Source: Alphaproteobacteria bacterium
Lineage (GTDB): Bacteria > Pseudomonadota > Alphaproteobacteria > JANQMY01
Reading direction: 5' to 3'
DNA length: 64,000 nt
Assembly (NCBI GenBank): GCA_028289425.1
Contig: JANQPL010000001.1
Span: forward strand, 1 to 64,000
Shown here: positions 1 through 64,000 of the stretch, one piece after another
How the letters are laid out: the number at the start of each line of letters is the position of its first letter
Numbering within the stretch: the stretch's first letter is position 1
The notes under the pieces: model-generated
Databases searched by the model: none
What the model was told of the DNA's origin: nothing
The model's input: the letters and a program-made list of their open reading frames with translations, nothing else
Made by a program: the position numbers and the translations under genes

Positions 1-16
1 GCGCCCGTCCCTGCGG

Positions 17-114
17 GTTGTCCAGCGGTGAGCGTCCGCGTCGTTGTGGTCCTCACCCGATGCCCACATCGCGTTTCGGACCACGCCTAGCGGAGACACT
101 CACCGCTGGTCAAC
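17..114. repeat. 98-bp nested palindromic element
   Basis: The outer arms at 17-32 and 99-114 are reverse complements with one mismatch in 16. Inside them lie further nested complementary arms: 34-39 with 90-97 (one bulge), 46-52 with 78-84, and 58-62 with 67-71. The whole stretch can therefore fold into one long hairpin. It lies just past the 3' end of the oxidoreductase gene. It could be a small MITE/REP-type element or a structured RNA. The window edge prevents a search for target-site duplications far to the left, and none is obvious at the ends. Confidence 0.5.
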
Positions 115-144
115 AGAACTGTTTCAATATGACGATGAAACGCT

Positions 145-867
145 CTAACGCTTCGCCTTGCAGGCAGCGGCCGCCCATGCGCGCTTCTGACGGCGCCGCA
201 AGCCCTGCGCGTAAAGCCAGCGGACCGGCGGGATCATCAGTGGCCAGAGTGTCCGGAAAACCCAGGGCGGGAATACACTGCCACGCTCTTCGTACATCAC
301 CCGCGCTCGTGGAGGGTTCATGAGCCAACGCGGGCCGGGAAAGCGATAGTTCCGCGCGTCCCGCCAAAACTCGACGGCGTTCAGGTGCCGCACGCTTTTG
401 CACGCATAGTGTGCCGGGGCGACGAAGCGAATCGGCGCGCCGTGGTCGACGCCCAGGGGTTCACCATTAAGGCGATCAGCCAACAGTACGTCGGCAGCCA
501 ATGTGTCCTCCAGCGGCAGACTTTGCGCCAGGCCGTCCTGGCCGCGCAAGACAACGAGGGCCGCGTCCGCTTCCGGCTGCACGCGCGGCACGACAAGTTG
601 CTCATAGAAGTCACGAAACCTCCATCCGCCCCAGCACAGGCCTCGCTTCGTCCAGGTGGTCGCGCAGTGAAGGTCTGAGACCTGCTCCACGCGCTCAAGC
701 GTTTGAAGTTCTTCCGCGAACCGCATAGGCCGCTCAACGTCGCCATCGACCGCGATCTCAATGCGCTCCGTCTCTGCTGGAAATCGAAAGGCGAAGGTCG
801 CCAGGCCGAAGCGCGGGAAGTCATCAATTTCGACTTGGCCGGGAGGAAGCGGTGAGGACTCTTTCAT
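145..867 (-). CDS. Molybdopterin-dependent oxidoreductase (sulfite-oxidase/YedY-like fold)
   Basis: 240 aa. It matches the Oxidored_molyb fold shared by sulfite oxidase and MsrP catalytic subunits: the molybdenum-ligand cysteine lies in the DLHCATTW block (Cys68), and the HGAPIRFVAP...KSVRHL block typical of the cofactor pocket follows at about 142-163. No Tat signal or haem domain is visible, so it is probably a small cytoplasmic member. The substrate is unknown. ATG 867 was chosen because an AAGGGG ribosome site precedes it; the longer open frame upstream would run through the operator. It lies downstream of, and co-directional with, a TetR gene, so repression by that regulator is likely. 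Confidence 0.8.
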   Translation of the reverse strand: MKESSPLPPGQVEIDDFPRFGLATFAFRFPAETERIEIAVDGDVERPMRFAEELQTLERVEQVSDLHCATTWTKRGLCWGGWRFRDFYEQLVVPRVQPEADAALVVLRGQDGLAQSLPLEDTLAADVLLADRLNGEPLGVDHGAPIRFVAPAHYACKSVRHLNAVEFWRDARNYRFPGPRWLMNPPRARVMYEERGSVFPPWVFRTLWPLMIPPVRWLYAQGLRRRQKRAWAAAACKAKR

Positions 868-897
868 CGTAGGCCCCTTGGGCGATTGGGCAATATT

Positions 898-917
898 TAG
901 AAAACAACTGTTTTCTA
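898..917. promoter_or_regulatory. TetR-type operator (perfect inverted repeat)
   Basis: Nine-base arms TAGAAAACA and TGTTTTCTA are exact reverse complements around a 2-base centre. The site fills the 52-bp gap between the TetR stop (920) and the oxidoreductase start (867). Size, symmetry and position fit a TetR-family operator controlling the oxidoreductase. No equally good copy was seen upstream of the TetR gene. Confidence 0.7.
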
Positions 918-919
918 TA

Positions 920-1552
920 TTATCGGCGATCGGACCGGGGGGCAAGCGGCATTTGGGCCATGAGCAGTTTCCGAAACTGGGTGCGCAAGGCCTCGATGTC
1001 GGACAATCGGCCCAGTCGGCTCAGCTGGGCCGTCTTGCTTTCAATGCCGCGCACGACGATCTCGTAAGTGGTGCGGTCCGGCAGAGCAGTCAGCCGTCCA
1101 GCCTTCAGAGAACGCTCGAAGCGCTCAAACATAAGGTCGAGGCTGTCCTCAAGCAGCCGTGCACGGATCTTCTGGAGCCGTTCGGCGGTCTTTCGCGGCA
1201 AGCGCGCCGAGTCGAGCGCCACTAGAGGGGCGGCCCCTTCCACATACGCATCCAGCAGCAGATCGGACACCTGTTTGGCGTCGAAGGTGTCCGACGGGTC
1301 GGGCACTGATTTGAGCCGAAGGAGGAACTGTTGCGCTACCTCTCGGGCCAGCTCCAGGATCAGCGCGTCCTTCGACCCGAACACTTGGTAGAATGCTCGT
1401 GACGACATGCCAGCCTCGGCGACGACGTCGCGGACCCCCGCCGTTTCAAGCCGCTGCCGCTCAAGGAGCTGACGCGCTGCGTGGAGCAAACGCCGGCGTT
1501 GTTCTGTTAGTGAGAGCGGAGGCCTTCCGCGCTTCGGTTTGCTAGCGCCCAT
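920..1552 (-). CDS. TetR/AcrR-family transcriptional regulator
   Basis: 210 aa. The N-terminal helix-turn-helix domain (about 17-65) shows the family pattern: RRRLLHAARQLLE, then VRDVVAEAGMSSRAFYQVFGSKDAL. The C-terminal helical ligand domain is not recognisable by sequence. A basic N-terminal tail (SKPKRGRPP) resembles an AT-hook. The gene is immediately upstream of a molybdopterin oxidoreductase, with a perfect inverted repeat just past its stop codon, so it probably controls that gene. The inducer is unknown. Confidence 0.88.
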   Translation of the reverse strand: MGASKPKRGRPPLSLTEQRRRLLHAARQLLERQRLETAGVRDVVAEAGMSSRAFYQVFGSKDALILELAREVAQQFLLRLKSVPDPSDTFDAKQVSDLLLDAYVEGAAPLVALDSARLPRKTAERLQKIRARLLEDSLDLMFERFERSLKAGRLTALPDRTTYEIVVRGIESKTAQLSRLGRLSDIEALRTQFRKLLMAQMPLAPRSDRR

Positions 1553-1838
1553 CCCGTTTCTGTTCCCGCGCTTCCATCATCCGATACCGATGAGGAACAT
1601 CTGGACCTCCCCTCAAGCATTGTGCGTACCACTCCATAAGCGTATCTTATTTCCTGGGAGGTCGCTCTTTGACAAGTTTATCTGGCTTGATGGACTGGAC
1701 CCTCCTGCCGCCCGCCCCAAACAGGGGCGCCATCGCGCAAAATCGGGATGAACCCCATGCACCCATCTTTGTTGACCAAAACCGGCCGGCGCGCGAGTCA
1801 CAGCCCCTTCAAACGATCACGATGTCGGATGGATGTGA

Positions 1839-2621
1839 TTATCGGTCGGGGCGGCGCCAGGCCTTGTCGATGAGCGCGGCTTCTTCGTCGGCGCCCAGCG
1901 CATCGCTTTCCATCTGCGCCTGAAGGAAAGCATCAAGCACCGCATTCGCATCAGCAGAGGCTGTCCGATAGCCATCGTCGATCCCCGCCCCCGGCGCCTT
2001 CGATCGCAGTGACAACACCACATCCCAATCAGTGTCGCCGCGACAAGCGACCAGAAGGGTCTGATCGCCCCCTTGGGTGACAACCGTTTCGCGGCAAAAG
2101 CGGCCATCGACCGACCGAAAGGACAAAACCGGTTCGGCCACGCGCGTACCATCAAGGTCGATCCGCTGGGCACTTGCCGTGCGTTCGAACGCGGCGTAGA
2201 GGGGGTCGCCGCTCGAGATGGATTTGGCCGCCAAAAAATCCGTGTTCTGCGCACCGCTGAAGGGATCGTAAAGACCGACCGAATAGCCCAGCACGAGAGC
2301 AACAGAGGCCGCAATCGCTGACGGCCAGAACGGCGCCGGGCCGGCGGGCCGCGGCGTGGCCTTGGGGAATTCAACCACGGTCGATGCCTCTGCGGCGGGC
2401 GCGGCCGCCCTGTTGCGCACCAAATCGATGAATTCCTGGGGCACCTCCGCATCGGCCAGTGGCAGATAGGCCGAACGCACCGCATCGTTTGCTTGCTGCA
2501 GCCGCGCCAAACGGGCATCCAGCTGCTTGTCCTCCAGGACGGCTTTTTCGATTTCCGACATTTGAGCGGCGTCTAGTTCGCCGTCCAAATACGCGGAAAG
2601 AATTTCGTCCGTATAGGTCAT
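1839..2621 (-). CDS. Anti-sigma factor, single-pass membrane protein
   Basis: 260 aa. The N-terminus (LSAYLDGELDAAQ...) is the typical cytoplasmic sigma-binding domain of membrane anti-sigma factors; it lacks the His/Cys zinc motif. One transmembrane segment spans about 98-118, followed by a periplasmic domain of about 140 residues with two cysteines that I do not recognise. The gene starts 15 bp after the sigma-factor stop, so the two are co-transcribed. It should hold the ECF sigma inactive until an envelope signal arrives. Confidence is high for the role and low for the signal. Confidence 0.85.
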   Translation of the reverse strand: MTYTDEILSAYLDGELDAAQMSEIEKAVLEDKQLDARLARLQQANDAVRSAYLPLADAEVPQEFIDLVRNRAAAPAAEASTVVEFPKATPRPAGPAPFWPSAIAASVALVLGYSVGLYDPFSGAQNTDFLAAKSISSGDPLYAAFERTASAQRIDLDGTRVAEPVLSFRSVDGRFCRETVVTQGGDQTLLVACRGDTDWDVVLSLRSKAPGAGIDDGYRTASADANAVLDAFLQAQMESDALGADEEAALIDKAWRRPDR

Positions 2622-2636
2622 TCAATACTCACCCTA

Positions 2637-3134
2637 TTAGGCCGTTTGTGCATCGGCCAACAAATCCGCCAAAGTGCCTCGCGCCCGCGACAGCCGGCTC
2701 ATGACCGTTCCGATGGGAATGCCCAACATTTCCGCCGCCTCTTTGTAAGAATACCCTTCGACGGCAACCAGAGAGACCACAACCCGCTGGTCGTCCGGCA
2801 GTGCCGCCATGGACTGATTGACCTGTTCGAACATAATCCGGTCCATCACGCCTCGCTCTCCGTCCGTCGCGGCGGCCTCGGGCGCGTCGTCGATTGGCGT
2901 GGCGGCCCGCACTTTCCGAGAACGAACTTCATCGATCCAAATGTTCTTGCACACGCGAAACATCCATTTGGCCAAAATAACCTCTTGTGGCGGCGGTTTC
3001 TCCAACAGGCGCTTGACGGTTGCCTGCATCAGATCGTCGGCGTCGTGCCAGGTGCCCGTCAAAGAGAAGCAGAACCGTCTGAGACGCGGGAGCAGCTCCA
3101 ACAGCTCATCTTCATCACCCCTACCTTCGGTCAT
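2637..3134 (-). CDS. ECF-type RNA polymerase sigma factor
   Basis: 165 aa, the usual ECF length. Sigma region 2 lies at about 14-77 (DADDLMQATVKRL, then WMFRVCKNIWIDEVRSRK). Region 4 lies at about 108-158, with the helix-turn-helix YSYKEAAEMLGIPIGTVMSRLSRAR. It sits upstream of its anti-sigma gene and is divergent from the acidic-repeat subtilase. A GGAATAA...CGTT promoter upstream suggests autoregulation. That promoter's -10 ends only 10 bases before the ATG, so the transcript would be nearly leaderless unless another promoter exists. Confidence 0.93.
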   Translation of the reverse strand: MTEGRGDEDELLELLPRLRRFCFSLTGTWHDADDLMQATVKRLLEKPPPQEVILAKWMFRVCKNIWIDEVRSRKVRAATPIDDAPEAAATDGERGVMDRIMFEQVNQSMAALPDDQRVVVSLVAVEGYSYKEAAEMLGIPIGTVMSRLSRARGTLADLLADAQTA

Positions 3135-3144
3135 CTGTACACCT

Positions 3145-3170
3145 AACGTTCATGGCCGCTTGTTTATTCC
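3145..3170 (-). promoter_or_regulatory. Putative ECF promoter of the sigma/anti-sigma operon
   Basis: On the minus strand GGAAT (3170-3166, within the heptamer GGAATAA) is followed by a 17-base spacer and CGTT (3148-3145). The layout resembles alphaproteobacterial ECF promoters such as EcfG-type GGAAC-N16/17-CGTT. The same pattern recurs in front of neighbouring genes of this cluster. Confidence 0.55.
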
Positions 3171-3191
3171 TTTCGAAGACCGCAGTTTAGC

Positions 3192-3216
3192 GGAATAATT
3201 CTGATGCTGAGACGTT
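3192..3216 (+). promoter_or_regulatory. Putative ECF promoter of the acidic-repeat subtilase
   Basis: GGAAT (3192-3196, again GGAATAA) is separated by 16 bases from CGTT (3213-3216). It reads toward the subtilase ATG at 3289, giving a leader of about 65 bases. Together with the oppositely oriented copy at 3145-3170 it makes a symmetric divergent control region. Confidence 0.55.
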
Positions 3217-3221
3217 TACAA

Positions 3222-3246
3222 TCTGAAAATTGGATTAATTTTCAGA
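3222..3246. promoter_or_regulatory. Perfect inverted repeat at the subtilase transcript start
   Basis: The ten-base arms TCTGAAAATT (3222-3231) and AATTTTCAGA (3237-3246) are exact reverse complements around a 5-base centre. The repeat begins about 6 bases after the putative -10, so it is either an operator covering the transcription start or a 5'-terminal RNA hairpin. No matching copy was found elsewhere in the window. Confidence 0.55.
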
Positions 3247-3288
3247 CGGTTAAGGGGAGACGAGAGGGGCACACCCGGCGCACACCAC

Positions 3289-4902
3289 ATGACACGATTT
3301 ACGCTGGCCATAGCGGCGACGATGCTCGCCGTGCTGCTGCTCCTGGGGGTTGAAAACACGCCGCCCTATTCCATCACAGCCGCCTATGCCCAAGACGATC
3401 CCGACGACGATCTGGATGACGACATCGACGACGATATCGAAGACGACATCGAGAGCGACGTGGAAGACGATATCGAAGATGATGTGGAGAGCGATATCGA
3501 GGACAATATCGAGTCCGACATTGAAAGCGATATTGAGTCCGACATCGAAGGCGACATCGAATCGGACATTGAGAGCGACATCGAGGACGATATTGAAGGG
3601 GACATCGAAGGGGATATCGAAGGCGACATAGAAGACGACGTCGAGGATGATGTGGAAGACGATGTCGAAGACGATGTTGAGGACGATGTTGAGGATGACG
3701 TCGAAGACGAAGCGGAAGAAGAAGCAGAGAGCGAACTGGACGACGATCTGGAAGAGCTAGAAGCATCCCAAAAGTCGTCGGAAGCCTTTGAGACGCGGGC
3801 GGCACAAGCGGCGCGGGATACGGTCGACCTAGCCTCCGACGACCAAAACCAAGAAGTGATCGCCAACGAACAGATCCTGCTGCTTGACCCGGACACGGTT
3901 TCCGTACTGAGCGAGCGTGGGTATCGCATCATCGAGCAAGAAGAGTTGGCCGGCTTGGGCCAGGTACTGGTGCGGATCGAAACAGCCGACACTTTCGATC
4001 TTGAACAAGAGATCACGGCCCTCACCGCGAGCGGCCCGCAGAATGAAATCGACTTCAACCATGTTTACCGGGCCCAACAATCGACCGCGCGGCTTGATGC
4101 CCGCGGCTACTCCCCATCGGCCTTTGCCCAAGACAATTCGGCCTGGCAACGCACCCGGCGGAACACCCGCGCCAGGATCGGCTTGATCGACACCATGATT
4201 GATGACCGGCATCCCGCCCTTGATCGCAGCCGTATCGAAACGCGCGATTTTGTCGGCGGGGCGCGGCCGCAAGAACATGGGACAGCGATTGCTTCCATCC
4301 TGGTGGGCGCTGGCGCCGGGTATCAGGGCCTGCTGCCCAATGCGCGCCTCATGGCCGCTTCGGTCTTTATCGACCATTCGAACGCAGGCGACATTGCGCC
4401 CACCGATCTTTTGGTGCGTGCGGTCGACTGGATGGTGTCGAGCCGCGTGGGCGTGGTCAATATGAGCATTGCAGGGCCGCCGAACCGGGTGCTGGCGGCG
4501 GCTTTGGCACAGGCATCGGATCTGGGCATTGCGTTTCTTGCCGCTGCCGGCAATAACGGGCCCAATGCGCGGCCCGCTTATCCCGCAGCCTATGAGACGG
4601 TTGCGGCGATTACGGCCGTCGACACGGACAATCGCGTCTACCGACGCGCGGGGCGGGGGCCCCACATCGATTTCGCTGCTCCCGGCGTCGATATTCTCTG
4701 TGCTGATCTTTCGGGTAGCTTTACCACCGATTCAGGCACCTCCATGGCCGTGCCGTTTGCGGCGGCCGTCTTTCTCAGCCAATGTTCTGGATCTTATTGC
4801 GGGAACGTGCCCCGGATTATGTCCGATCTGGGGCGCCGGTCGATTGACTTAGGCGCAAGCGGCGTCGATCCGGTCTATGGCTACGGCCTGATCCAACCGT
4901 AA
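3289..4902 (+). CDS. Secreted S8 (subtilisin-like) serine peptidase with acidic tetrad-repeat N-terminus
   Basis: 537 aa. The signal peptide covers 1-34 (cleavage after AYA). Residues 36-155 are a four-residue acidic repeat, Asp/Glu with Ile or Val at every fourth position, about 27 units. Residues 190-265 look like an inhibitor-type propeptide. The catalytic domain has Asp301 (GLIDTMID), His330 (QEHGTAIAS), oxyanion Asn422 (AAAGNNG) and Ser485 (SGTSMAVPF), so it should be active. The peptidase part is short but complete. The repeat resembles the stand-alone acidic protein at 6.2-6.7 kb. A divergent ECF sigma and a shared promoter pattern suggest envelope-stress control. The substrate is unknown. 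Confidence 0.88.
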   Translation: MTRFTLAIAATMLAVLLLLGVENTPPYSITAAYAQDDPDDDLDDDIDDDIEDDIESDVEDDIEDDVESDIEDNIESDIESDIESDIEGDIESDIESDIEDDIEGDIEGDIEGDIEDDVEDDVEDDVEDDVEDDVEDDVEDEAEEEAESELDDDLEELEASQKSSEAFETRAAQAARDTVDLASDDQNQEVIANEQILLLDPDTVSVLSERGYRIIEQEELAGLGQVLVRIETADTFDLEQEITALTASGPQNEIDFNHVYRAQQSTARLDARGYSPSAFAQDNSAWQRTRRNTRARIGLIDTMIDDRHPALDRSRIETRDFVGGARPQEHGTAIASILVGAGAGYQGLLPNARLMAASVFIDHSNAGDIAPTDLLVRAVDWMVSSRVGVVNMSIAGPPNRVLAAALAQASDLGIAFLAAAGNNGPNARPAYPAAYETVAAITAVDTDNRVYRRAGRGPHIDFAAPGVDILCADLSGSFTTDSGTSMAVPFAAAVFLSQCSGSYCGNVPRIMSDLGRRSIDLGASGVDPVYGYGLIQP

Positions 4903-4942
4903 CGGCGCGATTGCCGCCGACGGCCAGCAGCAACCGCGCCTA

Positions 4943-5082
4943 GATCACGATCATTTTAGGTGGAATCATCCCAAAAAGATAAACGTGATCTAATTCAATA
5001 AATCAGAGCGGGATCGAACGGAGTTAAACGCCGAAGGCGTTTAACGCACACGTTCGGCAAGCCTCACTCCCGATCCCGCTCT
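4943..5082. terminator. Two consecutive long hairpins between convergent genes
   Basis: The first hairpin has arms GATCACG (4943-4949) and CGTGATC (4984-4990), with further pairing inside. The second has 12-base outer arms (5005-5016 with 5071-5082) enclosing a perfect 10-base stem (5023-5032 with 5036-5045, loop GAA). The block lies between the 3' ends of the subtilase and barrel genes, so it could stop transcription from both sides. It lacks a clear T-run and resembles dispersed palindromic intergenic elements of alphaproteobacteria. Confidence 0.5.
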
Positions 5083-5094
5083 AGGCCGCTATTG

Positions 5095-6063
5095 TTATAG
5101 TTCGGCCCCAATCCGGAACGTCGCCACGCTTTGCGTGAAGTCCACCGACGGCAGGTTCGAATTGAAAATGTCGTAATTGTATTCAATCTCAGCGTAGAAA
5201 ATGTCGTTGAGCGGGATCTCGAGCGATGCTTCCAGCTTGTGCCGTGTATCGTCCCGGACCACGCCGATGGAGGGTGTTACGGAATCGTAGTTGCGGTTTT
5301 CATACCGCCATCCGGCGCGAAACTTCGCCCTGCGGTCCCCCAGCGGGAAACGTTGGACGACCCTGGCCTTTAGATTATTGGCAGTGAAGTCAAATTCCGC
5401 GCCCACCGCATCCTCGGATTCGAATTTGTAACCGAAGATCAAATACGTCGTTAGTCCGTTGACGAAGTAAAAGACGTCCGCATTGAACGCATTTACATCC
5501 GCATCGCGGTCAGCCACGCCGATGAAGTCTTTGTCCGTATAGATGTACGATCCGCGCACATAGAACGTCTTGTCGGCAAGATATGTGGACGCGAAGGGCG
5601 ACAGCCGATGAAGCGTGAGGAATCCGTCGCCGCCAAGACGTGAGTGAATAAGCTGGTACGAGACACCGATATCCACATCGCCGAAATCATGGGCAACTTC
5701 GATGGAGCCCCGATGGGTCTGAGTGTTAAAGTCCGTGAAGTCGAACTGGATGTCCTGACCGAGATCATAGCCGATTTCCACGGTGGTATTCTCGGCAATG
5801 TCCGTTTCAAAACCGACCCCCAAATCGAACAGGGCTGCGAAGTCGCCTTCCGCCGTGGACGTGTCCACTTCGACAACAGACACGTTGCTGTCATATTCGA
5901 TGCCGGTGCTGAGCTCGATCGAAAACGGGCTTTCCTTCACCCGTTCGATCCAGCTTGTGTCGTCATCGTCGTCCCGATAGCCGTCCTGAGCAACCGCGCC
6001 GGAGATAATCAGCGCCGGCGCGAGAAGCCCAGCAGCCACCAAATGTAACGATTTCTTTTTCAT
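5095..6063 (-). CDS. Outer-membrane beta-barrel protein
   Basis: 322 aa from ATG 6063, which has a GAGGGA ribosome site; an upstream TTG start is less likely. The signal peptide ends near SGAVAQ, and the mature protein begins with a run of five Asp. The rest is alternating amphipathic beta strands rich in Tyr/Phe and Asp (for example STGIEYDSNVSVV, GYDLGQDIQFDF), ending in FRIGAEL, typical of outer-membrane barrels of about 12-16 strands. No exact family is recognised. It is convergent with the subtilase and downstream of the acidic protein, inside the putative ECF regulon. Confidence 0.75.
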   Translation of the reverse strand: MKKKSLHLVAAGLLAPALIISGAVAQDGYRDDDDDTSWIERVKESPFSIELSTGIEYDSNVSVVEVDTSTAEGDFAALFDLGVGFETDIAENTTVEIGYDLGQDIQFDFTDFNTQTHRGSIEVAHDFGDVDIGVSYQLIHSRLGGDGFLTLHRLSPFASTYLADKTFYVRGSYIYTDKDFIGVADRDADVNAFNADVFYFVNGLTTYLIFGYKFESEDAVGAEFDFTANNLKARVVQRFPLGDRRAKFRAGWRYENRNYDSVTPSIGVVRDDTRHKLEASLEIPLNDIFYAEIEYNYDIFNSNLPSVDFTQSVATFRIGAEL

Positions 6064-6124
6064 CTTTCCCTCTGCAGCCAAAAACTATTAGGGCTTCACC
6101 GAAACGCAGGTTCAAGCTTTCACC

Positions 6125-6149
6125 GACAGATACACTAGAGAGGTGTTCC
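6125..6149 (-). promoter_or_regulatory. Weak ECF-like promoter upstream of the barrel gene
   Basis: Minus strand: GGAAC (6149-6145), a 16-base spacer, TGTC (6128-6125). The -35 matches and the -10 differs at its first base from CGTC. It lies about 60 bases upstream of the barrel ATG. Confidence 0.3.
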
Positions 6150-6247
6150 GTGTCGGCCGTAATCGGTTCTTCCTAGAAACGCAATTGCTTTTTCCATGTC
6201 ACGGCCGTGCACGATCAGGTGCCGAACCTGCAATTCGAGATGCTCCC

Positions 6248-6730
6248 CTAGTCGTCCCCTCTATCGTCATCGACATCTTCTTCAACGTCGTCGTCGATTT
6301 CGTCGTCCACCTCGTCCTCGACGTCGTCGTCGATTTCATCTTCTAACTCGTCGTCGACGGCATCATCGATTTCGTCCTCCAATTCATCGTCGACCTCATC
6401 TTCGATATCGTCATCGACTTCCTCGTCCACGTCGTCGTCAATGTCGTCATCGACGTCATCGTCAATTTCATCATCGATATCGTCCTCGACATCGTCGTCT
6501 AAGGCCTCATCCGCCTCATCGTCCGCATCGTCATCAATCTCGTCGTCGACATCGTCGCGAACGTCATCCACGCCTTCGTCGAATTGGGCCAGGATCACCT
6601 GCGGCGATGGATTAACCACCGCCAAACCCTTGCCGACCGCCGGTAAAGCCGCTGCCGGCGTGGCATGCACGCTCCACCCAAGCGAAAGGGAAAGAGCGAT
6701 AACGGAACTGTATGTGCTGTGTTTCAGCAT
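6248..6730 (-). CDS. Secreted poly-acidic tetrad-repeat protein
   Basis: 160 aa from ATG 6730 (GAAAGGAC ribosome site). A signal peptide covers about 1-29 (ends near ATPAAA). After a short linker, residues about 52-160 are nearly continuous acidic tetrads, Asp/Glu with a Val/Ile/Leu/Ala every fourth residue, and no Cys, Trp or aromatic residue. Nothing catalytic is visible. The composition predicts a highly charged, perhaps Ca2+-binding or disordered surface protein. It shares its design with the N-terminus of the subtilase 1.3 kb away, so the two may interact or bind the same partner. No known family is recognised. Confidence 0.75.
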   Translation of the reverse strand: MLKHSTYSSVIALSLSLGWSVHATPAAALPAVGKGLAVVNPSPQVILAQFDEGVDDVRDDVDDEIDDDADDEADEALDDDVEDDIDDEIDDDVDDDIDDDVDEEVDDDIEDEVDDELEDEIDDAVDDELEDEIDDDVEDEVDDEIDDDVEEDVDDDRGDD

Positions 6731-6821
6731 GATTTTGTCCTTTCTTTCGTGATCTCCCCCCGAGATCGGCCCAAATTGCAGCAGCTTGTTGCCCACGGTC
6801 TTTGAGCTCTACGCGCCCGGC

Positions 6822-6846
6822 GACGTCACATCGATCGCGCGCTTCC
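6822..6846 (-). promoter_or_regulatory. Possible ECF promoter of the acidic protein
   Basis: Minus strand: GGAAG (6846-6842), a 16-base spacer, CGTC (6825-6822). It overlaps the end of the response-regulator gene and lies about 90 bases upstream of the acidic-protein ATG. It fits the cluster pattern except for the fifth -35 base. Confidence 0.35.
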
Positions 6847-7530
6847 TTCTTCTTTTGCCAAGATTTTGTACCCACGCCCGCGGATCGTTTTCAGATAACT
6901 CTCCTTCTGATCCGCATCGATCTTCTTACGGAGCTTGCCGATATACACGTCGACGATGTTTGTCAGCGGGTCGGCATTGGTACCCCACACATTGCTCAAA
7001 ATACGTTCGCGGCTAAACACTTTCCCCGGGGACCGCATGAGCAGTTCCAATATGGCCAGTTCTTTAGCCGTCAAATCGATCAATTCATCCGCCCGATGAA
7101 AATCGAGCGTTTCCAGGTTGAGGGAAAGGTCGCCGACTTCGATGATCTTCTGCACATGTTCGAAACGCCGGTTGCGTCTCAGCTGCGCATCGATACGGGC
7201 GAGCAATTCGTCGAACGCAAACGGTTTTGGAAGATAGTCGTCCGCCCCAAGACGAAGCCCTTCGATGCGGTCTTCAAGCGTGTGCATCGCGGTTAACATG
7301 ATAATCGGTGTGAGGACGCCTGCCTTTCTCAGCTCTTGGCACACATCCAGCCCATGCATGCCGGGCAGCATCAAATCAAGAATGATCAGGTCATAATTGA
7401 CCTGGAGAGCAAGATCATGGCCGTCTTGCCCGTTTTCCGCATGGTCCACGCCGTACCCTTCGGCCCGAAGTCCGCGAAGCAGAAAATCGGCGACACGCGT
7501 ATCGTCTTCCACCACCAGCAACGACATCAT
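6826..7530 (-). CDS. OmpR/PhoB-family response regulator
   Basis: 234 aa. The receiver domain (about 3-115) has the acidic pair Asp9/Asp10, the phospho-acceptor Asp52 (IILDLMLPG), Thr80 and Lys102 (YLPKPF). The C-terminal winged helix (about 135-228) ends with the family block YLKTIRGRGYKI. The partner is probably the histidine kinase upstream, although 231 bp separate them. That gap contains a GGAATAA...CGTC promoter, so the regulator can be made independently of the kinase, apparently under the ECF sigma. Confidence 0.92.
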   Translation of the reverse strand: MMSLLVVEDDTRVADFLLRGLRAEGYGVDHAENGQDGHDLALQVNYDLIILDLMLPGMHGLDVCQELRKAGVLTPIIMLTAMHTLEDRIEGLRLGADDYLPKPFAFDELLARIDAQLRRNRRFEHVQKIIEVGDLSLNLETLDFHRADELIDLTAKELAILELLMRSPGKVFSRERILSNVWGTNADPLTNIVDVYIGKLRKKIDADQKESYLKTIRGRGYKILAKEEGSARSM

Positions 7531-7701
7531 TCTTACCCAGCTTGGCCATTAACCACTTTGTTTTGCGTAAGGCCTTTTTTTGCCGCAGACCCTTTGTCCA
7601 TTCGGGGCATTGAGTGGTGTTGATCCTCCCCACGCCAAACTGGAGGAGGCCAGTTACTTCGGCGTCGGAACAAACCAGCGCCACTCGCTGCCTGTTGGAT
7701 A

Positions 7702-7727
7702 GACGGTTTTGCCTCCAGGTTTATTCC
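7702..7727 (-). promoter_or_regulatory. Putative ECF promoter of the response regulator
   Basis: Minus strand: GGAAT (7727-7723, within GGAATAA), a 17-base spacer, CGTC (7705-7702). It lies in the 231-bp gap between the kinase stop and the regulator start. It is the third exact GGAATAA in this cluster with the same spacing. Confidence 0.5.
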
Positions 7728-7761
7728 GTAGACCGCACCGAAAATGCTCTTTGGACGCCAA

Positions 7762-9414
7762 TCAAGCGACTGACTGCAGTTCTCCCTCCCGTGGCAAGAC
7801 GATGGTCACTGTGGCGCCTTCGCCAAGCGTGCTGTCGATGTCGATCTGTCCGTTATGAGCATCGACGATCGCCTTCGCGACAGGCAGGCCGAGCCCCATG
7901 CCCTCCTTGTTCTGCGACGCATTGTTGCCGCGGTAGTAACGCTCAAAAACATGGGCCAACTCTTCCTTCGCGATGCCGATGCCGCCGTCATTAACCGTAA
8001 CGACCACGCCGCGCGGACCGGGCGCGGAACGAATGGTCACCGTGCCGCACTCTGACGAATAGCGAACCGCATTGTCGATGACGACCGAAAACACCTGCCG
8101 CAAACGCCTTCGATCGCCAAGGACGACCAAGTGATCCTCGGCAAGGTTGGTCTGCAACGTAATCTGACGCTGTCCGGCAAAGGCCTTGAAATCCTCTGCC
8201 ACGTTTTGAAGCAGCTCATTGATGGCAACCGGCGTTGCATCCAATCTTGGTTGTCCCGCATTGGCCCGGGCCATAAACAACAGATCGTCGACCAATCGCG
8301 AGGTATGGTCCGCTTGATCGACAATGCGCCTAAGGCACGCTTGATAGTCACCACTTGTCTTGTCACCACCGCGCAGGGTGATCTCGGCTTCGCCGCGGAT
8401 AACCGTCAGCGGCGTGCGCAATTCATGGCTGATATCGGCAAAAAACCGGCGGCGCAGCCGATCCGCATCCGCGAGGGTCTGGTTGGCGGCTTCCAGCTCT
8501 TGTGTACGCTCGTTGACGATCCGCTCCAGCGAATTGTTCGTGTCGATCAAGTGTTGCCGATTGCGGCTCAGTTCTTCTGCCATTTGATTGAACGCGTGCC
8601 CAAGTCGATCGAGTTCGGGATCATCCAATTGGGGAAGCCGATGCTCCATCTCGCCACGTGTGAGCGACGCCGCCCCTTCCGACAACTGAGCAAACGCCCG
8701 GTTGATGCCGCGCGATAGGAAGGTGAGCATCAACAATATGATCGGCAGAGATAGCGCCGCATTGGCCGTGGCAAGTAACTCCAGAAAAATCGACATATTC
8801 TGGGCTTGCGCGTCTGTGCGCTGCACTTCGCCGCGCTCATCGGCCAGAATATCCGCCAAATAAAACATGAACTCGCGATCAAACCGCGAAGCAATCGCGT
8901 CCAGCCGACGCATGACCTCCGGATTTTCAAGCGTGGCGGATTCTTGTTTTAGAGTCTCAAAGTCTTCTAGAAACTTCTCCAACCCCGCTTCGATCTTAAT
9001 CAGCCTCAGACTTTCTTCAGCTTCTTCCGCCTTTTCTTGCGGATCATTGGCGACAAAGGCGATTTCTTCCGCCGTCAGATTGTGCAGCTTGTTCACATCG
9101 ATGCGGATCGCCGCGACCAATTCTTCGTTGAGCGTTTGGTCCCCCGACCGGTCCGACAGCGTGTCCTGATACAGGTTGCGTAATAGCCAATTGGATTTCT
9201 TGGCGATGGATACGTAAAGCTGCAGTTGTTCATGCGCCAGTCGACTGCGCTCAAGATAGTAGATCGACCGTTCCGATCCGAAATACGACACCGATGCACC
9301 GATCAGTATGATGATGATCATGAAGAGAAAAGCGATCATCAATCGCGTTCTGAATCCGATACGTCGAAATAGGTCAGTACCATCGGGCAAAATGCGCATT
9401 GTTTTGCTCGTCAA
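7762..9414 (-). CDS. HAMP-domain sensor histidine kinase
   Basis: 550 aa. A first membrane segment (about 23-45) and a second (about 213-235) enclose a helical periplasmic sensor of about 165 residues. HAMP and coiled coil follow (about 236-320). The dimerisation domain carries the phospho-acceptor His330 (FFADISHELRTPLT), and the ATPase domain has DNAVRYS, DGGIGI and GMGLGLPV motifs, all intact. The gene starts 2 bp after the ABC-exporter stop, so exporter and kinase are co-transcribed. The response regulator follows after 231 bp. The signal is unknown. Confidence 0.92.
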   Translation of the reverse strand: MTSKTMRILPDGTDLFRRIGFRTRLMIAFLFMIIIILIGASVSYFGSERSIYYLERSRLAHEQLQLYVSIAKKSNWLLRNLYQDTLSDRSGDQTLNEELVAAIRIDVNKLHNLTAEEIAFVANDPQEKAEEAEESLRLIKIEAGLEKFLEDFETLKQESATLENPEVMRRLDAIASRFDREFMFYLADILADERGEVQRTDAQAQNMSIFLELLATANAALSLPIILLMLTFLSRGINRAFAQLSEGAASLTRGEMEHRLPQLDDPELDRLGHAFNQMAEELSRNRQHLIDTNNSLERIVNERTQELEAANQTLADADRLRRRFFADISHELRTPLTVIRGEAEITLRGGDKTSGDYQACLRRIVDQADHTSRLVDDLLFMARANAGQPRLDATPVAINELLQNVAEDFKAFAGQRQITLQTNLAEDHLVVLGDRRRLRQVFSVVIDNAVRYSSECGTVTIRSAPGPRGVVVTVNDGGIGIAKEELAHVFERYYRGNNASQNKEGMGLGLPVAKAIVDAHNGQIDIDSTLGEGATVTIVLPREGELQSVA

Positions 9415-9416
9415 CG

Positions 9417-11111
9417 TTAGATGTCCGCAACCGCACGAAGGTGTGTCGATTCGTTAACTGAAGACGGATTGGAGGCGGATTTTATTTCAATAGTGCCGTC
9501 AGTTAGGTCCCACAGCTGATCGGCCATGGTTAATATGGCGAGAGATTTGGTGGCGATCAGGGTGGTCTGGCGCCGCTGGGCAAGCAAATCCAGCAGGGTG
9601 CGAAAACCGGCTTCGTCCAACCCCAGATCCGGCTCATCCAGCAACAAAAGGCGTGGGGTCCCGGCAACGGCCCGCGCAAGTTGAACACGTGCGCGCCACC
9701 CCGCCGAAAGCTCGCCGCCCCCTTCCGAAATCCGTGTGTCCAGGCCGGCCGGCAGGAGATTCAACAGCTCCGAGAGCCCGCACACGGCAATTATGTCGTC
9801 CAAAGCGTCTTCGGACAGGCGTGGCCTCCGATAGGTGATGTTTCGGCGAAGTGTCCCGCGCAGCAACGGGATTTCGGCGGAACAAACGCCGATGGCTTGC
9901 CGCAGATGCTTTTGTTTTGTTTCGAAAAAGTTCGATCCGTCGAGGGAGATGCCGCCACCATCCACATCAATGAGTCCGGCGGCCGCCAGCAGCAGAGTGG
10001 TTTTGCCCGACCCGTTGGCCCCGGTGATCGCCACCAATTCTTTTGGGCGCACGTCGGCACTGAACTGATGCAAGACGGGATCGATCCGGGCATCGGTAAA
10101 TTGAAGCCGTCCGTTTCCCTTGGCCAACGCAGCCCCTTTCCGCGGTCCGGATTTCAACTGTCGGATGGCCAAAAGATTGCCGATCTTTTCCCGAGCAACG
10201 GAAAAATTTCGCCAGCGGTCGAACACCGAAGCGAGTTCTTTTAGCGGCGTAACAAGCAGGCTGAGCGTGGTGAGGATGGCAATCACCGCTCCAGGGGTAG
10301 CCGTCCCGCGAGCGATTTCGGCCGCACCCATGATGATAATGACGGCAAGCGCGAACGAAGCGGCAAAGTCCGGAATGCCCACTACCATGGTGGAATGGCG
10401 GCGACGGCGCACGCTGGCGTCGATCACATCGCGCGATCGTGCCGCAAGCCGGCGTTGTTCGCGGCGGGCCTGACCAAAGGCATCGACGACCGTGGCACTT
10501 GTCAGCTTTTCGCCAAGCTCGCCAGCCATTTTGCCTTTGTTTTCTCTGGCCGTCGCATGGCGGGCGCGAAGGGAATGGCGGGCGACAAATATCGCCACGA
10601 AGCTGCACATCAACATGGCCGCAACGACCGCCACGATCTTCGCGTGGATCGTCATCAACACCGCGGTCACGATCGGCAATACGATCGCGGCAACCGTGAT
10701 CTTCGAGACACCATTGGCGATCCAACCGCGGACAGCGCCCAAATCGCCGACAAACCGCACCATAAGGTGGCCGCGGCGCTTCCGGCGAATCGCTCTGTAA
10801 TCGGCATTGACCACCCTGCGGAAAATGCGCTGCCGTAATTGCGCGATGTAGTCTTGAGCCATCGCCTCGGCTGCGCCGCGCTCCACAATGCGCAACCCAT
10901 AGATGGCAGCTCCCGCAAGTGCAAAACCAACGCCCGCCAGAACCGCTTCGGTCAGAGGGACAGGGCCTTCGCTGCGAAGCAGACTGTCAAACGTGTGCCT
11001 GATGAGGAGAGCCGTGGCGCCCGCCGCGATGGCTTGCCCCAGACCGCACGCGACAACGACGGCGAAGTGTTGGCGGCGACCTGGGGCAAAGAGCGGGGGC
11101 CAACCGCTCAT
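9417..11111 (-). CDS. ABC exporter (fused TM and ATPase) with degenerate ATPase motifs
   Basis: 564 aa. The N-terminal half has five to six membrane helices (about 15-280) like type-IV ABC exporters; the ATPase half starts near 335. Walker A is intact (GANGSGKTT, 364-372), as is Walker B with its glutamate (LLLLDEPD). The signature is LSAGW instead of LSGGQ, the Q-loop glutamine is missing (CSAE at 410-413), and the H-loop histidine is replaced by Thr521 (IATKS). It may hydrolyse ATP poorly or work with a partner. It overlaps the upstream P-loop gene by 4 bp and adjoins the kinase, suggesting a transporter-sensor module. Confidence 0.85.
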   Translation of the reverse strand: MSGWPPLFAPGRRQHFAVVVACGLGQAIAAGATALLIRHTFDSLLRSEGPVPLTEAVLAGVGFALAGAAIYGLRIVERGAAEAMAQDYIAQLRQRIFRRVVNADYRAIRRKRRGHLMVRFVGDLGAVRGWIANGVSKITVAAIVLPIVTAVLMTIHAKIVAVVAAMLMCSFVAIFVARHSLRARHATARENKGKMAGELGEKLTSATVVDAFGQARREQRRLAARSRDVIDASVRRRRHSTMVVGIPDFAASFALAVIIIMGAAEIARGTATPGAVIAILTTLSLLVTPLKELASVFDRWRNFSVAREKIGNLLAIRQLKSGPRKGAALAKGNGRLQFTDARIDPVLHQFSADVRPKELVAITGANGSGKTTLLLAAAGLIDVDGGGISLDGSNFFETKQKHLRQAIGVCSAEIPLLRGTLRRNITYRRPRLSEDALDDIIAVCGLSELLNLLPAGLDTRISEGGGELSAGWRARVQLARAVAGTPRLLLLDEPDLGLDEAGFRTLLDLLAQRRQTTLIATKSLAILTMADQLWDLTDGTIEIKSASNPSSVNESTHLRAVADI

Positions 11112-12193
11112 GCTGCGATAGGTTGTTCAGGCGGCAGAATCTCGCCCCTATTGACGGGTACCATTTCATGCGCTTCCAACAGTGGCGCGAGAGTTTCCGG
11201 TTGCAGTAGGTCTTGCCGGGTCAGCACCGGCACACTTGTCTGCGAGGCAACTTCGCGGCATCCAAGCGGCGACGCAGAGATCTTGCCACTCACTCCGAAC
11301 ACGTTGAGGCCCGCGTGCATCAACACCTGAACACCAGCGATTGTTCCAAGCGCGTCCGCGCCGGCGAACAAAGCTGCATCCACCAATTCGTGGAATGAAA
11401 CATTGCGCACCAAATCACCCGTTTCGTTCTGAAGCACGCCATCAGCAATTTCGAGAACGTAGGCATCGGCGCCCGCGGCGCTAAGGTGGGAAACAAGGAC
11501 TGAAACAATGTGCAGCAGTTCCCGGCTGCTGAGACCGACCGTGGTTGCATAGCCCACATCCGTGAAGTCCAGGACTTCGACCGCGCCAGCATCCGCCATT
11601 TTGAAGTAGTCGCCGAAAGCACCCGTACCGGTGACCTTGGCCGCACCCACTTTGAAGCCGCATTTGGTCAACCCATGCACGAGAGACGCAGCGGTGGTCG
11701 TCTTCCCGGCATTCATGGACGAGCCGAACACTGCAAAGACCGGTCCTTGCGCCCGAATGCTGCTCGCCGGTAGGCCGAATTGGCCGATATTGATGACATC
11801 CCCGCCACGGTCGGCGAGAAGGCCATGCACCTTAAGGCGTGTGGGCTCCTTCATGGAAGAATGGGCATTGACGATCGTACCGGCAACACCACCGGCTGCA
11901 ACGAGATCGCAAAAGCCATCCACGATTGTCGGCACACTTTCGAACTGATCGGGTGCGTAGCGCGCGCCCACGCACAGCGCCAGATTGTCGCCCTGATAGA
12001 TTTCGGCGCGCCGGCCAGCGGCCAATTGAACACCCGTATGCTGGCCGATGGACAGGACTTCCGCGCACAAAAGATCGCCGGGCCGGGCCTGTGAGAAGTC
12101 GCTGATCAGATGAGATGGGTCATTGTGAGACACTCTTCGTGTCGTGAAGGCCCATTTCATTTGCGGTATGTTTGTTCGGTTAAGTCCCGACAT
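11108..12193 (-). CDS. P-loop NTPase-domain protein (DUF1611/MobB-like)
   Basis: 361 aa. A P-loop (GSSMNAGKTTTAASL, about 157-171) is followed by KVGAAKVTGTGAFGD and ADAYVLEIADGVLQ, a layout shared by DUF1611-type and MobB-like nucleotide-binding proteins. The first 140 residues form a separate domain with no recognised motif. No signal peptide is visible, so it is cytoplasmic. It is the first gene of the operon leading into the ABC exporter (4-bp overlap) and the histidine kinase. Its reaction is unknown, and the family assignment is tentative. Confidence 0.6.
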   Translation of the reverse strand: MSGLNRTNIPQMKWAFTTRRVSHNDPSHLISDFSQARPGDLLCAEVLSIGQHTGVQLAAGRRAEIYQGDNLALCVGARYAPDQFESVPTIVDGFCDLVAAGGVAGTIVNAHSSMKEPTRLKVHGLLADRGGDVINIGQFGLPASSIRAQGPVFAVFGSSMNAGKTTTAASLVHGLTKCGFKVGAAKVTGTGAFGDYFKMADAGAVEVLDFTDVGYATTVGLSSRELLHIVSVLVSHLSAAGADAYVLEIADGVLQNETGDLVRNVSFHELVDAALFAGADALGTIAGVQVLMHAGLNVFGVSGKISASPLGCREVASQTSVPVLTRQDLLQPETLAPLLEAHEMVPVNRGEILPPEQPIAA

Positions 12194-12568
12194 GTTTTGA
12201 TCCTCGAGAAAACTGGTGACAACGAAAAATTCCGGCCTCCTGAACCCAGCGTGATCAAAGTGGCGTTGGCGGCCTGAAGCTGTCCTGACCGGAATGTGAA
12301 ATCTGTCTAAATGTGCGATGAAGTTTGGAGGCCCGGCAGCGCCGGCGCAGCCAGTACGGGTTTGATGCCAGTCTCACCCGCACGTACGCTAAAGTTGTTG
12401 TGTCTTTGGCCGGATTTGGGCGCAAAACAGATTGAAATCAACGCAAGATCGTTTCGCGGGTTCTACCCAAAATGGTAAGTTAAAATTAGGATTGTTTTGA
12501 CAGCTTTCCGAATACACTTCAGCGTCTTCGAGACTTTGTGATAGTGGCGCGTAACCTGAGTTTTTCTA
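12194..12568. other. Divergent intergenic region (375 bp)
   Basis: The region separates the P-loop/ABC/kinase operon (leftward) from the glycosyltransferase block (rightward), so it must hold promoters for both. On the plus strand TTGACA occurs near 12498, but no good -10 follows at the right distance. No RNA gene, repeat or copy of the GGAATAA promoter was seen. Confidence 0.4.
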
Positions 12569-13954
12569 ATGACCGACGCAGTAATTGTTGCGCCGTCCTC
12601 ACGGCCAGGGAGTTTCCCCTCATCGGCGTCCGACGCGGTGACTGCCGGTGGCGCGCCTGCCGGTTTCAACCCGGCGCCGGATGTGGTGTCCACCCTTTCG
12701 GGGATGCGGGTCGGCTTCGTTCTCAATTACTTCCCGGTTTTGTCCGAAGCGTTTATCGCCTATGCCGCGGCAGCTCTAGTCAAATGTGGCACCGACCTGT
12801 CGTTGTTGCCGCTCTACCGGCTTGAAGCCGAAGACCCGCCCCATGCCCCCATCGGCATTCTTGCCGGAAACGATTTGTCTGAACGGGTGACGTCGCCCCG
12901 GTTCAGCGACGAAGGCATGAAGCGGCTGATTCACGCGCCTGCTGTCATTCTGGCGGACGCCCTTGCACAAGGGCCCCGGGCCATTCGTCCGTTCGACCGG
13001 CGCTTGCGCGTTCCTTATGAGCGGGAAGCCTTCCAGGGTCTGGACAAATTCGATGTCCTGCATTGCCAGTTTGGCAGCCTTGCCGCGCCTATATTGCAGC
13101 ATCGCCGAGAAGGAACACTGCAAGGCAGGCTGGTGGTTCACTTCCGCGGATATGACATTACTAAATGGCTTACGCTGTTCGGATCTGATTTCTATACGGA
13201 AATATTCGACTGCGCGGACCGCTTTCTTACTAATTGCGATCACTTCAAGCAAAAACTGATTGAGATGGGTTGCCGTGAAGACTTGATCGACGTGGCGCCG
13301 TCCGGTCTTGACCTCAGCGCGTTTCCGTTCTCGCCCCAACCCAAATTCACCAACGAGCGTGTACGGCTCCTCACGGTGGGGCGCCTGACGGAAAAGAAGG
13401 GCATTGGCGATGGGATTCACGCCCTGTCGATTGCCCGCAAGAATGGCATTGACGCGCATTACCGCATTATCGGTGAGGGACATTTGCGCGATGAACTCGA
13501 AGCGCTGGTCGCATCGCTTGGTTTGTCGGAATTTGTCGACCTGCCGGGCGCGATGCCGCACGACAAGGTGAAGTCGGAATTTCAAGATGCCGACATTTTC
13601 CTGGCCCCCAGCATTACGGCAGCGGATGGCGACCAAGACGCGCCTGTAAACACTTTAAAGGAAGCCATGGCGCTGGGCGTTCCCGTTATCGCAACCCAAC
13701 ACGGCGGTATTCCGGAACTCGTCCATGACGGTCAGAACGGTTTGCTGGCACCCGAACGCGACCCGGAAACCCTGGCGAAACATATTAGCCGCCTCGCATC
13801 AGAGTCAGATCTGGCCGACCGCTTTATTGAGGCGGCACGCCAAGAAGTTGAAGCCAGATGGTCACTTGAATATGCCACGAAGGTCTATGCGGAAGCTTAC
13901 ACAAAGGCCTTGGCGGCCCCTCCCCGAGATCCCGTTTTAAAGACATCCAGTTAG
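12569..13954 (+). CDS. GT4-family glycosyltransferase (colanic-acid WcaL/AmsK-like)
   Basis: 461 aa, cytoplasmic, GT-B fold. The recognisable part begins at about 46 (MRVGFVLNYFPVLSEAF). The C-terminal donor-binding half has LLTVGRLTEKKG, IIGEGHLRDEL and the E-x7-E region TLKEAMALGVPVIATQHGGIPELV. It is like WcaL/AmsK enzymes of exopolysaccharide synthesis. The first 45 residues are Ala/Ser/Pro-rich, so translation could instead start at ATG 12704. It is followed directly by a GT2 enzyme and a convergent flippase, making a small surface-polysaccharide locus. Confidence 0.87.
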   Translation: MTDAVIVAPSSRPGSFPSSASDAVTAGGAPAGFNPAPDVVSTLSGMRVGFVLNYFPVLSEAFIAYAAAALVKCGTDLSLLPLYRLEAEDPPHAPIGILAGNDLSERVTSPRFSDEGMKRLIHAPAVILADALAQGPRAIRPFDRRLRVPYEREAFQGLDKFDVLHCQFGSLAAPILQHRREGTLQGRLVVHFRGYDITKWLTLFGSDFYTEIFDCADRFLTNCDHFKQKLIEMGCREDLIDVAPSGLDLSAFPFSPQPKFTNERVRLLTVGRLTEKKGIGDGIHALSIARKNGIDAHYRIIGEGHLRDELEALVASLGLSEFVDLPGAMPHDKVKSEFQDADIFLAPSITAADGDQDAPVNTLKEAMALGVPVIATQHGGIPELVHDGQNGLLAPERDPETLAKHISRLASESDLADRFIEAARQEVEARWSLEYATKVYAEAYTKALAAPPRDPVLKTSS

Positions 13955-13960
13955 GTGAGT

Positions 13961-15046
13961 ATGATGACAACGGACAACCAGACCACATCCAATCCGAAAG
14001 TCACGATTATTGTGACGCCGCGCGAGCGATTTGGTGTCGCGAAGAAGAGCCTCGAGAGCATCTACGAATTCACGCCGGAACCGTTCGACCTTGTCTATGT
14101 GGATGGGTCTTCGCCGGCGGAGCTATCGGAATGGATTGCAACTCAAGCAAAAGAACGCGGTTTCGATCATGTTCGCTTCGATCATTTCTTGTCGCCAAAC
14201 GAAGCGCGCAATATCGGCGTGGCCCGCTCTCGTACTGAATACGTGGTCTTTTACGACAATGATGTGATTGCAAGCCCCGGATGGCTCAGCGCTCTTGTTC
14301 AGTGCGCCGATGAAACCGGCGCGGCGGCCGTCACGCCGCTCACGTGCGAAGGCGTTCCGCTTCACGAGAAGATCCACCAGGCGGGTGGCTTGTTCACCCG
14401 TGACGTGGACAAGTTTTTTGGCACACCGAAGGGTGAGCGCGACTTGATCGATGACATGATTCTGCAAGGCGAAGCCGTCGAAGAAGAAGCACCGAAGCTG
14501 GAACGCAGCCCGACACAGAACTGCGAATTCCATTGCGTTCTGGCCCGCCGATCGATCTTTGACCGGATCGGTCCGCTGGACGAAGAGTTGTTGGCCACCA
14601 AGGAACATCTGGATTTCTGCATGAGCATCGCTCAAGCGGGCGAGAAGGTCATGTTCGAGCCCAAATCGATCGTCACCTATTTGTTCCCCAATCGGCATAA
14701 CCCGATGACGCGTGAAGACTGGCCATACTTCTTGCTGCGGTGGTCCCCCACCTGGCAACAGCGAAGCATGGAGCGGTTGCAAGAGAAGTGGGGCCTGAAG
14801 TCCGACGGGTTCATGGAGATCCGCCGGGGCATGTATCGTTGGCGGCACATTGAAGGCATTCTTGTGCCGGAACTGAAGCGTGTGCCCGTCCTAGGGTCCA
14901 ACCGTCTTTGGGTGAAAATCGGCAAGCGGCTGTTTTCGCCGCTGATCCGGCTCATGAGCGCCAACGTTGTCGCCAAGGATGATCGCCGGCGGCGTGCCGA
15001 AGATCAGTCTCGGCCTTCAGATGTTATGAAAACAAAAAGCGCTTGA
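13961..15046 (+). CDS. GT2-family glycosyltransferase
   Basis: About 361 aa. Three starts are possible just after the upstream stop: GTG 13955, ATG 13961 and ATG 13964; an AGGTGA site at 13953-13958 favours an ATG. The GT-A fold is shown by VTIIVTPRERFGVAKKSLES, then NEARNIGVARSRTEYVVFYDNDV with a DND metal motif, and EEL...TKEHLDFC. It likely adds a sugar to a lipid-linked oligosaccharide. It is co-transcribed with the GT4 gene and overlaps the convergent flippase gene by 23 bp at the 3' ends. Confidence 0.85.
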   Translation: MMTTDNQTTSNPKVTIIVTPRERFGVAKKSLESIYEFTPEPFDLVYVDGSSPAELSEWIATQAKERGFDHVRFDHFLSPNEARNIGVARSRTEYVVFYDNDVIASPGWLSALVQCADETGAAAVTPLTCEGVPLHEKIHQAGGLFTRDVDKFFGTPKGERDLIDDMILQGEAVEEEAPKLERSPTQNCEFHCVLARRSIFDRIGPLDEELLATKEHLDFCMSIAQAGEKVMFEPKSIVTYLFPNRHNPMTREDWPYFLLRWSPTWQQRSMERLQEKWGLKSDGFMEIRRGMYRWRHIEGILVPELKRVPVLGSNRLWVKIGKRLFSPLIRLMSANVVAKDDRRRRAEDQSRPSDVMKTKSA

Positions 15047-16502
15047 TGCCTTCCACGTCACGGGAGGCAAGCCGGCGAACCAGATTTTTGAAGTCTTCCC
15101 GTTCGCCGGCCGTCGACAGTAGATAAAGCAGGCTTGGGTAGATGGCCGCACCCGCGGCGACCATCGCCACGAGGGTCAAAACCGGGTGAGCTGACGCAAG
15201 CAACACTTTTTCAATGGCAAGTACGGCTATGAACATGCCAATGGCCGCCGCGAAGGCGGGTGCGCCGGCCATGAGCTGTTGCTTAACCGTCAGATCACAG
15301 ACTTTATACACATAGTGCGCCGAAAGTGGCCAAGTCACCAGACGTCGTACCAGCACGGCCAGTGCCACGGCCTCCAATCCATAGGGCAACGCGATCCATA
15401 CCAAAATGGAAATGAGGATCAAATTGATGATGCTGAGCGTGATCGTAAGATCCGTTCGGTCGAATCCCTTTATCACGGCACCGTTCAATTCGGTGACCGC
15501 CGATCGAAGCCCGATGAACAGCAGAATTTGGGCAGCGACCCCCGATTGGGCCCATTGGCTTCCAAAGATCAACGGAATTGCCATTGGCGCCACCGCGGCC
15601 ACGCCAAGGAATATGGGATAAGTCACGTTCGTACTGAAAGACAGCGTGCGCAAGAACGAATGCCGAAATTGCGCCACGTCTTTTCGCATCGTCGCAACCG
15701 CCGGCAGGGCCACATTGCGAACGGGCGCAAGCAGCAGTGTGTTGATCCGCTCAAACGCGTTCCAGGCGATGACAAAGACACCCAGTGCCGCCACGCCCAG
15801 ATAGGCCCCCACCGCAAGACGGGGAATCTGCAAGGTGGCTTGGGTGATCAGAGCCGCAAGGAATGTGTTTGTGGCGAAGGCCCGCATCTCCTGAACTGCC
15901 GACCAGCGGATGAAGCCTGTCGGCCGCCATCCGGCAGCGCGCCAGAACAAGGCGAGCGTCAGCGTGTATTCGACAAAAGCCGACGCCACAAGGCTCCACA
16001 CGCCAAACCCGGAGGCTGCCATGGTGACCGCGGTCAGCCCTGCGGCGATGAGCGATGCCATGTTTGTCGCGGCAATTTCCCGAAACCGCAGGGCGCGGCG
16101 CAGCATGGCAAGCGGCACGGCTCTTAGACCAATCGGAACAAGAAGGAAGGCATAGACCCGCAGCACATCGGCCAGGTCATCGCGGCCAAACAAGGCCGCC
16201 AGTGGGTCTGCAAACAATGATAGGAGCCCCGCGAACGCAATGGCCACAAAGATGGCGATCCAGAAACAGGAGTTTGAGTGATCTGAGTTCAACGGATCGC
16301 GCTGAACGAGCGTCTCGGTAATCGTCTTGCCTAGGAACATATCCACGAAGGACAAAACCACCCAGGCAAGAGCGATGATGCCGAAAGCTTCCGGACCGAG
16401 CAGGCGCGCGGTCGCCACGAACACTAGGAACGAGACGAGCGACCCCGCCCAAGAACCCAGGCCCGCCCAAATAGCGCCGCGGATGATGCGTCGTTCAACC
16501 AT
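15024..16502 (-). CDS. Oligosaccharide flippase / O-unit translocase (Wzx-like)
   Basis: 492 aa, 12-14 predicted membrane helices across the full length. The N-terminal pattern (RGAIWAGLGSWAGSLVSFLVFVATARLLGPEAFGIIAL) is typical of the polysaccharide-synthase flippase family (WzxC type). The terminal segment is cytoplasmic and basic. It should move lipid-linked oligosaccharides across the inner membrane. It is convergent with the two glycosyltransferase genes, with their 3' ends overlapping, so antisense interference at the ends is possible. Confidence 0.88.
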   Translation of the reverse strand: MVERRIIRGAIWAGLGSWAGSLVSFLVFVATARLLGPEAFGIIALAWVVLSFVDMFLGKTITETLVQRDPLNSDHSNSCFWIAIFVAIAFAGLLSLFADPLAALFGRDDLADVLRVYAFLLVPIGLRAVPLAMLRRALRFREIAATNMASLIAAGLTAVTMAASGFGVWSLVASAFVEYTLTLALFWRAAGWRPTGFIRWSAVQEMRAFATNTFLAALITQATLQIPRLAVGAYLGVAALGVFVIAWNAFERINTLLLAPVRNVALPAVATMRKDVAQFRHSFLRTLSFSTNVTYPIFLGVAAVAPMAIPLIFGSQWAQSGVAAQILLFIGLRSAVTELNGAVIKGFDRTDLTITLSIINLILISILVWIALPYGLEAVALAVLVRRLVTWPLSAHYVYKVCDLTVKQQLMAGAPAFAAAIGMFIAVLAIEKVLLASAHPVLTLVAMVAAGAAIYPSLLYLLSTAGEREDFKNLVRRLASRDVEGIKRFLFS

Positions 16503-16821
16503 TGTGTTCGATTAGCGTCGCACCGGTCCGGTTGGAATCGGGCTGCAACACAAGATACCCCTGTCTGCCATGGGAACCGCGATGGTACACCCAGAATCGA
16601 GTTTCGGACAGAAACGTTAACAAGTTGATCATGCTTAACGCTTCGTTAACGCGCGGTGTAAAGCACATAGATCAGCAGATTAAGGGTGGGCGCGCCTTGT
16701 TCCATATTCCGTGATCGAATAGCTTTTGCGCTTCCGGCAGCGAGAGATGTGCTGCAAGAACAAACGAAATCGCATCACGGGTAGCAAAACGAATGTTAGA
16801 TCGGCTCCGCGCCAAGCCAGT
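16503..16821. other. Intergenic region upstream of the PQQ locus (319 bp)
   Basis: It separates the flippase start from the start chosen for the PQQ-linked ABC ATPase and must contain promoters for both directions. CGTTAA and TTAACG motifs recur near 16615-16655, with CGTTAAC and GTTAACG forming a loose inverted repeat. No clear promoter pair, RNA gene or terminator was recognised. Confidence 0.4.
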
Positions 16822-17562
16822 ATGCTGAAAGTCTCTCAGCTGTCCTTCGCTTACAACGGCATCGCGGCATTGGACAATGTCACGCTCGCGGTTGAACGTG
16901 GGAAGGTCGCAGCTTTATTGGGCCCCAACGGCGCCGGCAAATCCACTTTGATGTCGATCATCACCGGTCAGTTTGCCGCAAAGAGCGGCCACGTCACGAT
17001 TGACGGCCGCGATGTGGCACGGCAACGGCCCCAGGCCCTTAAAGCGACGGGCATTGTATTCCAATCGCCGACGCTTGATCTCGATCTGACGGTTGCTCAG
17101 AACCTCAGCTATTTCGGTGGACTGCAAGGAATGACGCCGGGTGGTGCCCTGGAAAGCGCCACCCCATGGCTTGATCGGTTCGAATTGGCAGAACGCCGAA
17201 ACGACAAAGTCCGCATATTGAGCGGCGGACAAAGGCGGCGGGTCGAGATTATCCGTGCCCTGCTTCACGACCCCAAGCTTCTCTTGCTGGACGAACCGAC
17301 GACCGGTCTTGACGTGCCCACACGCCAATCGATTGTTCGGCTGGTGCATGAGCTTGCCGCCGAAAAGCAGGTCAGTGTCTTATGGGCAACCCACTTGGTC
17401 GATGAAGTTTATGAAACGGACGATCTGGTGGTACTGCAAAACGGACGGGTAATCGATACAGGTCTGTGTACGGACGTAATGGATCGCATGGGAAAATCGG
17501 ACCTGGCGGCGATTGCCGGCGGAAGCGGCCCCACAGACCAATTGGCAGGGCGAACGTCGTGA
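16822..17562 (+). CDS. ABC transporter ATP-binding protein, PQQ locus
   Basis: 246 aa from ATG 16822 (MLKVSQLSFAYNG), where homology to ABC ATPases begins; the frame is open for 32 more codons upstream, but that part is unlike the family and the ribosome site here is weak. Walker A GPNGAGKST, signature LSGGQRRRVEI, Walker B LLLLDEPTTGLD and H-loop WATHLVDEV are all intact. It pairs with the permease that follows with a 4-bp overlap (GTGA). Similar ABC-2 pairs flank pqq genes in other alphaproteobacteria; export of PQQ or a related role is inferred, not proven. Confidence 0.85.
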   Translation: MLKVSQLSFAYNGIAALDNVTLAVERGKVAALLGPNGAGKSTLMSIITGQFAAKSGHVTIDGRDVARQRPQALKATGIVFQSPTLDLDLTVAQNLSYFGGLQGMTPGGALESATPWLDRFELAERRNDKVRILSGGQRRRVEIIRALLHDPKLLLLDEPTTGLDVPTRQSIVRLVHELAAEKQVSVLWATHLVDEVYETDDLVVLQNGRVIDTGLCTDVMDRMGKSDLAAIAGGSGPTDQLAGRTS

Positions 17563-18374
17563 ACCCATTCAATACGTTTCGCGCCATTCTGACGCGCGAT
17601 CTGCTGCGGTTCACACAGCAGCGGGCGCGCTTCTTTTCCGCTCTGGTACGTCCCCTCTTATGGCTGTTTGTATTCTCGGTGGGATTCCGGAACGCATTCG
17701 ACCTGGGAACGATCCCACCCTATGACGCTCCGGTGCCGTACGACACTTACATTCTCGCCGGGCTGATCGGTATGATCCAACTCTTCAACGGCATGCAGAA
17801 TTCCTTGTCGATGGTCTATGACCGCGAAATGGGATCCATGCGGCTTTTGATGACTGCCCCATGGCCCCGCTGGTTCCTGCTGGGCGCGAGATTGCTTTCA
17901 GGCACCATTGTGTCGTTGTTTCAGGTCTACGGGTTCCTGTTGATCGCCGCCATATTCGGATTTGACGTGCCGCTCCTTGGAAGCCTCGTCCTGCTGCCTG
18001 TCCTGTTGATGACGGGCCTCATGCTGGGGGCCTTGGGCATGGTTCTCGCTGCCAGGATCGAGCAACTCGAGAATTTCGCAGGCGTCATGAATTTTGTCAT
18101 TTTTCCCATGTTTTTTGCGTCATCCGCCCTCTACCCACTAGGCCAACTGGAAGCCTCAAGCCAGATTCTCCATTGGATTGCCTTGGTAAACCCTTTCACT
18201 TGGGCGGTGGAATTGATCCGGCATAGCCTTTATTTTTCCCTGTTTTGGGAGGCCGCAGGCCTCGTTCTAGGTTTCGCCGTACTTTTTTCGGTGTTGGCGG
18301 TGCTGGGCTACGCCCCCAAACAGGGCGGTTCTGCGACCACTAAACGGTCACCAAGCGAAAGGAGCACCGCTTGA
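17559..18374 (+). CDS. ABC-2 type transporter permease, PQQ locus
   Basis: 271 aa from GTG 17559, which overlaps the ATPase stop. Six membrane helices with the ABC-2 pattern: FFSALVRPLLWLFVFSVGFR, then YILAGLIGMIQLF, and the C-terminal SALYPLGQLEASSQILHWIALVNPFTWAVELIR block. The nearest models are NodJ/DrrB-like permeases. It is the partner of the upstream ATPase and lies 85 bp before pqqA, probably in one transcript. Confidence 0.87.
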   Translation: MNPFNTFRAILTRDLLRFTQQRARFFSALVRPLLWLFVFSVGFRNAFDLGTIPPYDAPVPYDTYILAGLIGMIQLFNGMQNSLSMVYDREMGSMRLLMTAPWPRWFLLGARLLSGTIVSLFQVYGFLLIAAIFGFDVPLLGSLVLLPVLLMTGLMLGALGMVLAARIEQLENFAGVMNFVIFPMFFASSALYPLGQLEASSQILHWIALVNPFTWAVELIRHSLYFSLFWEAAGLVLGFAVLFSVLAVLGYAPKQGGSATTKRSPSERSTA

Positions 18375-18459
18375 CGGTCCCACAGGCCCCCTATATCTAT
18401 GGGCAATCGGGTTCTACGCACTGGGCTACGGCCCAAGGTGCCAATCAGGAGTTCTCAAA

Positions 18460-18537
18460 ATGGTTTGGACGACACCGCAGATCGAAGAAATCTGCATCGG
18501 CATGGAAATCAACGCCTATTTCTCTGCCATTCTCTAA
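18460..18537 (+). CDS. pqqA: PQQ precursor peptide PqqA
   Basis: 25 codons. The peptide begins MVWTTPQIEEICIGMEI and ends in AYFSAIL. It carries Glu16 and Tyr20, the two residues that PqqE cross-links to build PQQ, in the conserved E-x3-Y spacing. An AGGAG site lies 8 bases before the ATG. Upstream, a small hairpin with a TACG loop (18422-18435) lies in the permease-pqqA gap and might tune expression, since PqqA is usually needed in excess of the enzymes. pqqB starts 33 bp downstream. Confidence 0.95.
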   Translation: MVWTTPQIEEICIGMEINAYFSAIL

Positions 18538-18570
18538 TCGGCGGAAACGCCTTTCCACATTGGTCCGGGG

Positions 18571-19482
18571 ATGGGCAGCCTTCAAATCTTGATCCTCGGA
18601 TCGGCGGCAGGTGGTGGCTACCCGCAGTGGAATTGCCGCGGTCCGGTCAGCCGGCGCTTCTGGGACGGCGACGCCCACGTCCAAGCCCGCACCCAATCCT
18701 CTATCGCTGTAAGTGTTGATGGCGCCACATGGCTGCTCGTCAACTGTTCACCCGACATTCGCCAACAGATCCTGAACACGCCGGCGCTCCACCCCAAAGC
18801 GGGGCAGAGAAGCACGCCCATTGGCGCTGTTCTGCTGACCAATGGCGACATCGACCATATTGCGGGCCTGCTGACCTTGCGCGAGAAGCAGGCTTACGCG
18901 CTATACGCCACCCCCACCGTGCTCCATGTGCTTGACGACAATCGCATCTTCGATGCCATTGACCGGGATTTCGTCCCGCGCAGCGCCATCGCTTTGGGGC
19001 GCCCCTTCGAACCGCTACCCGATTTGCACGTGAGCGCTTTTGCCGTGCCGGGCAAAGTCCCGCTCTACATGGAGGACGGTACACCTGAGATCGGCGCTGA
19101 AACCGAGACGACGATTGGGCTCGACATCAAATCTGCCGATGGACGGCGCGCCTTGTACATACCCGGGTGCGCTCATATCTCCGATACTGTCAGATCACAA
19201 ATCGATGGTGCGGATTTGCTGATGTTCGATGGCACGCTTTGGACGGATACGGAAATGGTTGATGCCGGTCTGGGCAAAAAGACCGGTCACCGCATGGGTC
19301 ATATTTCCATGTCCGGCGCCGACGGATCCATGACGCAACTTCGCGACGCGAAGGTTGGGCGACGCGTTTTCGTACACATCAACAACACGAATCCGGTCCT
19401 TATCGATGACAGCCAAGAGCGGCAACAAGCAGAAGCTCAGGGTTGGGAGATTTCGTATGACGGGATGGAGATCCAGCTATGA
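18571..19482 (+). CDS. pqqB: PQQ biosynthesis protein PqqB
   Basis: 303 aa, the normal PqqB length. It belongs to the metallo-beta-lactamase fold: ILGSAAGGGYPQWNCRGP at the start, LLTNGDIDHIAGLL for the metal region, and GHRMGHISMSG near the C-terminus. In other organisms PqqB hydroxylates the Glu-Tyr intermediate. It overlaps pqqC by 4 bp (ATGA), indicating translational coupling. Confidence 0.95.
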   Translation: MGSLQILILGSAAGGGYPQWNCRGPVSRRFWDGDAHVQARTQSSIAVSVDGATWLLVNCSPDIRQQILNTPALHPKAGQRSTPIGAVLLTNGDIDHIAGLLTLREKQAYALYATPTVLHVLDDNRIFDAIDRDFVPRSAIALGRPFEPLPDLHVSAFAVPGKVPLYMEDGTPEIGAETETTIGLDIKSADGRRALYIPGCAHISDTVRSQIDGADLLMFDGTLWTDTEMVDAGLGKKTGHRMGHISMSGADGSMTQLRDAKVGRRVFVHINNTNPVLIDDSQERQQAEAQGWEISYDGMEIQL

Positions 19483-20219
19483 CCGGATTGATGTCGCCCG
19501 AACAATTGGAAGCGGCGTTGCGCGACATCGGCGAGGAGCGTTATCACCATAAACATCCGTTCCAATTGGAGCTCAATAGCGGCGGCCTCAACAAGGCGCA
19601 GATCCAGGCCTGGGCGCTCAACCGATATTATTATCAGTGCAGGATCCCCATTAAAGATGCGGCCATTCTGTCTCGAATGGAAAATGCCGATTTGAGGCGC
19701 GAATGGCGCCAGCGCATTCTCGACCATGACGGCATCTCGGACGATGAAGGGGGCTTGCGGCGGTGGATTGCCCTTACCGATGGTCTGGGGCTGGACCGGG
19801 AGATGGTTGAGTCTACGGATTTGGTGCTGCCGGCGACCAAGTTCGCTGTTGAAGCTTACGTCCTATTTGTTCGGGAGCGGACATTACTGGAAGCCATCGC
19901 CTCTTCATTAACGGAACTGTTTTCACCCTTGGCCATCGGCGCGCGCGTACAAGGTATGCTGGCGAACTACGACTTCATTACTGCGGAAACACTAGCCTAC
20001 TTTGAGAAACGGCCACCGCAGGCCACGCGGGATTCGAACTTTGCCCTTTCTTACGTCAAAGAACATGCAAACACGGTGGAACGGCAGCAAGCGGTGCTCA
20101 ATTCTCTGATATTCAAGTGTTCTGTGCTTTGGGCGCAGCTCGATGCGCTGTATCATGCCTACGTGGCGCCCGGTCACATCCCGCCAGGCGCCTTTGATCC
20201 GGCACGGGATGTGAGTTGA
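19479..20219 (+). CDS. pqqC: Pyrroloquinoline-quinone synthase PqqC
   Basis: 246 aa, cofactorless oxidase with a haem-oxygenase-like all-helical fold. Typical blocks are RYHHKHPFQLELNSGGL, ALNRYYYQCRIPIKDAAILS and LANYDFITAETLAYF. It performs the last ring closure and eight-electron oxidation to PQQ. It is translationally coupled to pqqB; pqqD follows after 6 bp. Confidence 0.96.
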   Translation: MTGLMSPEQLEAALRDIGEERYHHKHPFQLELNSGGLNKAQIQAWALNRYYYQCRIPIKDAAILSRMENADLRREWRQRILDHDGISDDEGGLRRWIALTDGLGLDREMVESTDLVLPATKFAVEAYVLFVRERTLLEAIASSLTELFSPLAIGARVQGMLANYDFITAETLAYFEKRPPQATRDSNFALSYVKEHANTVERQQAVLNSLIFKCSVLWAQLDALYHAYVAPGHIPPGAFDPARDVS

Positions 20220-20225
20220 CGCGCG

Positions 20226-20501
20226 ATGTTTGAAGAAGACGCAAAACCGGCGCTTCCCCGAGGCGTGAAGCTGCAGTTCGACTCTGCGCGTGACCATTGG
20301 GTGCTGCTAGGACCGGAACGCATTCTCAAGCCGGACCCGGTTGCTCTTGAAATTCTGAAACGCATCGACGGCACCAAGTCCATCGATCAAATCGTCGAAG
20401 ACCTGACGCAAACCTTCAATGCGGACCGGGGGCAGATCCTCAAAGATGTGCGCGCTTTCCTTGAAGGCTTGTCCGACAAACGGATGATCGATATCAAATG
20501 A
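20226..20501 (+). CDS. pqqD: PQQ peptide chaperone PqqD
   Basis: 91 aa, the usual size for a free PqqD. It has the RRE-type winged-helix fold pattern: LPRGVKLQFDSARDHWVLLGPERILKPD followed by EILKRIDGTKSIDQIVEDL. It presents PqqA to PqqE. The stop overlaps the pqqE start by 4 bp. PqqD is not fused to PqqC here, unlike in some other bacteria. Confidence 0.94.
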   Translation: MFEEDAKPALPRGVKLQFDSARDHWVLLGPERILKPDPVALEILKRIDGTKSIDQIVEDLTQTFNADRGQILKDVRAFLEGLSDKRMIDIK

Positions 20502-21589
20502 CGGTCGGTTCCACCGACATTCCGGCCCCTATGGGGCTGTTGGCGGAGCTTACGCATCGCTGCCCCCTTAAATGCCCTTATTGTTCCAATCCGGTTGAAC
20601 TCGAACGCCGGTCGGTCGAGATGTCGACGGATGATTGGAAGAAAGTTTTCTCGCAAGCTCAGGCGCTAGGCGTCCTGCAGCTTCATCTTTCCGGCGGCGA
20701 ACCGTCCGCGCGCGGCGATCTTGAAGAGATTATCGCCCATTGCAGCACACTTAATCTGTATACAAATCTGATTACGGCAGGTGTCGGCATTCCGAAAGAA
20801 CGCTGGCAAGCGTTGGCCGATGCAGGTCTTGACCATGTTCAACTTTCCGTACAAGCGCCGACTGCGGAGGCGAACGATTTCGTTGCCGGCTTTGATGGCG
20901 CGTTCAGGGCAAAGATCGAGAGCGCCGGGCACGTCACTAGCCTGGGTCTGCCGCTCACCATCAATGCGGTCATACACCGGCATAATATCAACACCATTGA
21001 AGACACGATTGAGTTGGCCGCGAGCTGTGGTGCGCGGCGTTTGGAAGTCGCCCATGTGCAGTATTACGGATGGGGACTGAAGAACCGACAATCGCTCATC
21101 CCCACAAGGGAAGCCGTGCTCGATTGCATGGCGAAGATAGAAGCGGCGCGTGAACGTTTATCCGGTTCCCTGGTGATCGATGCGGTGGTGCCCGACTATT
21201 ATGCCCGTTTTCCCAAACCATGCATGGGTGGCTGGGGTGCCCGCTCGCTCAACGTCACACCATCGGGCAAAGTGCTGCCCTGTCACGCCGCGGAGACCAT
21301 CGCAGGGCTTACGTTTGAGTCCGTCACTGAAAAGCCGCTCGCCGAAATCTGGTACGAAAGCGAGAGCTTCAACAAATTTCGCGGAACAACGTGGATGCCG
21401 GAACCATGCCGGTCTTGCGATCGGCGTGAAATCGATTGGGGTGGCTGCCGTTGTCAGGCTTTTGCTTTTACCGGGCGCGCCGATGCGACAGACCCTGTTT
21501 GCGAAAAATCGACTTTCCGCAATCGGCTTTCGGAAATCGCAGAGGCAGATGCGGCCGCTGAAGAGGCCTTTGAATACCGGTCATTTTAG
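20498..21589 (+). CDS. pqqE: PqqA peptide cyclase PqqE (radical SAM, SPASM)
   Basis: 363 aa. The radical-SAM cluster motif CxxxCxxC is at Cys22/Cys26/Cys29 (HRCPLKCPYC). The C-terminal SPASM region has cysteines in PKPCMGGWGARS, VLPCHAAE, CRSCDRREIDWGGCRC and DPVCEKS for two further clusters. It forms the Glu-Tyr C-C bond in PqqA. It is the last pqq gene here; no pqqF-type protease is in the window. Its stop lies 3 bp from the convergent photolyase stop. Confidence 0.96.
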   Translation: MTVGSTDIPAPMGLLAELTHRCPLKCPYCSNPVELERRSVEMSTDDWKKVFSQAQALGVLQLHLSGGEPSARGDLEEIIAHCSTLNLYTNLITAGVGIPKERWQALADAGLDHVQLSVQAPTAEANDFVAGFDGAFRAKIESAGHVTSLGLPLTINAVIHRHNINTIEDTIELAASCGARRLEVAHVQYYGWGLKNRQSLIPTREAVLDCMAKIEAARERLSGSLVIDAVVPDYYARFPKPCMGGWGARSLNVTPSGKVLPCHAAETIAGLTFESVTEKPLAEIWYESESFNKFRGTTWMPEPCRSCDRREIDWGGCRCQAFAFTGRADATDPVCEKSTFRNRLSEIAEADAAAEEAFEYRSF

Positions 21590-21592
21590 CAG

Positions 21593-23041
21593 TCAAGCCG
21601 ATTGCTTGATTGTCGCGTAAGCGTCGAGCGCTCTTTGCCGGGTGATCTTCCGGTCGACCATCGGCATCGGATAGGTATCCCCCAAAACAATGCCGGCATC
21701 GGTAAGCACTGCGTCCGGCGCTTCCCAGGGTTTATGGATAAACTTGTCCGGCAGCTTGGCGATTTCGGGAACATACTGCCTTACGTAAGCCCCCTCCGGA
21801 TCGAACTTTTCGCCCTGCAAGACCGGGTTGAAGATCCTGAAATAGGGGGCCGCGTCGGCGCCGCAACCGGCGACCCACTGCCAACTCGCCGAATTGTTGG
21901 CGATGTCCGCATCCACCAACGTGTCCCAAAACCATGCCTCGCCTTCACGCCAGTCAACAAGCAGATCCTTGATCAGAAAGGACGCCACAATCATGCGGAC
22001 GCGATTGTGCATATAGCCGGTCTGCCAAAGTTGGCGCATGCCCGCATCCACAATGGGAAATCCGGTTTTGCCCTTCTGCCATTTGCGCCGCTGCCGCACA
22101 TCCACGTCACCCCAGGGAAAGGCTTCGAAGTTCTTTCGCAGAGGTGTTTCCGGCAGGTCAGGAGTGTTGAACAGGAGGTGGTAGGAAAATTCCCGCCAGG
22201 CAAGCTCACGCAAGTAATGCATGCCATTGCCGGCGGTGCGAGGGTCCGCTTCGATGGTCGATTTAATCCGCCACCAAATCGATCGGGCGCTGATTTCGCC
22301 GAATCGCAAATGCGGCGACAGCATGGACGTGGCGTGCGCGTCCCCGGGCCGGTCCCGCTTTTGTTTGTAGTCGGAAAGCCCACCTTCCAGAAACTTGTCA
22401 AGGCGTTCTGCCGCGCCTTTCTCTCCCGGCATCCAGGTTTCCGCGAGCCCGCCCGTCCAGTCGAAACCCTGCGGCAACAATTCTAAATCATCCAAGTCTT
22501 CACTGTCCAAAAACCCATTGGGCGCGGGCATTTTTTTCGGCGCGGCGATGGGCAATGACGGGGGGGTGTATTCCTGGCACGCCCGCCAAAATGGCGTAAA
22601 TACCGTATACGGACGGCCCTGCTGCGTGCGGATCGCTTCCGGTTCGAACAACAGATGGCCGCCATACCGTTTGCAATCCGCACCGGCATCATCGCAAACC
22701 CGCTTGATCGCGTCTTCCAGACCCCGCGACCAGGGCGCATACCCCCTTTGGAAATAGACACCTCCAATGTCCGCGCCGGCCAAAATGTCGGCCAAGACAG
22801 TATCGGTTCGGCCCCGCCGCAGGATAAAACGGTTGCCCATTTTTTCGAACGATGCGCTTAAATCGCACAAGCTTTGGTGGAGCCACCAGCGCGATGCGCC
22901 GCCGAGAGCCCAACCCCCTGGCGTCTCATCGTCCAGGATGAACAAGGGAATGATCGGATTGCCCGCTTCAATCGCGGCGTTCAGCGCCGGATTGTCGGTA
23001 AGGCGGAGATTTTCCTGGAAAAGAACAAGAGAGTGAGGCAC
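21593..23041 (-). CDS. phrB: Deoxyribodipyrimidine photolyase
   Basis: 482 aa, full length for a class I photolyase. The N-terminal antenna domain (SLVLFQENLRLTDNPAL) is followed by the FAD-binding domain with LSPHLRFGEISARSIWW and NNSASWQWVAGCGADAAPYFRIFNP, which hold the flavin and DNA contact residues. It repairs UV-induced cyclobutane dimers in light. The gene is a single transcription unit, convergent with pqqE and back to back with the FecR/barrel operon only at its 5' side. Confidence 0.93.
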   Translation of the reverse strand: MPHSLVLFQENLRLTDNPALNAAIEAGNPIIPLFILDDETPGGWALGGASRWWLHQSLCDLSASFEKMGNRFILRRGRTDTVLADILAGADIGGVYFQRGYAPWSRGLEDAIKRVCDDAGADCKRYGGHLLFEPEAIRTQQGRPYTVFTPFWRACQEYTPPSLPIAAPKKMPAPNGFLDSEDLDDLELLPQGFDWTGGLAETWMPGEKGAAERLDKFLEGGLSDYKQKRDRPGDAHATSMLSPHLRFGEISARSIWWRIKSTIEADPRTAGNGMHYLRELAWREFSYHLLFNTPDLPETPLRKNFEAFPWGDVDVRQRRKWQKGKTGFPIVDAGMRQLWQTGYMHNRVRMIVASFLIKDLLVDWREGEAWFWDTLVDADIANNSASWQWVAGCGADAAPYFRIFNPVLQGEKFDPEGAYVRQYVPEIAKLPDKFIHKPWEAPDAVLTDAGIVLGDTYPMPMVDRKITRQRALDAYATIKQSA

Positions 23042-23098
23042 TGCGCGACCATCGATGTTTTTTCCTTACCTAGACCAATCGCGCCGGCCGTCAACTGC

Positions 23099-24625
23099 TT
23101 AAGAGGGTGGTTCTACTAAGAGTGGTGGCAAAGCGTCGGACGTAGACCCCGCCCCGCGATAGACATCAACGCCTTCGCCGAAATCCTCTTCCACGATTAG
23201 CATATGCGCCGCCCCGCTGAGCGGATTGCTGCCGTCTTTCAGCAAATCAACCCGGGCATCGCAAAACGTGTTCCCGCCATCACATAGGCCCGTCAGGGTG
23301 AGGTCCACACCCGGATCAAGCACGGGGTCGATAAAGGCGGTGCCCGTGCCGAAAGATCCATCGGCGGTCAAGGAGCCTGTAGCCTCAAACACGTCCATCG
23401 TCACATCAAAGCTTGCCGTATAGGTGCGGCTATTCGGATCGACCGTCACCGCAAAATCGTAATTGCCGGCAGGGGTATCGCCATCAAAGAAGGGGCCGTT
23501 CACAACATTGATTGAACCGTTTTCGTTGAAGAAGGGAACCTGGCCCGAGTCTGAGTAGATTTTCACATCGTTCTCAAAAAATGTGACCTCCGCCCCGGCG
23601 GTGGCCGCAAGCTCAAATGTGGTGATTTCATCGCCGATATTGTTGAAGATGCCGGTGTCCCCCGCCCCACCGATGCCTTGTCCGTCGGTCATCATCGTAT
23701 CGCCGAAATCTTCCGCGTCATCACGGGGGAACACCTCGCCTTCCGGGTTTGACCCGTCGGGCCGGCCATTGGACCCTGGTGATGTGGTTCCAAAACCGTC
23801 GCCCGAGGCGGTGCTTTGCCCACTCAGATCACTACCGCGCCGGCCTGTTCCGTTTTGATCGAACATGTTGAGCACGCTGGGCACAGGTCGCGTCCGCAAC
23901 CATCGTCCGATGAAGGCATCCATCTCAGATGTGAACAGAAATGGTTCGGTCGGTTCCGCCCCGGGATAGGGGATAAACACGGCGGTTGCCGACATCGTCA
24001 GAGATTGGGTCTTGCCGCCGGCCTCAATATCCACGCTGCCGTCTTTGTTTAAAGCGTTGTTGTTCGGGCCCGGCCCGCGCAACACGATGATGGTCGCTTT
24101 TTCCGGGTCGAATTCGTCATCCGGACCCAGCAACCCGGCCAAGCGTGCTATTTCCACCGCATCAGGACCAACGGAAGTTTCAATAATCGTCCCGCGTATG
24201 CCGATGGTTGCTGTCGGCGTATTGATCGATACGTCTTGCGGATTGTTGCCGCCGATGAGGCCCGTTACATATCGAAACGTCCCTTTGGCGACGGACGCCG
24301 CCATTTTGCCGCTGCCGGCGGACGGGTCATAAACAAATTCGTCAATCGTCAGAACACAATCCGCCCCAACCGTGAACACGGTCTCATCAAGTAGTAGAAT
24401 CTGCAGCGCACTCTTCTTCCGGCTGTCCACTTCGTCGCCCAGGCTGACGTCTTCGTTGATGATTGCCCGGCGCTGGTTCTCTTCCTGGGCGCCGCGCACA
24501 TACACATCGCCTTTCACCGCAGCGCTCACGCCAATTTTCTCGTTTGCCTGCAATTGGCCCGAAAGAGCTAAAAGCGCCGTTCCAACCAATGCGATGCATT
24601 TAACCGTTCTTACTTCTGTCCACAT
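23099..24625 (-). CDS. Secreted FecR-domain protein
   Basis: 508 aa from ATG 24625, 5 bp after the upstream stop; a longer open frame upstream overlaps that gene and is rejected. A signal peptide covers about 1-27 (ends near LQAN). The FecR domain spans about 35-175 (AAVKGDVYVRG, TVFTVGADCVLTIDEFVYDP, INTPTATIGIRGTIIE). A low-complexity Gly/Ser/Asp linker follows (about 270-345), then a C-terminal region that looks beta-rich. With no membrane anchor it is unlike the sigma-regulating FecR of iron uptake. It is co-transcribed with a TPR/barrel protein and adjoins a CHASE2 cyclase. Confidence 0.82.
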   Translation of the reverse strand: MWTEVRTVKCIALVGTALLALSGQLQANEKIGVSAAVKGDVYVRGAQEENQRRAIINEDVSLGDEVDSRKKSALQILLLDETVFTVGADCVLTIDEFVYDPSAGSGKMAASVAKGTFRYVTGLIGGNNPQDVSINTPTATIGIRGTIIETSVGPDAVEIARLAGLLGPDDEFDPEKATIIVLRGPGPNNNALNKDGSVDIEAGGKTQSLTMSATAVFIPYPGAEPTEPFLFTSEMDAFIGRWLRTRPVPSVLNMFDQNGTGRRGSDLSGQSTASGDGFGTTSPGSNGRPDGSNPEGEVFPRDDAEDFGDTMMTDGQGIGGAGDTGIFNNIGDEITTFELAATAGAEVTFFENDVKIYSDSGQVPFFNENGSINVVNGPFFDGDTPAGNYDFAVTVDPNSRTYTASFDVTMDVFEATGSLTADGSFGTGTAFIDPVLDPGVDLTLTGLCDGGNTFCDARVDLLKDGSNPLSGAAHMLIVEEDFGEGVDVYRGAGSTSDALPPLLVEPPS

Positions 24626-24630
24626 ACGCT

Positions 24631-26010
24631 TCACCGTCCGAAGTCGAAGTTCCAGATGAGGTTCGCTTCCGCCCCCACATTGTCGTAGCTGAAATTTCCG
24701 ATATTTGAATCTTGCCGCCGATAGTCTGCCGCAAGTTGCAATGTCAAATCCGACAGGCTCTCCGGCAGCTCCAATCCGACGACTTTCCCAATCGCGGTCA
24801 CCGGGCTGCCCACGGACAAGCGCGAAACATAGCGCCGATCGCGTCTTGTGAGGGTCGGCGAAAAGATAGGATCCGGCGCATCGAATTCCGCCCAAGCGGT
24901 ACTCCCCTGCAACTTGAGGAACGAACCCCGCCCCAGCAGCAGCAGATAATCGATCTCTATGCGCGCGTTCCAATAGGCGAAGGGCGAGAAGTTTGCTGCT
25001 TTATCGTCATACAAAAAACGTCCACCAAGGCGGTTGCGTGCATTGAACGCATAATTCGCGCTGGCACCGGTTTGAATGCGATTGCCGGTCCTCAAATTCC
25101 CGGTTGACGCGACCCCGATGGAATTGAAGTCTTGATAAAGCGCCACACCGAAGGCGCTCACATTGAAGCGCGGCGTCACCGATCGTTCCAGCGTAACGCC
25201 CCCGCCTGCCTCTGTGAAATACTGTTCATTGTCGATGGCGAAAGTCCGTCCAATGACATGCGGCTTGACCTTGAGCACGCGTACATCGAAGTCGAGACCG
25301 ACCTCGCCATACACATCGGAAAAGCTCTGTTCGTCGATCGTATCTTGTTCGTTGTAAATGCCCGACGTTCGGAAATAGAGCGCATGTCGAGAGATGGGGC
25401 TTAACTTGTAGCGGCCATTGAGCCCTGCGAACCCCCGGTACGAAAAATCATCCTCAGGCTGAATGAATGTAATGGCCGGCAGCCCCAACACCAAAATCGG
25501 GTCGGTTTCGCCATCCAAATTCGTCGCAAAGTTTCGATTGGTGTCGTAGCGACTGCCGATGCCTAAGAACCCACGTACGTGCAAGCGCTGCCGCTTGCGC
25601 TTGATGAGCGACAGGTAACGCGTCACTTCGAGCGCTTGGGGTTCCGGAAGCCGCCGGTCCGACAAAATGAGCAACTCGCGTTCGGCGGCCAGCAAATCAT
25701 CCAAGCGGTAAAGAACGATTGCATAGAACAAACGCGCCGTGTTCCATTCCGGTTCCAACAGCAATAGCCGCTCGAGTGCCGTGCTGGCACCAGAAAGATT
25801 TCCGCGCGACGCTTCTTGGCGCGCGTAATTGAAGTTCAATTCCAGATCGTCCGGCGCGTTCAGAATGTCGCCGAAGGTTATGGTCTGAGATGGATCGCCA
25901 ATTGTGTTGGGCTGTTGTGCGTACGCAGGCAGGGACAATGCCACCAGCAGCACCGCACACCCGAACGCACGCCACAAGTAGCGGCGGTCCCCCCAAACAC
26001 ACGTACCCAA
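24631..26010 (-). CDS. TPR plus outer-membrane barrel protein (DUF560/SLAM-like)
   Basis: 459 aa. The reading frame opens just after an in-frame stop, and the only suitable start is TTG 26010, with AGGGGA upstream. A signal peptide ends near LPAYAQ. Residues about 55-125 are TPR-like (NYARQEASRGNLSGASTALERLLLLEP). The remainder is amphipathic beta strands ending in LIWNFDFGR, as in surface-lipoprotein-assembly-modifier barrels. It may export or display a partner, possibly the FecR protein encoded 5 bp downstream. The function is inferred from architecture only. Confidence 0.75.
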   Translation of the reverse strand: MGTCVWGDRRYLWRAFGCAVLLVALSLPAYAQQPNTIGDPSQTITFGDILNAPDDLELNFNYARQEASRGNLSGASTALERLLLLEPEWNTARLFYAIVLYRLDDLLAAERELLILSDRRLPEPQALEVTRYLSLIKRKRQRLHVRGFLGIGSRYDTNRNFATNLDGETDPILVLGLPAITFIQPEDDFSYRGFAGLNGRYKLSPISRHALYFRTSGIYNEQDTIDEQSFSDVYGEVGLDFDVRVLKVKPHVIGRTFAIDNEQYFTEAGGGVTLERSVTPRFNVSAFGVALYQDFNSIGVASTGNLRTGNRIQTGASANYAFNARNRLGGRFLYDDKAANFSPFAYWNARIEIDYLLLLGRGSFLKLQGSTAWAEFDAPDPIFSPTLTRRDRRYVSRLSVGSPVTAIGKVVGLELPESLSDLTLQLAADYRRQDSNIGNFSYDNVGAEANLIWNFDFGR

Positions 26011-26211
26011 AGCCTAGTCCCCTAGCTTCTTTTTGGACCGCACAGGGGTGACTTATTCCCGGCGACGGCCCGACACCTCACACCCAAATTCTACCAAGCT
26101 TGGGGCCAGGGGAGCAAACCATTGGGCCAAACTTTCACAAACTTGGCTAATGAACAGAGTTAACCGCGGTGGCGAATATGCTATTCTTCCCCGGGGCTCG
26201 TCGCTTGGGCG

Positions 26212-28539
26212 ATGGAGACGGGCAAGCGTTGGGGGACAATTGGCGTGGCACAATCGAATGACGAGCCATCACGTCTCGGCCAGGCGTCGGACCTGAGAAG
26301 AAGGATCATCCGAGGCACGCCGCCCTGGGCGGTGGGTCTGTTGGCTGTCGCCATATCCGCTTTATTCGTCGTTGCCGAACCCACCATATTCCAAACCGTC
26401 AAGCTGAGCGTGTTCGATACCTATCAGCGCAATTGGCCGCGCACCTACATCCCAGCACCGGTACGAATCATCGAAATCGATGAAGCTTCCCTGGAATCGC
26501 GGGGCCAATGGCCATGGCCCCGCCACCATATGGCGGAGCTGGTAACCAAACTGAATGGCGCTGGTGCCGCAGCAATAGCATTCGATATTGTGTTTGCGGA
26601 ACCGGATCGCACCTCGCCACAGCGGATCGCAAAAATACTGGCGGAAAACCCTTCCGCTTCCGGCACCTATGACGACATCGCAAACCTGCGGGACCACGAT
26701 TCCATTTTCGTGGAAGCCGTGCGCAAAGCCCCCTTTGTCGCCGGGGTGATATTGACGAATACGGAAGATGAAATCACCGGCGATGCGAACATTTTCGATG
26801 CCAAAACGGGTATCGCACACGGGGGCCAAGACCCACGGGAGTACCTCCCCAGCTCGCTGGGGATCGTTTCCAACATTCAGGAAATTGACGACGCAGCTTC
26901 CGGCCTTGGAAACATCAGCGTGCGCGGGGACAAGGACCGCGTCGTGCGCCGCGTACCGCTGCTCACCAAATTTGGCGACGACGTTGTGCCTCATCTTTCC
27001 ATAGAGGCGCTGCGCGTTGCCGAACGCACCTCAACCGTGTTCATCCGAAGCAATGACGGCAGCGGGGAAACCGGCGGTGCCCCCGGCATTGCGGCATTGA
27101 AAGTCGGCAACCGGATCATCCCAACCGCCAGCGGCGGGGAGATTTGGGTTCACTATACGGAAGATGTTGACGATCGATTTGTCTCCGCCGCAAACATTCT
27201 TAATGACACCCTGACGCCGGACGCTCTGCGTACGAAAATCAACGGACATATCGTCCTGGTCGGCCCCACGGCACCGGGCCTGCGCGACGTCATCGCAACG
27301 CCGATCAAGAGAATTGATTTTGGCGTGATCGTCCACGCGAATTTGCTGGAACAGATCCTGCTCGGTAACTATCTGAGCAGACCGGATTGGGCGGAAGGCG
27401 CAGAGTTTGCAGCACTTCTGATTGCCGGTGCTATTCTGGTATTTGGCCTGTCGTGGACAAATGCCGTATCAGGCGCCGCATTGGTGTTTGTTTTTGTGGC
27501 CGCGACGGGGGGCCTCGCAATCGCTGCCTTCACGCAAGCCGGATGGCTCGTCAATCCGGTGTATGTGGTGGGCACGCTTCTGTTCAGCTACATGCTGACC
27601 ACCGGCTGGCGATTCTTCGCTACCGCCCAGGAAAAAGCCGAGGTGCGCGAGGCTTTCGAGCGATATTTGTCGCCACAAATGGTCGAACGCATCGCCGACA
27701 ACCCGGACAATTTGAAACTGGGGGGTGAAGTCCGTGAGCTGACGATCCTCTTTTCCGATATTCGCGGGTTTACCGCCATGTCGGAGAAGATGGATCCGGA
27801 AGAACTCACCAATCTGCTGAACCGGTTCTTGACGCCGATGAGCGATGCGTTGATGGACCATGACGCCACCCTTGACAAATACATTGGCGATGCGGTGATG
27901 GCCTTCTGGAACGCCCCACTAGATGTGCCTAACCATCAGCAAAAAGCTGCCCACGCGACCCTTGCCATGCTCCGACGTCTGGAAGATGTAAATCGCGAAT
28001 TAGCGGCGGAAGGGGGCGTGATCGGCCGCCAACCCTTGCGTATGGGCGTTGGCTTGAACACCGGCGATTGCTGTGTGGGAAATATGGGATCAGACCAGCG
28101 GTTCGCCTATTCCTGCTTGGGCGACCCGGTGAACCTAGCGTCCCGCCTTGAGGGCATGACCAAGCAGTATGCCGTGGACATTATCATCGGCCAAAGCACG
28201 GCAGCGGCCCTGTCTGATTTTGCGCTTTTGGAGCTTGACCTCATTCGCGTGGTGGGGCGGCAAGAACCTGAGCGCATCTACGCCCTATTGGGTGACGAGT
28301 CACTGGCCACCAGGGCCGGGTTTACGACTTTCAGCAGCAACTTTTCGGCGGCACTCGATGCCTACAGAGCGCAAGATTGGGAACTTGCACGCGCCAACTT
28401 CTCCGCCGCCGCAAAAACTGCACCGCCGGGTGTGCAAGTGGAGGGATTGATCGAAATCTTTAGAACCCGAATCGACGCCTATCTCATCGCCCCGCCGCCG
28501 CCCGATTGGGACGGGGTCTACGACGCCACAAAAAAATAG
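26212..28539 (+). CDS. CHASE2-domain adenylate cyclase
   Basis: 775 aa. One N-terminal membrane helix (about 39-60), a CHASE2 periplasmic sensor (about 65-390, including VRIIEIDEASL and the VLVGPTAPGLRD block), three membrane helices (about 395-465), and a class III cyclase domain (about 505-690). Metal ligands Asp516 and Asp560 are present; Lys556 and Asp638 in the base-recognition positions predict ATP as substrate, giving cAMP. A C-terminal TPR-like tail follows. It is divergent from the TPR-barrel/FecR operon, a neighbourhood suggesting envelope sensing coupled to cAMP. Confidence 0.9.
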   Translation: METGKRWGTIGVAQSNDEPSRLGQASDLRRRIIRGTPPWAVGLLAVAISALFVVAEPTIFQTVKLSVFDTYQRNWPRTYIPAPVRIIEIDEASLESRGQWPWPRHHMAELVTKLNGAGAAAIAFDIVFAEPDRTSPQRIAKILAENPSASGTYDDIANLRDHDSIFVEAVRKAPFVAGVILTNTEDEITGDANIFDAKTGIAHGGQDPREYLPSSLGIVSNIQEIDDAASGLGNISVRGDKDRVVRRVPLLTKFGDDVVPHLSIEALRVAERTSTVFIRSNDGSGETGGAPGIAALKVGNRIIPTASGGEIWVHYTEDVDDRFVSAANILNDTLTPDALRTKINGHIVLVGPTAPGLRDVIATPIKRIDFGVIVHANLLEQILLGNYLSRPDWAEGAEFAALLIAGAILVFGLSWTNAVSGAALVFVFVAATGGLAIAAFTQAGWLVNPVYVVGTLLFSYMLTTGWRFFATAQEKAEVREAFERYLSPQMVERIADNPDNLKLGGEVRELTILFSDIRGFTAMSEKMDPEELTNLLNRFLTPMSDALMDHDATLDKYIGDAVMAFWNAPLDVPNHQQKAAHATLAMLRRLEDVNRELAAEGGVIGRQPLRMGVGLNTGDCCVGNMGSDQRFAYSCLGDPVNLASRLEGMTKQYAVDIIIGQSTAAALSDFALLELDLIRVVGRQEPERIYALLGDESLATRAGFTTFSSNFSAALDAYRAQDWELARANFSAAAKTAPPGVQVEGLIEIFRTRIDAYLIAPPPPDWDGVYDATKK

Positions 28540-28553
28540 CGAACTCTCTGAGG

Positions 28554-29897
28554 TCAGGCGTAAGAGCGTAGAATGTCGTCCACCGCCATCTCCAGGTCGC
28601 GGACCGTATTGCACCGTCTTAGAACGTGAGTGAACGGACGGTAACGCAGGATTTCCGAATCACCTGTGCCCCATAGGGTCTCCGCTTCCGGGTTGAGCCA
28701 GACGAACCGCTTTATGCGGCCGCTAAGTTCCTTCACCAAATCGATCCGCGGGTCACCGTAGTTCGAACGACCATCGCCAAGCATGATGACGGTCGTGCGC
28801 CGATCCACATCATCCCAGGCTTGCTCCTCCAAATCGGCAAAGGCGCGGCCATAATCGGTCGAGCCAAATCCAATATCCTTGAGGATCTTGGGAATAACCT
28901 CGTCAACCTGCAGCGCGTCCATATCGTCGCTGATCTCCACCAGCCGATTGGAAAAAGCAAAGGATCGAATGTCGGGGATTACTTCGGTCAGGCTGTAAAG
29001 AAGCATGAGCAAGAATTGTGCGAACGCTGCAACCGAACCTGACACATCGCAAATGGCAATGACTTTGGCCCGTTCGCGCCGTTGGCGCCGCCACACGGTT
29101 TCAAACGGAACGCCGTCGTAAGCCGCATTGGCACGCATGGTTTTTCGGATATCGAGCTTGCCTTGATTGTAGGCCTTCTTGCGGCGGCTATGTTTCGCGG
29201 CAAGACGTTTCGCCATGCGCCGGATGAGCCGACGCATGCGGATCATATCATGCCGGTCCAGATCGCTGAGCCGGGCGCGTGACAGATAGTCTTCCATGAA
29301 GCGTTCGGTAGCGGCCTCGCCATGGGCGCGAAACTGGCGGTCCACAAAGTCACGGCCCTGGGAAAGCAGGCGCCCTCGGGCGGCGTCCAGCGCCTCGGCC
29401 TGAGCGTCGGCTTCTTCTGTGCCTTCGCGCCGAAGATCGAAAATGCGCTGCTCAAGATCGCGCAGCCCCATTTCCTCCAGCATGCGGCGTGTAAGAATTC
29501 CCCGTTGCGTGGAAAACCGGATCTGCTGCACATTGATCCGCTGGGCAGCGGATTCCATTGCCATGGCCATGCCAAGCGTGTCGTCTGACTCGATCATCTC
29601 GAGAAGATCTGCGCCCGCCTCCCCTTCGCCCTCGCCCGGCTGATCCGATTCGCTCTGCTGGTCGGAAGGGGGAGGCGGCATCTCGTCCCGCGCGAAATAG
29701 ATCTCAAAGATTTGGTCGAAAGTGTCTTTCTCTTCGACTGATTTCGCAACCACGGTGGCCAGCGAATCTTTGAGCATCTGGCGGTCGCCATATCCCACAA
29801 AGGCCGCCGTTTTAAGCGCGTCCACGCTTTCGCCGATGGACACCGGCACGTCCGCTGCTCGCAATGCCCTTATGAAGCTTGTGATCGTCTTATCCAT
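28554..29897 (-). CDS. VWA domain protein (CoxE-like)
   Basis: 447 aa, cytoplasmic. The C-terminal half has a von Willebrand A fold with the metal-ion site DVSGS (ICDVSGSVAAFAQF) and a later TTVIMLGDGRSNYGD. The N-terminal half is a helical, Arg/Glu-rich region, as in CoxE-type proteins. These proteins work with a MoxR ATPase as a metal-insertion or chaperone pair. The gene starts 14 bp after moxR, on the same strand. The client protein is not visible in this window. Confidence 0.87.
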   Translation of the reverse strand: MDKTITSFIRALRAADVPVSIGESVDALKTAAFVGYGDRQMLKDSLATVVAKSVEEKDTFDQIFEIYFARDEMPPPPSDQQSESDQPGEGEGEAGADLLEMIESDDTLGMAMAMESAAQRINVQQIRFSTQRGILTRRMLEEMGLRDLEQRIFDLRREGTEEADAQAEALDAARGRLLSQGRDFVDRQFRAHGEAATERFMEDYLSRARLSDLDRHDMIRMRRLIRRMAKRLAAKHSRRKKAYNQGKLDIRKTMRANAAYDGVPFETVWRRQRRERAKVIAICDVSGSVAAFAQFLLMLLYSLTEVIPDIRSFAFSNRLVEISDDMDALQVDEVIPKILKDIGFGSTDYGRAFADLEEQAWDDVDRRTTVIMLGDGRSNYGDPRIDLVKELSGRIKRFVWLNPEAETLWGTGDSEILRYRPFTHVLRRCNTVRDLEMAVDDILRSYA

Positions 29898-29911
29898 CTA
29901 TCGCACCCCGC

Positions 29912-30844
29912 TTAGGAGGTTACTTTCTGCCCCGACGCTTTGCGCTTCATGGTTTCGATCTTGTTTTCGACGCTTTGAATGTCCGTCTCGAATTTGAGAA
30001 GCACGTTGAGCGTGCTGCGGATCAAATCGCTATCCAGATGATCCGCATGCATCAGCATCAGCACACGCGCCCAATCCACGGTTTCACTGATCGAGGGAAG
30101 TTTCTTTAAGTCTTCGTCGCGCAGCGCATGAACAAATCCGACCAATTGCCGAAGCAATGCATCGCCAATCCCCGGCACCCGCGCGGCAACAATCTCGCGT
30201 TCGCGCATCTCTTCCGGGAAGGAGATGTGCAGATGCAAGCAGCGCCGTTTTAGGGCATCGCTGATTTCCCGCGTATTGTTCGATGTGAGCATCACCAGAG
30301 GCGGCACGGTAGCCTTCACCGTGCCGATTTCCGGGATGGTGACCTGGAACTCCGATAAGATCTCCAGCAGGAACGCCTCGAATTCTTCGTCGGACTTATC
30401 GATTTCGTCGATCAGCAGGACCGCGCCGCTGTCATGGCGCAACGCCCGCAAGAGCGCGCGGGGCTCCAAGAAGTCTTCGGAAAAGAAAAGATCGTCAAAC
30501 TTGTGCAGCTTCGAGAAAGACTGGTCGAGCGTGCCCGCATCCCCCAAAATGTCATGCAGCTTCTCTTTGAGGATCTGCGTGTACAGGAGCTGCTTGCCGT
30601 ACTTCCATTCATAAAGGGCCTTGCTTTCATCAAGCCCCTCATAGCATTGCAACCTCACCAGCGGCAGGTTGGTCGATTTCGCGGTGGATTGGGCCAGGTC
30701 CGTCTTCCCGACCCCCGCCGGACCTTCAATGAGGACCGGCTTTTCCAGATGCCGCGCAATGTAAAGCGCCGTGGAAATCTCACGTGTGCTGATATAGCCA
30801 ACACTGGCCAACCCATCCGTTATCTGATCAATCGAGTCAAACAT
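29912..30844 (-). CDS. MoxR-family AAA+ ATPase
   Basis: 310 aa from ATG 30844; an upstream TTG start at 30889 is less likely. Walker A GPAGVGKTD, Walker B VLLIDEIDKSDEEFEAFLLEIL, sensor 1 LTSNNTRE and the arginine-finger region SDALKRRCLHLHISFP are intact. MoxR ATPases remodel client complexes together with VWA proteins; the VWA gene follows directly. A divergent gene at 31145 encodes a periplasmic aminopeptidase-like domain. Confidence 0.92.
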   Translation of the reverse strand: MFDSIDQITDGLASVGYISTREISTALYIARHLEKPVLIEGPAGVGKTDLAQSTAKSTNLPLVRLQCYEGLDESKALYEWKYGKQLLYTQILKEKLHDILGDAGTLDQSFSKLHKFDDLFFSEDFLEPRALLRALRHDSGAVLLIDEIDKSDEEFEAFLLEILSEFQVTIPEIGTVKATVPPLVMLTSNNTREISDALKRRCLHLHISFPEEMREREIVAARVPGIGDALLRQLVGFVHALRDEDLKKLPSISETVDWARVLMLMHADHLDSDLIRSTLNVLLKFETDIQSVENKIETMKRKASGQKVTS

Positions 30845-31144
30845 TCCAAAGGTTCCAATCGGAAGGACCGTAAGCCGGGCTGCTTCCAAAAAAATCGCGG
30901 GATCTGGCTGTTTTAAAGAAGCTTGACGACAATTCCAAACGATAGTCCGGGCACTTCAGGTACTGTCTTCGACTTCCGCAGGGGACTCCTTCGGAAATTG
31001 ACGCCCCCACTTAGTCCAATAAAGGCAAGGTTTTCTGCGCCGCGGTTGAATGCCGCTTCAGATCGCCATAGGCTTGTCATAATTTTATTAACCATATGGA
31101 CTTCTCATGTACGAGTTCGGCCATCTCATGCCGCGGAAATTGCC
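30845..31144. other. Divergent intergenic region between moxR and an ERAP1_C-like gene (300 bp)
   Basis: The region contains the promoters for both directions. A frame open from 30923 into the downstream gene is uninterrupted, but its first 74 codons are unlike a protein N-terminus and a clear signal peptide begins at 31145, so I treat the region as non-coding. I see no other feature. Confidence 0.4.
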
Positions 31145-32191
31145 ATGTCGCTTAGATTGGTTGCCTGTTTAGTCGCGTTTTTCCTGGTTTCCGAAACACT
31201 GTCGAGTGTCCAAGCGCTGGGCAGCGAACAAGGGCGGGTCCGTCTGCCGGATCACATCGACCAAATCAGCGTTTCCGAAGCGTTGGTATTGGAGCGAAAT
31301 CTCTATCGGGCCATCCATGACGGTTCGATCAATGTCCGGACATATATGCGCGGGCTCTCCAAATTTTCGCGGGCGAGCGATTTGCGCGCCGCGGCCGCCC
31401 CGATCGAACAGTTTTCCGAGATTCACGATTCAATCGTTGAAAACTATGCCAAGGCGAATGTGCGCGACCGGTTCATCGAACTTTATGGCGGACGAATCGG
31501 AGATCTGCGGCGCAAGGCAAATGAATATGCCAATCCGGAATCGAGGGCCGCGGTTCAGCTGCTGGGCTTCCTAGCGCTCAAAGCCGGTCATCCGGGAATC
31601 ACCGAGGATCAATTGGCTCTGGCCGATCAGATCCTCATCGAACGACCGGGGACGGGATCGCGCTTGTCACCCGTGGAAGAAGCACGCTTCGCCCTCGCCT
31701 TAAGTGTCGCCGTGAAACATGATGGCTCTACTTATGTCCCTTTGCTCTTCGAAAAGTTGGAGCGCACGGAAAGCCCAGAACAGCGCGCGCAGCTTCTGTC
31801 AGCGACGTCTTGGGTGAGCGATGCCAAGACATATCAGAACGTCTTGGCGCGCATCGGTTCGGACGAGTTGAGTGCGGAGGAATCGCGCGAGCTGTTGCGC
31901 GCGCTGTTTGCCAATGCCGACAACCGCTGGAGCGGCTGGAAGTGGCTGAAAGAGAACTATGCCAGCGTGACGGAAACCCTGGAGATGAACGACAACGACG
32001 TCGCCGGGATGTTGAACGAATTCTGCTCGCGAAAAGCCCATCGGGAAATCGAAACGTTTTACCGCTCCAAAACCTATGGCGTGACCGAGTTTCCTAATGC
32101 GGTTAAGCAAGCGCTCAACGAAATCGATCGCTGCGTTTCCTTCCGCCAGCAGAAAGGCAACGAGATCACCTCCTATCTGGCGGGTCCGTAA
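31145..32191 (+). CDS. Secreted ERAP1_C-like helical protein without the peptidase domain
   Basis: 348 aa from ATG 31145, where a signal peptide begins (MSLRLVACLVAFFLVSETL, ending near VQALG). The rest resembles the C-terminal helical-repeat domain of M1 aminopeptidases (ERAP1_C): SVSEALVLERNLYRAIHDG, then GWKWLKENYASVTETL and the final ALNEIDRCVSF. There is no HEXXH zinc motif and no catalytic domain upstream or downstream. It is divergent from a MoxR/VWA pair. It may be a remnant or a binding domain used on its own. The assignment is by eye and moderately sure. Confidence 0.6.
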   Translation: MSLRLVACLVAFFLVSETLSSVQALGSEQGRVRLPDHIDQISVSEALVLERNLYRAIHDGSINVRTYMRGLSKFSRASDLRAAAAPIEQFSEIHDSIVENYAKANVRDRFIELYGGRIGDLRRKANEYANPESRAAVQLLGFLALKAGHPGITEDQLALADQILIERPGTGSRLSPVEEARFALALSVAVKHDGSTYVPLLFEKLERTESPEQRAQLLSATSWVSDAKTYQNVLARIGSDELSAEESRELLRALFANADNRWSGWKWLKENYASVTETLEMNDNDVAGMLNEFCSRKAHREIETFYRSKTYGVTEFPNAVKQALNEIDRCVSFRQQKGNEITSYLAGP

Positions 32192-32257
32192 AACGTTTAC
32201 CGAAAAGCTCCGGAGGCGTATACTCTTCCTCGATTGGCCGCCTGGCTGATCCCATAG

Positions 32258-32335
32258 ACCTGCAAGCGACTGGCGAGAAACGTGGGGCCTACCACAAGGA
32301 AGCTTGCAGTTTGAATTGGCCGCTCGCCTGGGCAC
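32258..32335 (+). ncRNA. ZTP (pfl-motif) riboswitch aptamer upstream of glyA
   Basis: An 8-base stem, CTGCAAGC (32260-32267) with GCTTGCAG (32302-32309), encloses GACTGGCGAGAAACG and TACCACAAGGAA, the pfl-motif core. The 3' conserved segment CGCCTGGGCA follows at 32325-32334. This matches the ZTP riboswitch consensus, and glyA is a known target of ZTP riboswitches because ZTP reports low one-carbon folate. It ends about 63 bp before the glyA ATG. Confidence 0.85.
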
Positions 32336-32390
32336 CGTAAGGATTTGCTCAGGCGGTTGTGTTTACAACTCTTGCTGATTGGCAAAGGAG
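32325..32390 (+). promoter_or_regulatory. Expression platform of the ZTP riboswitch
   Basis: The conserved CGCCTGGGCA (32325-32334) can pair with TGCTCAGGCG (32346-32355), apart from one G-U, which would break the aptamer. Two small hairpins follow, GTTGT/ACAAC (32356-32369) and TTGC/GCAA (32372-32385), the latter next to the AAAGGAG ribosome site (32384-32390). No T-run is present, so translational control is more likely than termination. Confidence 0.55.
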
Positions 32391-32397
32391 CGGCCCC

Positions 32398-33663
32398 ATG
32401 ACCAATTATCGCGACATTCTTAAATCGACGGATCCGGACGTGTTTGCAAACCTGTGCGGAGAAGAGGACCGGCAACGGGACGGTCTGGAATTGATTCCGT
32501 CCGAAAACTACACCTACCCGGAAGTGCTGGCACTGCTGGGGTCCGTTTTCACCAACAAGTACTCGGAAGGCTATCCCGGCCGCCGTTACTATGGCGGACA
32601 GGAATTCACCGACGCCGTCGAACGCTTGGCTCGTGAGCGGGCCTGCAAAGTGTTTCGCGCCGAACACGCCAATGTGCAGCCCCTTTCCGGGTCGCCCATG
32701 AATCAAGCGGTTTATTTGGGGGTGGTGGACCCAGGGGACACGATCCTCGCCATGGATTTATCCCATGGCGGCCACCTCACCCACGGGTCCCCGGTATCCC
32801 ACATGGGGAAGCTATTCAATTTTGTGCGTTACAAAACCACGCACAATCAAGGTGCGATTGACATGGACGAAATTCGGCGCCTTGCGAAAGAACACAATCC
32901 CAAGCTGGTCTTGTGCGGGTACACGTCCTATCCCCGTGATATCGACTATGCGCCCTTCAAAGAAGTCGCCGATGAAGTCGGCGCCCTGACCATGGCAGAC
33001 GTAAGCCATGTGGGCGGTCTGATTGCCGGCGGCGCGCTGGAAAACCCGATGGATGCGGGTTTCGATATCATGACCACCACCACCCACAAATCGTTGCGCG
33101 GCCCACGCGGCGGCATGATCTTGTGTAAAAAGAAGTACGCCAAAAAACTCGATGCATCCGTCTTTCCGGGACTGCAAGGCGGACCGCACATGAATGCGGT
33201 TGCAGCAATTGCCGTGACACTCAAGCTCGCCGATACGGTTGAGTTCAGGGACTATGCACAACAGGTCCTCCAAAACGCCACAGCGTTGGCCAATACGCTG
33301 ATCGCCCATGGCGCCCATCTCGTGACCGGCGGGACGAGCAATCACATGATTGTCATAAACACCAAGACATGGCTCGACATGGACGGACGGCAGGCAGAAG
33401 AAATGCTCGATCGGGTGCTCCTCACCACAAACAAACAGATTACGCCTGACGATCCCCTGCCGCCCCTTCGCCCCAGCGGCATCCGCTTGGGTACGCCGGC
33501 GGTGACCACCCGCGGCATGAAAGAAGAACATATGGTGGAAGTGGGAACGATTATGGCCGAAGCACTCCAAAGCGGTGGTGACGAAACAAAACTGTCCGCC
33601 TTGAGGTCTAAGGTGAAACAAATGACAGAGCAGTTTCCTGTCCCGGGACTTGAGCCCCGCTAA
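32398..33663 (+). CDS. glyA: Serine hydroxymethyltransferase
   Basis: 421 aa from ATG 32398, seven bases after AAAGGAG. It converts serine and tetrahydrofolate to glycine and 5,10-methylene-THF, a PLP enzyme of fold type I. The PLP lysine is Lys231 in TTTTHKSLRGPRGG; the usual block has Thr where Ser232 stands. The substrate region LIPSENYTYPEVLALLGSVF and the GGPHMN block are intact. It is controlled by the ZTP riboswitch directly upstream. No other folate gene is adjacent; PhoX follows. Confidence 0.96.
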   Translation: MTNYRDILKSTDPDVFANLCGEEDRQRDGLELIPSENYTYPEVLALLGSVFTNKYSEGYPGRRYYGGQEFTDAVERLARERACKVFRAEHANVQPLSGSPMNQAVYLGVVDPGDTILAMDLSHGGHLTHGSPVSHMGKLFNFVRYKTTHNQGAIDMDEIRRLAKEHNPKLVLCGYTSYPRDIDYAPFKEVADEVGALTMADVSHVGGLIAGGALENPMDAGFDIMTTTTHKSLRGPRGGMILCKKKYAKKLDASVFPGLQGGPHMNAVAAIAVTLKLADTVEFRDYAQQVLQNATALANTLIAHGAHLVTGGTSNHMIVINTKTWLDMDGRQAEEMLDRVLLTTNKQITPDDPLPPLRPSGIRLGTPAVTTRGMKEEHMVEVGTIMAEALQSGGDETKLSALRSKVKQMTEQFPVPGLEPR

Positions 33664-33793
33664 ATCACTGTTTGTCGCGGCCCTCTCGCGCTCTATTTCA
33701 ATGACGTCTGCCGGCGCATGGGGTAAAAACTCTCGCGTATGACAGCGCAATTGCGCCAACGATATGCCCCATTGAAGCTGAGAGTACCTTGCG

Positions 33794-35704
33794 ATGAAGC
33801 ATTCGGAAGACCGTCCCCTGACCTCTGACCAAACCCCGCTTGGCCGCATGATCGAAACCCGGCTCAGCCGCCGAACCATTCTGCGCGGCGGTGCTGCCTT
33901 GTCCGTCGTTGCGTTGTCGTTTGGAGCCACAGCCTGTTCCGGTCGGGGCGGCGGCCTGAGTTTCAAAGAACTTCCCCATGGTTCGACAGATGACCACGCC
34001 GTTGCTGACGGATATGACGCAAAGGTCCTTGTTCGTTGGGGCGACCCGATCCTGACAAACGCCCCTAGTTTCGACCCGACCGATGTGACCGCTGAAGCGC
34101 AACGTCAACAATTCGGCACGAATAATGACTTCATTTCATTTATGCCGTTGCCGAAGGGCTCCACAAACTCCGACCACGGACTTCTTTGCGTCAATCACGA
34201 ATTCTGTGTCCCCACCCAAATGTTTGCGGACGTAAATTTCGCCAATGCGACAAAAGTCATGACGGCGGAGCGCGGCCGCGCCGAACTCGCTTCGATCGGT
34301 CATAGCGTGATCGAGGTCAAAAAAACCGACGGGACCTGGGCGTTCATCCAAGACAGCAAGTTCAATCGCCGCCTCACTGCTCTCGACACGGAAATGGAAC
34401 TTACGGGTCCCGCCGCGGGCCACGAGCGGCTTCAAACATCCGAAGACAAGACCGGCCGCAAGGTCATCGGCACGCTTTTCACTTGCGCCGGCGGCAAGAC
34501 ACCGTGGCACACGGTGCTCATCGCCGAAGAAAACGTCCATTACTCCTTTAGCGGCACGCCAAACGATCCGCGTGAAGCAGCAAACCATCGGGCCATGGGG
34601 TTCACCGGACCGGGCCGGTACCCGTGGCGGGCTGCCGCTCAACCCCGATTTGACCTGGGAGGCGAACCGCGGGAACCGAATCGCTTCGGCTGGATCGTCG
34701 AGTACGATCCGTACAATCCACAATCCGTGCCGAAGAAGCGCACGGCGCTGGGCCGGTTCCGGCATGAGGGCGCCGGATGCGTGCTCAACCATGATGGGCG
34801 CATCGTGGTCTATCAAGGCGACGATGCGCGGTTTGAATGTGTTTACCGATATGTATCCGACGATGCTTTTGATCCCGACAATCCCGAAGCCAATGAACAG
34901 CTCCTCGACAAGGGCACCCTTTATGTGGGCCGGTTCGAAGAGGACGGATCGCTCAACTGGCTCCCCTTGATCCATGGCAGCGGACCGCTTGTGAACAAGA
35001 ACGGTTTCGACTCTCAGGCCGACGTTCTGATCGAGACACGTCGCGCCGCGCGGTTTGTCGGCGGCACACCCATGGACCGGCCGGAAGACATCGACGTCAA
35101 TCCGGTGACCGGCACGGTATTCCTGATGCTGACAAACAACACCGAGCGCAAGGTGGACGAAACGGGCGCGGCCAACCCGCGCGGACCGAATCCTTATGGC
35201 CATATTTTGGAATTCGTGCCCCCGGTCGCCGACAACGGCGAACGGGATCACACGGCCGACCGATTTGAGTGGGACGTGTTTATCAAAGCGGGCGACCCGG
35301 CCGACGAAACCCATGAGGCCGCTTATAATGACGGCATCACACCAGATGGCTGGTTCGGTGCACCGGACAATTGCGCCTTCGATCCGAAAGGCCGTTTGTG
35401 GATTGCGACCGACGGTGCCCCCGAAGGCATCAATGACGGGGTTTGGGCATGCGAAGTAAGCGGCTCCGATCGGGCGCTGACCCGTCATTTTTATCGGGTG
35501 CCCCATGGGGCCGAACTCTGCGGACCCGAGTTCACGCCCGACGGCGAAACGCTGTTTGTAGCGGTTCAGCATCCGGGACTCAGCGGGCCGAATTCCCTAT
35601 TCGACAACCCGACCACCCGATGGCCGGATTTTCGCGACGACATGCCGCCGCGCTCGGCCGTTGTTGCGATTACGCGTAAGGGCGGTGGCGAAATCGGCAG
35701 TTAG
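33794..35704 (+). CDS. phoX: PhoX-family alkaline phosphatase (DUF839)
   Basis: 636 aa. A Tat signal (LSRRTILRGGAALSVVALSF) is followed by TAC at the cleavage region, which could be a lipobox. The body is the PhoX beta-propeller: LCVNHEFCVP, EPNRFGWIVEYDPYNP, RFRHEGAGCV, NPVTGTVFLMLTNNT and GAPDNCAFDPKGRLWIATDG. These Ca2+/Fe-dependent phosphatases release phosphate from organic esters in the periplasm. No PHO box was recognised upstream. A long opposite-strand open frame across this gene is an artefact. Confidence 0.9.
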   Translation: MKHSEDRPLTSDQTPLGRMIETRLSRRTILRGGAALSVVALSFGATACSGRGGGLSFKELPHGSTDDHAVADGYDAKVLVRWGDPILTNAPSFDPTDVTAEAQRQQFGTNNDFISFMPLPKGSTNSDHGLLCVNHEFCVPTQMFADVNFANATKVMTAERGRAELASIGHSVIEVKKTDGTWAFIQDSKFNRRLTALDTEMELTGPAAGHERLQTSEDKTGRKVIGTLFTCAGGKTPWHTVLIAEENVHYSFSGTPNDPREAANHRAMGFTGPGRYPWRAAAQPRFDLGGEPREPNRFGWIVEYDPYNPQSVPKKRTALGRFRHEGAGCVLNHDGRIVVYQGDDARFECVYRYVSDDAFDPDNPEANEQLLDKGTLYVGRFEEDGSLNWLPLIHGSGPLVNKNGFDSQADVLIETRRAARFVGGTPMDRPEDIDVNPVTGTVFLMLTNNTERKVDETGAANPRGPNPYGHILEFVPPVADNGERDHTADRFEWDVFIKAGDPADETHEAAYNDGITPDGWFGAPDNCAFDPKGRLWIATDGAPEGINDGVWACEVSGSDRALTRHFYRVPHGAELCGPEFTPDGETLFVAVQHPGLSGPNSLFDNPTTRWPDFRDDMPPRSAVVAITRKGGGEIGS

Positions 35705-35720
35705 AAAGCCTCAATTGTGA

Positions 35721-37535
35721 TTAAGCATTGGCCGCTTGCGGTAGTGCCACGTCACACACTTCCGCTTGCACGATCCCGCGCAGAGAATTCCCCACATACA
35801 CTTTGTCGGCAGCGTAGAGGTCGGCAAGTGAAATTGGTTTCTCCTCAATTCTGATGGTGGGATCCTCCAGCAGAGAACGCCGCAAACAGCCGGGCAGCAA
35901 ACCGCACGTAACCGGCGGCGTTACCATGACGCCTTTCTGCTCAACAAAGACGTTGGTTCTGCTTCCTTCTACGACCTGACGATGCTCATTCAAAAACAAG
36001 ACCTCATCGGCGCCCATTTCGCGTGACAGCCGGTCATATTCGCTGTCATAGAGCTGCCGCCGGGTTGTTTTGTGAAACAGAAACGGATCGGCACTGTTCA
36101 CCGTGACGGGGGACACAACAATTTTGTAGATCGTGCCTTCCGGCGGTGGCCTAAACGGCGCTGCGGTGACATCAATATGGCCGGCGGGATTGACGGTCAC
36201 CTTCACGCGTTGGGGTGTCCTTGGAAAAGAAGCAACCGCGTTCTGCAATTGACGCAACACCGTTTGCCGCTCGAACGGAAACTCAAAATACGCCGCTGAT
36301 GCCTGCATTCGGTCGAGATGAAATGCCAACAGGTAAAAACCTTCCTGCGGCGACCATCGCAACGTCTCAAAAAGATCGAAATGTTCCGCAGTACCGGTCA
36401 GAAACTCGGACTTAAGGAGTGTCTCCCGATATTCGGAGTCGACATCGGAATCCCAAACGATTCCGCTTCCCACACCCATGACGCCGCCGCCATCCGAATT
36501 GATGACTGCCGTGCGGATCGCAACGTTAAAAGAGAAATCTCCATTGGGCGCGATGTATCCGATCGATCCCGTATAAACGCCGCGAGGTTCCCGCTCCAGC
36601 TCCCGTATGATCTCCATGGACCGTATCTTCGGTGCGCCTGTAATTGATCCGCATGGAAACAATGCGCGGATGACGTCCTCGAAAGACGCTGACTGCTTCA
36701 ACCGGCAGCTTGCGGTAGACGTCATCTGGTGGAGCGTCGGATAAGTCTCCACGGCAAATTGATCCCGAACGGAAACCGTGCCCGTTTCGGCGACACGGCC
36801 CAAATCGTTTCGAATGAGATCAAGGATCATGAGATTTTCAGCACGGCTTTTTTGATCCCCTGCAAGCCAGGCTCTTTGACGTTCGTCTTCGGCACTCGTC
36901 CTGCCCCGGGGGGCGGTACCCTTCATGGGCCGCGACACGAGCGTGTCGCCCGACCGCTCAAGAAAAAGCTCGGGCGAACCGGAGAGGATCGTCAAATCTC
37001 CCAAATCCAGATAGGCGCCGTGACGACCACGCGCGCGGAACCGCACTAAATTGTAGAGCCGCCGGGGATCGGCCTCTGTCCTGAACCTCAAAGGGAAGGT
37101 GTGATTGATCTGATAGGTGTCGCCCGCCGCGATGTAGGATTTGATGCGCCGAAAATCGCGCTTGAAATCCATTTCTGAAGCACCGGGCACCAGCTCATCG
37201 ATTGTAGCGGCACGCCCTTGGCACGCATCGATTGAAATTGCTTGGTTCTTGGCAACCAACGGTGATTCGAACAGGCCGAACAGCATCAATGGCATTTCGC
37301 GCCCGGCGGGCAACAGGTCCAGCAGCTTGGGTTCCAGCGCGTATCCAAGCTCGTATGACAGGAAGCCCGCCGCCCAAAGGCCCCGTTGCTGGGCCTCTCG
37401 CAGCCGCTGAAACGCCGCCGGCACCTCTTCAGGCTCCTGGGCAACGACCCAGTCGCGTGCGCCCGTGAATGTAAGGGACGCCCCGCCCCGCACCTGCTCT
37501 TCGATAAGGATCGTGGCTGTTTCCGGCGGAATCAT
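35721..37535 (-). CDS. Bifunctional aminodeoxychorismate synthase component I / 4-amino-4-deoxychorismate lyase (PabBC)
   Basis: 604 aa, a fusion. Residues about 1-345 are the chorismate-binding PabB part (SFNVAIRTAVI, PKIRSMEIIRELE, LILDLIRNDLGRVAETGTV order reversed along the chain). Residues about 380-600 are a PLP-type aminodeoxychorismate lyase (LFETLRWSPQEGFYLLAFHLDR, LPGCLRRSLLE). Together they make p-aminobenzoate for folate. PabA (glutaminase) is not in the window. The gene is convergent with phoX, with 16 bp between stops. Confidence 0.92.
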   Translation of the reverse strand: MIPPETATILIEEQVRGGASLTFTGARDWVVAQEPEEVPAAFQRLREAQQRGLWAAGFLSYELGYALEPKLLDLLPAGREMPLMLFGLFESPLVAKNQAISIDACQGRAATIDELVPGASEMDFKRDFRRIKSYIAAGDTYQINHTFPLRFRTEADPRRLYNLVRFRARGRHGAYLDLGDLTILSGSPELFLERSGDTLVSRPMKGTAPRGRTSAEDERQRAWLAGDQKSRAENLMILDLIRNDLGRVAETGTVSVRDQFAVETYPTLHQMTSTASCRLKQSASFEDVIRALFPCGSITGAPKIRSMEIIRELEREPRGVYTGSIGYIAPNGDFSFNVAIRTAVINSDGGGVMGVGSGIVWDSDVDSEYRETLLKSEFLTGTAEHFDLFETLRWSPQEGFYLLAFHLDRMQASAAYFEFPFERQTVLRQLQNAVASFPRTPQRVKVTVNPAGHIDVTAAPFRPPPEGTIYKIVVSPVTVNSADPFLFHKTTRRQLYDSEYDRLSREMGADEVLFLNEHRQVVEGSRTNVFVEQKGVMVTPPVTCGLLPGCLRRSLLEDPTIRIEEKPISLADLYAADKVYVGNSLRGIVQAEVCDVALPQAANA

Positions 37536-37620
37536 TGACGTTTTGGCAACTTCTTTCGTTTAGAAATTGTTAGCGATTAGGAGTTGCCTCTTTACGTCTA
37601 ATAGGGCGCCTGCGTCCAGA

Positions 37621-37649
37621 CTTGAAATATACCTGCGCAATGCCCATTT
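37621..37649 (+). promoter_or_regulatory. Sigma-32 (RpoH) type promoter of hsp20
   Basis: CTTGAAA (37621-37627) is followed after 15 bases by CCCATTT (37643-37649), close to the RpoH consensus CTTGAAA-N11-16-CCCCATNT. It reads toward the Hsp20 gene with a leader of about 105 bases. Confidence 0.65.
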
Positions 37650-37689
37650 CCCTGGTCGGAACAGGGCCGAAATGGGCTGTTCTTTCCTC

Positions 37690-37760
37690 AGTGCGGGCTG
37701 CTTTCGCGACATGTCGGAGGGCGGCCCTTGCGGTCGCTTTTGTAGGAGGACTGTGCCGAG
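37690..37760 (+). ncRNA. ROSE-like RNA thermometer in the hsp20 leader
   Basis: A stem GGGCTGC (37695-37701) with GCGGCCC (37721-37727) precedes the segment TCGCT (37734-37738), which fits the ROSE consensus U(U/C)GCU. That segment can pair with the ribosome site AGGA (37747-37750), extended by outer pairs GG with CT. ROSE elements of this layout repress small heat-shock genes at low temperature in rhizobia-like bacteria. The match is by eye, with no folding energy computed. Confidence 0.6.
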
Positions 37761-38225
37761 ATGAGCCGATCCACACCCTTCAGCAGCCCATTTCTTTTGG
37801 GCTTCGATCAGATTGAGCGGGTTGTAGATCGTGTCGCCAAAAACGCGAACGACGGCTATCCCCCTTACAACATCGAGCAGTTGAGCGATGGCATACTGCA
37901 AATAACACTGGCAGTTGCCGGTTTTTCGATCACCGATTTGCAGATCACGCTGGAAGACAATCAATTGGTTATTCGGGGCAAGAGCGCTGACGACCAGGAG
38001 AAAGTCTATTTGCACAGGGGAATTGCTACGCGCCAATTCCAACGCACCTTCGTTCTCGCGGACGGCATGGAGGTTGCAGGAGCTGAAATGGCCCAGGGGC
38101 TTTTGCGCATCAAGCTCGCAAGGCCCCAGCCGCAAGTGGTCGTGAAAACCATCGAAATTAAGGATGGAGAAAGCGACAAGAGCAAGAATGCCAAAGGCAA
38201 GGGCGCATTGGCGGATCACGGGTGA
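37761..38225 (+). CDS. Small heat-shock protein Hsp20
   Basis: 154 aa, IbpA-like. The alpha-crystallin domain spans about 35-130: YNIEQLSDGILQITLAVAGFSITDLQITLEDNQLVIRG and the later QRTFVLADGMEV, LRIKLARPQP. It holds unfolded proteins during heat stress. A RpoH-type promoter and a ROSE-like leader precede it. The DUF1150 gene follows after about 60 bp, a pairing common in alphaproteobacteria. Confidence 0.93.
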   Translation: MSRSTPFSSPFLLGFDQIERVVDRVAKNANDGYPPYNIEQLSDGILQITLAVAGFSITDLQITLEDNQLVIRGKSADDQEKVYLHRGIATRQFQRTFVLADGMEVAGAEMAQGLLRIKLARPQPQVVVKTIEIKDGESDKSKNAKGKGALADHG

Positions 38226-38287
38226 AACACGGGCCGGTTGGCTGGGGCAAACCAGGAAAACCGGCGCCAAAAAATGGAGTAACGGCA

Positions 38288-38551
38288 GTGCAATCTGGTA
38301 ACGAGCAAAACAACGACAATTTCGAGCACGATTTGGCTGCCATGGGTGGTGATCGGGTGGTCTACGTTCGTGAAGTTGCGCCCGACGAAATGGATCTACT
38401 CGGCGAGGTCCCGGAGGACTTCAAGCGCGAGGGCCTGAAGCTCTATTCAGTGCATGCCTACGATGGCACACGCATGGCCGTATTGGACGACCGCGAAGCT
38501 GCTTTCGCAGCAGCACGTCAATTCGAAATGGAGCCCGTGAGCGTCCACTAG
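38288..38551 (+). CDS. DUF1150-family protein
   Basis: 87 aa from GTG 38288, with a TGGAG site upstream; an earlier GTG at 38222 is possible. The pattern VVYVREVAPDEMDLLGE, then GLKLYSVHAYDGTRMAVLDDREAAFAAARQ, ending in EPVSVH, is typical of DUF1150 proteins, which lie next to hsp20 genes in many alphaproteobacteria. Function unknown; soluble and acidic. Confidence 0.82.
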   Translation: MQSGNEQNNDNFEHDLAAMGGDRVVYVREVAPDEMDLLGEVPEDFKREGLKLYSVHAYDGTRMAVLDDREAAFAAARQFEMEPVSVH

Positions 38552-38573
38552 AGCAAGTCGGTTCCGGAAAAAG

Positions 38574-39038
38574 TCAAGCCGCGTGGGATTCCACCGGCTC
38601 GGTAACAATAGCAAACAATGCGTCGGCCTTGTCGGTGTCCCTAAGCTTGGCGCAAATCTCTTGGCTTCTCAGCAATCGCGATACCCGGGCAAGCGCCTTT
38701 AAATGATCGGCGCCGGCTCCTTCCGGTGCTAACAGCAAAAATACCAAATCGACGGGTTGATCGTCGATCGACTCAAAGTCGATTGGCACATCGAGGCGCG
38801 CAAACACGCCGATGATGCGGTCAAGCTCCGCAAATTTGCCATGGGGAATGGCCACCCCTTGCCCAACACCCGTCGTTCCCAGCCGCTCTCGCTCCAACAG
38901 CGCCTCAAAAATCCGCCGCTCAGGCAGACCCGCGACTTCCGCAGCCTTCGCCGCAAGCTCCTGAAGGGCCTGCTTCTTACTTGTGACCTTCAGGCTGGGC
39001 ACAACACTTTTTGGGTCTAAGAGATCAATAAGCTCCAT
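38574..39038 (-). CDS. ptsN: PTS IIA-like nitrogen regulatory protein PtsN
   Basis: 154 aa. The phospho-acceptor histidine is His66 in GVAIPHGKF, as in EIIA-Ntr. It accepts phosphate from NPr and regulates nitrogen and potassium responses. It sits at the end of the lpt-rpoN-hpf-ptsN block, its usual place near rpoN. An AAGGAC ribosome site precedes the ATG. A short CTAGAGCAAGTC sequence near its stop also occurs at 46.9 kb. Confidence 0.93.
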   Translation of the reverse strand: MELIDLLDPKSVVPSLKVTSKKQALQELAAKAAEVAGLPERRIFEALLERERLGTTGVGQGVAIPHGKFAELDRIIGVFARLDVPIDFESIDDQPVDLVFLLLAPEGAGADHLKALARVSRLLRSQEICAKLRDTDKADALFAIVTEPVESHAA

Positions 39039-39080
39039 GAGCGTGTCCTTTACAACGCAGGCACCGGTTCTCGTGGCGAG

Positions 39081-39668
39081 TTACGAACGTTGATTTCGAA
39101 GGGGTTCTTGAGGATCTACCCAACCGATATTGCCGTCTTCGCGCCGGTAGACGACATTCAAACCGGTATGCGCCTTGTTGCGGAATATTAGAAGGGGAGC
39201 ATCCGCTAGATCCATCTGCATCACGGCTTCTCCCACGGTCAGGGTCCGAATTTCTGTCGTTGTCTCGGCGACAATGATGGGCTGCAGATCATCGGGTTCG
39301 GGTTGCTCTTCCGATTCCGCGGCAATAACGAAAGCGGGGACGGATACGGACGGTTCAACAGTCGCGGACCGGTCATGGTGATCCTTGAGGCGCCGCTTGT
39401 AGCGTCGAACCTGTTTCTCAACCCGCTCAACGGCTTGGTCGAACGATGCATAAATCTCATCTCGTTTGCCCGTAGCCGCAAGTTTCATTCCGCTGCTCAG
39501 TCTAACCACGCACTCGGCCCGAAATTCACGCCCGTCTCGCGAGAAAGTGACCTGGGCACTCACCGTGCGGCCAAAATACTTCTCGATACGCTCCGCCAAA
39601 CGTTCGGCAACATAACTGCGCAGGGAGTCGCCAACGTCAATCTGATGACCATGAACCTGGATATGCAT
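39081..39668 (-). CDS. hpf: Ribosome hibernation-promoting factor, long form
   Basis: 195 aa from ATG 39668 (MHIQVHGHQIDVGDSLRSYV); a TTG five codons earlier is possible. The N-terminal ribosome-binding domain (about 1-100) is followed by a linker and the C-terminal dimerisation domain (about 135-190: VGEAVMQMDLADAPLLIFRNKAHTGLNVVYRREDGNIGWV) of the long HPF. It forms inactive 100S ribosomes in stationary phase. It lies between rpoN and ptsN. Confidence 0.92.
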   Translation of the reverse strand: MHIQVHGHQIDVGDSLRSYVAERLAERIEKYFGRTVSAQVTFSRDGREFRAECVVRLSSGMKLAATGKRDEIYASFDQAVERVEKQVRRYKRRLKDHHDRSATVEPSVSVPAFVIAAESEEQPEPDDLQPIIVAETTTEIRTLTVGEAVMQMDLADAPLLIFRNKAHTGLNVVYRREDGNIGWVDPQEPLRNQRS

Positions 39669-39810
39669 TTCGTGAGTGCCCAAACGCCCAACCTGTGGTT
39701 GATCGATGGCGCCCTCGCTTTGAAAGAGGCCGGAAAATAGGCCTCTAGGGTGCCGGTGTCAACTCAATGAACTTCAATAATATGGCCGTACCAAGACCAC
39801 GCGCAAGGGG

Positions 39811-41343
39811 TCAGGCCATTGCTTTCTTTTCTCTTCTGCGCTGCACGGATGACGGGATTTTCATTGCTTCGCGATACTTGGCGACCGTGCGCCGGGCAAT
39901 GTCGATACCCGCTTCCTTCAGCAGTTCTACAATTTTGTCATCTGATAAGACCGACTTGGCGTTCTCACTATCGATCAGTTCCTTGATCCTGTGCCGCACG
40001 GCCTCTGCCGAATGAGCTTCCCCGCCCGCGGAAGACGCGATGGCAGACGTGAAGAAGTATTTCAGTTCATAGACGCCGCGCGGCGTGGCCATATATTTGT
40101 TGGCCGTCACGCGGCTCACCGTGGACTCGTGCATTGAGATTGCGTCCGCAATCGTCCGCAAATTCAACGGACGCAAGTATTGAACGCCGTTCGCCAGGAA
40201 TGCATCTTGTTGGCGGACGATTTCGGTGGAGACTTTCAAAATCGTCCGTGCACGTTGATCCAGGCTTTTGACCAGCCAACTTGCCGAATTCAAACAATCC
40301 GACATATATGCTTTGTCAGTACCCGATGCATTTTTGGCTACTTCCGAATAATACTGGGTGTTGACCAGCACGCGCGGCAAGGTCTCGCTGTTGAGTTCTA
40401 CGGACCAACCGCCTTGTTGCGTCGGCCGCACATAGACATCCGGGACCACCGGCTGAACGATCTCGGAACCGAAGACAAGCCCAGGCTTGGGATTGCACAG
40501 GCGCACATCGGCGATCATGCTCGCGATATCTTCGGCGTCCACGTTACAGACACGGATCAGCCCTTCCATATCGCGCTTCGCCAGCATTTCGAGATTGTCC
40601 AAGAACAGCTGCATTGCCGGATCGAGCCGATCCATATCGGCCAATTGCGCCGCCAGACAAGATTTCAAGTCTTGCGCCATGATGCCGGGCGGATCGAACG
40701 TTTGCATCACCGCAAGGACGGCTTCCACATCTTCGAGATCCGTGCCCAGGCGTTCTGCAACACCTGCAAGATCGTCCGTGACGTAACCGCTTTCGTCCAC
40801 CAGATCGATTAGATGGGCGCCAATCATGCGATCCGACTGGGTTTTGAGCGCAATATTGAGCTGGTCCGTCAGGTGGTCTTTGAGCGTTACCTCGCCTGCA
40901 AGGGATTCCTCAAAGCCCGCAGTGCCGGCATCGAAATTGGTCGAACCGCCGGAGCGCGCCGTTGACCAGTCGGTCGTCGGTCCCGAGGGGCCTTCGGCCG
41001 CGGATTCGGCGGGCGAATCTTCGGCGTACAAATTGTCGTAATCCGTATCCAACACCGTTTCGGCGTCCGAGGGCGGCGCGCTTTCGGAGATCTTCTGATC
41101 CGTCGCAACCAAAACGCCGTCAGGTACTGTGAGGTCGCTGTCGCCGTTGCTTTCGTTGTTGGCCTCTGAAGGAGTATCGGGACGGTCGTCACGTTCGAGA
41201 AGCGGGTTCTTCTCCAATTCTTGTTCGACGAAAGTGTTCAGCTCGATATTGGAAAGCTGCAGCAGTTTGATCGCCTGCTGCAATTGCGGCGTCATAACCA
41301 ATGCCTGGCCTTGGCGAAGTTCAAGCCTTGGTGTTAACGCCAT
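39811..41343 (-). CDS. rpoN: RNA polymerase sigma-54 factor
   Basis: 510 aa. The N-terminal activator region (LRQGQALVMTPQLQQAIKLLQLSNIEL) contacts core and enhancer-binding proteins. An acidic segment (about 60-130) follows, then the core-binding and helix-turn-helix domains, and the RpoN box ARRTVAKYREA near the C-terminus. It directs -24/-12 promoters for nitrogen and other genes. It is downstream of lptB with 27 bp between, in the classical lpt-rpoN-hpf-ptsN order. Confidence 0.96.
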   Translation of the reverse strand: MALTPRLELRQGQALVMTPQLQQAIKLLQLSNIELNTFVEQELEKNPLLERDDRPDTPSEANNESNGDSDLTVPDGVLVATDQKISESAPPSDAETVLDTDYDNLYAEDSPAESAAEGPSGPTTDWSTARSGGSTNFDAGTAGFEESLAGEVTLKDHLTDQLNIALKTQSDRMIGAHLIDLVDESGYVTDDLAGVAERLGTDLEDVEAVLAVMQTFDPPGIMAQDLKSCLAAQLADMDRLDPAMQLFLDNLEMLAKRDMEGLIRVCNVDAEDIASMIADVRLCNPKPGLVFGSEIVQPVVPDVYVRPTQQGGWSVELNSETLPRVLVNTQYYSEVAKNASGTDKAYMSDCLNSASWLVKSLDQRARTILKVSTEIVRQQDAFLANGVQYLRPLNLRTIADAISMHESTVSRVTANKYMATPRGVYELKYFFTSAIASSAGGEAHSAEAVRHRIKELIDSENAKSVLSDDKIVELLKEAGIDIARRTVAKYREAMKIPSSVQRRREKKAMA

Positions 41344-41370
41344 GTGTTAATCCACTTCCTTACGCACTAC

Positions 41371-42165
41371 TTAAAGGGAGAAGCGGTCGCCAAGATAAAC
41401 ACGGCGAACGTCTTCGTTCCCCACTACTTCGGACGGCAAGCCTTCCATCAAAATTTGGCCGTCGTGAACGATGTAGGCCCGATCAATGATGTCGAGCGTT
41501 TCCCGAACATTGTGGTCTGTAATTAAAACGCCGATGCCACGATCCTTCAGGTGAGCCACCAAATCGCGAATGTCTCCGATGGCGATGGGATCGATGCCGG
41601 CGAACGGTTCGTCAAGCAGCATGAATGACGGATGGGTCGCCAGTGCCCGTGCAATTTCCACTCGGCGGCGCTCACCACCCGATAGCGCAATCGCCGGCGT
41701 GCGGCGTAGATGGCTGATGGTGAATTCAGCCAACAATTCGTCCAATATGGCTTCGCGTCTTTCCGGCATGGGCTCAACCAGCTCGATCACGGACCGAATA
41801 TTTTCTTCGACCGTCAGACCACGGAAAATAGAGGCCTCTTGGGGAAGGTAGCCGATCCCCATGCGGGCGCGCCGATACATAGGCAGCCGCGTTATATCCT
41901 GGCCGTCCAGTTCGATGGCCCCATAGTCGCCGGGGATGAGACCCGTGATCATGTAAAAACATGTGGTCTTCCCCGCACCGTTCGGCCCCAACAATCCGAC
42001 CACTTCGCCGCGCTGCACGTAGAGGCTGACATTGCGCACCACGGGCCGCTGCTTGAAGCTCTTGCCGATATTGTTGACCTTGAGCCCGGTGCTTTCCGCA
42101 ACGAGCCGGGGGCCTTCAGAAGTGTCTTTTTGTTTAACGCCATTTGTCATGATCTCTTCGGTCAT
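41371..42165 (-). CDS. lptB: LPS export ABC transporter ATPase LptB
   Basis: 264 aa from ATG 42165 (GGAGGG site). Walker [12 protein letters not shown], signature [15 protein letters not shown], Walker [14 protein letters not shown] and H-loop [10 protein letters not shown] are intact. With LptF/LptG (not in this window) it powers lipopolysaccharide transport from inner to outer membrane. It is downstream of lptA and upstream of rpoN in one cluster. Confidence 0.96.
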
Positions 42166-42228
42166 GTGCCCTCCATAAAACATCCACCGCTCTTAATTTT
42201 CGGTGAAATACCCCCGATTCTACGCCCG

Positions 42229-42933
42229 TTAACCGTCACTTTGGCGCCCCACAATGCTGTCGGTACCGTCGGATGCTTCTTGGTCGTCGCCTTCATCCTC
42301 AGATCCCGGGACAAATAGTCCGCGCACCCTTTGTTCACCGGATTCCGAAGACAACAGCCGGCTGTTGCCCGTTTCCACATCCACGATCAGCTTGGCGCCT
42401 TGAAGAATATTTTCTCCCCGCGTCAATGTCACCTTTCCCCCCAGCGTGATGACACCGTCGCCGACTTTGTAGATCGCCCAGTCCCCACTCGCTGTTTCGG
42501 TGACAGTGGCCAATCGCACATTTCCGCGCGCGTCGATCTGCCGAATATTCGTTCGGCCACCGGACTCTTCCTCCGGGGAAGGTTCTGAGTCCGTAGACTG
42601 AGTATAGTAGATAATGAGTTCTTCCGATTTAAGGTTGAGTGTCCCCTGAACGGCATCCACATTGCCGGTGAAGATGGCAACCTTCTTTTCCTGGTCAAGT
42701 TCCAGTTCGTCCGCGGAAATATCGATCGGCTCGTCGTCTGAGACAAAGTTGCCCTCACCACCAAACAGTCCACCAGAACTTCTGCCGTCATCTTCTTCCG
42801 CGCTTTCAGCTTGATCTTGCGGCGCATCGCCGTCGACGGTCTGCCCGCGCGCAACGCCTGTCTGCGCAACGCCGAACGAGAGGCTTATCGCAAACAAAAG
42901 CGGCAAAGCAGGGCCTGACCGCGCGGTAAACAT
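42229..42933 (-). CDS. lptA: LPS transport periplasmic protein LptA
   Basis: 234 aa. A signal peptide ends near GVARGQ; an acidic linker follows, then the OstA beta-jellyroll (about 63-200: PIDISADELELDQEKKVAIFTGNVDAVQGTL). It forms the periplasmic bridge for lipopolysaccharide. It overlaps the lptC stop by one base and precedes lptB. The C-terminal tail is acidic and Gly/Asp-rich. Confidence 0.92.
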   Translation of the reverse strand: MFTARSGPALPLLFAISLSFGVAQTGVARGQTVDGDAPQDQAESAEEDDGRSSGGLFGGEGNFVSDDEPIDISADELELDQEKKVAIFTGNVDAVQGTLNLKSEELIIYYTQSTDSEPSPEEESGGRTNIRQIDARGNVRLATVTETASGDWAIYKVGDGVITLGGKVTLTRGENILQGAKLIVDVETGNSRLLSSESGEQRVRGLFVPGSEDEGDDQEASDGTDSIVGRQSDG

Positions 42934-43643
42934 TACTGCCAGCCTAGTCCCGAATTCGACTCGGCACCCGGCAGAACACGAAGCTGAACGTCGCCTTTGA
43001 AAGTGATCTTGTTGCCCCCCTCCACCATTTGGAACGAGTCTGCGCTAATCGCGCCGCCCGGGCCGTTTCCTTTGACAGGGTCTCTGCTAACGACCGATCC
43101 CTCGCCAAAGTTCACTTCTGCCGTGACGGCGTGGAACTCGTATCCGTCATGAGAAGTAACGTCGACCACACCCATCAAATCGAGCACCTCTTGTTGCGAA
43201 TTCAGAATGCCACTGGTCGATGTCAGTTTAATCCATCCGCCCCCTTGTGGCGTTAGATCGGCATCTATGTCCTTCAGGTCCCAGATGTCTTGATTGTCCG
43301 GGTTCTGAATAGCCGTATCCGCGACGACCAAATAGTCCCGCTCTTTTTTGTCCGTGAAGGTGAGTTTGGGCTGCGTCATTTGCAGGTCTTCGCCAACCTC
43401 TTTGATTTCTTCGATATTGATCGCGAGCCGATCATTGGCGTTCTGCAAGGTGGAATAAACGATGACGGTCGAAACGATAAAAAGCGCAGCCACTGGCAGC
43501 GCGATCTTCATCAGCCCAACAAAGCGCGTATAGCCTTCGCTTTGTTGGGGCTGACCTCGGGGCATGGTGGTCCAGGTCCGTTCGTCCGACTGCGGTTTGT
43601 CCAAACGTACGTTTTTGTTGGTGGGGGGCTGGTCCAAAGTCAT
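42933..43643 (-). CDS. lptC: LPS export protein LptC
   Basis: 236 aa. One N-terminal membrane helix (about 43-64: FVGLMKIALPVAALFIVSTVIV) anchors a periplasmic beta-jellyroll with the paired pattern VVDVTSHDGYEFHAVTAEVNFGEGSVVS. It connects the LptB2FG complex to LptA. A polar N-terminal cytoplasmic extension of about 40 residues is longer than in gamma-proteobacteria. The gene is first in lptC-lptA-lptB. Confidence 0.88.
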   Translation of the reverse strand: MTLDQPPTNKNVRLDKPQSDERTWTTMPRGQPQQSEGYTRFVGLMKIALPVAALFIVSTVIVYSTLQNANDRLAINIEEIKEVGEDLQMTQPKLTFTDKKERDYLVVADTAIQNPDNQDIWDLKDIDADLTPQGGGWIKLTSTSGILNSQQEVLDLMGVVDVTSHDGYEFHAVTAEVNFGEGSVVSRDPVKGNGPGGAISADSFQMVEGGNKITFKGDVQLRVLPGAESNSGLGWQ

Positions 43644-43663
43644 GGTTCGGCTATCTAGCTCTC

Positions 43664-44692
43664 TTAGCTAATGCCTGCGCGCAGGCAATCATGAAGGTGA
43701 AGTACTCCTGTTGGCCTGCTCCTGCTTTTCGCGTTTTTTTCTTCTGGTTGTCCTACGACAAATAGACATGTAATCGGCCGCGGCGGCCCGTTCATCACGC
43801 CGACGGCTTCGGCGGCAAGAGCCCCTTCCCAGATGGTGCGGGGACTAGGGGTCATCACCTTTTGTGCCGTCAGGTTCAGCAAGTCGGATCCGATCTGCCG
43901 GCGCAGATCGCCGTCCGTAACGATGCCGACAAGGCGTTCATTTTCATCGATGATGCCGCAACAACCAAGTTGCTTTTCCGTGATCTCGTCGATGACCTGG
44001 CTCATGGGAGCCCCCTGATCGACGAGGGGCACCTCATTGCCTACATGCATGATGTCCTTCACGCGAATAAGCGATTTCCCAAGCTCGCCGCCCGGATGAA
44101 GGATGCGGTAATCGTCTGCCGAGAAGCCACGGCGCTCCATCAACGACACCGCAAGCGCATCGCCCAACCCGATCATCAATGTGGTGGATGTGGTGGGGGC
44201 AAGGCCCATGGGGCAGGCTTCGGCAACGGTGGGCAACACCAGGGCCACATCTGATGACCTAATCAGCATGCTGTCGCGGCGGCTCGCAACACCGATGAGA
44301 GGAATTTGGTAGCGCCGCGTATGCGCGATCAAATCGCCGATTTCTTTGGTTTCGCCCGAATTCGAAAACAGGAGAACCGCATCTTCAGGTGTAATCGCCC
44401 CCATATCGCCATGGCTTGCCTCAGCCGGGTGGACGAACTGGGCCGGTGTGCCGGTAGACGCCAATGTGGCCGCGACTTTTCCCGCCACATGGCCGCTCTT
44501 GCCCATCCCGCTGACCACGATCCTGCCGGGGCAATCGGCAATGGTAGAAACCGCTTGAAAAAAGCTGTCATCCAGGCTTTCGGCCAAGACTTTCAGCGCG
44601 TCGCTCTCCAATTGGAGCACGCGGATACCTGCCTCTACTTCCTTGGCGATGGTGCCAGCGGAGGCATCGGAATTTGCAGCTTTTGATGTCAT
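43664..44692 (-). CDS. kdsD: Arabinose-5-phosphate isomerase (KdsD/KpsF)
   Basis: 342 aa from ATG 44692 (GGTTCGGA site). An SIS domain (about 40-175: GRIVVSGMGKSGHVAGKVAATLAS, HPAEASHGDMG) is followed by two CBS domains (about 210-335). It makes D-arabinose 5-phosphate for the Kdo part of lipopolysaccharide. It lies 20 bp upstream of lptC, fitting an LPS-biogenesis operon. Confidence 0.92.
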   Translation of the reverse strand: MTSKAANSDASAGTIAKEVEAGIRVLQLESDALKVLAESLDDSFFQAVSTIADCPGRIVVSGMGKSGHVAGKVAATLASTGTPAQFVHPAEASHGDMGAITPEDAVLLFSNSGETKEIGDLIAHTRRYQIPLIGVASRRDSMLIRSSDVALVLPTVAEACPMGLAPTTSTTLMIGLGDALAVSLMERRGFSADDYRILHPGGELGKSLIRVKDIMHVGNEVPLVDQGAPMSQVIDEITEKQLGCCGIIDENERLVGIVTDGDLRRQIGSDLLNLTAQKVMTPSPRTIWEGALAAEAVGVMNGPPRPITCLFVVGQPEEKNAKSRSRPTGVLHLHDCLRAGIS

Positions 44693-44866
44693 TCCGAACC
44701 GTCTTACTTCAGGAACGCCGCACGGTTCGGAAGAGTTTGGCGGGGACAGAAGGACTGCCCTGACGCGCACTATTCAGGCACCATGCGAAAACTGTGCCAA
44801 ATTGAAACTTAGTATGGTGATTTTGCCCCGAAGGGTCAATCTGCCAGCAATCACAACCGGCCAAAG

Positions 44867-45490
44867 TCAGTGCGAAAAAATGTCCATCTCGGTCCAGCCG
44901 CGCAAATCCAATTCGGCGCGGGTTGAGAGGAAATCAAAGCATTCCTGCGCCAGATGCGTCCGATTTTCCCGCGACAGCATCTGATCCAGCCGGTCTTTGA
45001 GCTGATGAAGATATAGCACGTCGGATGCCGCGTAAGCCAGCTGAGCGTCCGTTAACGTCTCCGCCCCCCAATCCGAACTTTGCTGCTGCTTGGACAAATC
45101 TACGGCCAGCAATTCTTTGCAAAGATCCTTTAGGCCGTGTTTGTCCGTATAGGTTCGAACAAGCTTGGACGCAATCTTGGTGCAATAGACGGGCTGCGTT
45201 TCCACGCCCAGATACTTCTTTAGAAAGGCGATGTCGAAACGGGCGTAATGAAAAATCTTCAACACGCTTGTGTCGCCCAACAACTTTACAAGAACAGGCG
45301 CTTTGAATGTGGCGCGGTCGAGCTGCACCACATGGACTTCGCCGTCGCCGGCCGATAGTTGGACAACGCACAGAGAATCCCGAGCCGGGTTGAGGCCCAT
45401 GGTTTCCGTATCCACGGCAACCGACGTTCCCCAGTTGAGGTCCGGGGGAAGATCCCCTTTGTGGTGATGAATGATTGGCGCGGATGACAC
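44867..45490 (-). CDS. Short ribonuclease D (3'-5' exonuclease)
   Basis: About 207 aa. The DEDD exonuclease residues are visible: VAVDTETMGL (Asp/Glu), HYARFDIAFL (Asp), and YAASDVLYLHQ (Tyr/Asp). The HRDC domains of full-length RNase D are absent, as in many alphaproteobacterial short forms. There is no ATG at the expected N-terminus (HHHKGDLP...); GTG 45490 is the best start, but ATT or ATC start codons closer in are possible. The open frame continues upstream through the tRNA-Leu region, which is artefactual. Confidence 0.85.
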   Translation of the reverse strand: MSSAPIIHHHKGDLPPDLNWGTSVAVDTETMGLNPARDSLCVVQLSAGDGEVHVVQLDRATFKAPVLVKLLGDTSVLKIFHYARFDIAFLKKYLGVETQPVYCTKIASKLVRTYTDKHGLKDLCKELLAVDLSKQQQSSDWGAETLTDAQLAYAASDVLYLHQLKDRLDQMLSRENRTHLAQECFDFLSTRAELDLRGWTEMDIFSH

Positions 45491-45601
45491 TGAATCGAGG
45501 GTCTGCTTGTTTTGGTACCGAGACTTGGTGCCCGTGAGTAGAGAAAGTTTGAACACATGGACTGGCTCGCCAGGCCGACCTGTCCGACGTAGCTCGAAGA
45601 G

Positions 45602-45700
45602 CGAAGGCGGAATCAGCGAAAAGTCCGCCTTCGTTCCTTCGGAACGACAGCGCGACAGCCTTCTCACCAAACTCGCTTCGCTCGATAAGCTGCGAAGGCT
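45602..45700. repeat. Cluster of hairpins beside tRNA-Leu
   Basis: Several perfect inverted repeats are packed together: CGAAGGCGGA (45602-45611) with 45624-45633, TCGTTCC (45631-45637) with GGAACGA (45641-45647), AGCCTTC (45657-45663) with GAAGGCT (45694-45700), and CTTCGC (45676-45681) with GCGAAG (45692-45697). They lie immediately past the 3' end of the tRNA on its strand and may terminate or process its transcript. Confidence 0.5.
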
Positions 45701-45786
45701 GGTGCCCAGGAGAAGACTCGAACTTCCACGACCTTGCGGCCACCAGCACCTGAAGCTGGCGCGTCTACCAATTCCGCCACCTGGGC
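45700..45786 (-). tRNA. tRNA-Leu (CAG)
   Basis: On the minus strand a 7-bp acceptor stem (GCCCAGG/CCTGGGC) starts at 45786. The D-arm is GCGGAATTGGTAGACGC, the anticodon stem CCAGC/GCTGG holds loop TTCAGGT with anticodon CAG, a long variable arm follows, and the T-arm contains GTTCGAGTC. Discriminator A and CCA are encoded (45703-45700). The long variable arm fits leucine. Confidence 0.96.
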
Positions 45787-45963
45787 CTGTAAGATAGCCA
45801 AGCCGCGCATCACTAGCGGGCGCGGGGTTTGTTGTCAACGAACCGGTGACCGCCCCATGATTGGCGGCTGCGGTGCGCCGATTGTCGCCTGTACCCGGCA
45901 CCGCGATTCAGTTTATGACGATCAGCTTAAGACAACGTTCTTGGATTTGGACGGACATCGGCA

Positions 45964-46926
45964 ATGGCAGCAGATCTGATCACCGTTTTTGGCGCTTCCG
46001 GCTTCATCGGCCGCTATTTGGTCCGCAGCCTGGCAAAGCGCGGTTATCGCATTCGGGCGGCCGTCCGGCGGCCCAACCTGGCCAATTTCCTGATACCGAT
46101 GGGCGATGTGGGCCAAATTCAGCTGGTTCAAGCGAACGTCCGAGACAGCGCTTCTATAGAACGGGCACTTCAGGAAGCTGACGGCGCCGTGAATTTAGTG
46201 GGCATTCTGCGCGAATGGGGCAAGCAGAAGTTTTCGAAGCTTCATGGCGAAGCCCCGGGGGAAATCGCAAAGATCGCCGCTGCCAAGGGCATCAATCGGT
46301 TTGTTCAAATGTCGTCAATCGGTGCCGATACCGAAGCGCGGGCGACCTATGCGCGGACAAAAGGCGACGGCGAAGCCGGCGTTCACAGCGCATTGCCCGA
46401 AGCCATGATCGTTCGACCATCAATCGTTTTTGGCGCGGAGGATGAATTCTTCAACCGCTTTGCGGCCATGGCCCGACTTTCACCCTTCCTGCCTCTTATC
46501 GGTGGAGGGGAATCGAAATTTCAGCCCGTTTATGTGGCCGATGTGGCCGAGGCGATTGCGACACTGCTGGAGACCGATGATTTTGCCGGCCGCATCGTGG
46601 AGCTGGGTGGACCCAAGATTTATTCGTTTCGCGAATTGATGGAGTTGGTCTTGGCGGAAAGTGAGCAATCAAGCCGCCTCATCTCCATTCCCTTTCCCAT
46701 CGCCAGCATTATGGCCGCGCTGACCGGCTGGCTGCCCCTCGCGCCAATCACGCTTGATCAAGTGCGCCTGCTTCGGGAGGACAATGTGGTGGGGAAAAGC
46801 GGAAACTCCGAAGCGTTGGTTTTGAACGATTTGGGAATTACACCGACCGCCGTGGAGGCAATACTGCCCCAATATCTCTGGCGCTTCAGACCCCATGGGG
46901 AGTTCGAAGCAACGGATTTCGGCTAA
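45964..46926 (+). CDS. NAD(P)-binding protein, complex I NDUFA9-like
   Basis: 320 aa, extended short-chain dehydrogenase fold. The Rossmann motif is VFGASGFIGRYL near residue 8. AVNLVGILREWGKQKF and FVQMSSIGAD follow, as in the alphaproteobacterial homologues of the mitochondrial NDUFA9 subunit. It likely stabilises complex I or binds NADPH. It is alone on its strand, between tRNA-Leu and uppP. Confidence 0.85.
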   Translation: MAADLITVFGASGFIGRYLVRSLAKRGYRIRAAVRRPNLANFLIPMGDVGQIQLVQANVRDSASIERALQEADGAVNLVGILREWGKQKFSKLHGEAPGEIAKIAAAKGINRFVQMSSIGADTEARATYARTKGDGEAGVHSALPEAMIVRPSIVFGAEDEFFNRFAAMARLSPFLPLIGGGESKFQPVYVADVAEAIATLLETDDFAGRIVELGGPKIYSFRELMELVLAESEQSSRLISIPFPIASIMAALTGWLPLAPITLDQVRLLREDNVVGKSGNSEALVLNDLGITPTAVEAILPQYLWRFRPHGEFEATDFG

Positions 46927-46946
46927 CTAGAGCAAGTCTGCTCTAG
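46927..46946. terminator. Hairpin between convergent genes
   Basis: CTAGAGCA (46927-46934) and TGCTCTAG (46939-46946) form a perfect 8-bp stem with a 4-base loop. It sits between the stops of the NDUFA9-like gene and uppP, and the uppP stop codon lies in one arm. It may serve as a weak bidirectional terminator; there is no T-run. Confidence 0.45.
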
Positions 46947-47743
46947 AAATACACCCAGATCAGCAATCCCAGCCCTAGAACCGTTCTATAGATGACGAAC
47001 GGCAAGAAACCGATCCGGTTGACCAGGCTCATCAATCCCCATATGGCAAGAAATGCGGAGCCGAACGATAGGATGCCGGCAATGACCGCATCCTGGGTCA
47101 GTTGTGCATCGCCCGACTGACTAAGCTCCAAGACCGCCAGCAGACCGGCTGACGAGATGGTGGGAATCGACAACAGCATGGAAAAGCGGGCGGCTTCCGA
47201 CCGCTGAAATCCCAAGAACCGTGCAGCCGTCATGGTGATGCCCGACCGGCTGGTTCCGGGGATCAGGCTCAAGACCTGGGCCCCGCCAACGATAAGTGCC
47301 TGCCGCACGGTCATGTCCCGGACGGAGTGAACGGTAACGTCCGCTCGGTCGGCTGCATAAAGAACCAAGCCGAAAATCAGCGTCGTCCAGCCGATGACTT
47401 CGACGCTGCGCAGATAGTCGACCAATCCCATTTGATGGGCCACCAGCCCAGCGACAACGATCGGCACCGTGGCGCCCGCCAGCAGCAACACCAATCTGCC
47501 CTCCGATGACACCTGTCCCCGGATCAGGTCCAGCGCCCCTCCCAACAGCGAGACCAGGTCTCTCCAGAAGAAAATGACCACGGCAAACAGGCTTCCCACA
47601 TGGACCGCGACATCGATCAGGATGCCTTGATCTTCCCACCCCAAAAGGCCGGGGATGAAGATCAAATGGCCCGATGAACTGATCGGTAGGAATTCTGTTA
47701 TTCCCTGAATGATGGACAGAATGATGAGTTGTTCCAGGGACAA
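46943..47743 (-). CDS. uppP: Undecaprenyl-diphosphatase UppP (BacA)
   Basis: 266 aa, eight membrane helices. The family motifs QGITEFLPISSSGHLI at the N-terminus and PGTSRSGITMTAARFLGFQ in the middle are intact. It recycles undecaprenyl pyrophosphate for peptidoglycan and other surface polymers and confers bacitracin tolerance. It is divergent from mtgA, also a cell-wall gene. Confidence 0.95.
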   Translation of the reverse strand: MSLEQLIILSIIQGITEFLPISSSGHLIFIPGLLGWEDQGILIDVAVHVGSLFAVVIFFWRDLVSLLGGALDLIRGQVSSEGRLVLLLAGATVPIVVAGLVAHQMGLVDYLRSVEVIGWTTLIFGLVLYAADRADVTVHSVRDMTVRQALIVGGAQVLSLIPGTSRSGITMTAARFLGFQRSEAARFSMLLSIPTISSAGLLAVLELSQSGDAQLTQDAVIAGILSFGSAFLAIWGLMSLVNRIGFLPFVIYRTVLGLGLLIWVYF

Positions 47744-47893
47744 GGAGGGCCACTTTCGTCAAGATTTTGCCTAATTGACGGTCCTATAACACGCACCCGT
47801 TAACGGAGATATAGTTCACGGGGGATTAACGACGTCATCCAGGACATTGGGAAATAGCGCATCATATCTGGCGTCGATTGCTAGCTTCACTTC

Positions 47894-48610
47894 ATGGCAA
47901 AACGAAGAAGACCTAAACGCTTGACCAAACTTTGGCGACGAGTACGACCCGCTTTGGTGACCACAACGATCGTTGCGCTGGTGCTTGTCGTCGCCGTGCC
48001 GCCGGCGCTGGTGGCCATCTCGGCGTTCAATCGCGGGCCGGTGATTATCCTGCAATCCGTGTTGCGCGGAAACGATACGGCGCAGCGTTGGACGCCGCTC
48101 GATCATATCTCTTCGCATCTGTCACACGCCGTCATCGCCGCCGAGGACGGCAAGTTCTGTGCACATCACGGATTCGATTGGGATGCCATACAATCCGCTT
48201 GGCAGTTCAACAAAAGCGGCAATGGCAAACGCGGCGCCAGCACCATCAGTATGCAGACGGCTAAGAATGTCTTTCTTTGGCCGCAACGGTCGTGGACACG
48301 AAAAGCCTTCGAAGCCTATTTCACGGTTCTGATCGAATTGATGTGGACGAAGCAACAAATAATGGAAGCGTATCTAAACGTGGCGGAATGGGGTGTGCAG
48401 GTCTATGGCGCCGAAGCCGCGGCACAGCATCACTTCGGCAAGTCTTCGCGCTGGCTTTCTCGGACCGAGTCCGCCCGCCTTGCCGCAATTTTGCCAAGCC
48501 CCCTAAAATGGAAAGCCAATCCTGCGGGGCGCTATGTGGTTCAGCGGTCGGGTGTGCTTCTCAGGCGAATGGAAGTTGTCGCCAATGGTCATGCCAACTG
48601 CCTCCAATAA
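47894..48610 (+). CDS. mtgA: Monofunctional peptidoglycan glycosyltransferase
   Basis: 238 aa. One N-terminal membrane helix (about 22-42) and a GT51 domain. The catalytic glutamate is in AVIAAEDGKFCAHHGFDW; GASTISMQTAKNVFLW and EAYLNVAEWGVQVYG follow. There is no transpeptidase domain. It polymerises glycan strands from lipid II. It is divergent from uppP with a 150-bp gap, so the two may be regulated together. Confidence 0.94.
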   Translation: MAKRRRPKRLTKLWRRVRPALVTTTIVALVLVVAVPPALVAISAFNRGPVIILQSVLRGNDTAQRWTPLDHISSHLSHAVIAAEDGKFCAHHGFDWDAIQSAWQFNKSGNGKRGASTISMQTAKNVFLWPQRSWTRKAFEAYFTVLIELMWTKQQIMEAYLNVAEWGVQVYGAEAAAQHHFGKSSRWLSRTESARLAAILPSPLKWKANPAGRYVVQRSGVLLRRMEVVANGHANCLQ

Positions 48611-48688
48611 CGCCACTTGCTTGAAAGGCCTAACTGGACGTTTCGATAATTGTTGGCGAAATCGGCCCAGATTCACTAAGACCAAGAG

Positions 48689-49642
48689 ATGAGTCACGCG
48701 CAGCACGATCACTCACACAGTCATGGGCAGGATCTGTCCGGCACCGACCAGCGTCGCGTCTTTCGTGCCATGCTGCTCACGGTCACTTTCATGGTGGTGG
48801 AAGTCATTGGCGGTCTTTTGTCTGGATCGCTGGCGCTTCTGGCCGATGCCGGCCACATGCTCACTGATGCCCTTGCCCTGTTTCTCGCTTGGCTGGCCTT
48901 CAAGATTGCGGGCCGTCCCACAGACGGCGAAAGGTCCTACGGCTATCACCGGTTTCAGATTTTGGCGGCTTTCGTAAACGGGTTGGCGTTGTTTCTAATC
49001 GGTTTTTGGATCGTGGTCGAAGCAATTGGCCGTATTCAGGCACCGGTGGACGTGCTTGCAGGCCCCATGCTGGCAATCGCGTTCGCCGGCTTGGCGGTCA
49101 ATGTGATTGCCTTCTACATTCTACACGGCGGCGATCAATCGAACCTGAATATGCGGGGCGCATCGCTCCACGTTTTAAGTGACTTATTAGGCTCGGTCGC
49201 CGCGATTGTCGCGGCCTCAATCATCATGGCGACGGGATGGAATATCGTCGATCCGCTTTTGTCCCTGTTGGTGGTGGGCCTGATCCTGAATGCGGCCTAT
49301 CGGGTCGTGGTGGACAGCGGTCACATCTTGCTTGAGGGAACGCCGCGGCATCTGATGCCCGATGATGTGGCCAACGGCATCTTGAAGAATGTGCCGTCGG
49401 TGCTGGGCATCCATCATATGCATCTGTGGGCGTTGACCGACCAACGCCCCCTGTTAACGTTGCATGTCACGATCTCACCGGAAAGCGACCAGGATAGCGT
49501 CCTCAGGGCAGTAAAACACTTCCTTGCGGAAAAATTCGATATTCATCATTCGACGATCCAGGCAGAGGTTGGGCCGTGCCCAGACGAACCGAAGGAGGAT
49601 GTTGCCGGGTCCGCTTCGGACCAAGCACAAGAGGCCACGTGA
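48689..49642 (+). CDS. Cation diffusion facilitator (CzcD-like)
   Basis: 317 aa, six membrane helices. The N-terminus is His-rich (SHAQHDHSHSHGQD). The two HxxxD metal sites are present in LLADAGHMLTDALAL and ASLHVLSDLLGS, as in Zn2+/Co2+ exporters. The C-terminal cytoplasmic domain (about 215-300) includes VLGIHHMHLWALTDQRPLLTLHV. The gene is likely single, between mtgA and a GST gene. Confidence 0.93.
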   Translation: MSHAQHDHSHSHGQDLSGTDQRRVFRAMLLTVTFMVVEVIGGLLSGSLALLADAGHMLTDALALFLAWLAFKIAGRPTDGERSYGYHRFQILAAFVNGLALFLIGFWIVVEAIGRIQAPVDVLAGPMLAIAFAGLAVNVIAFYILHGGDQSNLNMRGASLHVLSDLLGSVAAIVAASIIMATGWNIVDPLLSLLVVGLILNAAYRVVVDSGHILLEGTPRHLMPDDVANGILKNVPSVLGIHHMHLWALTDQRPLLTLHVTISPESDQDSVLRAVKHFLAEKFDIHHSTIQAEVGPCPDEPKEDVAGSASDQAQEAT

Positions 49643-49741
49643 AAATCCAATTTGGACGCCGCTTGAAATCCGATCTAAAATTTGAAAAGCGCATCAGGAT
49701 TAAACACCGAACCGCGCTTTGAATTGGGCTAGCTCCGCATC

Positions 49742-50410
49742 ATGCGTCTTCTCTATCATCAACCTTTGTCGCCCGCGTGCCGGCTTGTTCGGCTCGCTTT
49801 AAGCGAAAAACGCCTCGATTTCTCGCTCTCGGCAGAGCATCCCGATCCTGCCGAGTTGGACTGCCAACCGCCAAATCGCCGGCTGTCGGTGCCGATCCTG
49901 GTCAATGACGACGGCTCCAAGATCTTGGATTCGTTTGCCATTATCGAGTTTCTGGAGTCGACGGTGCCCTCGCCCTGCCTCATCCCAGGCACCCCGCTAG
50001 AACAGGCGGAAGTCAGACGATTAATGGCCTGGTTTAACAATACTTTTCACCGGGAAGTATCCGGCCCGATCATTTTCGAACGGATCGACAAGCGATTTTT
50101 CCGGTTGGGCGAACCCGACATGTCCGTAATCCGATCAGCGCTCGACGCATTGCGGGATCATTTGGACTACATTGGTTTTTTGGGCGAAAGGCGGCGGTGG
50201 CTTGCGGGCGATGATATGAGCATCGCGGATCTTGCGGCGGCTGCCCATATTTCCTGCTTGGACTATGTGGGCGATGTGCCGTGGCATCATTTCGGCCCCG
50301 CCCAAGAATGGTACGTACGCCTTAAATCGAGGCCCAGCTTTCGCGCTTTGCTGGCGGATCACGTGCCTGGCCTTCAACCGCCGCGCCACTACGCAAACCT
50401 CGATTTTTGA
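49742..50410 (+). CDS. Glutathione S-transferase-family protein
   Basis: 222 aa. The N-terminal thioredoxin fold (LYHQPLSPACRLVRLALSEKRLDFSL) and the C-terminal helical domain (WLAGDDMSIADLAAAAHISCLDYVGDVPW) follow the GST layout. The Cys in SPACRLV occupies the usual active-site region. The substrate is unknown. No operon partner is obvious; a membrane protein follows after about 140 bp. Confidence 0.85.
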   Translation: MRLLYHQPLSPACRLVRLALSEKRLDFSLSAEHPDPAELDCQPPNRRLSVPILVNDDGSKILDSFAIIEFLESTVPSPCLIPGTPLEQAEVRRLMAWFNNTFHREVSGPIIFERIDKRFFRLGEPDMSVIRSALDALRDHLDYIGFLGERRRWLAGDDMSIADLAAAAHISCLDYVGDVPWHHFGPAQEWYVRLKSRPSFRALLADHVPGLQPPRHYANLDF

Positions 50411-50553
50411 GGTCCAAATGACCAAAATGTTAATTTTGACTGCGTAGGTAGTGTCGCGCACCTGCTTGATCGGCCGGCTAATCAGGTTTTGAATAATTGC
50501 GGTGGGCGTCCAATCCTGGGCCGGGGTCCATCACTACTCAAAAAGGGGCTTGT

Positions 50554-51087
50554 GTGTCGCTTTCCGACCTCCTGTCAATCACGTTCAGTCTGAGCGGGCT
50601 CGGCCTCATTTTGGTGGCGGTGTTTTCGGCTTTGGCGAGCGTGGTCTCGGCCGCGCGGATCAAAAGCTGGGAATCACGCCGCCCAAAAGACACATTTGTT
50701 GGCTATGCCTGGCAGGAATTGGGCCGGTCGCTTGTGCTTGGGTTCATCGTTGCGCTCGGCTTCACGCCTGTCGGCGTGTTCGTGTTTGCAGGTACGGATT
50801 CGTTCTGGAGCAGTCTTTCTCTGCTGTCGGCGATCTGGTGGACATCCAGCGCACTGATCTTTTTCTATGGGTTTACTTTGGCGGGCTTTGCCGGATATCT
50901 GGCGTACCACAACCGAAAACAGACGGGCGTTGCCCAGACGGCCCTTTGGTTTGAGTTGATGATCGTGATCGGCGCAAGCCTGCCGTTTTTGTATGTTTTC
51001 GTCAGATATCTTATGCCAGCCCTCTGGCCTATTCTGTTGTTGCTTGGCCGTACTTGGCAGCAATATGTAGCGATATATTTTTCGTGA
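50554..51087 (+). CDS. Uncharacterised four-helix membrane protein
   Basis: 177 aa from GTG 50554, five bases after AAAAGGGG. Four hydrophobic helices at about 5-30, 55-78, 88-112 and 127-155 are separated by charged loops; no conserved catalytic motif is recognised. Its stop codon overlaps the queG start by one base (TGATG), so it is translationally coupled to queG. Function unknown. Confidence 0.6.
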   Translation: MSLSDLLSITFSLSGLGLILVAVFSALASVVSAARIKSWESRRPKDTFVGYAWQELGRSLVLGFIVALGFTPVGVFVFAGTDSFWSSLSLLSAIWWTSSALIFFYGFTLAGFAGYLAYHNRKQTGVAQTALWFELMIVIGASLPFLYVFVRYLMPALWPILLLLGRTWQQYVAIYFS

Positions 51088-52241
51088 TGTCTGCGGCATC
51101 CCAAAGCGACGAACATTCTCGGACTTTAGAGGACGAGATCATAAGACATGCCCAGGAGCTGGGATTTGCCGTTGTGGGATTTGTTGCTCCTTCGGATATT
51201 CCGGATACGGAACAGCCTTTGCGCGACTTTGTGGAACTGGACCGCCACGGAGATATGTCTTGGCTTGCCAAAGACGTGTCCAAACGGTCCCATCCAAGCC
51301 GGCTTTGGCAAGATGCAAAGAGTATTGTCGTGTTGGGCATGCGGTATACGCCCACCGGTGATCCGATGGAACGCCTGCAGTCCCCTGAACTAGGCAACAT
51401 CTCCGTCTATGCTCTGGGATCGGACTATCACGATGTGATCAAAAAGCGCCTTAAGCGGATCGGTCGTTGGCTTTCTGAAGCGTACAATTGCGAATTGAAG
51501 GTGTTTGTTGACACTGCCCCCGTCATGGAAAAACCCATTGCACAAATGGCGGGATTGGGCTGGCAGGGAAAACACACGAATTTGGTATCACCGTCGGATG
51601 GGTCATGGCTTTTTTTGGGGTCGATATTTACCACGCTCGACCTTGCTCCGTCCGCTTCCCAGCCGGATCAATGCGGAAGCTGCCAACGATGTCTCGACAT
51701 TTGCCCGACGGAGGCGTTTCCAACGCCTTATCAATTGGACGCGCGGCGTTGCATTTCCTATTTGACGATCGAGCACAAAGGCCACATTCCAGAAGAGTTC
51801 CGATCCGCGATGGGCAACCGCATTTACGGTTGCGATGACTGTTTGGCCGTCTGTCCCTGGAACAAGTTCGCCCAACAGGCCGCTGAAGCTGCACTGGCGC
51901 CGCGCACCGAATTGGTCGCTCCATCCCTTCCCGAGTTGGCGGAACTTGACGACCAGAGTTTCAGGAAACTTTTTTCGGGATCGCCCGTGAAAAGGACCGG
52001 GCGGGATCGATTTGTGCGCAATGTGTTGATCGCCATCGGCAATTCTCGGTCGAAGGATCTTATTCCCAGCGCCAAAGCGCTATTGGACGATCCATCGCCG
52101 CTCGTCCGCGCTATGGCGGTGTGGGCGCTTGCTCAACTGATGGAAACGCGTGACTTCGCCGCCTTAAGAAAACGGTACGCGGAAAGCGAAAACGATCCGG
52201 ACGTGAAGGCCGAATGGCTCCGTCAGAACGATTCAATCTAG
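51087..52241 (+). CDS. queG: Epoxyqueuosine reductase QueG
   Basis: 384 aa from ATG 51087, overlapping the upstream stop by one base. The cobalamin-binding N-terminal part has KVFVDTAPVMEKPIAQMAGLGWQGKHTNL. Two 4Fe-4S motifs follow (CGSCQRCLDICP and CDDCLAVCPW), then a C-terminal HEAT-like segment. It performs the last step of queuosine tRNA modification. Its 3' end overlaps a convergent gene by 9 bp. Confidence 0.94.
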   Translation: MSAASQSDEHSRTLEDEIIRHAQELGFAVVGFVAPSDIPDTEQPLRDFVELDRHGDMSWLAKDVSKRSHPSRLWQDAKSIVVLGMRYTPTGDPMERLQSPELGNISVYALGSDYHDVIKKRLKRIGRWLSEAYNCELKVFVDTAPVMEKPIAQMAGLGWQGKHTNLVSPSDGSWLFLGSIFTTLDLAPSASQPDQCGSCQRCLDICPTEAFPTPYQLDARRCISYLTIEHKGHIPEEFRSAMGNRIYGCDDCLAVCPWNKFAQQAAEAALAPRTELVAPSLPELAELDDQSFRKLFSGSPVKRTGRDRFVRNVLIAIGNSRSKDLIPSAKALLDDPSPLVRAMAVWALAQLMETRDFAALRKRYAESENDPDVKAEWLRQNDSI

Positions 52242-53045
52242 GTCAGACTTGCTCTCATTATTTGACGGCGCAGCCTGGCCGGTTTTGAGATCGAGCTGTT
52301 GCAAACGGGACTGCGCTGCCTCTGCAACGCTGGTATCTGGATTTGTCGTCACCACCATAACCCAGTCTTGTCGCGCCCCTTCATTGTCGCCTCCGATCTG
52401 CCGCAAGATTCCTCGCTCGAGCAAGGCGCCGCCGTGATTGACTGAAATGCCCAGGGCCGCATCAATGTCGCCCCGCGCTTCCGAATATTTTTTCTGATGA
52501 CGATAGGCGGTTGCGCGGAGCACCAAATGATCTGCGTTCGGCTTTGCAACTCCGATGATCGCGCTCAGATCTGCAATCGCCGACTCCCAATTCTCGAGCA
52601 ACGCATGGGCGCGGGCCCGGTCCATCACAAGATCAAAATCTTGATCGTTCATTTCAATGGCGCGATTGAGCGTGGCCAGCGCCAGATCGCCTCGTTCGGC
52701 AAGAATCCACGCGTTACCGGCCTGGCCCAAAATGGTTGCTTTCTGTGTGGCGTCCGGCACCAAATCCAGTGCGACAATCTCTTCGAGGCGCCGCGCCGCA
52801 TCGCCATATTGTTTCAACGCTGTGAGAATCAGCGCTTCGCAATGAAGGGCCGGGCCACCGTCCCACTCGTCGACTTCACGCCAATATCGAAATGCCTGCA
52901 GCGCCCCCTGCGGGTCCGTGGCCACCTTATCGAGACATTTCTTGTACCGTCCACCGCCTAGACTATAGTCCTGAGCGATTGCCGCTATGGGCGGGAAGAA
53001 CAGGATTGAAACTAGAACTGCAATGAAAATACGCATGGCCGACAT
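52233..53045 (-). CDS. Secreted tetratricopeptide-repeat protein
   Basis: 270 aa from ATG 53045, where a signal peptide starts (MSAMRIFIAVLVSILFFPPIAAIAQ); an ATG at 53090 is possible. About four to five TPR units cover 30-245 (for example GNAWILAERGDLALATLNRAIEMN, ATAYRHQKKYSEARGDIDAALGI). It probably scaffolds a periplasmic complex; the partner is unknown. It is convergent with queG and divergent from the epimerase gene. Confidence 0.8.
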   Translation of the reverse strand: MSAMRIFIAVLVSILFFPPIAAIAQDYSLGGGRYKKCLDKVATDPQGALQAFRYWREVDEWDGGPALHCEALILTALKQYGDAARRLEEIVALDLVPDATQKATILGQAGNAWILAERGDLALATLNRAIEMNDQDFDLVMDRARAHALLENWESAIADLSAIIGVAKPNADHLVLRATAYRHQKKYSEARGDIDAALGISVNHGGALLERGILRQIGGDNEGARQDWVMVVTTNPDTSVAEAAQSRLQQLDLKTGQAAPSNNESKSDLD

Positions 53046-53104
53046 GGTCGCTCTTTTGCCTGACAAAGCTGACTTCGCCTTATCTACCATCGGGGGAGCC
53101 TAAT

Positions 53105-53971
53105 ATGCCAGGGCATCTCTTGTGTCTCGGTTACGGCTATTGCGCCCAATATCTGGCCGCCGATCTCATGAATGAAGGATGGACGGTCTCTGGCTCTTCG
53201 AGAGACCAGTCCGGACTAGCGGAGATTGAGGCAACAGGCGCCCGCGCGGTGCACTTCGATGGAGAACACCCATTGCCGCCATCTCAATGGGACGGGGTAT
53301 CCCATCTTCTTATTTCTGCACCGCCCGGTCCCCCGGGCGACCCGGTTCTGGCGCATCATCACAACACTGTCGCGGCAATGTCAGGGAAACTCTCGTGGGT
53401 CGGCTATCTGTCCACGACGGGTGTCTATGGCAATCGCGACGGCGGGTGGGTGGACGAAGGTTCGCCCCTGAAGCCGACAAGCGAGCGATCGCGGCGCCGG
53501 GTCGAAGCGGAACGCCAATGGCTTGCGCTTTTTCATGATCATGGATTGCCGGTTCACATCTTCCGTTTGGCCGGCATTTACGGGCCCGGCCGCAACCAAC
53601 TGGTATCGTTGAAAGAAGGCCGGGCGCGTCGAATTGACAAACCCGGCCAGGTGTTCTCACGCATTCACGTGGAAGACGTGGCGGCAGTCTTGAAGGCATC
53701 GATCGCAGCTCCGCGCCCGGGGGCCACCTACAATGTGTGCGATACCGAAGCAGCAGAACCGGCCGCCGTTGTCGCTTACGCAGCCGAACTGTTGGGCATG
53801 CCCGCACCGCCTCTTGTGCCCATCAAAGACGCTCAGCTCAGCGACATGGCGCTCAGCTTTTACGACGACAACAAGCGCGTGCGCAATCGGCTCCTGACGC
53901 AAGAGCTTGGGATTGACTTCCGATACCCCACTTATCGAGAAGGGTTGCAACGGGAATTGGAACGTCTTTGA
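53105..53971 (+). CDS. NAD(P)-dependent epimerase/dehydratase-family protein (YeeZ-like)
   Basis: 288 aa. An atypical Rossmann motif (LGYGYCAQYLAADL) opens the chain; YLSTTGVYGNRDG and RLAGIYGPGRNQL follow. It lacks the YxxxK catalytic pair in its usual form, as in the YeeZ group of extended SDRs. The reaction is unknown. It overlaps the next glycosyltransferase start by one base, so it may supply or modify a nucleotide-sugar for the two following enzymes. Confidence 0.78.
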   Translation: MPGHLLCLGYGYCAQYLAADLMNEGWTVSGSSRDQSGLAEIEATGARAVHFDGEHPLPPSQWDGVSHLLISAPPGPPGDPVLAHHHNTVAAMSGKLSWVGYLSTTGVYGNRDGGWVDEGSPLKPTSERSRRRVEAERQWLALFHDHGLPVHIFRLAGIYGPGRNQLVSLKEGRARRIDKPGQVFSRIHVEDVAAVLKASIAAPRPGATYNVCDTEAAEPAAVVAYAAELLGMPAPPLVPIKDAQLSDMALSFYDDNKRVRNRLLTQELGIDFRYPTYREGLQRELERL

Positions 53972-55134
53972 TGACGGACTCTCTCCGTGTGCTGCAGGTC
54001 ATCCCCGCCTTAAATGAAGGTGGCGCAGAGCGAACGGTTATCGACGTTTCGGAGGCGCTGGTTGCAGCGGGCCACCAATCGATCGTTGTTTCATCCGGTG
54101 GGCGGTTGATCGAGCGGCTTCTGTCAATCGGCGCCACATCTATCGAATTACCGGTCCACAGCAAGAACCCCATCACCATCTATGAAAACGTCGGCCGGTT
54201 GGCACGCCTTATCCGTAAACAGAATATCTCTCTGGTCCATGCGCGCAGTCGAGCGCCCGCCTGGAGTGCTTTGTTGGCGGCGCGCCGAACCAAGCGGCCG
54301 TTCATCACAACCCATCATGGCACCTTCAAAGACGCCGGCATTCCGAAATCGATCTACAACAGCGTTATGGCGCGCGGCGACATCGTAATCGCCAACTCGG
54401 ACTTCATCGCACAACGGATAAGCGACAAATATCCGTCAGCGGTGGACCGGACGGTGACGATTCCAAGGGGCGTCGATCTTGAGGAATTCGATCCCGATGC
54501 GGTCGGCGATGAAAGACGGAGCGCGTTCCGCTCCCTTCCGAATGTTTCCGATAAAACCCGCCTTGTCCTGCTCCCGGGGCGCCTAACACCATGGAAGGGC
54601 CAGCATGTATTCATCGCCGCCGCTGAGCTTCTGATCCGTCGCCCGGACTTTGAAAATGTGGTGTTTGTGATTGTTGGAGACGCCCCGGACAACTCCGCTT
54701 ACGTCAGCACTCTCAAGGAAAAGGTCTCTGAGGCCTCTCTGGCCGATCGCGTCAAGTTTACCGGCCACTGCACCGACATGCCGGCCGCCTATGCGTGCGC
54801 CGACCTTGTTGTGTCGGCATCAACGGAGCCTGAAGCATTCGGGCGTATTGCCGTGGAAGCCCAGGCCATGAAGCGACCGGTTATCGCGTCCGCCCATGGC
54901 GGGTCATTGGAAACGATTCTAGAAGGCGAAACCGGCTGGCTGTGCAAACCGGGCGACGCGACCGAACTGGCCCATGCCATCGCCCGTGCGATCAACCTTG
55001 GTCCGAAAGAACGCTCCGACATCGGAGCAAAGGCACGCAGCCATGTGCGCCGTCACTTCTCCAAAGAAACAATGTGCGCGCTAACCCTTGACGCCTATCA
55101 GTCGCTGACGTCGCGCAGAGGACAGTCCGATTGA
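53971..55134 (+). CDS. GT4-family glycosyltransferase
   Basis: 387 aa from ATG 53971, overlapping the upstream stop. GT-B fold: VIPALNEGGAERTVIDVSEAL at the N-terminus, LVHARSRAPAWSALLAAR, LVLLPGRLTPWKGQHVF, and EPEAFGRIAVEAQAMKRPVIASAHGG with the E-x7-E motif. It is like lipopolysaccharide core or capsule enzymes. Its stop overlaps the next start by one base (TGATG), making a coupled trio with the epimerase and heptosyltransferase genes. Confidence 0.87.
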   Translation: MTDSLRVLQVIPALNEGGAERTVIDVSEALVAAGHQSIVVSSGGRLIERLLSIGATSIELPVHSKNPITIYENVGRLARLIRKQNISLVHARSRAPAWSALLAARRTKRPFITTHHGTFKDAGIPKSIYNSVMARGDIVIANSDFIAQRISDKYPSAVDRTVTIPRGVDLEEFDPDAVGDERRSAFRSLPNVSDKTRLVLLPGRLTPWKGQHVFIAAAELLIRRPDFENVVFVIVGDAPDNSAYVSTLKEKVSEASLADRVKFTGHCTDMPAAYACADLVVSASTEPEAFGRIAVEAQAMKRPVIASAHGGSLETILEGETGWLCKPGDATELAHAIARAINLGPKERSDIGAKARSHVRRHFSKETMCALTLDAYQSLTSRRGQSD

Positions 55135-56093
55135 TGTCCGAGAATTCCGACATATCGCGCGTGGCGGTCATCAGGTTGGGGTCGCTCGGCGATTTCGTCC
55201 AAGCCATGGGACCGTGCAAGTCCATTCGTCATCATCATCCGTCTGCGCACATCACGCTTATCACAACCCCGCCCTTTGCCGAATTTGGGCAGGCAAGCGG
55301 ATATTTTGACGACGTGTGGGCCAATGGCCGCGCGCCCTGGCCGTCGGCAAGCATGTGGCGCTTTCTGTCCGATTTGCGGGGCGGCCGGTTCGACTTTGTC
55401 TACGATCTCCAAACATCGAATAGGACGAGCTGGTACTACCAACTCTTGTGGCCGCGGCGCCCGAATTGGTCGGGTGTCGCTGCCGGATGTTCCCACCCCC
55501 ATAACAATCCCAATCGCATCCCCATGCACACGGTCGATCGTCAGGCGGAACAATTGCGCATCGCTGGACTGACCGAGATTCTGCCTACCGATCTGTCTTG
55601 GGTGGAAGCGGACACGACTCAGTTCGATCTGCCGGAACGCTATGCCTTGCTGGTGCCCGGCGGCTCACCGCACCGGCCGGCCAAGAGGTGGCCCACCGAC
55701 AAATACGCCGCGCTTGCCTCTCTGCTCACCGACGCCGGCATCACGCCGGTGCTTTTGGGCGCCGGCGCTGAACGCGATCAGCTGGAAGCGATCGCGCAAG
55801 ACACACCTGCCGCACGCAATCTTTGTGGCCGCACGGACTTTCAGCAGATTGTGTGTCTTGGCCGCAACGCCCAGGCTGCAATCGGTAACGACACGGGCCC
55901 CATGCATCTGCTGGCCGCATCGGGCGCGCCCTCATTGGTGCTGTTTTCCCATGACTCGGACCCGGACCGCTGCGCGCCCAGAGCAGAGAGGGTTCGTACA
56001 CTGCGCCGGCCCACTCTTGAAGCACTTGAACTGGACGATGTGGCACACGAACTTAAGCAAATGGGCATGTTTGGGCATGATCGCTTTTCTTAG
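55134..56093 (+). CDS. GT9-family heptosyltransferase-like protein
   Basis: 319 aa. The chain opens with VAVIRLGSLGDFVQAMGPCKSI and contains YALLVPGGSPHRPAKRWPTDKYAAL and the GNDTGPMHLLAASGAPSLVLFS block of ADP-heptose:LPS heptosyltransferases. It probably adds a sugar to the lipopolysaccharide core; the exact donor cannot be told. It is the last gene of the epimerase/GT4/GT9 operon. Confidence 0.88.
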   Translation: MSENSDISRVAVIRLGSLGDFVQAMGPCKSIRHHHPSAHITLITTPPFAEFGQASGYFDDVWANGRAPWPSASMWRFLSDLRGGRFDFVYDLQTSNRTSWYYQLLWPRRPNWSGVAAGCSHPHNNPNRIPMHTVDRQAEQLRIAGLTEILPTDLSWVEADTTQFDLPERYALLVPGGSPHRPAKRWPTDKYAALASLLTDAGITPVLLGAGAERDQLEAIAQDTPAARNLCGRTDFQQIVCLGRNAQAAIGNDTGPMHLLAASGAPSLVLFSHDSDPDRCAPRAERVRTLRRPTLEALELDDVAHELKQMGMFGHDRFS

Positions 56094-56175
56094 CGAAGCG
56101 ACCCTGCCGATGGCTCTTTGTTGGTCGCGCGATCGGACGGTTAACCGGGCCCCACTTAACCTGGTCGCGCTCAGC

Positions 56176-56203
56176 TTGACTTGCAAAGGGATCGACGTAA
56201 TGT
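56176..56203 (+). promoter_or_regulatory. Sigma-70-type promoter of thrS
   Basis: TTGACT (56176-56181) is followed after 16 bases by TAATGT (56198-56203), a good housekeeping promoter about 55 bases upstream of the thrS ATG. No thrS operator-type stem-loop resembling the E. coli one was recognised in the short leader. Confidence 0.55.
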
Positions 56204-56257
56204 GCCCGACTTGCCCCGTAAACGGGTCATTAACTTTACTCAGCGCACTTTTTTGAC

Positions 56258-58261
56258 ATGACCAACGTGACCGCATCGAGCACCCAATCTGTCACCATTG
56301 CGCTGCCGGACGGCAGCACCCGCGACTATGGCAGCGGCGTGACGGGACAGGACATTGCGGAAAGTATTGGACCGGGTCTTGCGAAAGCGGCCCTGGCGGT
56401 CAAGATCGATGGCGAGATCCGCGATTTGGATGAGCCGATTTACGGCGATGCCTCCGTTGCGATCATCACCAAGAAAGACGAAGAAGCGCTGGAGCTTATT
56501 CGTCATGACGCCGCCCACATCTTGGCAATGGCGGTACAGGAACTATATCCGGGGACCCAAGTAACCATCGGACCGGTAATCGACGATGGTTTCTATTACG
56601 ACTTTGCGCGCAATGAACCCTTCCGGCCCGACGATCTCGAGAAGATCGAGAAGCGGATGAAGGAAATCGTTTCCCGCGATGAAATCACCCGCCGGGAGGT
56701 GTGGGATCGTGCGCAGGCCATTTCGCATTTCCGGAATCTGGGCGAGCAATACAAAGCGGAGCTGATCGAATCGATCCCGGAAGACGAAGAGATCAAAATT
56801 TACTTTCATGGCAGCTGGCACGATCTATGTCGGGGCCCGCACCTCATGTCCACCGGCAAAATCGGACAGGCCTTTAAGCTCACAAAGATTGCCGGCGCTT
56901 ACTGGCGCGGCGATGCCAAGAACGCACAGCTTCAGCGCATCTACGGCACCGCCTGGCGGGACGACAAAGAACTCAAAGCCCATCTGCATCGCATCGAAGA
57001 AGCGGAAAAGCGCGATCACCGCCGGCTCGGCCGCGAGATGGATTTGTTTCACCTTCAAGAAGAAGCGCAAGGGTCCGTCTTTTGGCACCCAAACGGTTTT
57101 GTCATCTACAATCAGCTTGAATCCTACATCCGCCGCAAACTTCAGAAGGCGGATTATGTAGAGGTAAAGACCCCGCAGCTTTTGGACTCCAAGTTCTGGG
57201 AAAAGTCGGGCCACTGGTCCAAGTTTCGCGAAAACATGTTCGTCGTGCCTGACGAAATTCCGAATACGGAAGAAGAAGGCCCTGTTCTGACCGGCGACGG
57301 CGAGAAGCTCATGGCCCTCAAGCCCATGAACTGCCCGGCACACGTGCAGATCTTCAAGAATCACATTCGTTCTTATCGCGATTTGCCCATCCGCATGGCG
57401 GAATTCGGCTGCTGTCACCGGAACGAACCCCACGGAGCGCTGCATGGGTTGATGCGCGTGCGCCAGATGACTCAGGACGACGCGCATGTCTTCTGCCGGG
57501 AAGATCAGGTGGAAGAAGAAAGCATCCGCTTTTGCAACTTGCTTTATTCCGTCTACGAAGAGCTGGGCTTCACCGACGTTATCGTCAAACTGGCAACCCG
57601 GCCGGACGTGAAGGCAGGCGAAGACGATGTGTGGGATCGGGCGGAAGCAACTCTTGAGGCGGCCGTGAAGGCTGCCGGGCTGCCCTTCGAAATCAATCCC
57701 GGTGAAGGCGCATTCTACGGCCCGAAGCTCGAGTTCGTCTTGCGCGATGCCATCGGTCGCGATTGGCAATGCGGCACGCTGCAGCTTGATTTCGTAATTC
57801 CGGAACGGCTCGACGCTACCTATACCGGCGCGGACGGTGCCAAGCACAGGCCGGCCATGCTTCATCGGGCCATTTTAGGGTCTCTGGAGCGCTTCATCGG
57901 GGTGTTAATCGAACATCACGCGGGGCGCTTTCCGCTTTGGCTTGCGCCGGTTCAAGTCGCTGTCGCAACCATCACCTCGGATGCGGATGCCTATGCCGAG
58001 AAGGTGGTTGCAGCCCTTAAAGAGGCCGGACTGCGGGCGAAGCTCGATATCCGCAATGAAAAGATCAATTACAAGGTCCGTGAACATTCGCACGCCAAGA
58101 TTCCCGTCATCCTGGTGGTCGGCCAACGGGAAATGGATAGCGGAGAGGTTTCTGTACGCAGACTGGGTGTTAAGGAACAAGAAACGCTTGCACTTGAGGA
58201 TGTGCTTACTATCCTAAGGGGAGAGGCACGACCTCCTGATATTGCGAAAGATCAGCAGTGA
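56258..58261 (+). CDS. thrS: Threonine--tRNA ligase
   Basis: 667 aa, full length. The N-terminal TGS domain ([19 protein letters not shown]) is followed by the editing domain with [10 protein letters not shown], the class II catalytic core with zinc-ligand cysteine in [10 protein letters not shown] and motif 2 [23 protein letters not shown], and the C-terminal anticodon-binding domain. It charges tRNA-Thr. It is followed by infC, the usual order. Confidence 0.97.
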
Positions 58262-58335
58262 GTTGTGTTTTTAATCGGTCTATTTGGCGATCACATAAGA
58301 ACTGTCAGATAGGCCCTAACAAAGGAGAGATCTAG

Positions 58336-58872
58336 ATAGCCAGAAGACCAATTCAGGCACCGCCTTCCCGCGAGGGACCGCGTGCTAACGAAGAGATAGA
58401 CCTGCCGGAGATCCGTTTGATCGATCAAGACGGGGAAAATCACGGGGTCGTCTCGACGGAACAAGCAATCGCCATGGCCCAACAGGCCGGGCTTGATCTT
58501 GTTGAAATATCACCAAATGCTTCGCCGCCCGTGTGCAAGATCCTTGATTACGGAAAGTTCAAGTATCAGGCCCAGAAGAAGGCCAACGAAGCGCGCAAGA
58601 AGCAAAAGACGATCGAAGTCAAAGAAATCAAAATGCGTCCGAACATCGACACGCATGACTATGACGTCAAGATGCGTTCGATTAAGCGCTTCTTCGAAGA
58701 AGGTGACAAAGTAAAAGTCACGCTCCGATTCCGGGGACGCGAAATGGCCCACCAGGAACTTGGCATGCAACTCTTGTCGCGGGTGCGCGATGAAGTGGAA
58801 GAGATTGCGAAAGTCGAGCAAGCACCCAAGCTTGAAGGCCGCCAAATGATTATGGTCATGGCGCCGCTCTAA
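58336..58872 (+). CDS. infC: Translation initiation factor IF-3 (AUA start)
   Basis: 178 aa. The frame opens right after an in-frame TAG (58333-58335), and the first codon is ATA (58336), eight bases after GGAG in AAAGGAGAG. The next in-frame starts are far inside conserved sequence. Translation gives [20 protein letters not shown], then [13 protein letters not shown] and [24 protein letters not shown], the family core. Rare non-AUG starts are known for infC and allow IF-3 to limit its own synthesis. It follows thrS. Confidence 0.93.
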
Positions 58873-58901
58873 ACGCGTAAAAAATACTGTTTGAAAACGT
58901 T

Positions 58902-58931
58902 AAACGCGGATGAAGGTCATCCGCGTTTTTT
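58902..58931. terminator. Bidirectional rho-independent terminator
   Basis: A perfect 12-bp stem (58902-58913 with 58917-58928, loop AGG) is followed on the plus strand by a T-run and preceded by A-rich sequence on the other side. It lies between the infC and cold-shock gene stops and can serve both. Confidence 0.85.
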
Positions 58932-58932
58932 G

Positions 58933-59136
58933 TTACTCAGCTTTTAGATTGACGGCTTTGGAGCCGCGCTTGTCCGGCTCCACATCGTAGCTGACTTTTT
59001 GGCCCTCAGCCAATCCGTCCATTCCCGAACTTTGAACCGCCGAAATGTGCACGAAGATGTCCTTGGTGCCATCATCAGGAACGATAAATCCGAATCCTTT
59101 GGTGGTGTTAAAAAATTTCACAGTTCCTGTCGGCAT
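58933..59136 (-). CDS. CspA-family cold-shock protein
   Basis: 67 aa, a single OB-fold cold-shock domain. The RNA-binding motifs are [11 protein letters not shown] (RNP1) and DIFVHISAV (RNP2). It binds single-stranded RNA/DNA as an RNA chaperone. It is a single gene with about 180 bp of upstream sequence, long enough for a cold-responsive leader, although I did not identify one. It is convergent with infC. Confidence 0.94.
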
Positions 59137-59316
59137 ATCAGCAGTCCTAGATAAAAAATGAAATGGCGGCGCTTTGCGCTACCAACACGCCATAAACTCA
59201 TATGTGAAAACACCCGATTGCACAACAACGAATCGGAAAACGCATGCAATGTGACCGACTGTCGCGAGCGCGCCAGCCTAGGCAGATGTACGGGATACTC
59301 AGTCCAAGGAAGAAAG

Positions 59317-59841
59317 TCAGCGTGTCATGATTTCGACAAATTCAGGATAATCGACCAATCTGTCGCCATTATTGTCCACTTCGTCGATCATCGCCCACAC
59401 TTCATCGTCGTCCAGCTCTTCGCCAATATCCGCCATGGCTTGCGAGAGCTCGCTTTGGTCGATGAATTCGTCATTATCCTGGTCGAATGTGACAAAAGCG
59501 GCTCGTACATCCTGCTGAGACGGTGCCGGATGCATCATGCGGACGAATTCGCCGAAATCGATAGCCCCATCGCCGGAGGTATCATTTGCCTCGATCATTT
59601 GGCGTACCTCATCGTCCGCCGGTTCATCGCCAAACGCTTTCATCACCAGGCTCAATTCTTCGACAGAAATTGTTCCGTCGCCATCCTGATCGAAGAGTTC
59701 GAAACCATCGCTGATTTCCTTCATCAGCTCAGAAGACAGCATCGGCTCTTTCGGCTCCGTATCAGGAGCCGGCTCGGTTGCAGTCGACGCAAACGCTGTT
59801 TGCCCGCCGGCGCCAATCGCCACGAGCCACAAAAGTGTCAT
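59317..59841 (-). CDS. Secreted calmodulin-like four-EF-hand protein
   Basis: 174 aa from ATG 59841. A signal peptide ends near TAFAS; a Pro/Glu linker follows. Four canonical 12-residue Ca2+ loops lie at 51-62 (DQDGDGTISVEE), 87-98 (DTSGDGAIDFGE), 120-131 (DQDNDEFIDQSE) and 156-167 (DNNGDRLVDYPE), each with Asp1 and Glu12. The inter-loop helices follow the calmodulin pattern (FELFDQDGDG..ELSLVMKAFG). It is a genuine four-EF-hand protein, probably periplasmic. A longer open frame starts upstream but lacks a signal peptide. Confidence 0.85.
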   Translation of the reverse strand: MTLLWLVAIGAGGQTAFASTATEPAPDTEPKEPMLSSELMKEISDGFELFDQDGDGTISVEELSLVMKAFGDEPADDEVRQMIEANDTSGDGAIDFGEFVRMMHPAPSQQDVRAAFVTFDQDNDEFIDQSELSQAMADIGEELDDDEVWAMIDEVDNNGDRLVDYPEFVEIMTR

Positions 59842-60015
59842 ATATCGATTTATCCGGAACAAGTTCGCCGCCCTTTCTGCCAGAGAGAACTGATCGGCGG
59901 CAACGTCGAACGCAACCCCAAAGAGGCTCAACAAGCTATGGACTTGGTAAAAGCACCGCGCTCACTATACGCCAATTGCGCCTGCTTCGACAGGTCGTTG
60001 GCCGAAATGTGACTT

Positions 60016-60438
60016 CTATTTCTGCCGTTGCCCCAGCCACACGGTGAGACCAACCCACAAGATGGACGGCAAAATAACGGCGACGATATCGTCCGTGGGA
60101 TCTCCACAGCGGCCTTTGGCGATATCCACGACGTGAATCACACCATGCAGCCCCACAAACACGCTGGACAGCGCCATGAGGGCAAAGCGGTGTATCGGCA
60201 TGGCTGCCGCCATCGCCGCCGCAATCCCCGTCATTATATAGGCCGAGCCAATATCTTGAATGAAGTGGAAATTGAATGAGCCCGTTTCGATGACTCCAGG
60301 CGTCGTGACAAACCACGTTTGAGGGGCGAAAAACATGAACAGACCATTGGCCACGTTCAATATCGCCAACACACCTAGCACCCAAACGATTGCCCGCTCG
60401 CCCGCTGGAACATTCATTTGACTATCGGAAAAGGTCAC
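60016..60438 (-). CDS. Uncharacterised four-helix membrane protein
   Basis: 140 aa from GTG 60438, chosen because AGGAGG lies directly before it; the next ATG (60417) lacks a ribosome site. Four hydrophobic helices with the block GLFMFFAPQTWFVTTPGVIETGSFNFHFIQDIGSAY between the first two. No family is recognised with confidence. It lies between the EF-hand gene and rpmI, on the minus strand, and may be single. Confidence 0.65.
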   Translation of the reverse strand: MTFSDSQMNVPAGERAIVWVLGVLAILNVANGLFMFFAPQTWFVTTPGVIETGSFNFHFIQDIGSAYIMTGIAAAMAAAMPIHRFALMALSSVFVGLHGVIHVVDIAKGRCGDPTDDIVAVILPSILWVGLTVWLGQRQK

Positions 60439-60542
60439 AACTCCCTCCTGCTCATTTCGCGGCACGCGCCAATCCTATTAATAACGTGACGTGTGTGGAT
60501 ACGGGCCTGTGACAGCCGGCCGGTTTTTTGCGTCGCAGTGCC

Positions 60543-60570
60543 TTGCTTTTTCACCATTTTTCCGTATAAC
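60543..60570 (+). promoter_or_regulatory. Sigma-70-type promoter of rpmI-rplT
   Basis: TTGCTT (60543-60548), a 16-base spacer and TATAAC (60565-60570) make a good housekeeping promoter about 115 bases upstream of the rpmI ATG, leaving room for a ribosomal-protein leader. Confidence 0.55.
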
Positions 60571-60684
60571 ACGCCACCTTTAGCGAGCCGCCCGGCCTGG
60601 AAGGGCATGCCGTGGCAGCTTAGAACGCAAAACAATGATTTGGATGTGCCGGGTCTGGTGCGTCCTGACAGAGAAAGAAGCGAA

Positions 60685-60882
60685 ATGCCCAAATTGAAGA
60701 CCAAAAGCGGCGTGAAAAAACGTTTCCGCCTTACGGCCAAAGGCAAAGTCCGGCATGCACAGGCCGGCAAACGCCACGGCATGATCAAGCGATCCAAGGA
60801 CCAAATCCGCAATCTGCGCGGCACTGCCATTTTGAGCGACGCCGACGCGAAGAAGGTCAAGAAATGGATGCCCTACGGCTAA
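60685..60882 (+). CDS. rpmI: Ribosomal protein bL35
   Basis: 65 aa from ATG 60685 (GAAAGAAG site). The sequence [20 protein letters not shown] is the conserved L35 start; it is strongly basic throughout. The open frame continues 64 codons upstream, which is not part of the protein. It is followed by rplT after 48 bp, in the usual order, but infC is separated from it here by about 1.8 kb. Confidence 0.97.
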
Positions 60883-60930
60883 AGCCGTCCGCCGATCATC
60901 CGGAACAGCTGATTTTAAGGAGACGTAACC

Positions 60931-61287
60931 ATGAGCCGCGCATCTAGAAGCGTCCAGTCCCGTGCCAGACGGAATAAGTTCCTCAAGGCAGCGAAGGGAT
61001 ATTACGGGCGCCGCAAAAATACCTACCGTAACGCTCGTCCTGCCGTCGAAAAGGCCCTGCAATATGCCTATCGCGACAGGCGCACCAAGAAGCGCAATTT
61101 CCGCGCGCTTTGGATCCAACGCATCAATGCCGCTGTCCGTGAGCACGGGCTGACCTATGGCCGATTTATCAACGGCCTTGGTCGGGCCGGTATCGAAATC
61201 GACCGCAAAGTGCTCGCCGACCTGGCGGTCCGCGAGCCGGAAGCCTTCAAGGCACTGGTTGAAAAAGCAAACGAAGCGTTGGCGTAG
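60931..61287 (+). CDS. rplT: Ribosomal protein bL20
   Basis: 118 aa, the standard length. The N-terminal basic helix ([22 protein letters not shown]) and the C-terminal [23 protein letters not shown] are conserved. It is an early assembly protein of the 50S subunit and in many bacteria represses the rpmI operon. A TAAGGAG site precedes the ATG. pheS follows after 93 bp. Confidence 0.98.
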
Positions 61288-61341
61288 GCCTTCTTACGGC
61301 ACTTTCTTCAAGCCTAATCATGCAGCCATCCTGCTTCGTCC

Positions 61342-61357
61342 TCCGGCGAAAGCCGGA
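61342..61357. repeat. GNRA-type hairpin upstream of pheS
   Basis: TCCGGC and GCCGGA form a perfect 6-bp stem around a GAAA tetraloop, in the rplT-pheS gap, 24 bases before pheS. It may stabilise or attenuate the transcript; no T-run follows and no leader peptide rich in Phe codons was found. Confidence 0.4.
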
Positions 61358-61380
61358 CCGAATGGATTTGAGAAAGAGCA

Positions 61381-62457
61381 ATGTCCGATATCGATGCGCT
61401 AGAAAAAGACATTCTAGCTCAAATTAGCGATGCCGAGAACCAGGCCGCGCTGGAAACAGTGCGCGTGGACGCCCTTGGCAAGAAAGGGCGCGTCAGCGCG
61501 CTCATGAAAACGCTTGGCGGCATGAGTGACGACGAGCGGAAAGTGAAAGGCCCGCTTCTCAACGGGCTGAAAGACCGGGTCAATCAAGCGGTTTTGGATC
61601 GCAAAGCGGCGCTCGAAGAAGCGGAGCTCGACCTGAGACTGGCAAGCGAACGGGTCGACGTCACCTTGCCTGTTTTGACGTCTCAACAAGGGCGCATTCA
61701 CCCCATCAGTCAAACGATTGAAGAGCTGAGTGCCATTTTCGCGGATATGGGATTCTCGGTGGCCGAAGGACCGGACATCGAAACCGACGAGATGAACTTC
61801 ACGGCACTGAATATTCCGCCGGAACACCCTGCCCGGCAAATGCACGACACGTTCTACCTGGAGGAAAAGGAAGACGGGTCGCGTCCTGTTTTGCGGACCC
61901 ATACAAGCCCGGTCCAGATTCGAACCATGCTGGCGGAAAAACCGCCACACCGGATCATTGCGCCCGGCCGCGTCTATCGCTGCGACTCCGATCAAACCCA
62001 CACGCCGATGTTTCATCAGGTGGAAGGGTTGGTGATCGATCGGGAAACCCATATGGGCCATCTCAAATGGGTGCTGGAAGAATTCTGCAAAGCCTATTTC
62101 GAGCTGGACAGCGTGAGCATGCGCTTCCGTCCGTCACACTTTCCGTTCACCGAACCGTCCATGGAAGTGGACATTCGCTGCCGCCGCGATGGCGGTCAGA
62201 TCCTGTTGGGTGAAGGTGACGATTGGCTCGAGATTCTGGGCTGCGGCATGGTGCACCCGAATGTACTCCGATATGTGGGCCTCGACCCGCACGAGTTTCA
62301 GGGCTTTGCCTTCGGCGTCGGCATCGACCGCATGGCCATGCTAAAATACGGCATACCGGATTTGCGCGCCTTCTTCTCTGGCGATTTGCGCTGGCTGCGC
62401 CACTACGGTTTCCATTCGCTTGACGTGCCCAACCTTGCGGGAGGGCTCAGCCGATGA
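61381..62457 (+). CDS. pheS: Phenylalanine--tRNA ligase alpha subunit
   Basis: 358 aa. An N-terminal coiled coil (about 1-95) precedes the class II catalytic core with motif 2 [24 protein letters not shown] and motif 3 [18 protein letters not shown]. It forms the heterotetramer with PheT. Its stop overlaps the pheT start by 4 bp (ATGA). Confidence 0.97.
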
Positions 62458-64000
62458 AATTCACCCTTGATTGGCTCAAGGAGCACTTGGAGACATCCGC
62501 TACCCTCGATGAAATAGCCGACGCCCTTAACTCGTTGGGGCTTGAGGTGGAATCCATCGAGAATCTGGCTGAGACGTTAGCGCCGTTCAAAGTCGCCCAC
62601 GTTGTATCCGCGGAAAAACATCCTGATGCGGATAAACTGAGTGTTTGCAAAGTGGACACCGGCAGCGAAACCGTTCAGGTGGTGTGCGGCGCGCCAAACG
62701 CCCGCACGGGTATGAAGGGTGTCTTCGCGCCCAGCGGCACGACAATCCCCGGCACGGGTCTGCTGCTCAAGCCGACAAAGATCAGAGGCGTTGAGTCAAA
62801 CGGCATGCTCGTTTCCGAACGGGAAATGGGCTTGTCCGACGAACATGAAGGCATCATCGAGCTGCCAGACTCCTCAGAGGTCGGAACACCGATGGCCGAC
62901 ATCATGGGGTTGAACGATCCTGTGATCGAGATCGCCATCACCCCGAACCGCCCGGACTGTTTGGGTGTACGTGGCATCGCTCGGGACCTTGCCGCCCGCG
63001 GGATCGGCACGCTGAAACCGGATCATATTCCTTCGGTTGATGGGAAGTTCGACAGTTCGATCAAGATCGGTCTTAATTTTCCAGATGTTGCCCCGTTGCC
63101 CTGCGCCATGTTTGCCGGCTGTTACGTGCGCGGCGTGAAGAACGGGCCGAGCCCGGATTGGCTGCAAAAGCGCCTACGCGCCATCGATTTGCGGCCGATC
63201 TCTAAACTGGTGGACATTACCAATTTGATCGCCTTCGATCGCGGACGCCCGTTGCACGTTTATGACGCGGACAAGCTGAGCGGAAATATTGGCGCTCGCC
63301 CGGGACGCAAAGGCGAGAAGATCGCGGCACTTGATGGCGAAGAGTATGATGTCGATGAGACGGTCTGCGTGATCGCCGATGAGTCAACGGCCTTGGGAAT
63401 CGGCGGTGTCATTGGCGGTGAGCCCAGCGGCGTGACCGAGCAAACCACCAACGTCTTCATCGAGAGTGCCTATTTTGATCCGATCGGCATTGCCGCCACG
63501 GGGCGGCGGCTGGGCATCGAGTCCGATGCGCGCTATCGCTTTGAACGCGGTGTTGATCCCGATTTTGTGCTGCCGGGCGTGGACCTTGCCGTAAAGATGG
63601 TTGTCGATTTGTGCGGCGGTGAGCCAAGTCGCATTGAATGCGCCGGCGGCAATCCGCGCACCGTCGTCCCAATCGCCTTCGATCCTGCTCTGGTCAAAAA
63701 GCTGACGGGCATGGATGTCGCGCCGGATGTTTCGCGTAAGATCTTAGAGGACCTTGGGTTCTCGGCGGACGGCTCCGCGGGAAGTCTTTCTGTCACGGCA
63801 CCGGGCTGGCGGCCCGACATTGACGGCGTCGCCGACTTGGTCGAAGAAATCGTGCGGGTCCATGGGCTCGACAATATTCCGTCTACGCCGCTTACCCGGC
63901 ACCATGGCGTTGCGCGGCCCATTCTGACCACCCGGCAAAAGCGCTTGGTGACGGCCCGCCGTACCCTTGCAACGAGGGGCATGGTGGAAGCCGTAACCTG
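62454..64000 (+). CDS. pheT: Phenylalanine--tRNA ligase beta subunit (3' truncated by window)
   Basis: 515 complete codons are present before the window end; the full protein is usually near 800 aa. The N-terminal tRNA-binding domain (about 40-150), the B3/B4 editing domain ([29 protein letters not shown]), the [13 protein letters not shown] block and the B5 domain ([11 protein letters not shown]) are visible. It is translationally coupled to pheS. Confidence 0.97.

Follow-up and report, generated by a model that had tools for sequence, protein, structure and literature searches.

A predicted ECF26-type envelope-response locus with secreted acidic-repeat proteins and a linked P-loop/ABC export module

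Our analysis of a 64,000-nucleotide stretch of alphaproteobacterial DNA (here, the window) reveals a block of genes that is apparently a real, co-regulated locus, and we consider it fairly probable that these genes make up a single envelope-response regulon of the ECF26 type, to which an export module is attached. Its outputs are most likely secreted polyanionic proteins, a protease with a polyanionic leader, and the export module. Because the genes and the matching control sites stay together in several bacterial classes, they probably form one cell-envelope response unit, whose signal and function we infer from the sequence. Only the sigma-factor and protease part of this unit is already described. 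The block is composed of the following features.

1839..2621, minus strand: membrane-bound anti-sigma factor (zf-HC2 and anti-sigma model matches)
2637..3134, minus strand: ECF sigma factor, ECF26-like (Sigma70_r2 and Sigma70_r4)
3145..3170, minus strand: ECF26-type promoter ahead of the sigma/anti-sigma genes, GGAATAAACAAGCGGCCATGAACGTT; kept in G001
3192..3216, plus strand: ECF26-type promoter ahead of the subtilase gene, GGAATAATTCTGATGCTGAGACGTT; kept in G001
3289..4902, plus strand: secreted subtilase (Peptidase_S8, E value 1e-23)
5095..6081, probable start 6063, minus strand: CymA/OmpG-like outer-membrane beta-barrel (weak OMP_b-brl match; 14 strands modelled)
6248..6730 (annotated open reading frame to 6796), minus strand: stand-alone secreted acidic tetrad protein (counterparts in the same genus and in G678)
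6826..7530, minus strand: OmpR-type response regulator (Response_reg and Trans_reg_C)
7702..7727, minus strand: ECF26-type promoter ahead of the response regulator, acidic protein and barrel genes, in that order, GGAATAAACCTGGAGGCAAAACCGTC; same place in G001
7762..9414, minus strand: sensor histidine kinase (HAMP, HisKA, HATPase)
9417..11111, minus strand: ABC exporter half-transporter (ABC_membrane and ABC_tran)
11108..12193, minus strand: P-loop NTPase of the SIMIBI type, N-terminal domain beta-rich (Walker A GSSMNAGKT)

All gene products that the initial annotation had listed as contiguous (ECF pair, acidic subtilase, acidic protein, barrel, and regulator/kinase/ABC/P-loop proteins) are encoded in this block. 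Comparison with the protein of the same genus places the most likely start of the acidic protein at 6730 instead of 6796. The P-loop, ABC, and kinase genes, in this order of transcription, overlap or abut. They are followed by a 231-bp gap that holds its own ECF26-type promoter, and then by the response regulator gene, the acidic-protein gene directly downstream of it, and the barrel gene. The regulator is therefore grouped with the acidic protein and not with the kinase.

The ECF sigma factor has regions 2 and 4 only, and its gene is followed by that of the anti-sigma factor. In Sinorhizobium meliloti, the ECF26 sigma/anti-sigma pair rpoE6-ecfR6 is divergent from the gene of the serine protease SMa0142, with a published promoter motif (PMC6180224), and the study reports no function for RpoE6. 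The window sigma factor, called ECF26-like by comparison with one group member, the pSymA sigma factor encoded at the rpoE6 locus, shares 45% identity with it; the anti-sigma factor is 28% identical to its pSymA homolog, and the subtilase aligns with the S. meliloti protease at 37% identity, with 97% of the query covered. The two loci (pSymA of strain 1021 for S. meliloti) share a divergent protease homologous to SMa0142, a matching layout, and the promoter motif, whose −35 GGAATA and −10 GT elements are found at three window sites. Moreover, the S. meliloti protease carries six Asp residues right after its signal, reminiscent of the acidic leader in the window. However, the S. meliloti locus shows no counterpart of the extended tetrad leader, the additional acidic protein, the barrel, the regulator operon with a promoter site of its own, or the operon of P-loop, ABC, and kinase genes. 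The motif and the divergent ECF/protease layout are thus those already published for ECF26, and to call the whole system undescribed, as proposed initially, is too broad. For the combination, our literature searches, which covered few subscription journals, found no description of acidic-repeat proteins, a 14-strand barrel, or a P-loop NTPase plus ABC exporter as ECF26 partners.

The motif, GGAATA-N15/16-CGT(T/C), precedes the ECF gene, the subtilase gene, and the regulator/acidic-protein operon in the window, and the same three sites exist in G001; the same scan recovers the published RpoE6 sites. Against a background of about 0.001 expected per gene, it was found upstream of 30 of 50 ECF genes, 26 of 95 P-loop genes (about 0.1 expected), 5 of 23 regulator genes, and 6 of 11 genes for barrels with acidic loops, although p-values for this enrichment overstate certainty because the sampled genomes are related. 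No site was found upstream of 69 ABC or 28 histidine kinase genes. S8 genes were left out of this count, since the trimmed S8 model misplaces the start; their sites come from separate scans. Sites also lie ahead of the small acidic-protein genes in G569 and G678. Genome-wide, exact GGAATA-N15/16-CGTT occurs 21 times versus 11 for a reversed control, and the motif by itself is therefore weak outside promoter positions. The P-loop gene of the window and that of G001 lack an exact upstream motif, which counts against a single regulon.

The subtilase comprises a signal peptide, an acidic tetrad leader (about residues 36 to 152), a prodomain-like part, and the S8 catalytic domain, in which the triad (D301, H330, and S485) and the oxyanion residue N422 are invariant in the family alignment. 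The leader, initially described as an Asp/Glu tetrad domain of about 120 residues, is indeed 117 residues long, with 64% Asp plus Glu and no Lys or Arg. Hydrophobic pairs at lag 4 number 27 in the leader (mean of 6.3 and maximum of 13 in 2,000 shuffles) and 25 in the stand-alone protein (mean of 7.2 and maximum of 15 in 2,000 shuffles); the tetrads exceed chance. As DNA, the 12-bp repeat units match only at 67 to 78%, and thus the protein repeat has been kept while the codons diverged. A search of the whole genome with the protease found matches at two places only, the subtilase and the acidic protein. Across relatives, acidic segments occur in 16 of 29 S8 proteins with an ECF26-type sigma factor versus 0 of 34 without one, and none were found in 400 kb elsewhere across four P-loop genomes. 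An initial count tied the acidic leader to the P-loop gene (8/8 genomes with it versus 2/34 others). A recount limited to S8 proteins with an ECF26-type sigma factor, with a phylum sample added and the G030, G038, and G042 loci left out, gave 9/9 versus 7/20, so that a strict tie was abandoned for an association only.

The AlphaFold model of the barrel (pLDDT of 72.8, built on four sequences) has 14 strands, and Foldseek assigns it a CymA/OmpG-like fold. It shares strand number and fold with these porins at 12 to 13% identity, and we found no described link of theirs to an ECF regulon. Barrel relatives are present in G001, L028, L037, G678, G587, and G710.

The whole block exists in identical order, with other flanks, in one genome of the same genus (G001). 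We looked for scattered neighbors and independently occurring acidic proteins and found instead that the set of anti-sigma factor, ECF sigma factor, acidic subtilase, barrel, and acidic protein is whole in the window, in G001, and in G678, a member of another family in which no P-loop gene was detected. G587 has the barrel, acidic S8, ECF, and anti-sigma genes, and L037 has the core; no tetrad protein was called beside the barrel in either, while a small acidic lipoprotein adjoins the barrel in L028. Plain same-genus synteny was rejected as a full explanation, because parts of the core are also present in a different family (G678) and in further classes (L037 and G587). The proposal of one system thus holds for the core, which is conserved and apparently co-regulated under the ECF sigma factor; the P-loop/ABC/kinase part is linked to it but separable.

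The P-loop protein is modelled with a pLDDT of 94.8, and its Foldseek matches are BioD, HypB, and SRP GTPases. A DUF1611/DgcN identity was rejected (PF07755, 14.5 bits versus a gathering cutoff of 25); the P-loop domains are of one broad class, as the weak match reflects, but the N-terminal domain differs and an ABC partner is always near. The ABC exporter scores under every curated NCBIfam exporter cutoff listed, and a CydDC thiol exporter was dismissed (TIGR02868, 193.7 versus 329.05 bits; TIGR02857, 184 versus 435 bits), as was a defense system, because PADLOC matched only a generic subtilase and ATPase. Like RTX proteins with type I secretion, the window combines Asp-rich repeats with a nearby ABC exporter; however, its repeats have four residues and almost no Gly, Gly-Asp-rich nonapeptides are absent, signals are of the Sec type, and no fusion or TolC-like gene was called in the block. 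Since, among the loci examined, P-loop/ABC/kinase loci also exist without the ECF part (in Vibrio, actinobacteria, and cyanobacteria), this part is a linked but separable module.

That each module is also found alone counts against a single regulon and suits a reading in which two independent systems are mere neighbors with no functional link, one a regulon of ECF26 sigma factor, protease, and acidic protein, the other a P-loop/ABC exporter under two-component control: most sampled genomes with S8/ECF loci have no P-loop match, and some P-loop/ABC loci have a kinase and regulator yet no ECF gene nearby. We consider this unlikely, given the motif ahead of about a quarter of P-loop genes and ahead of the regulator gene in the window, G001, and three further loci. 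Moreover, of 12 alphaproteobacterial genomes in which the P-loop match is a true one, 8 also have the S8 subtype, versus 37 of 375 others. In favor of a single regulon, among loci fetched by the P-loop protein alone, 21 of 80 have ECF and S8 genes within about 10 kb. It is similarly improbable that the product of a P-loop/ABC biosynthesis and export pathway is the point of the locus, with the hydroxylase and hydrolase of relatives modifying this product or Asp-rich proteins, and the acidic proteins serving as carriers, substrates, or self-protection. Such a pathway would fit the neighbors of P-loop/ABC genes, namely, an alpha/beta hydrolase (c2) in 36 loci, an Asp/Asn beta-hydroxylase-family protein (c16) in 7 loci and five more, with the ECF26-type motif ahead of 5 of 12 c16 genes, and recurrent Porin_O_P barrels. 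Yet the window block has neither hydrolase nor hydroxylase, its acidic proteins have Sec-type signals and do not need the ABC exporter, and PF05118 takes in lipid A hydroxylases too.

DbfQ and PA2658 are small periplasmic PepSY proteins that bind the sensor domain of the neighboring kinase and set its activity (PMC12714742). The stand-alone acidic protein could likewise be an accessory of the adjacent kinase. As in DbfQRS and PA2658-BqsRS, a small secreted protein is encoded next to a regulator and kinase (PMC12714742), and acidic-tail proteins adjoin P-loop/kinase operons in Vibrio (L065 and L085) and in G224/G733. However, the window protein consists of acidic repeats and has no Pfam match, hence no PepSY domain, it is tied to an ECF pair and exporter, and its G678 counterpart has no kinase or regulator called nearby; we regard this role as doubtful. 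Far less likely still is low-complexity drift without any role. While relatives do differ widely in composition (tetrads, poly-Asp, Asp-Gly, and Glu-Asp), the strict lag-4 pattern, its retention despite codon divergence, the confinement of acidic segments to S8 proteins with ECF26-type sigma factors, their absence from the 400 kb examined elsewhere in four P-loop genomes, and promoter sites immediately ahead of acidic genes all argue against it.

In the favored reading of one regulon with an attached export module, the periplasmic domain of the anti-sigma factor, in which C176, R177, C193, and W199 are invariant in 38 of 38 aligned relatives, would sense an envelope condition, most simply a change at the cysteine pair, which makes this pair a concrete sensor candidate. 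The freed sigma factor would switch on its own operon, the subtilase gene, and the regulator/acidic-protein/barrel operon. The acidic repeats would be secreted, probably unfolded polyanions whose ligands in the envelope are divalent cations or a basic partner, with cation binding being probable; in line with this, acidic-tail proteins of relatives contain EF-hand parts. Within these neighborhoods, secreted proteins that are otherwise unrelated share poly-acidic segments, which points to a common physical partner. Because the subtilase leader precedes a prodomain-like part, self-processing would free an acidic piece similar to the stand-alone protein. The protease has also been proposed, in the initial annotation, to process the acidic protein or the barrel or to be anchored by one of them, which would be a further hypothesis. 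The barrel would act as a passive channel in the outer membrane. The P-loop enzyme may make or load some product and the ABC exporter release it, and the kinase may report on the envelope. Neither a signal nor a protease role is known for ECF26 sigma factors with divergent proteases; the window adds for them a predicted regulon that is larger and whose outputs are visible. The P-loop/ABC pair, in turn, is widespread.

More tentatively, with a chance that we put slightly short of even, the locus may belong to a new envelope system spanning several phyla, in which a SIMIBI NTPase/ABC exporter core is coupled to secreted poly-acidic cation-binding or docking modules that are portable, with control by either an ECF26-type sigma factor or a two-component system, or by the two together as in the window. 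The poly-acidic modules would take the form of stand-alone proteins, proteins with EF-hand- or PepSY-like tails, barrel loops, and protease leaders. A DUF5666 protein, of which this genome has none, lies within the locus in G587 and L028.

All genes listed in the initial annotation were found in the window. The P-loop, ABC exporter, and kinase genes are transcribed in this order as one unit, and the regulator, acidic protein, and barrel genes form a second, in which the acidic and barrel genes most likely start at 6730 and 6063, respectively. In G001, the sole same-genus genome found, the order is P-loop, ABC exporter, kinase, regulator, acidic protein, barrel, divergent subtilase, ECF, and anti-sigma, with both flanks different from those in the window. 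Protein identities between the two blocks range from 41% (anti-sigma) to 84% (regulator), and the G001 acidic protein retains its signal peptide and tetrads.

Using the P-loop protein as the only query against one genome per species (84,980 species), we obtained 395 relatives and kept 80 loci. At most of these loci the P-loop gene has the ABC exporter gene as its neighbor, and in 21/80, from alpha-, beta-, and gammaproteobacteria, ECF and subtilase (S8) genes lie within about 10 kb of it. Two of those 21 add a barrel gene: L028 (Parvularculaceae) and L037, from a Hahella MAG. A phylum-wide sample yielded a genome of another family, G678, with anti-sigma, ECF, tetrad-leader S8 (best 30 residues, 77% D+E), barrel, and tetrad protein (252 residues) in the window's order and no P-loop match, as well as a G587 locus where barrel, acidic S8, ECF, and anti-sigma accompany a DUF5666 lipoprotein. 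The P-loop/ABC module and the acidic/ECF core can therefore occur apart; the window carries both. The proposal that the genes form one unit is supported by the G001 order amid other flanks, the recurrence of the core in G678 and of most of it in G587, and a common promoter motif.

ECF26 promoters have the published consensus GGAATA/GT, and in Sinorhizobium meliloti the serine protease gene divergent from rpoE6 is its target (PMC6180224). That locus encodes a sigma and anti-sigma homologous to the window's and a protease with 37% identity to its subtilase. The pattern GGAATA-N15/16-CGT(T/C) recovers the published RpoE6 sites on pSymA and has three matches in the window, all also present in G001:

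3145-3170, minus strand: ECF26-type motif between ECF and subtilase
3192-3216, plus strand: ECF26-type motif between ECF and subtilase
7702-7727, minus strand: ECF26-type motif upstream of regulator, acidic protein, and barrel

Across loci, the motif precedes 26/95 P-loop, 30/50 ECF, 5/23 regulator, 5/12 Asp/Asn beta-hydroxylase family, 3/5 lipoprotein, and 6/11 acidic-loop barrel genes, against a chance expectation of about 0.001 per gene (from 400 kb of background). Operon-internal genes nearly always lack it (ABC, 0/69; kinase, 0/28; alpha/beta hydrolase, 2/56). It also lies ahead of two small poly-Asp proteins in another sampled genome (G569) and ahead of the acidic protein and barrel genes in G678. 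Elsewhere in the window's genome, exact matches precede a membrane-fusion-like protein gene (G000:C15:26010-26034, L222) and an FAD oxidoreductase-like gene (G000:C7:280476-280500, L216), possibly further regulon members or chance matches.

The sigma/anti-sigma/protease part matches the published ECF26 arrangement, to which the label "undescribed" in the initial annotation does not apply. The literature searched describes neither the acidic proteins nor the barrel nor the P-loop/ABC module as partners of such a sigma/protease set.

The subtilase leader (117 residues) is 64% D+E with zero K/R, and the stand-alone repeat is 69% D+E; both have far more hydrophobic residues at every fourth position than shuffled sequences. 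At the DNA level, identity between the 12-bp units is only 67-78%; the protein pattern is thus maintained despite codon drift. A protease query of the 5.4-Mb genome matched only the leader and the stand-alone protein. In S8 proteins pooled from two samples, acidic segments (30 residues with ≥50% D+E) were present in 16/29 encoded near an ECF26-type sigma and in 0/34 of the others. Within those 29, the counts were 9/9 for genomes with a P-loop gene and 7/20 for genomes lacking one; p-values for these counts overstate certainty because the sampled species are not independent. Small secreted proteins near P-loop/kinase operons have poly-Asp tails after EF-hand parts (L131 and L204) or, in Vibrio (L065 and L085), after parts that are PepSY-like by eye, with no Pfam match. 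The Vibrio genes (L065:9438-9836 and L085:9398-9814) lie between the kinase/regulator pair and the P-loop/ABC operon. Acidic-tailed small secreted ORFs number 15 in 1.24 Mb surrounding P-loop genes and zero in a small background sample (400 kb from elsewhere in four P-loop genomes).

The P-loop protein, which has numerous invariant residues, was modeled (pLDDT 94.8) as a beta-rich N-terminal domain followed by a SIMIBI-type NTPase domain resembling dethiobiotin synthetase, HypB, and SRP GTPases. The barrel was modeled, with modest confidence, as 14 strands and is closest to CymA and OmpG. In the anti-sigma periplasmic domain, C176, R177, C193, and W199 are invariant in 38/38 relatives.

Conservation, gene order, and the promoter motif are, at the sequence level, the established part of our model. 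Sensing may occur at the anti-sigma cysteine pair, upon which the sigma factor would be released and would induce the protease gene and the regulator/acidic/barrel operon. Because an ECF-type promoter lies directly before the regulator gene, the sigma factor probably also provides input to the two-component system. The polyanions might bind divalent cations or a basic partner, subtilase self-processing could free the acidic leader, and the P-loop/ABC module would export some product.

Other genes were noted around these loci. A PF05118 (Asp/Asn beta-hydroxylase family) gene lies beside the P-loop/ABC pair in seven of L026-L104 and in L129, L130, L132, L134, and L135; several of these genes have an ECF26-type site upstream. 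Multi-DUF5666 proteins are encoded at L190:2784-5333 (ECF26-type site about 130 bp upstream) and L028:13297-15501. Next to the block, 12569-21589 contains glycosyltransferase-like and flippase-like genes, an ABC-2-type exporter, and pqqB/pqqC/pqqE-like genes, which do not adjoin the block in G001. At 23099-28539, genes for a FecR-domain protein and an outer-membrane protein with TPR and barrel-like parts are grouped with a divergent gene for a large protein whose C-terminal part is cyclase-like.

Follow-up and report, generated by a model that had tools for sequence, protein, structure and literature searches.

The window analysed here, a stretch of 64,000 nucleotides of alphaproteobacterial DNA, contains a locus in which a secreted subtilisin-type protease carries, between its signal peptide and its propeptide, an old array of acidic four-residue units that is preserved at the level of the protein while its DNA has been randomised. 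Judging from the gene neighbourhood, the locus is a variant, not described before, of the ECF26-linked S8 protease module already known, to which are added a second secreted tetrad-repeat protein (hereafter the companion) and a 14-strand outer-membrane barrel. The anatomy of the locus, comprising the array, its codon randomisation, the domain order of the protease, the promoters, the companion and the barrel, is firmly established by computation.

Anatomy of the acidic tetrad array

The protease gene (3289-4902, + strand) encodes a protein of 537 aa, which matches the S8 family (PF00082, E=1e-23) and has the expected Asp/His/Ser triad and oxyanion Asn, the catalytic residues Asp301, His330, Asn422 and Ser485 being invariant in 11 homologues. 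Its signal peptide spans approximately residues 1-35 and ends in ...AYAQ (3289-3393, + strand). The earlier note had placed a repeat of four residues (12 bases) at 3391-3753; these coordinates are correct, corresponding to residues 35-155 of the reading frame 3289-4902(+), and the repeat is real, consisting of 29 in-register tetrads at 3403-3750 (+ strand) with no break in the register. The units follow the pattern [E/D][D/S/G][D]-[I/V/L/A], in which the fourth residue is always hydrophobic or Ala. Across the 29 units position 1 is dominated by glutamate (E 25, D 4) and position 3 by aspartate (D 25, E 3, N 1), with a more mixed position 2 (D 16, S 8, G 4, E 1) and I 16, V 8, L 3 and A 2 at position 4. 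Lys and Arg are absent from residues 36-155, giving this segment a net charge of -77. Tandem Repeats Finder reports periods of 12, 24 and 36 with 67-80% matches, and the tandem repetition of the array far exceeds chance.

Synonymous codons and the age of the array

Mixed synonymous codons, already remarked upon in the earlier note, were confirmed throughout the array (GAC 28/GAT 17, GAA 18/GAG 11, ATC 11/ATT 4/ATA 1). As many as 28 of the 29 12-mers are distinct at the DNA level, although they code for just 11 distinct protein units, and this count lies within the expectation under random synonymous choice (mean 27.1, range 23-29). Taking neighbouring host genes as the codon reference, the usage in the array is host-like both for Asp (GAC/GAT 0.62/0.38 vs 0.56/0.44) and for Glu (GAA/GAG 0.62/0.38 vs 0.60/0.40). 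When synonymous codons were permuted within residue and position as a control, the shuffled mean of inter-unit codon identity was about 0.50, as against observed values of 0.44, 0.45 and 0.52 at lags of 1, 2 and 3 units; since none of the three lags stands out above the shuffled arrays, no trace of slippage is left. Host-like codons, together with neighbours that are no more alike than shuffled ones, indicate an old array that has been maintained at the protein level. A further line of evidence comes from the acidic residues themselves: codons for Asp and Glu are a single third-base transversion apart, and the two residues are nevertheless sorted by tetrad position, with E at position 1 and D at position 3 (Fisher p = 6e-9). 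As third-base transitions in the array are at equilibrium, this position-specific retention of D and E argues for selection on the protein. The proposal that the array is older and maintained by protein selection is thus borne out by the randomised codons, the position-specific D/E and the occurrence of such arrays in at least 10 loci. That the array is a young, unselected expansion by recent DNA slippage, as its tandem nature and the recent copies seen in other lineages (L010, L100, L127) might suggest, is very improbable and is rejected for the window, given that its synonymous codons are fully randomised, that 28/29 units are distinct, as random choice would have it, where near-identical DNA units would mark a recent microsatellite, and that neighbouring units resemble each other, if anything, less than they would at random.

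Homologues and variation in unit number

A family search recovered ten loci (L003-L012), nine of which possess acidic tetrads, while L012 contains a distant S8 relative only. The acidic-tetrad loci derive from alpha- and gammaproteobacterial assemblies, Asticcacaulis among them, and have 12 to 39 contiguous units across the nine comparison loci as against 29 in the window. A comparison within the genus is afforded by the relative L003 (identical in sequence to the locus of genome G001), whose array has 26 contiguous units and begins with a block, QDDPDDDLDDDIDDDIEDD, identical to that of the window. The two arrays align with a single clean gap of 8 residues (two units) inside the array. Identity between the two proteins is 76% in the array region, 66% in the catalytic domain, 52% in the propeptide and 26% in the signal peptide. 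The earlier note had regarded wildly varying unit numbers or identical tandem DNA units in related strains as pointers to recent slippage. In the relatives the length of the array does vary, and recent tandem DNA copies do occur: a 24-bp periodicity is present in L010 and L100, the companion of L106 has near-identical 12-bp units, and the Gly/Asn-rich spacer of the L127 protease has identical 15-bp units. None are traceable in the protease array of the window.

Viewed more widely, the protease family is present in 35 of 385 genomes of the class, mostly with spacers other than tetrads, namely poly-Asp, Gly-Asp, Gly/Asn and Pro-rich ones. The tetrad DNA pattern was detected in 3 of 399 genomes of the phylum, all three of which carry the barrel; two of these had entered the search beforehand, namely the window's own genome and G723, whose contig corresponds to the L011 one, so that independent support comes from the third, G625, in which a tetrad protease and a barrel lie together with the genes for the sigma and anti-sigma factors.

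Deficit of identical codons in adjacent units

To extend the codon comparison we pooled 15 arrays, comprising the two in the window (3403-3750 and 6272-6559), those of L003-L011 and their companions. Between one unit and the next, identical synonymous codons occur 396 times, as against 478.5 in shuffled arrays (z=-6.3, a value that is indicative only, the 15 arrays not all being phylogenetically independent). The deviation is negative in 14/15 arrays and is seen at all four unit positions, with no deficit at other codon distances in the pooled arrays and none at distance four in 142 ordinary control genes. A recent history of 24-bp blocks accounts for the depletion at lag 1 in the companion of L003, but is rejected as the sole cause, since the pool shows no excess at lag 2 (502 vs 506). 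It looks as though selection disfavours DNA units that are identical to their neighbours, or as though unstable identical neighbours have been lost.

Domain order and predicted maturation of the protease

Structure prediction with AlphaFold2 from ten sequences delineated a subtilisin-type propeptide domain at residues 181-262 (3829-4074, + strand) with the β-α-β-β-α-β topology and a pLDDT of mostly 87-96. The best PDB fold matches are unautoprocessed pro-subtilisins, and the protease shares with pro-subtilisins such as subtilisin E and Tk-subtilisin the order of propeptide and S8 domain, the catalytic residues and the overall fold, differing from them in the acidic tetrads, a segment of 120 residues, that precede its propeptide. 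In S8 subtilases the propeptide typically takes up its fold against the catalytic domain and is removed by autocatalysis. Because the array is situated on the N-terminal side of the propeptide, self-cleavage should detach both from the enzyme, and by analogy with these proteases release of the array through autoprocessing is likely. A literature search for acidic tetrads or acidic arms preceding the propeptide in subtilases yielded nothing relevant.

The array itself is predicted to be mostly coil, with a pLDDT of approximately 50 in the same ten-sequence model. The suggestion of a charged helix or a Ca2+-binding rod accordingly finds no support. Charged single α-helices need regular E/K or E/R salt bridges, and a helix of this kind is excluded by the absence of Lys/Arg together with the predicted coil. 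Likewise, neither the array nor the companion has a Pfam match to a known family of Ca2+-binding repeats. RTX repeats are GGxGxDxUx nonapeptides; they resemble the array in being Asp-rich secreted repeats, but the array is devoid of glycine-rich nonapeptides and has a period of 4 rather than 9, and, with no family match, RTX or another known Ca2+ repeat was ruled out. The ten-sequence model is compatible with an array that may fold upon Ca2+ or on a partner.

An ECF26-type sigma factor and its predicted promoters

Divergently transcribed from the protease is a gene for an ECF26-like sigma factor (2637-3134, - strand; Sigma70_r2 and Sigma70_r4_2), with 45% identity to RpoE6 of Sinorhizobium meliloti, and beside it lies a gene for an anti-sigma factor (1839-2621, - strand), which matches zf-HC2 and anti-sigma models weakly and is conserved next to the ECF gene. 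The interval between the sigma factor and the protease contains two divergent GGAATAA-N14/15-CGTT sites, which recur in both directions in most of the related loci. One, GGAATAA-N14-CGTT at 3192-3216 (+ strand), is the predicted promoter of the protease and is found in the same place in related loci; the other, at 3145-3170 (- strand), would serve the sigma/anti-sigma operon. A third predicted ECF26-type promoter (7702-7727, - strand) precedes an operon of a response regulator, the companion and the barrel, an arrangement also seen in L003, while in L004, L007 and L011 such a site lies directly before the companion gene. Genome-wide the pattern GGAATA...CGTY has 8 matches, three of them in the window locus, whereas a reversed control gives 3. 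The published consensus is GGAATA/GT (PMC6180224). From the similarity to RpoE6, the promoter type and the gene order the sigma factor of the window is probably a member of ECF26, and the locus displays the features of an ECF26-S8 module, with an ECF gene beside an anti-sigma gene, a divergent S8 protease and a GGAATA/CGT promoter.

The best counterpart is the RpoE6-EcfR6-SMa0142 module of S. meliloti, with the same gene order and GGAATA...CGTT promoters, its products being 45% (sigma), 28% (anti-sigma) and 37% (protease) identical to those of the window. These homologues are located on pSymA (L140), where the published RpoE6-dependent SMa0142 promoter lies upstream of the protease homologue. 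Overexpression of RpoE6 strongly raises SMa0142, and another of its foremost targets is SMa0146 (PMC6180224). Adjoining ecfR6 on pSymA is a reading frame (L140:7291-7770(+)), taken to be SMa0146, whose product is secreted and consists of strict NSSS tetrapeptide repeats; a low-complexity secreted protein controlled by the module's sigma factor would be common to both modules. SMa0142 differs in having a short Asp/Gly-rich spacer without tetrads, and neither the barrel family nor an acidic companion was found near it.

Several further genes surround the module. The first gene behind the third promoter encodes an OmpR-type response regulator (6826-7530, - strand; Response_reg, Trans_reg_C), and a sensor histidine kinase (7762-9414, - strand; HisKA, HATPase_c, HAMP), 64% identical in L003, is kept beside it within the genus. 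Beyond these are an ABC exporter with fused membrane and ATPase domains (9417-11111, - strand; ABC_membrane, ABC_tran), relatives of which were detected in L003, L008, L009, L010, L102, L103 and L116, and a weakly MobB-like P-loop NTPase (11108-12193, - strand) with no Pfam family at E 0.001. Both recur near ECF26-protease loci, and in seven of these (L006, L008, L009, L102, L103, L116, L139) the NTPase lies behind an ECF26-type promoter; no such promoter was seen before it in the window or in L003. On the other side of the module a molybdopterin oxidoreductase with a sulfite-oxidase-like domain (145-945, - strand) adjoins a TetR regulator (920-1552, - strand). ECF26 sigma factors elsewhere control sulfite oxidase; a link of this module to sulfite oxidation through the oxidoreductase was discarded, its gene being in none of the ten loci L003-L012. 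Elsewhere in the window a ZMP/ZTP riboswitch (32256-32340, + strand) stands ahead of a serine hydroxymethyltransferase gene (32359-33663).

The companion and the outer-membrane barrel

The companion (6248-6730, - strand) is a secreted protein of 160 aa built from an acidic tetrad array that resembles the one in the protease, with 24 units at 6272-6559 and a net charge of -74. Companions with arrays were also detected in L003, L004, L005, L007 and L011. Directly downstream is the gene for the barrel (5095-6063, - strand), which AlphaFold2 predicts as an outer-membrane β-barrel of 14 strands with a mean pLDDT of 83. Matches of the barrel family to known families are weak (BBP2_2 9/9, SlipAM 4/9). 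In strand count and fold it is akin to the 14-strand porins CymA and OmpG (match E=8e-12), but identity to the CymA/OmpG, BBP2_2 and SlipAM barrels is about 14%, and the window barrel may be a porin or may assist surface export. The barrel family is rare, occurring in 2 of 385 genomes of the class and 6 of 399 of the phylum.

Two loci of one genus, L098 and L099, which come from another class in the same phylum and are hence probably gammaproteobacterial, are instructive with regard to the companion. In both, a gene for a secreted protein lies before a barrel of the same family and behind an ECF26-type promoter. These companions (L099:6923-7681(+), with Val/Ile/Leu at 24/26 fourth positions, and L098:9020-10018(-), with mostly Val/Leu/Ala at 26/29) show a strict xxxV period of four with Ser/Thr/Asn/Ala in between, and are not acidic; their proteases are without an array despite the presence of companion and barrel. 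As the period is kept here without the acidity, the conserved feature of the companion is the four-residue period and not the charge.

We also considered whether the companion might simply duplicate part of the protease N-terminus, and rejected this as a general account, the two signal peptides being alike in L106 and not in the window. Protease spacer and companion match in three unrelated styles, namely acidic tetrads, Gly-Gly-Asp-Glu (L106) and Gly/Asn-rich (L125, L127). When each style is represented by a single locus, no other of the 720 pairings of spacers with companions reaches the summed composition similarity of the true one, though the six styles compared are few, S. meliloti shows no such match and some of the companions were picked as low-complexity neighbours, which favours a match. 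The matched styles are therefore a lead and not proof.

Several other secreted proteins of these loci are worth recording. The Gly-Gly-Asp-Glu style is common to a secreted neighbour and the protease spacer of L106 (L106:11301-11837(+) and 7846-9516(-)). Gly/Asn-rich secreted neighbours matching the spacer occur at L125:8475-9224(-) and L127:7174-8223(-), with an ECF26-type promoter directly upstream. Secreted proteins with Gly-rich tails, FecR-like by eye, adjoin the protease behind ECF26-type promoters in the same two loci (L125:9370-10377(-), L127:3693-5075(-)). An Arg-Gly/Asp repeat protein lies behind an ECF26-type promoter at L117:4261-5972(-), and after it comes another secreted protein, perhaps a barrel, that has an insert of low complexity; the two resemble a companion and its barrel, though their sequences are different.

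Functional implications

These observations suggest, quite possibly though tentatively, that the array is an arm under ECF26 control, released together with the propeptide, which with the companion provides multivalent docking at the outer membrane. The array would have arisen long ago by tandem duplication, and selection would since have kept the protein pattern (a hydrophobic residue at every fourth position, E first and D third) while the DNA was randomised. As it stands it would be a disordered polyanionic segment between the signal peptide and the propeptide of the ECF26-controlled S8 protease, from whose active form self-cleavage would detach both array and propeptide. The same sigma factor would drive the companion, with its like repeat, and the 14-strand barrel. 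In this reading the two arrays would bring zymogen and companion together at the outer membrane by way of cations or of cationic ligands, perhaps with a part for the barrel, and maturation of the protease would free the enzyme from this assembly. Both arrays are strongly negative, and their mutual repulsion in the absence of a bridging cation would count against docking. Moreover, the module can exist without matched arrays: the proteases of L098 and L099 are array-less, and the NSSS protein of S. meliloti is unlike the protease spacer there.

Somewhat less probable is that any low-complexity N-terminal segment would suffice as a hydrophilic spacer, promoting solubility or export or holding the zymogen off the membrane, with the tetrads as one neutral solution. 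The variety of spacers among the relatives (poly-Asp, Gly-Asp, Gly/Asn, Pro-rich or very short) and the predicted disorder of the array are in keeping with such a role. However, 29 units in unbroken register with position-specific D/E exceed the needs of composition, the tetrad pattern is common to alpha- and gammaproteobacterial assemblies, and the co-regulated companion has a matching array. We think it unlikely that the arrays act as a polyanionic sponge binding Ca2+ or cationic (antimicrobial) peptides, with the protease degrading captured peptides and the sigma factor sensing damage. The net charges of both arrays (-77 and -74) and regulation through an ECF sigma factor, joined locally by a two-component system, would agree with this, whereas the L098/L099 companions beside the same barrel keep the period without the acidity, and RpoE6 has no known stimulus (PMC6180224). 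A variant of the docking scheme, an ECF26-controlled envelope system not described before in which period-4 chains on the protease arm and the companion assemble at the barrel, the protease cuts itself free and neighbouring DNA units are selected to differ, is likewise doubtful.

Concrete, testable hypotheses follow from the likeness of the two arrays, from the placing of the protease array before the propeptide and from the repeated pairing of companion and barrel. The arrays also represent a clean natural case in which a repetitive protein is preserved while the DNA repeats encoding it have been diversified.
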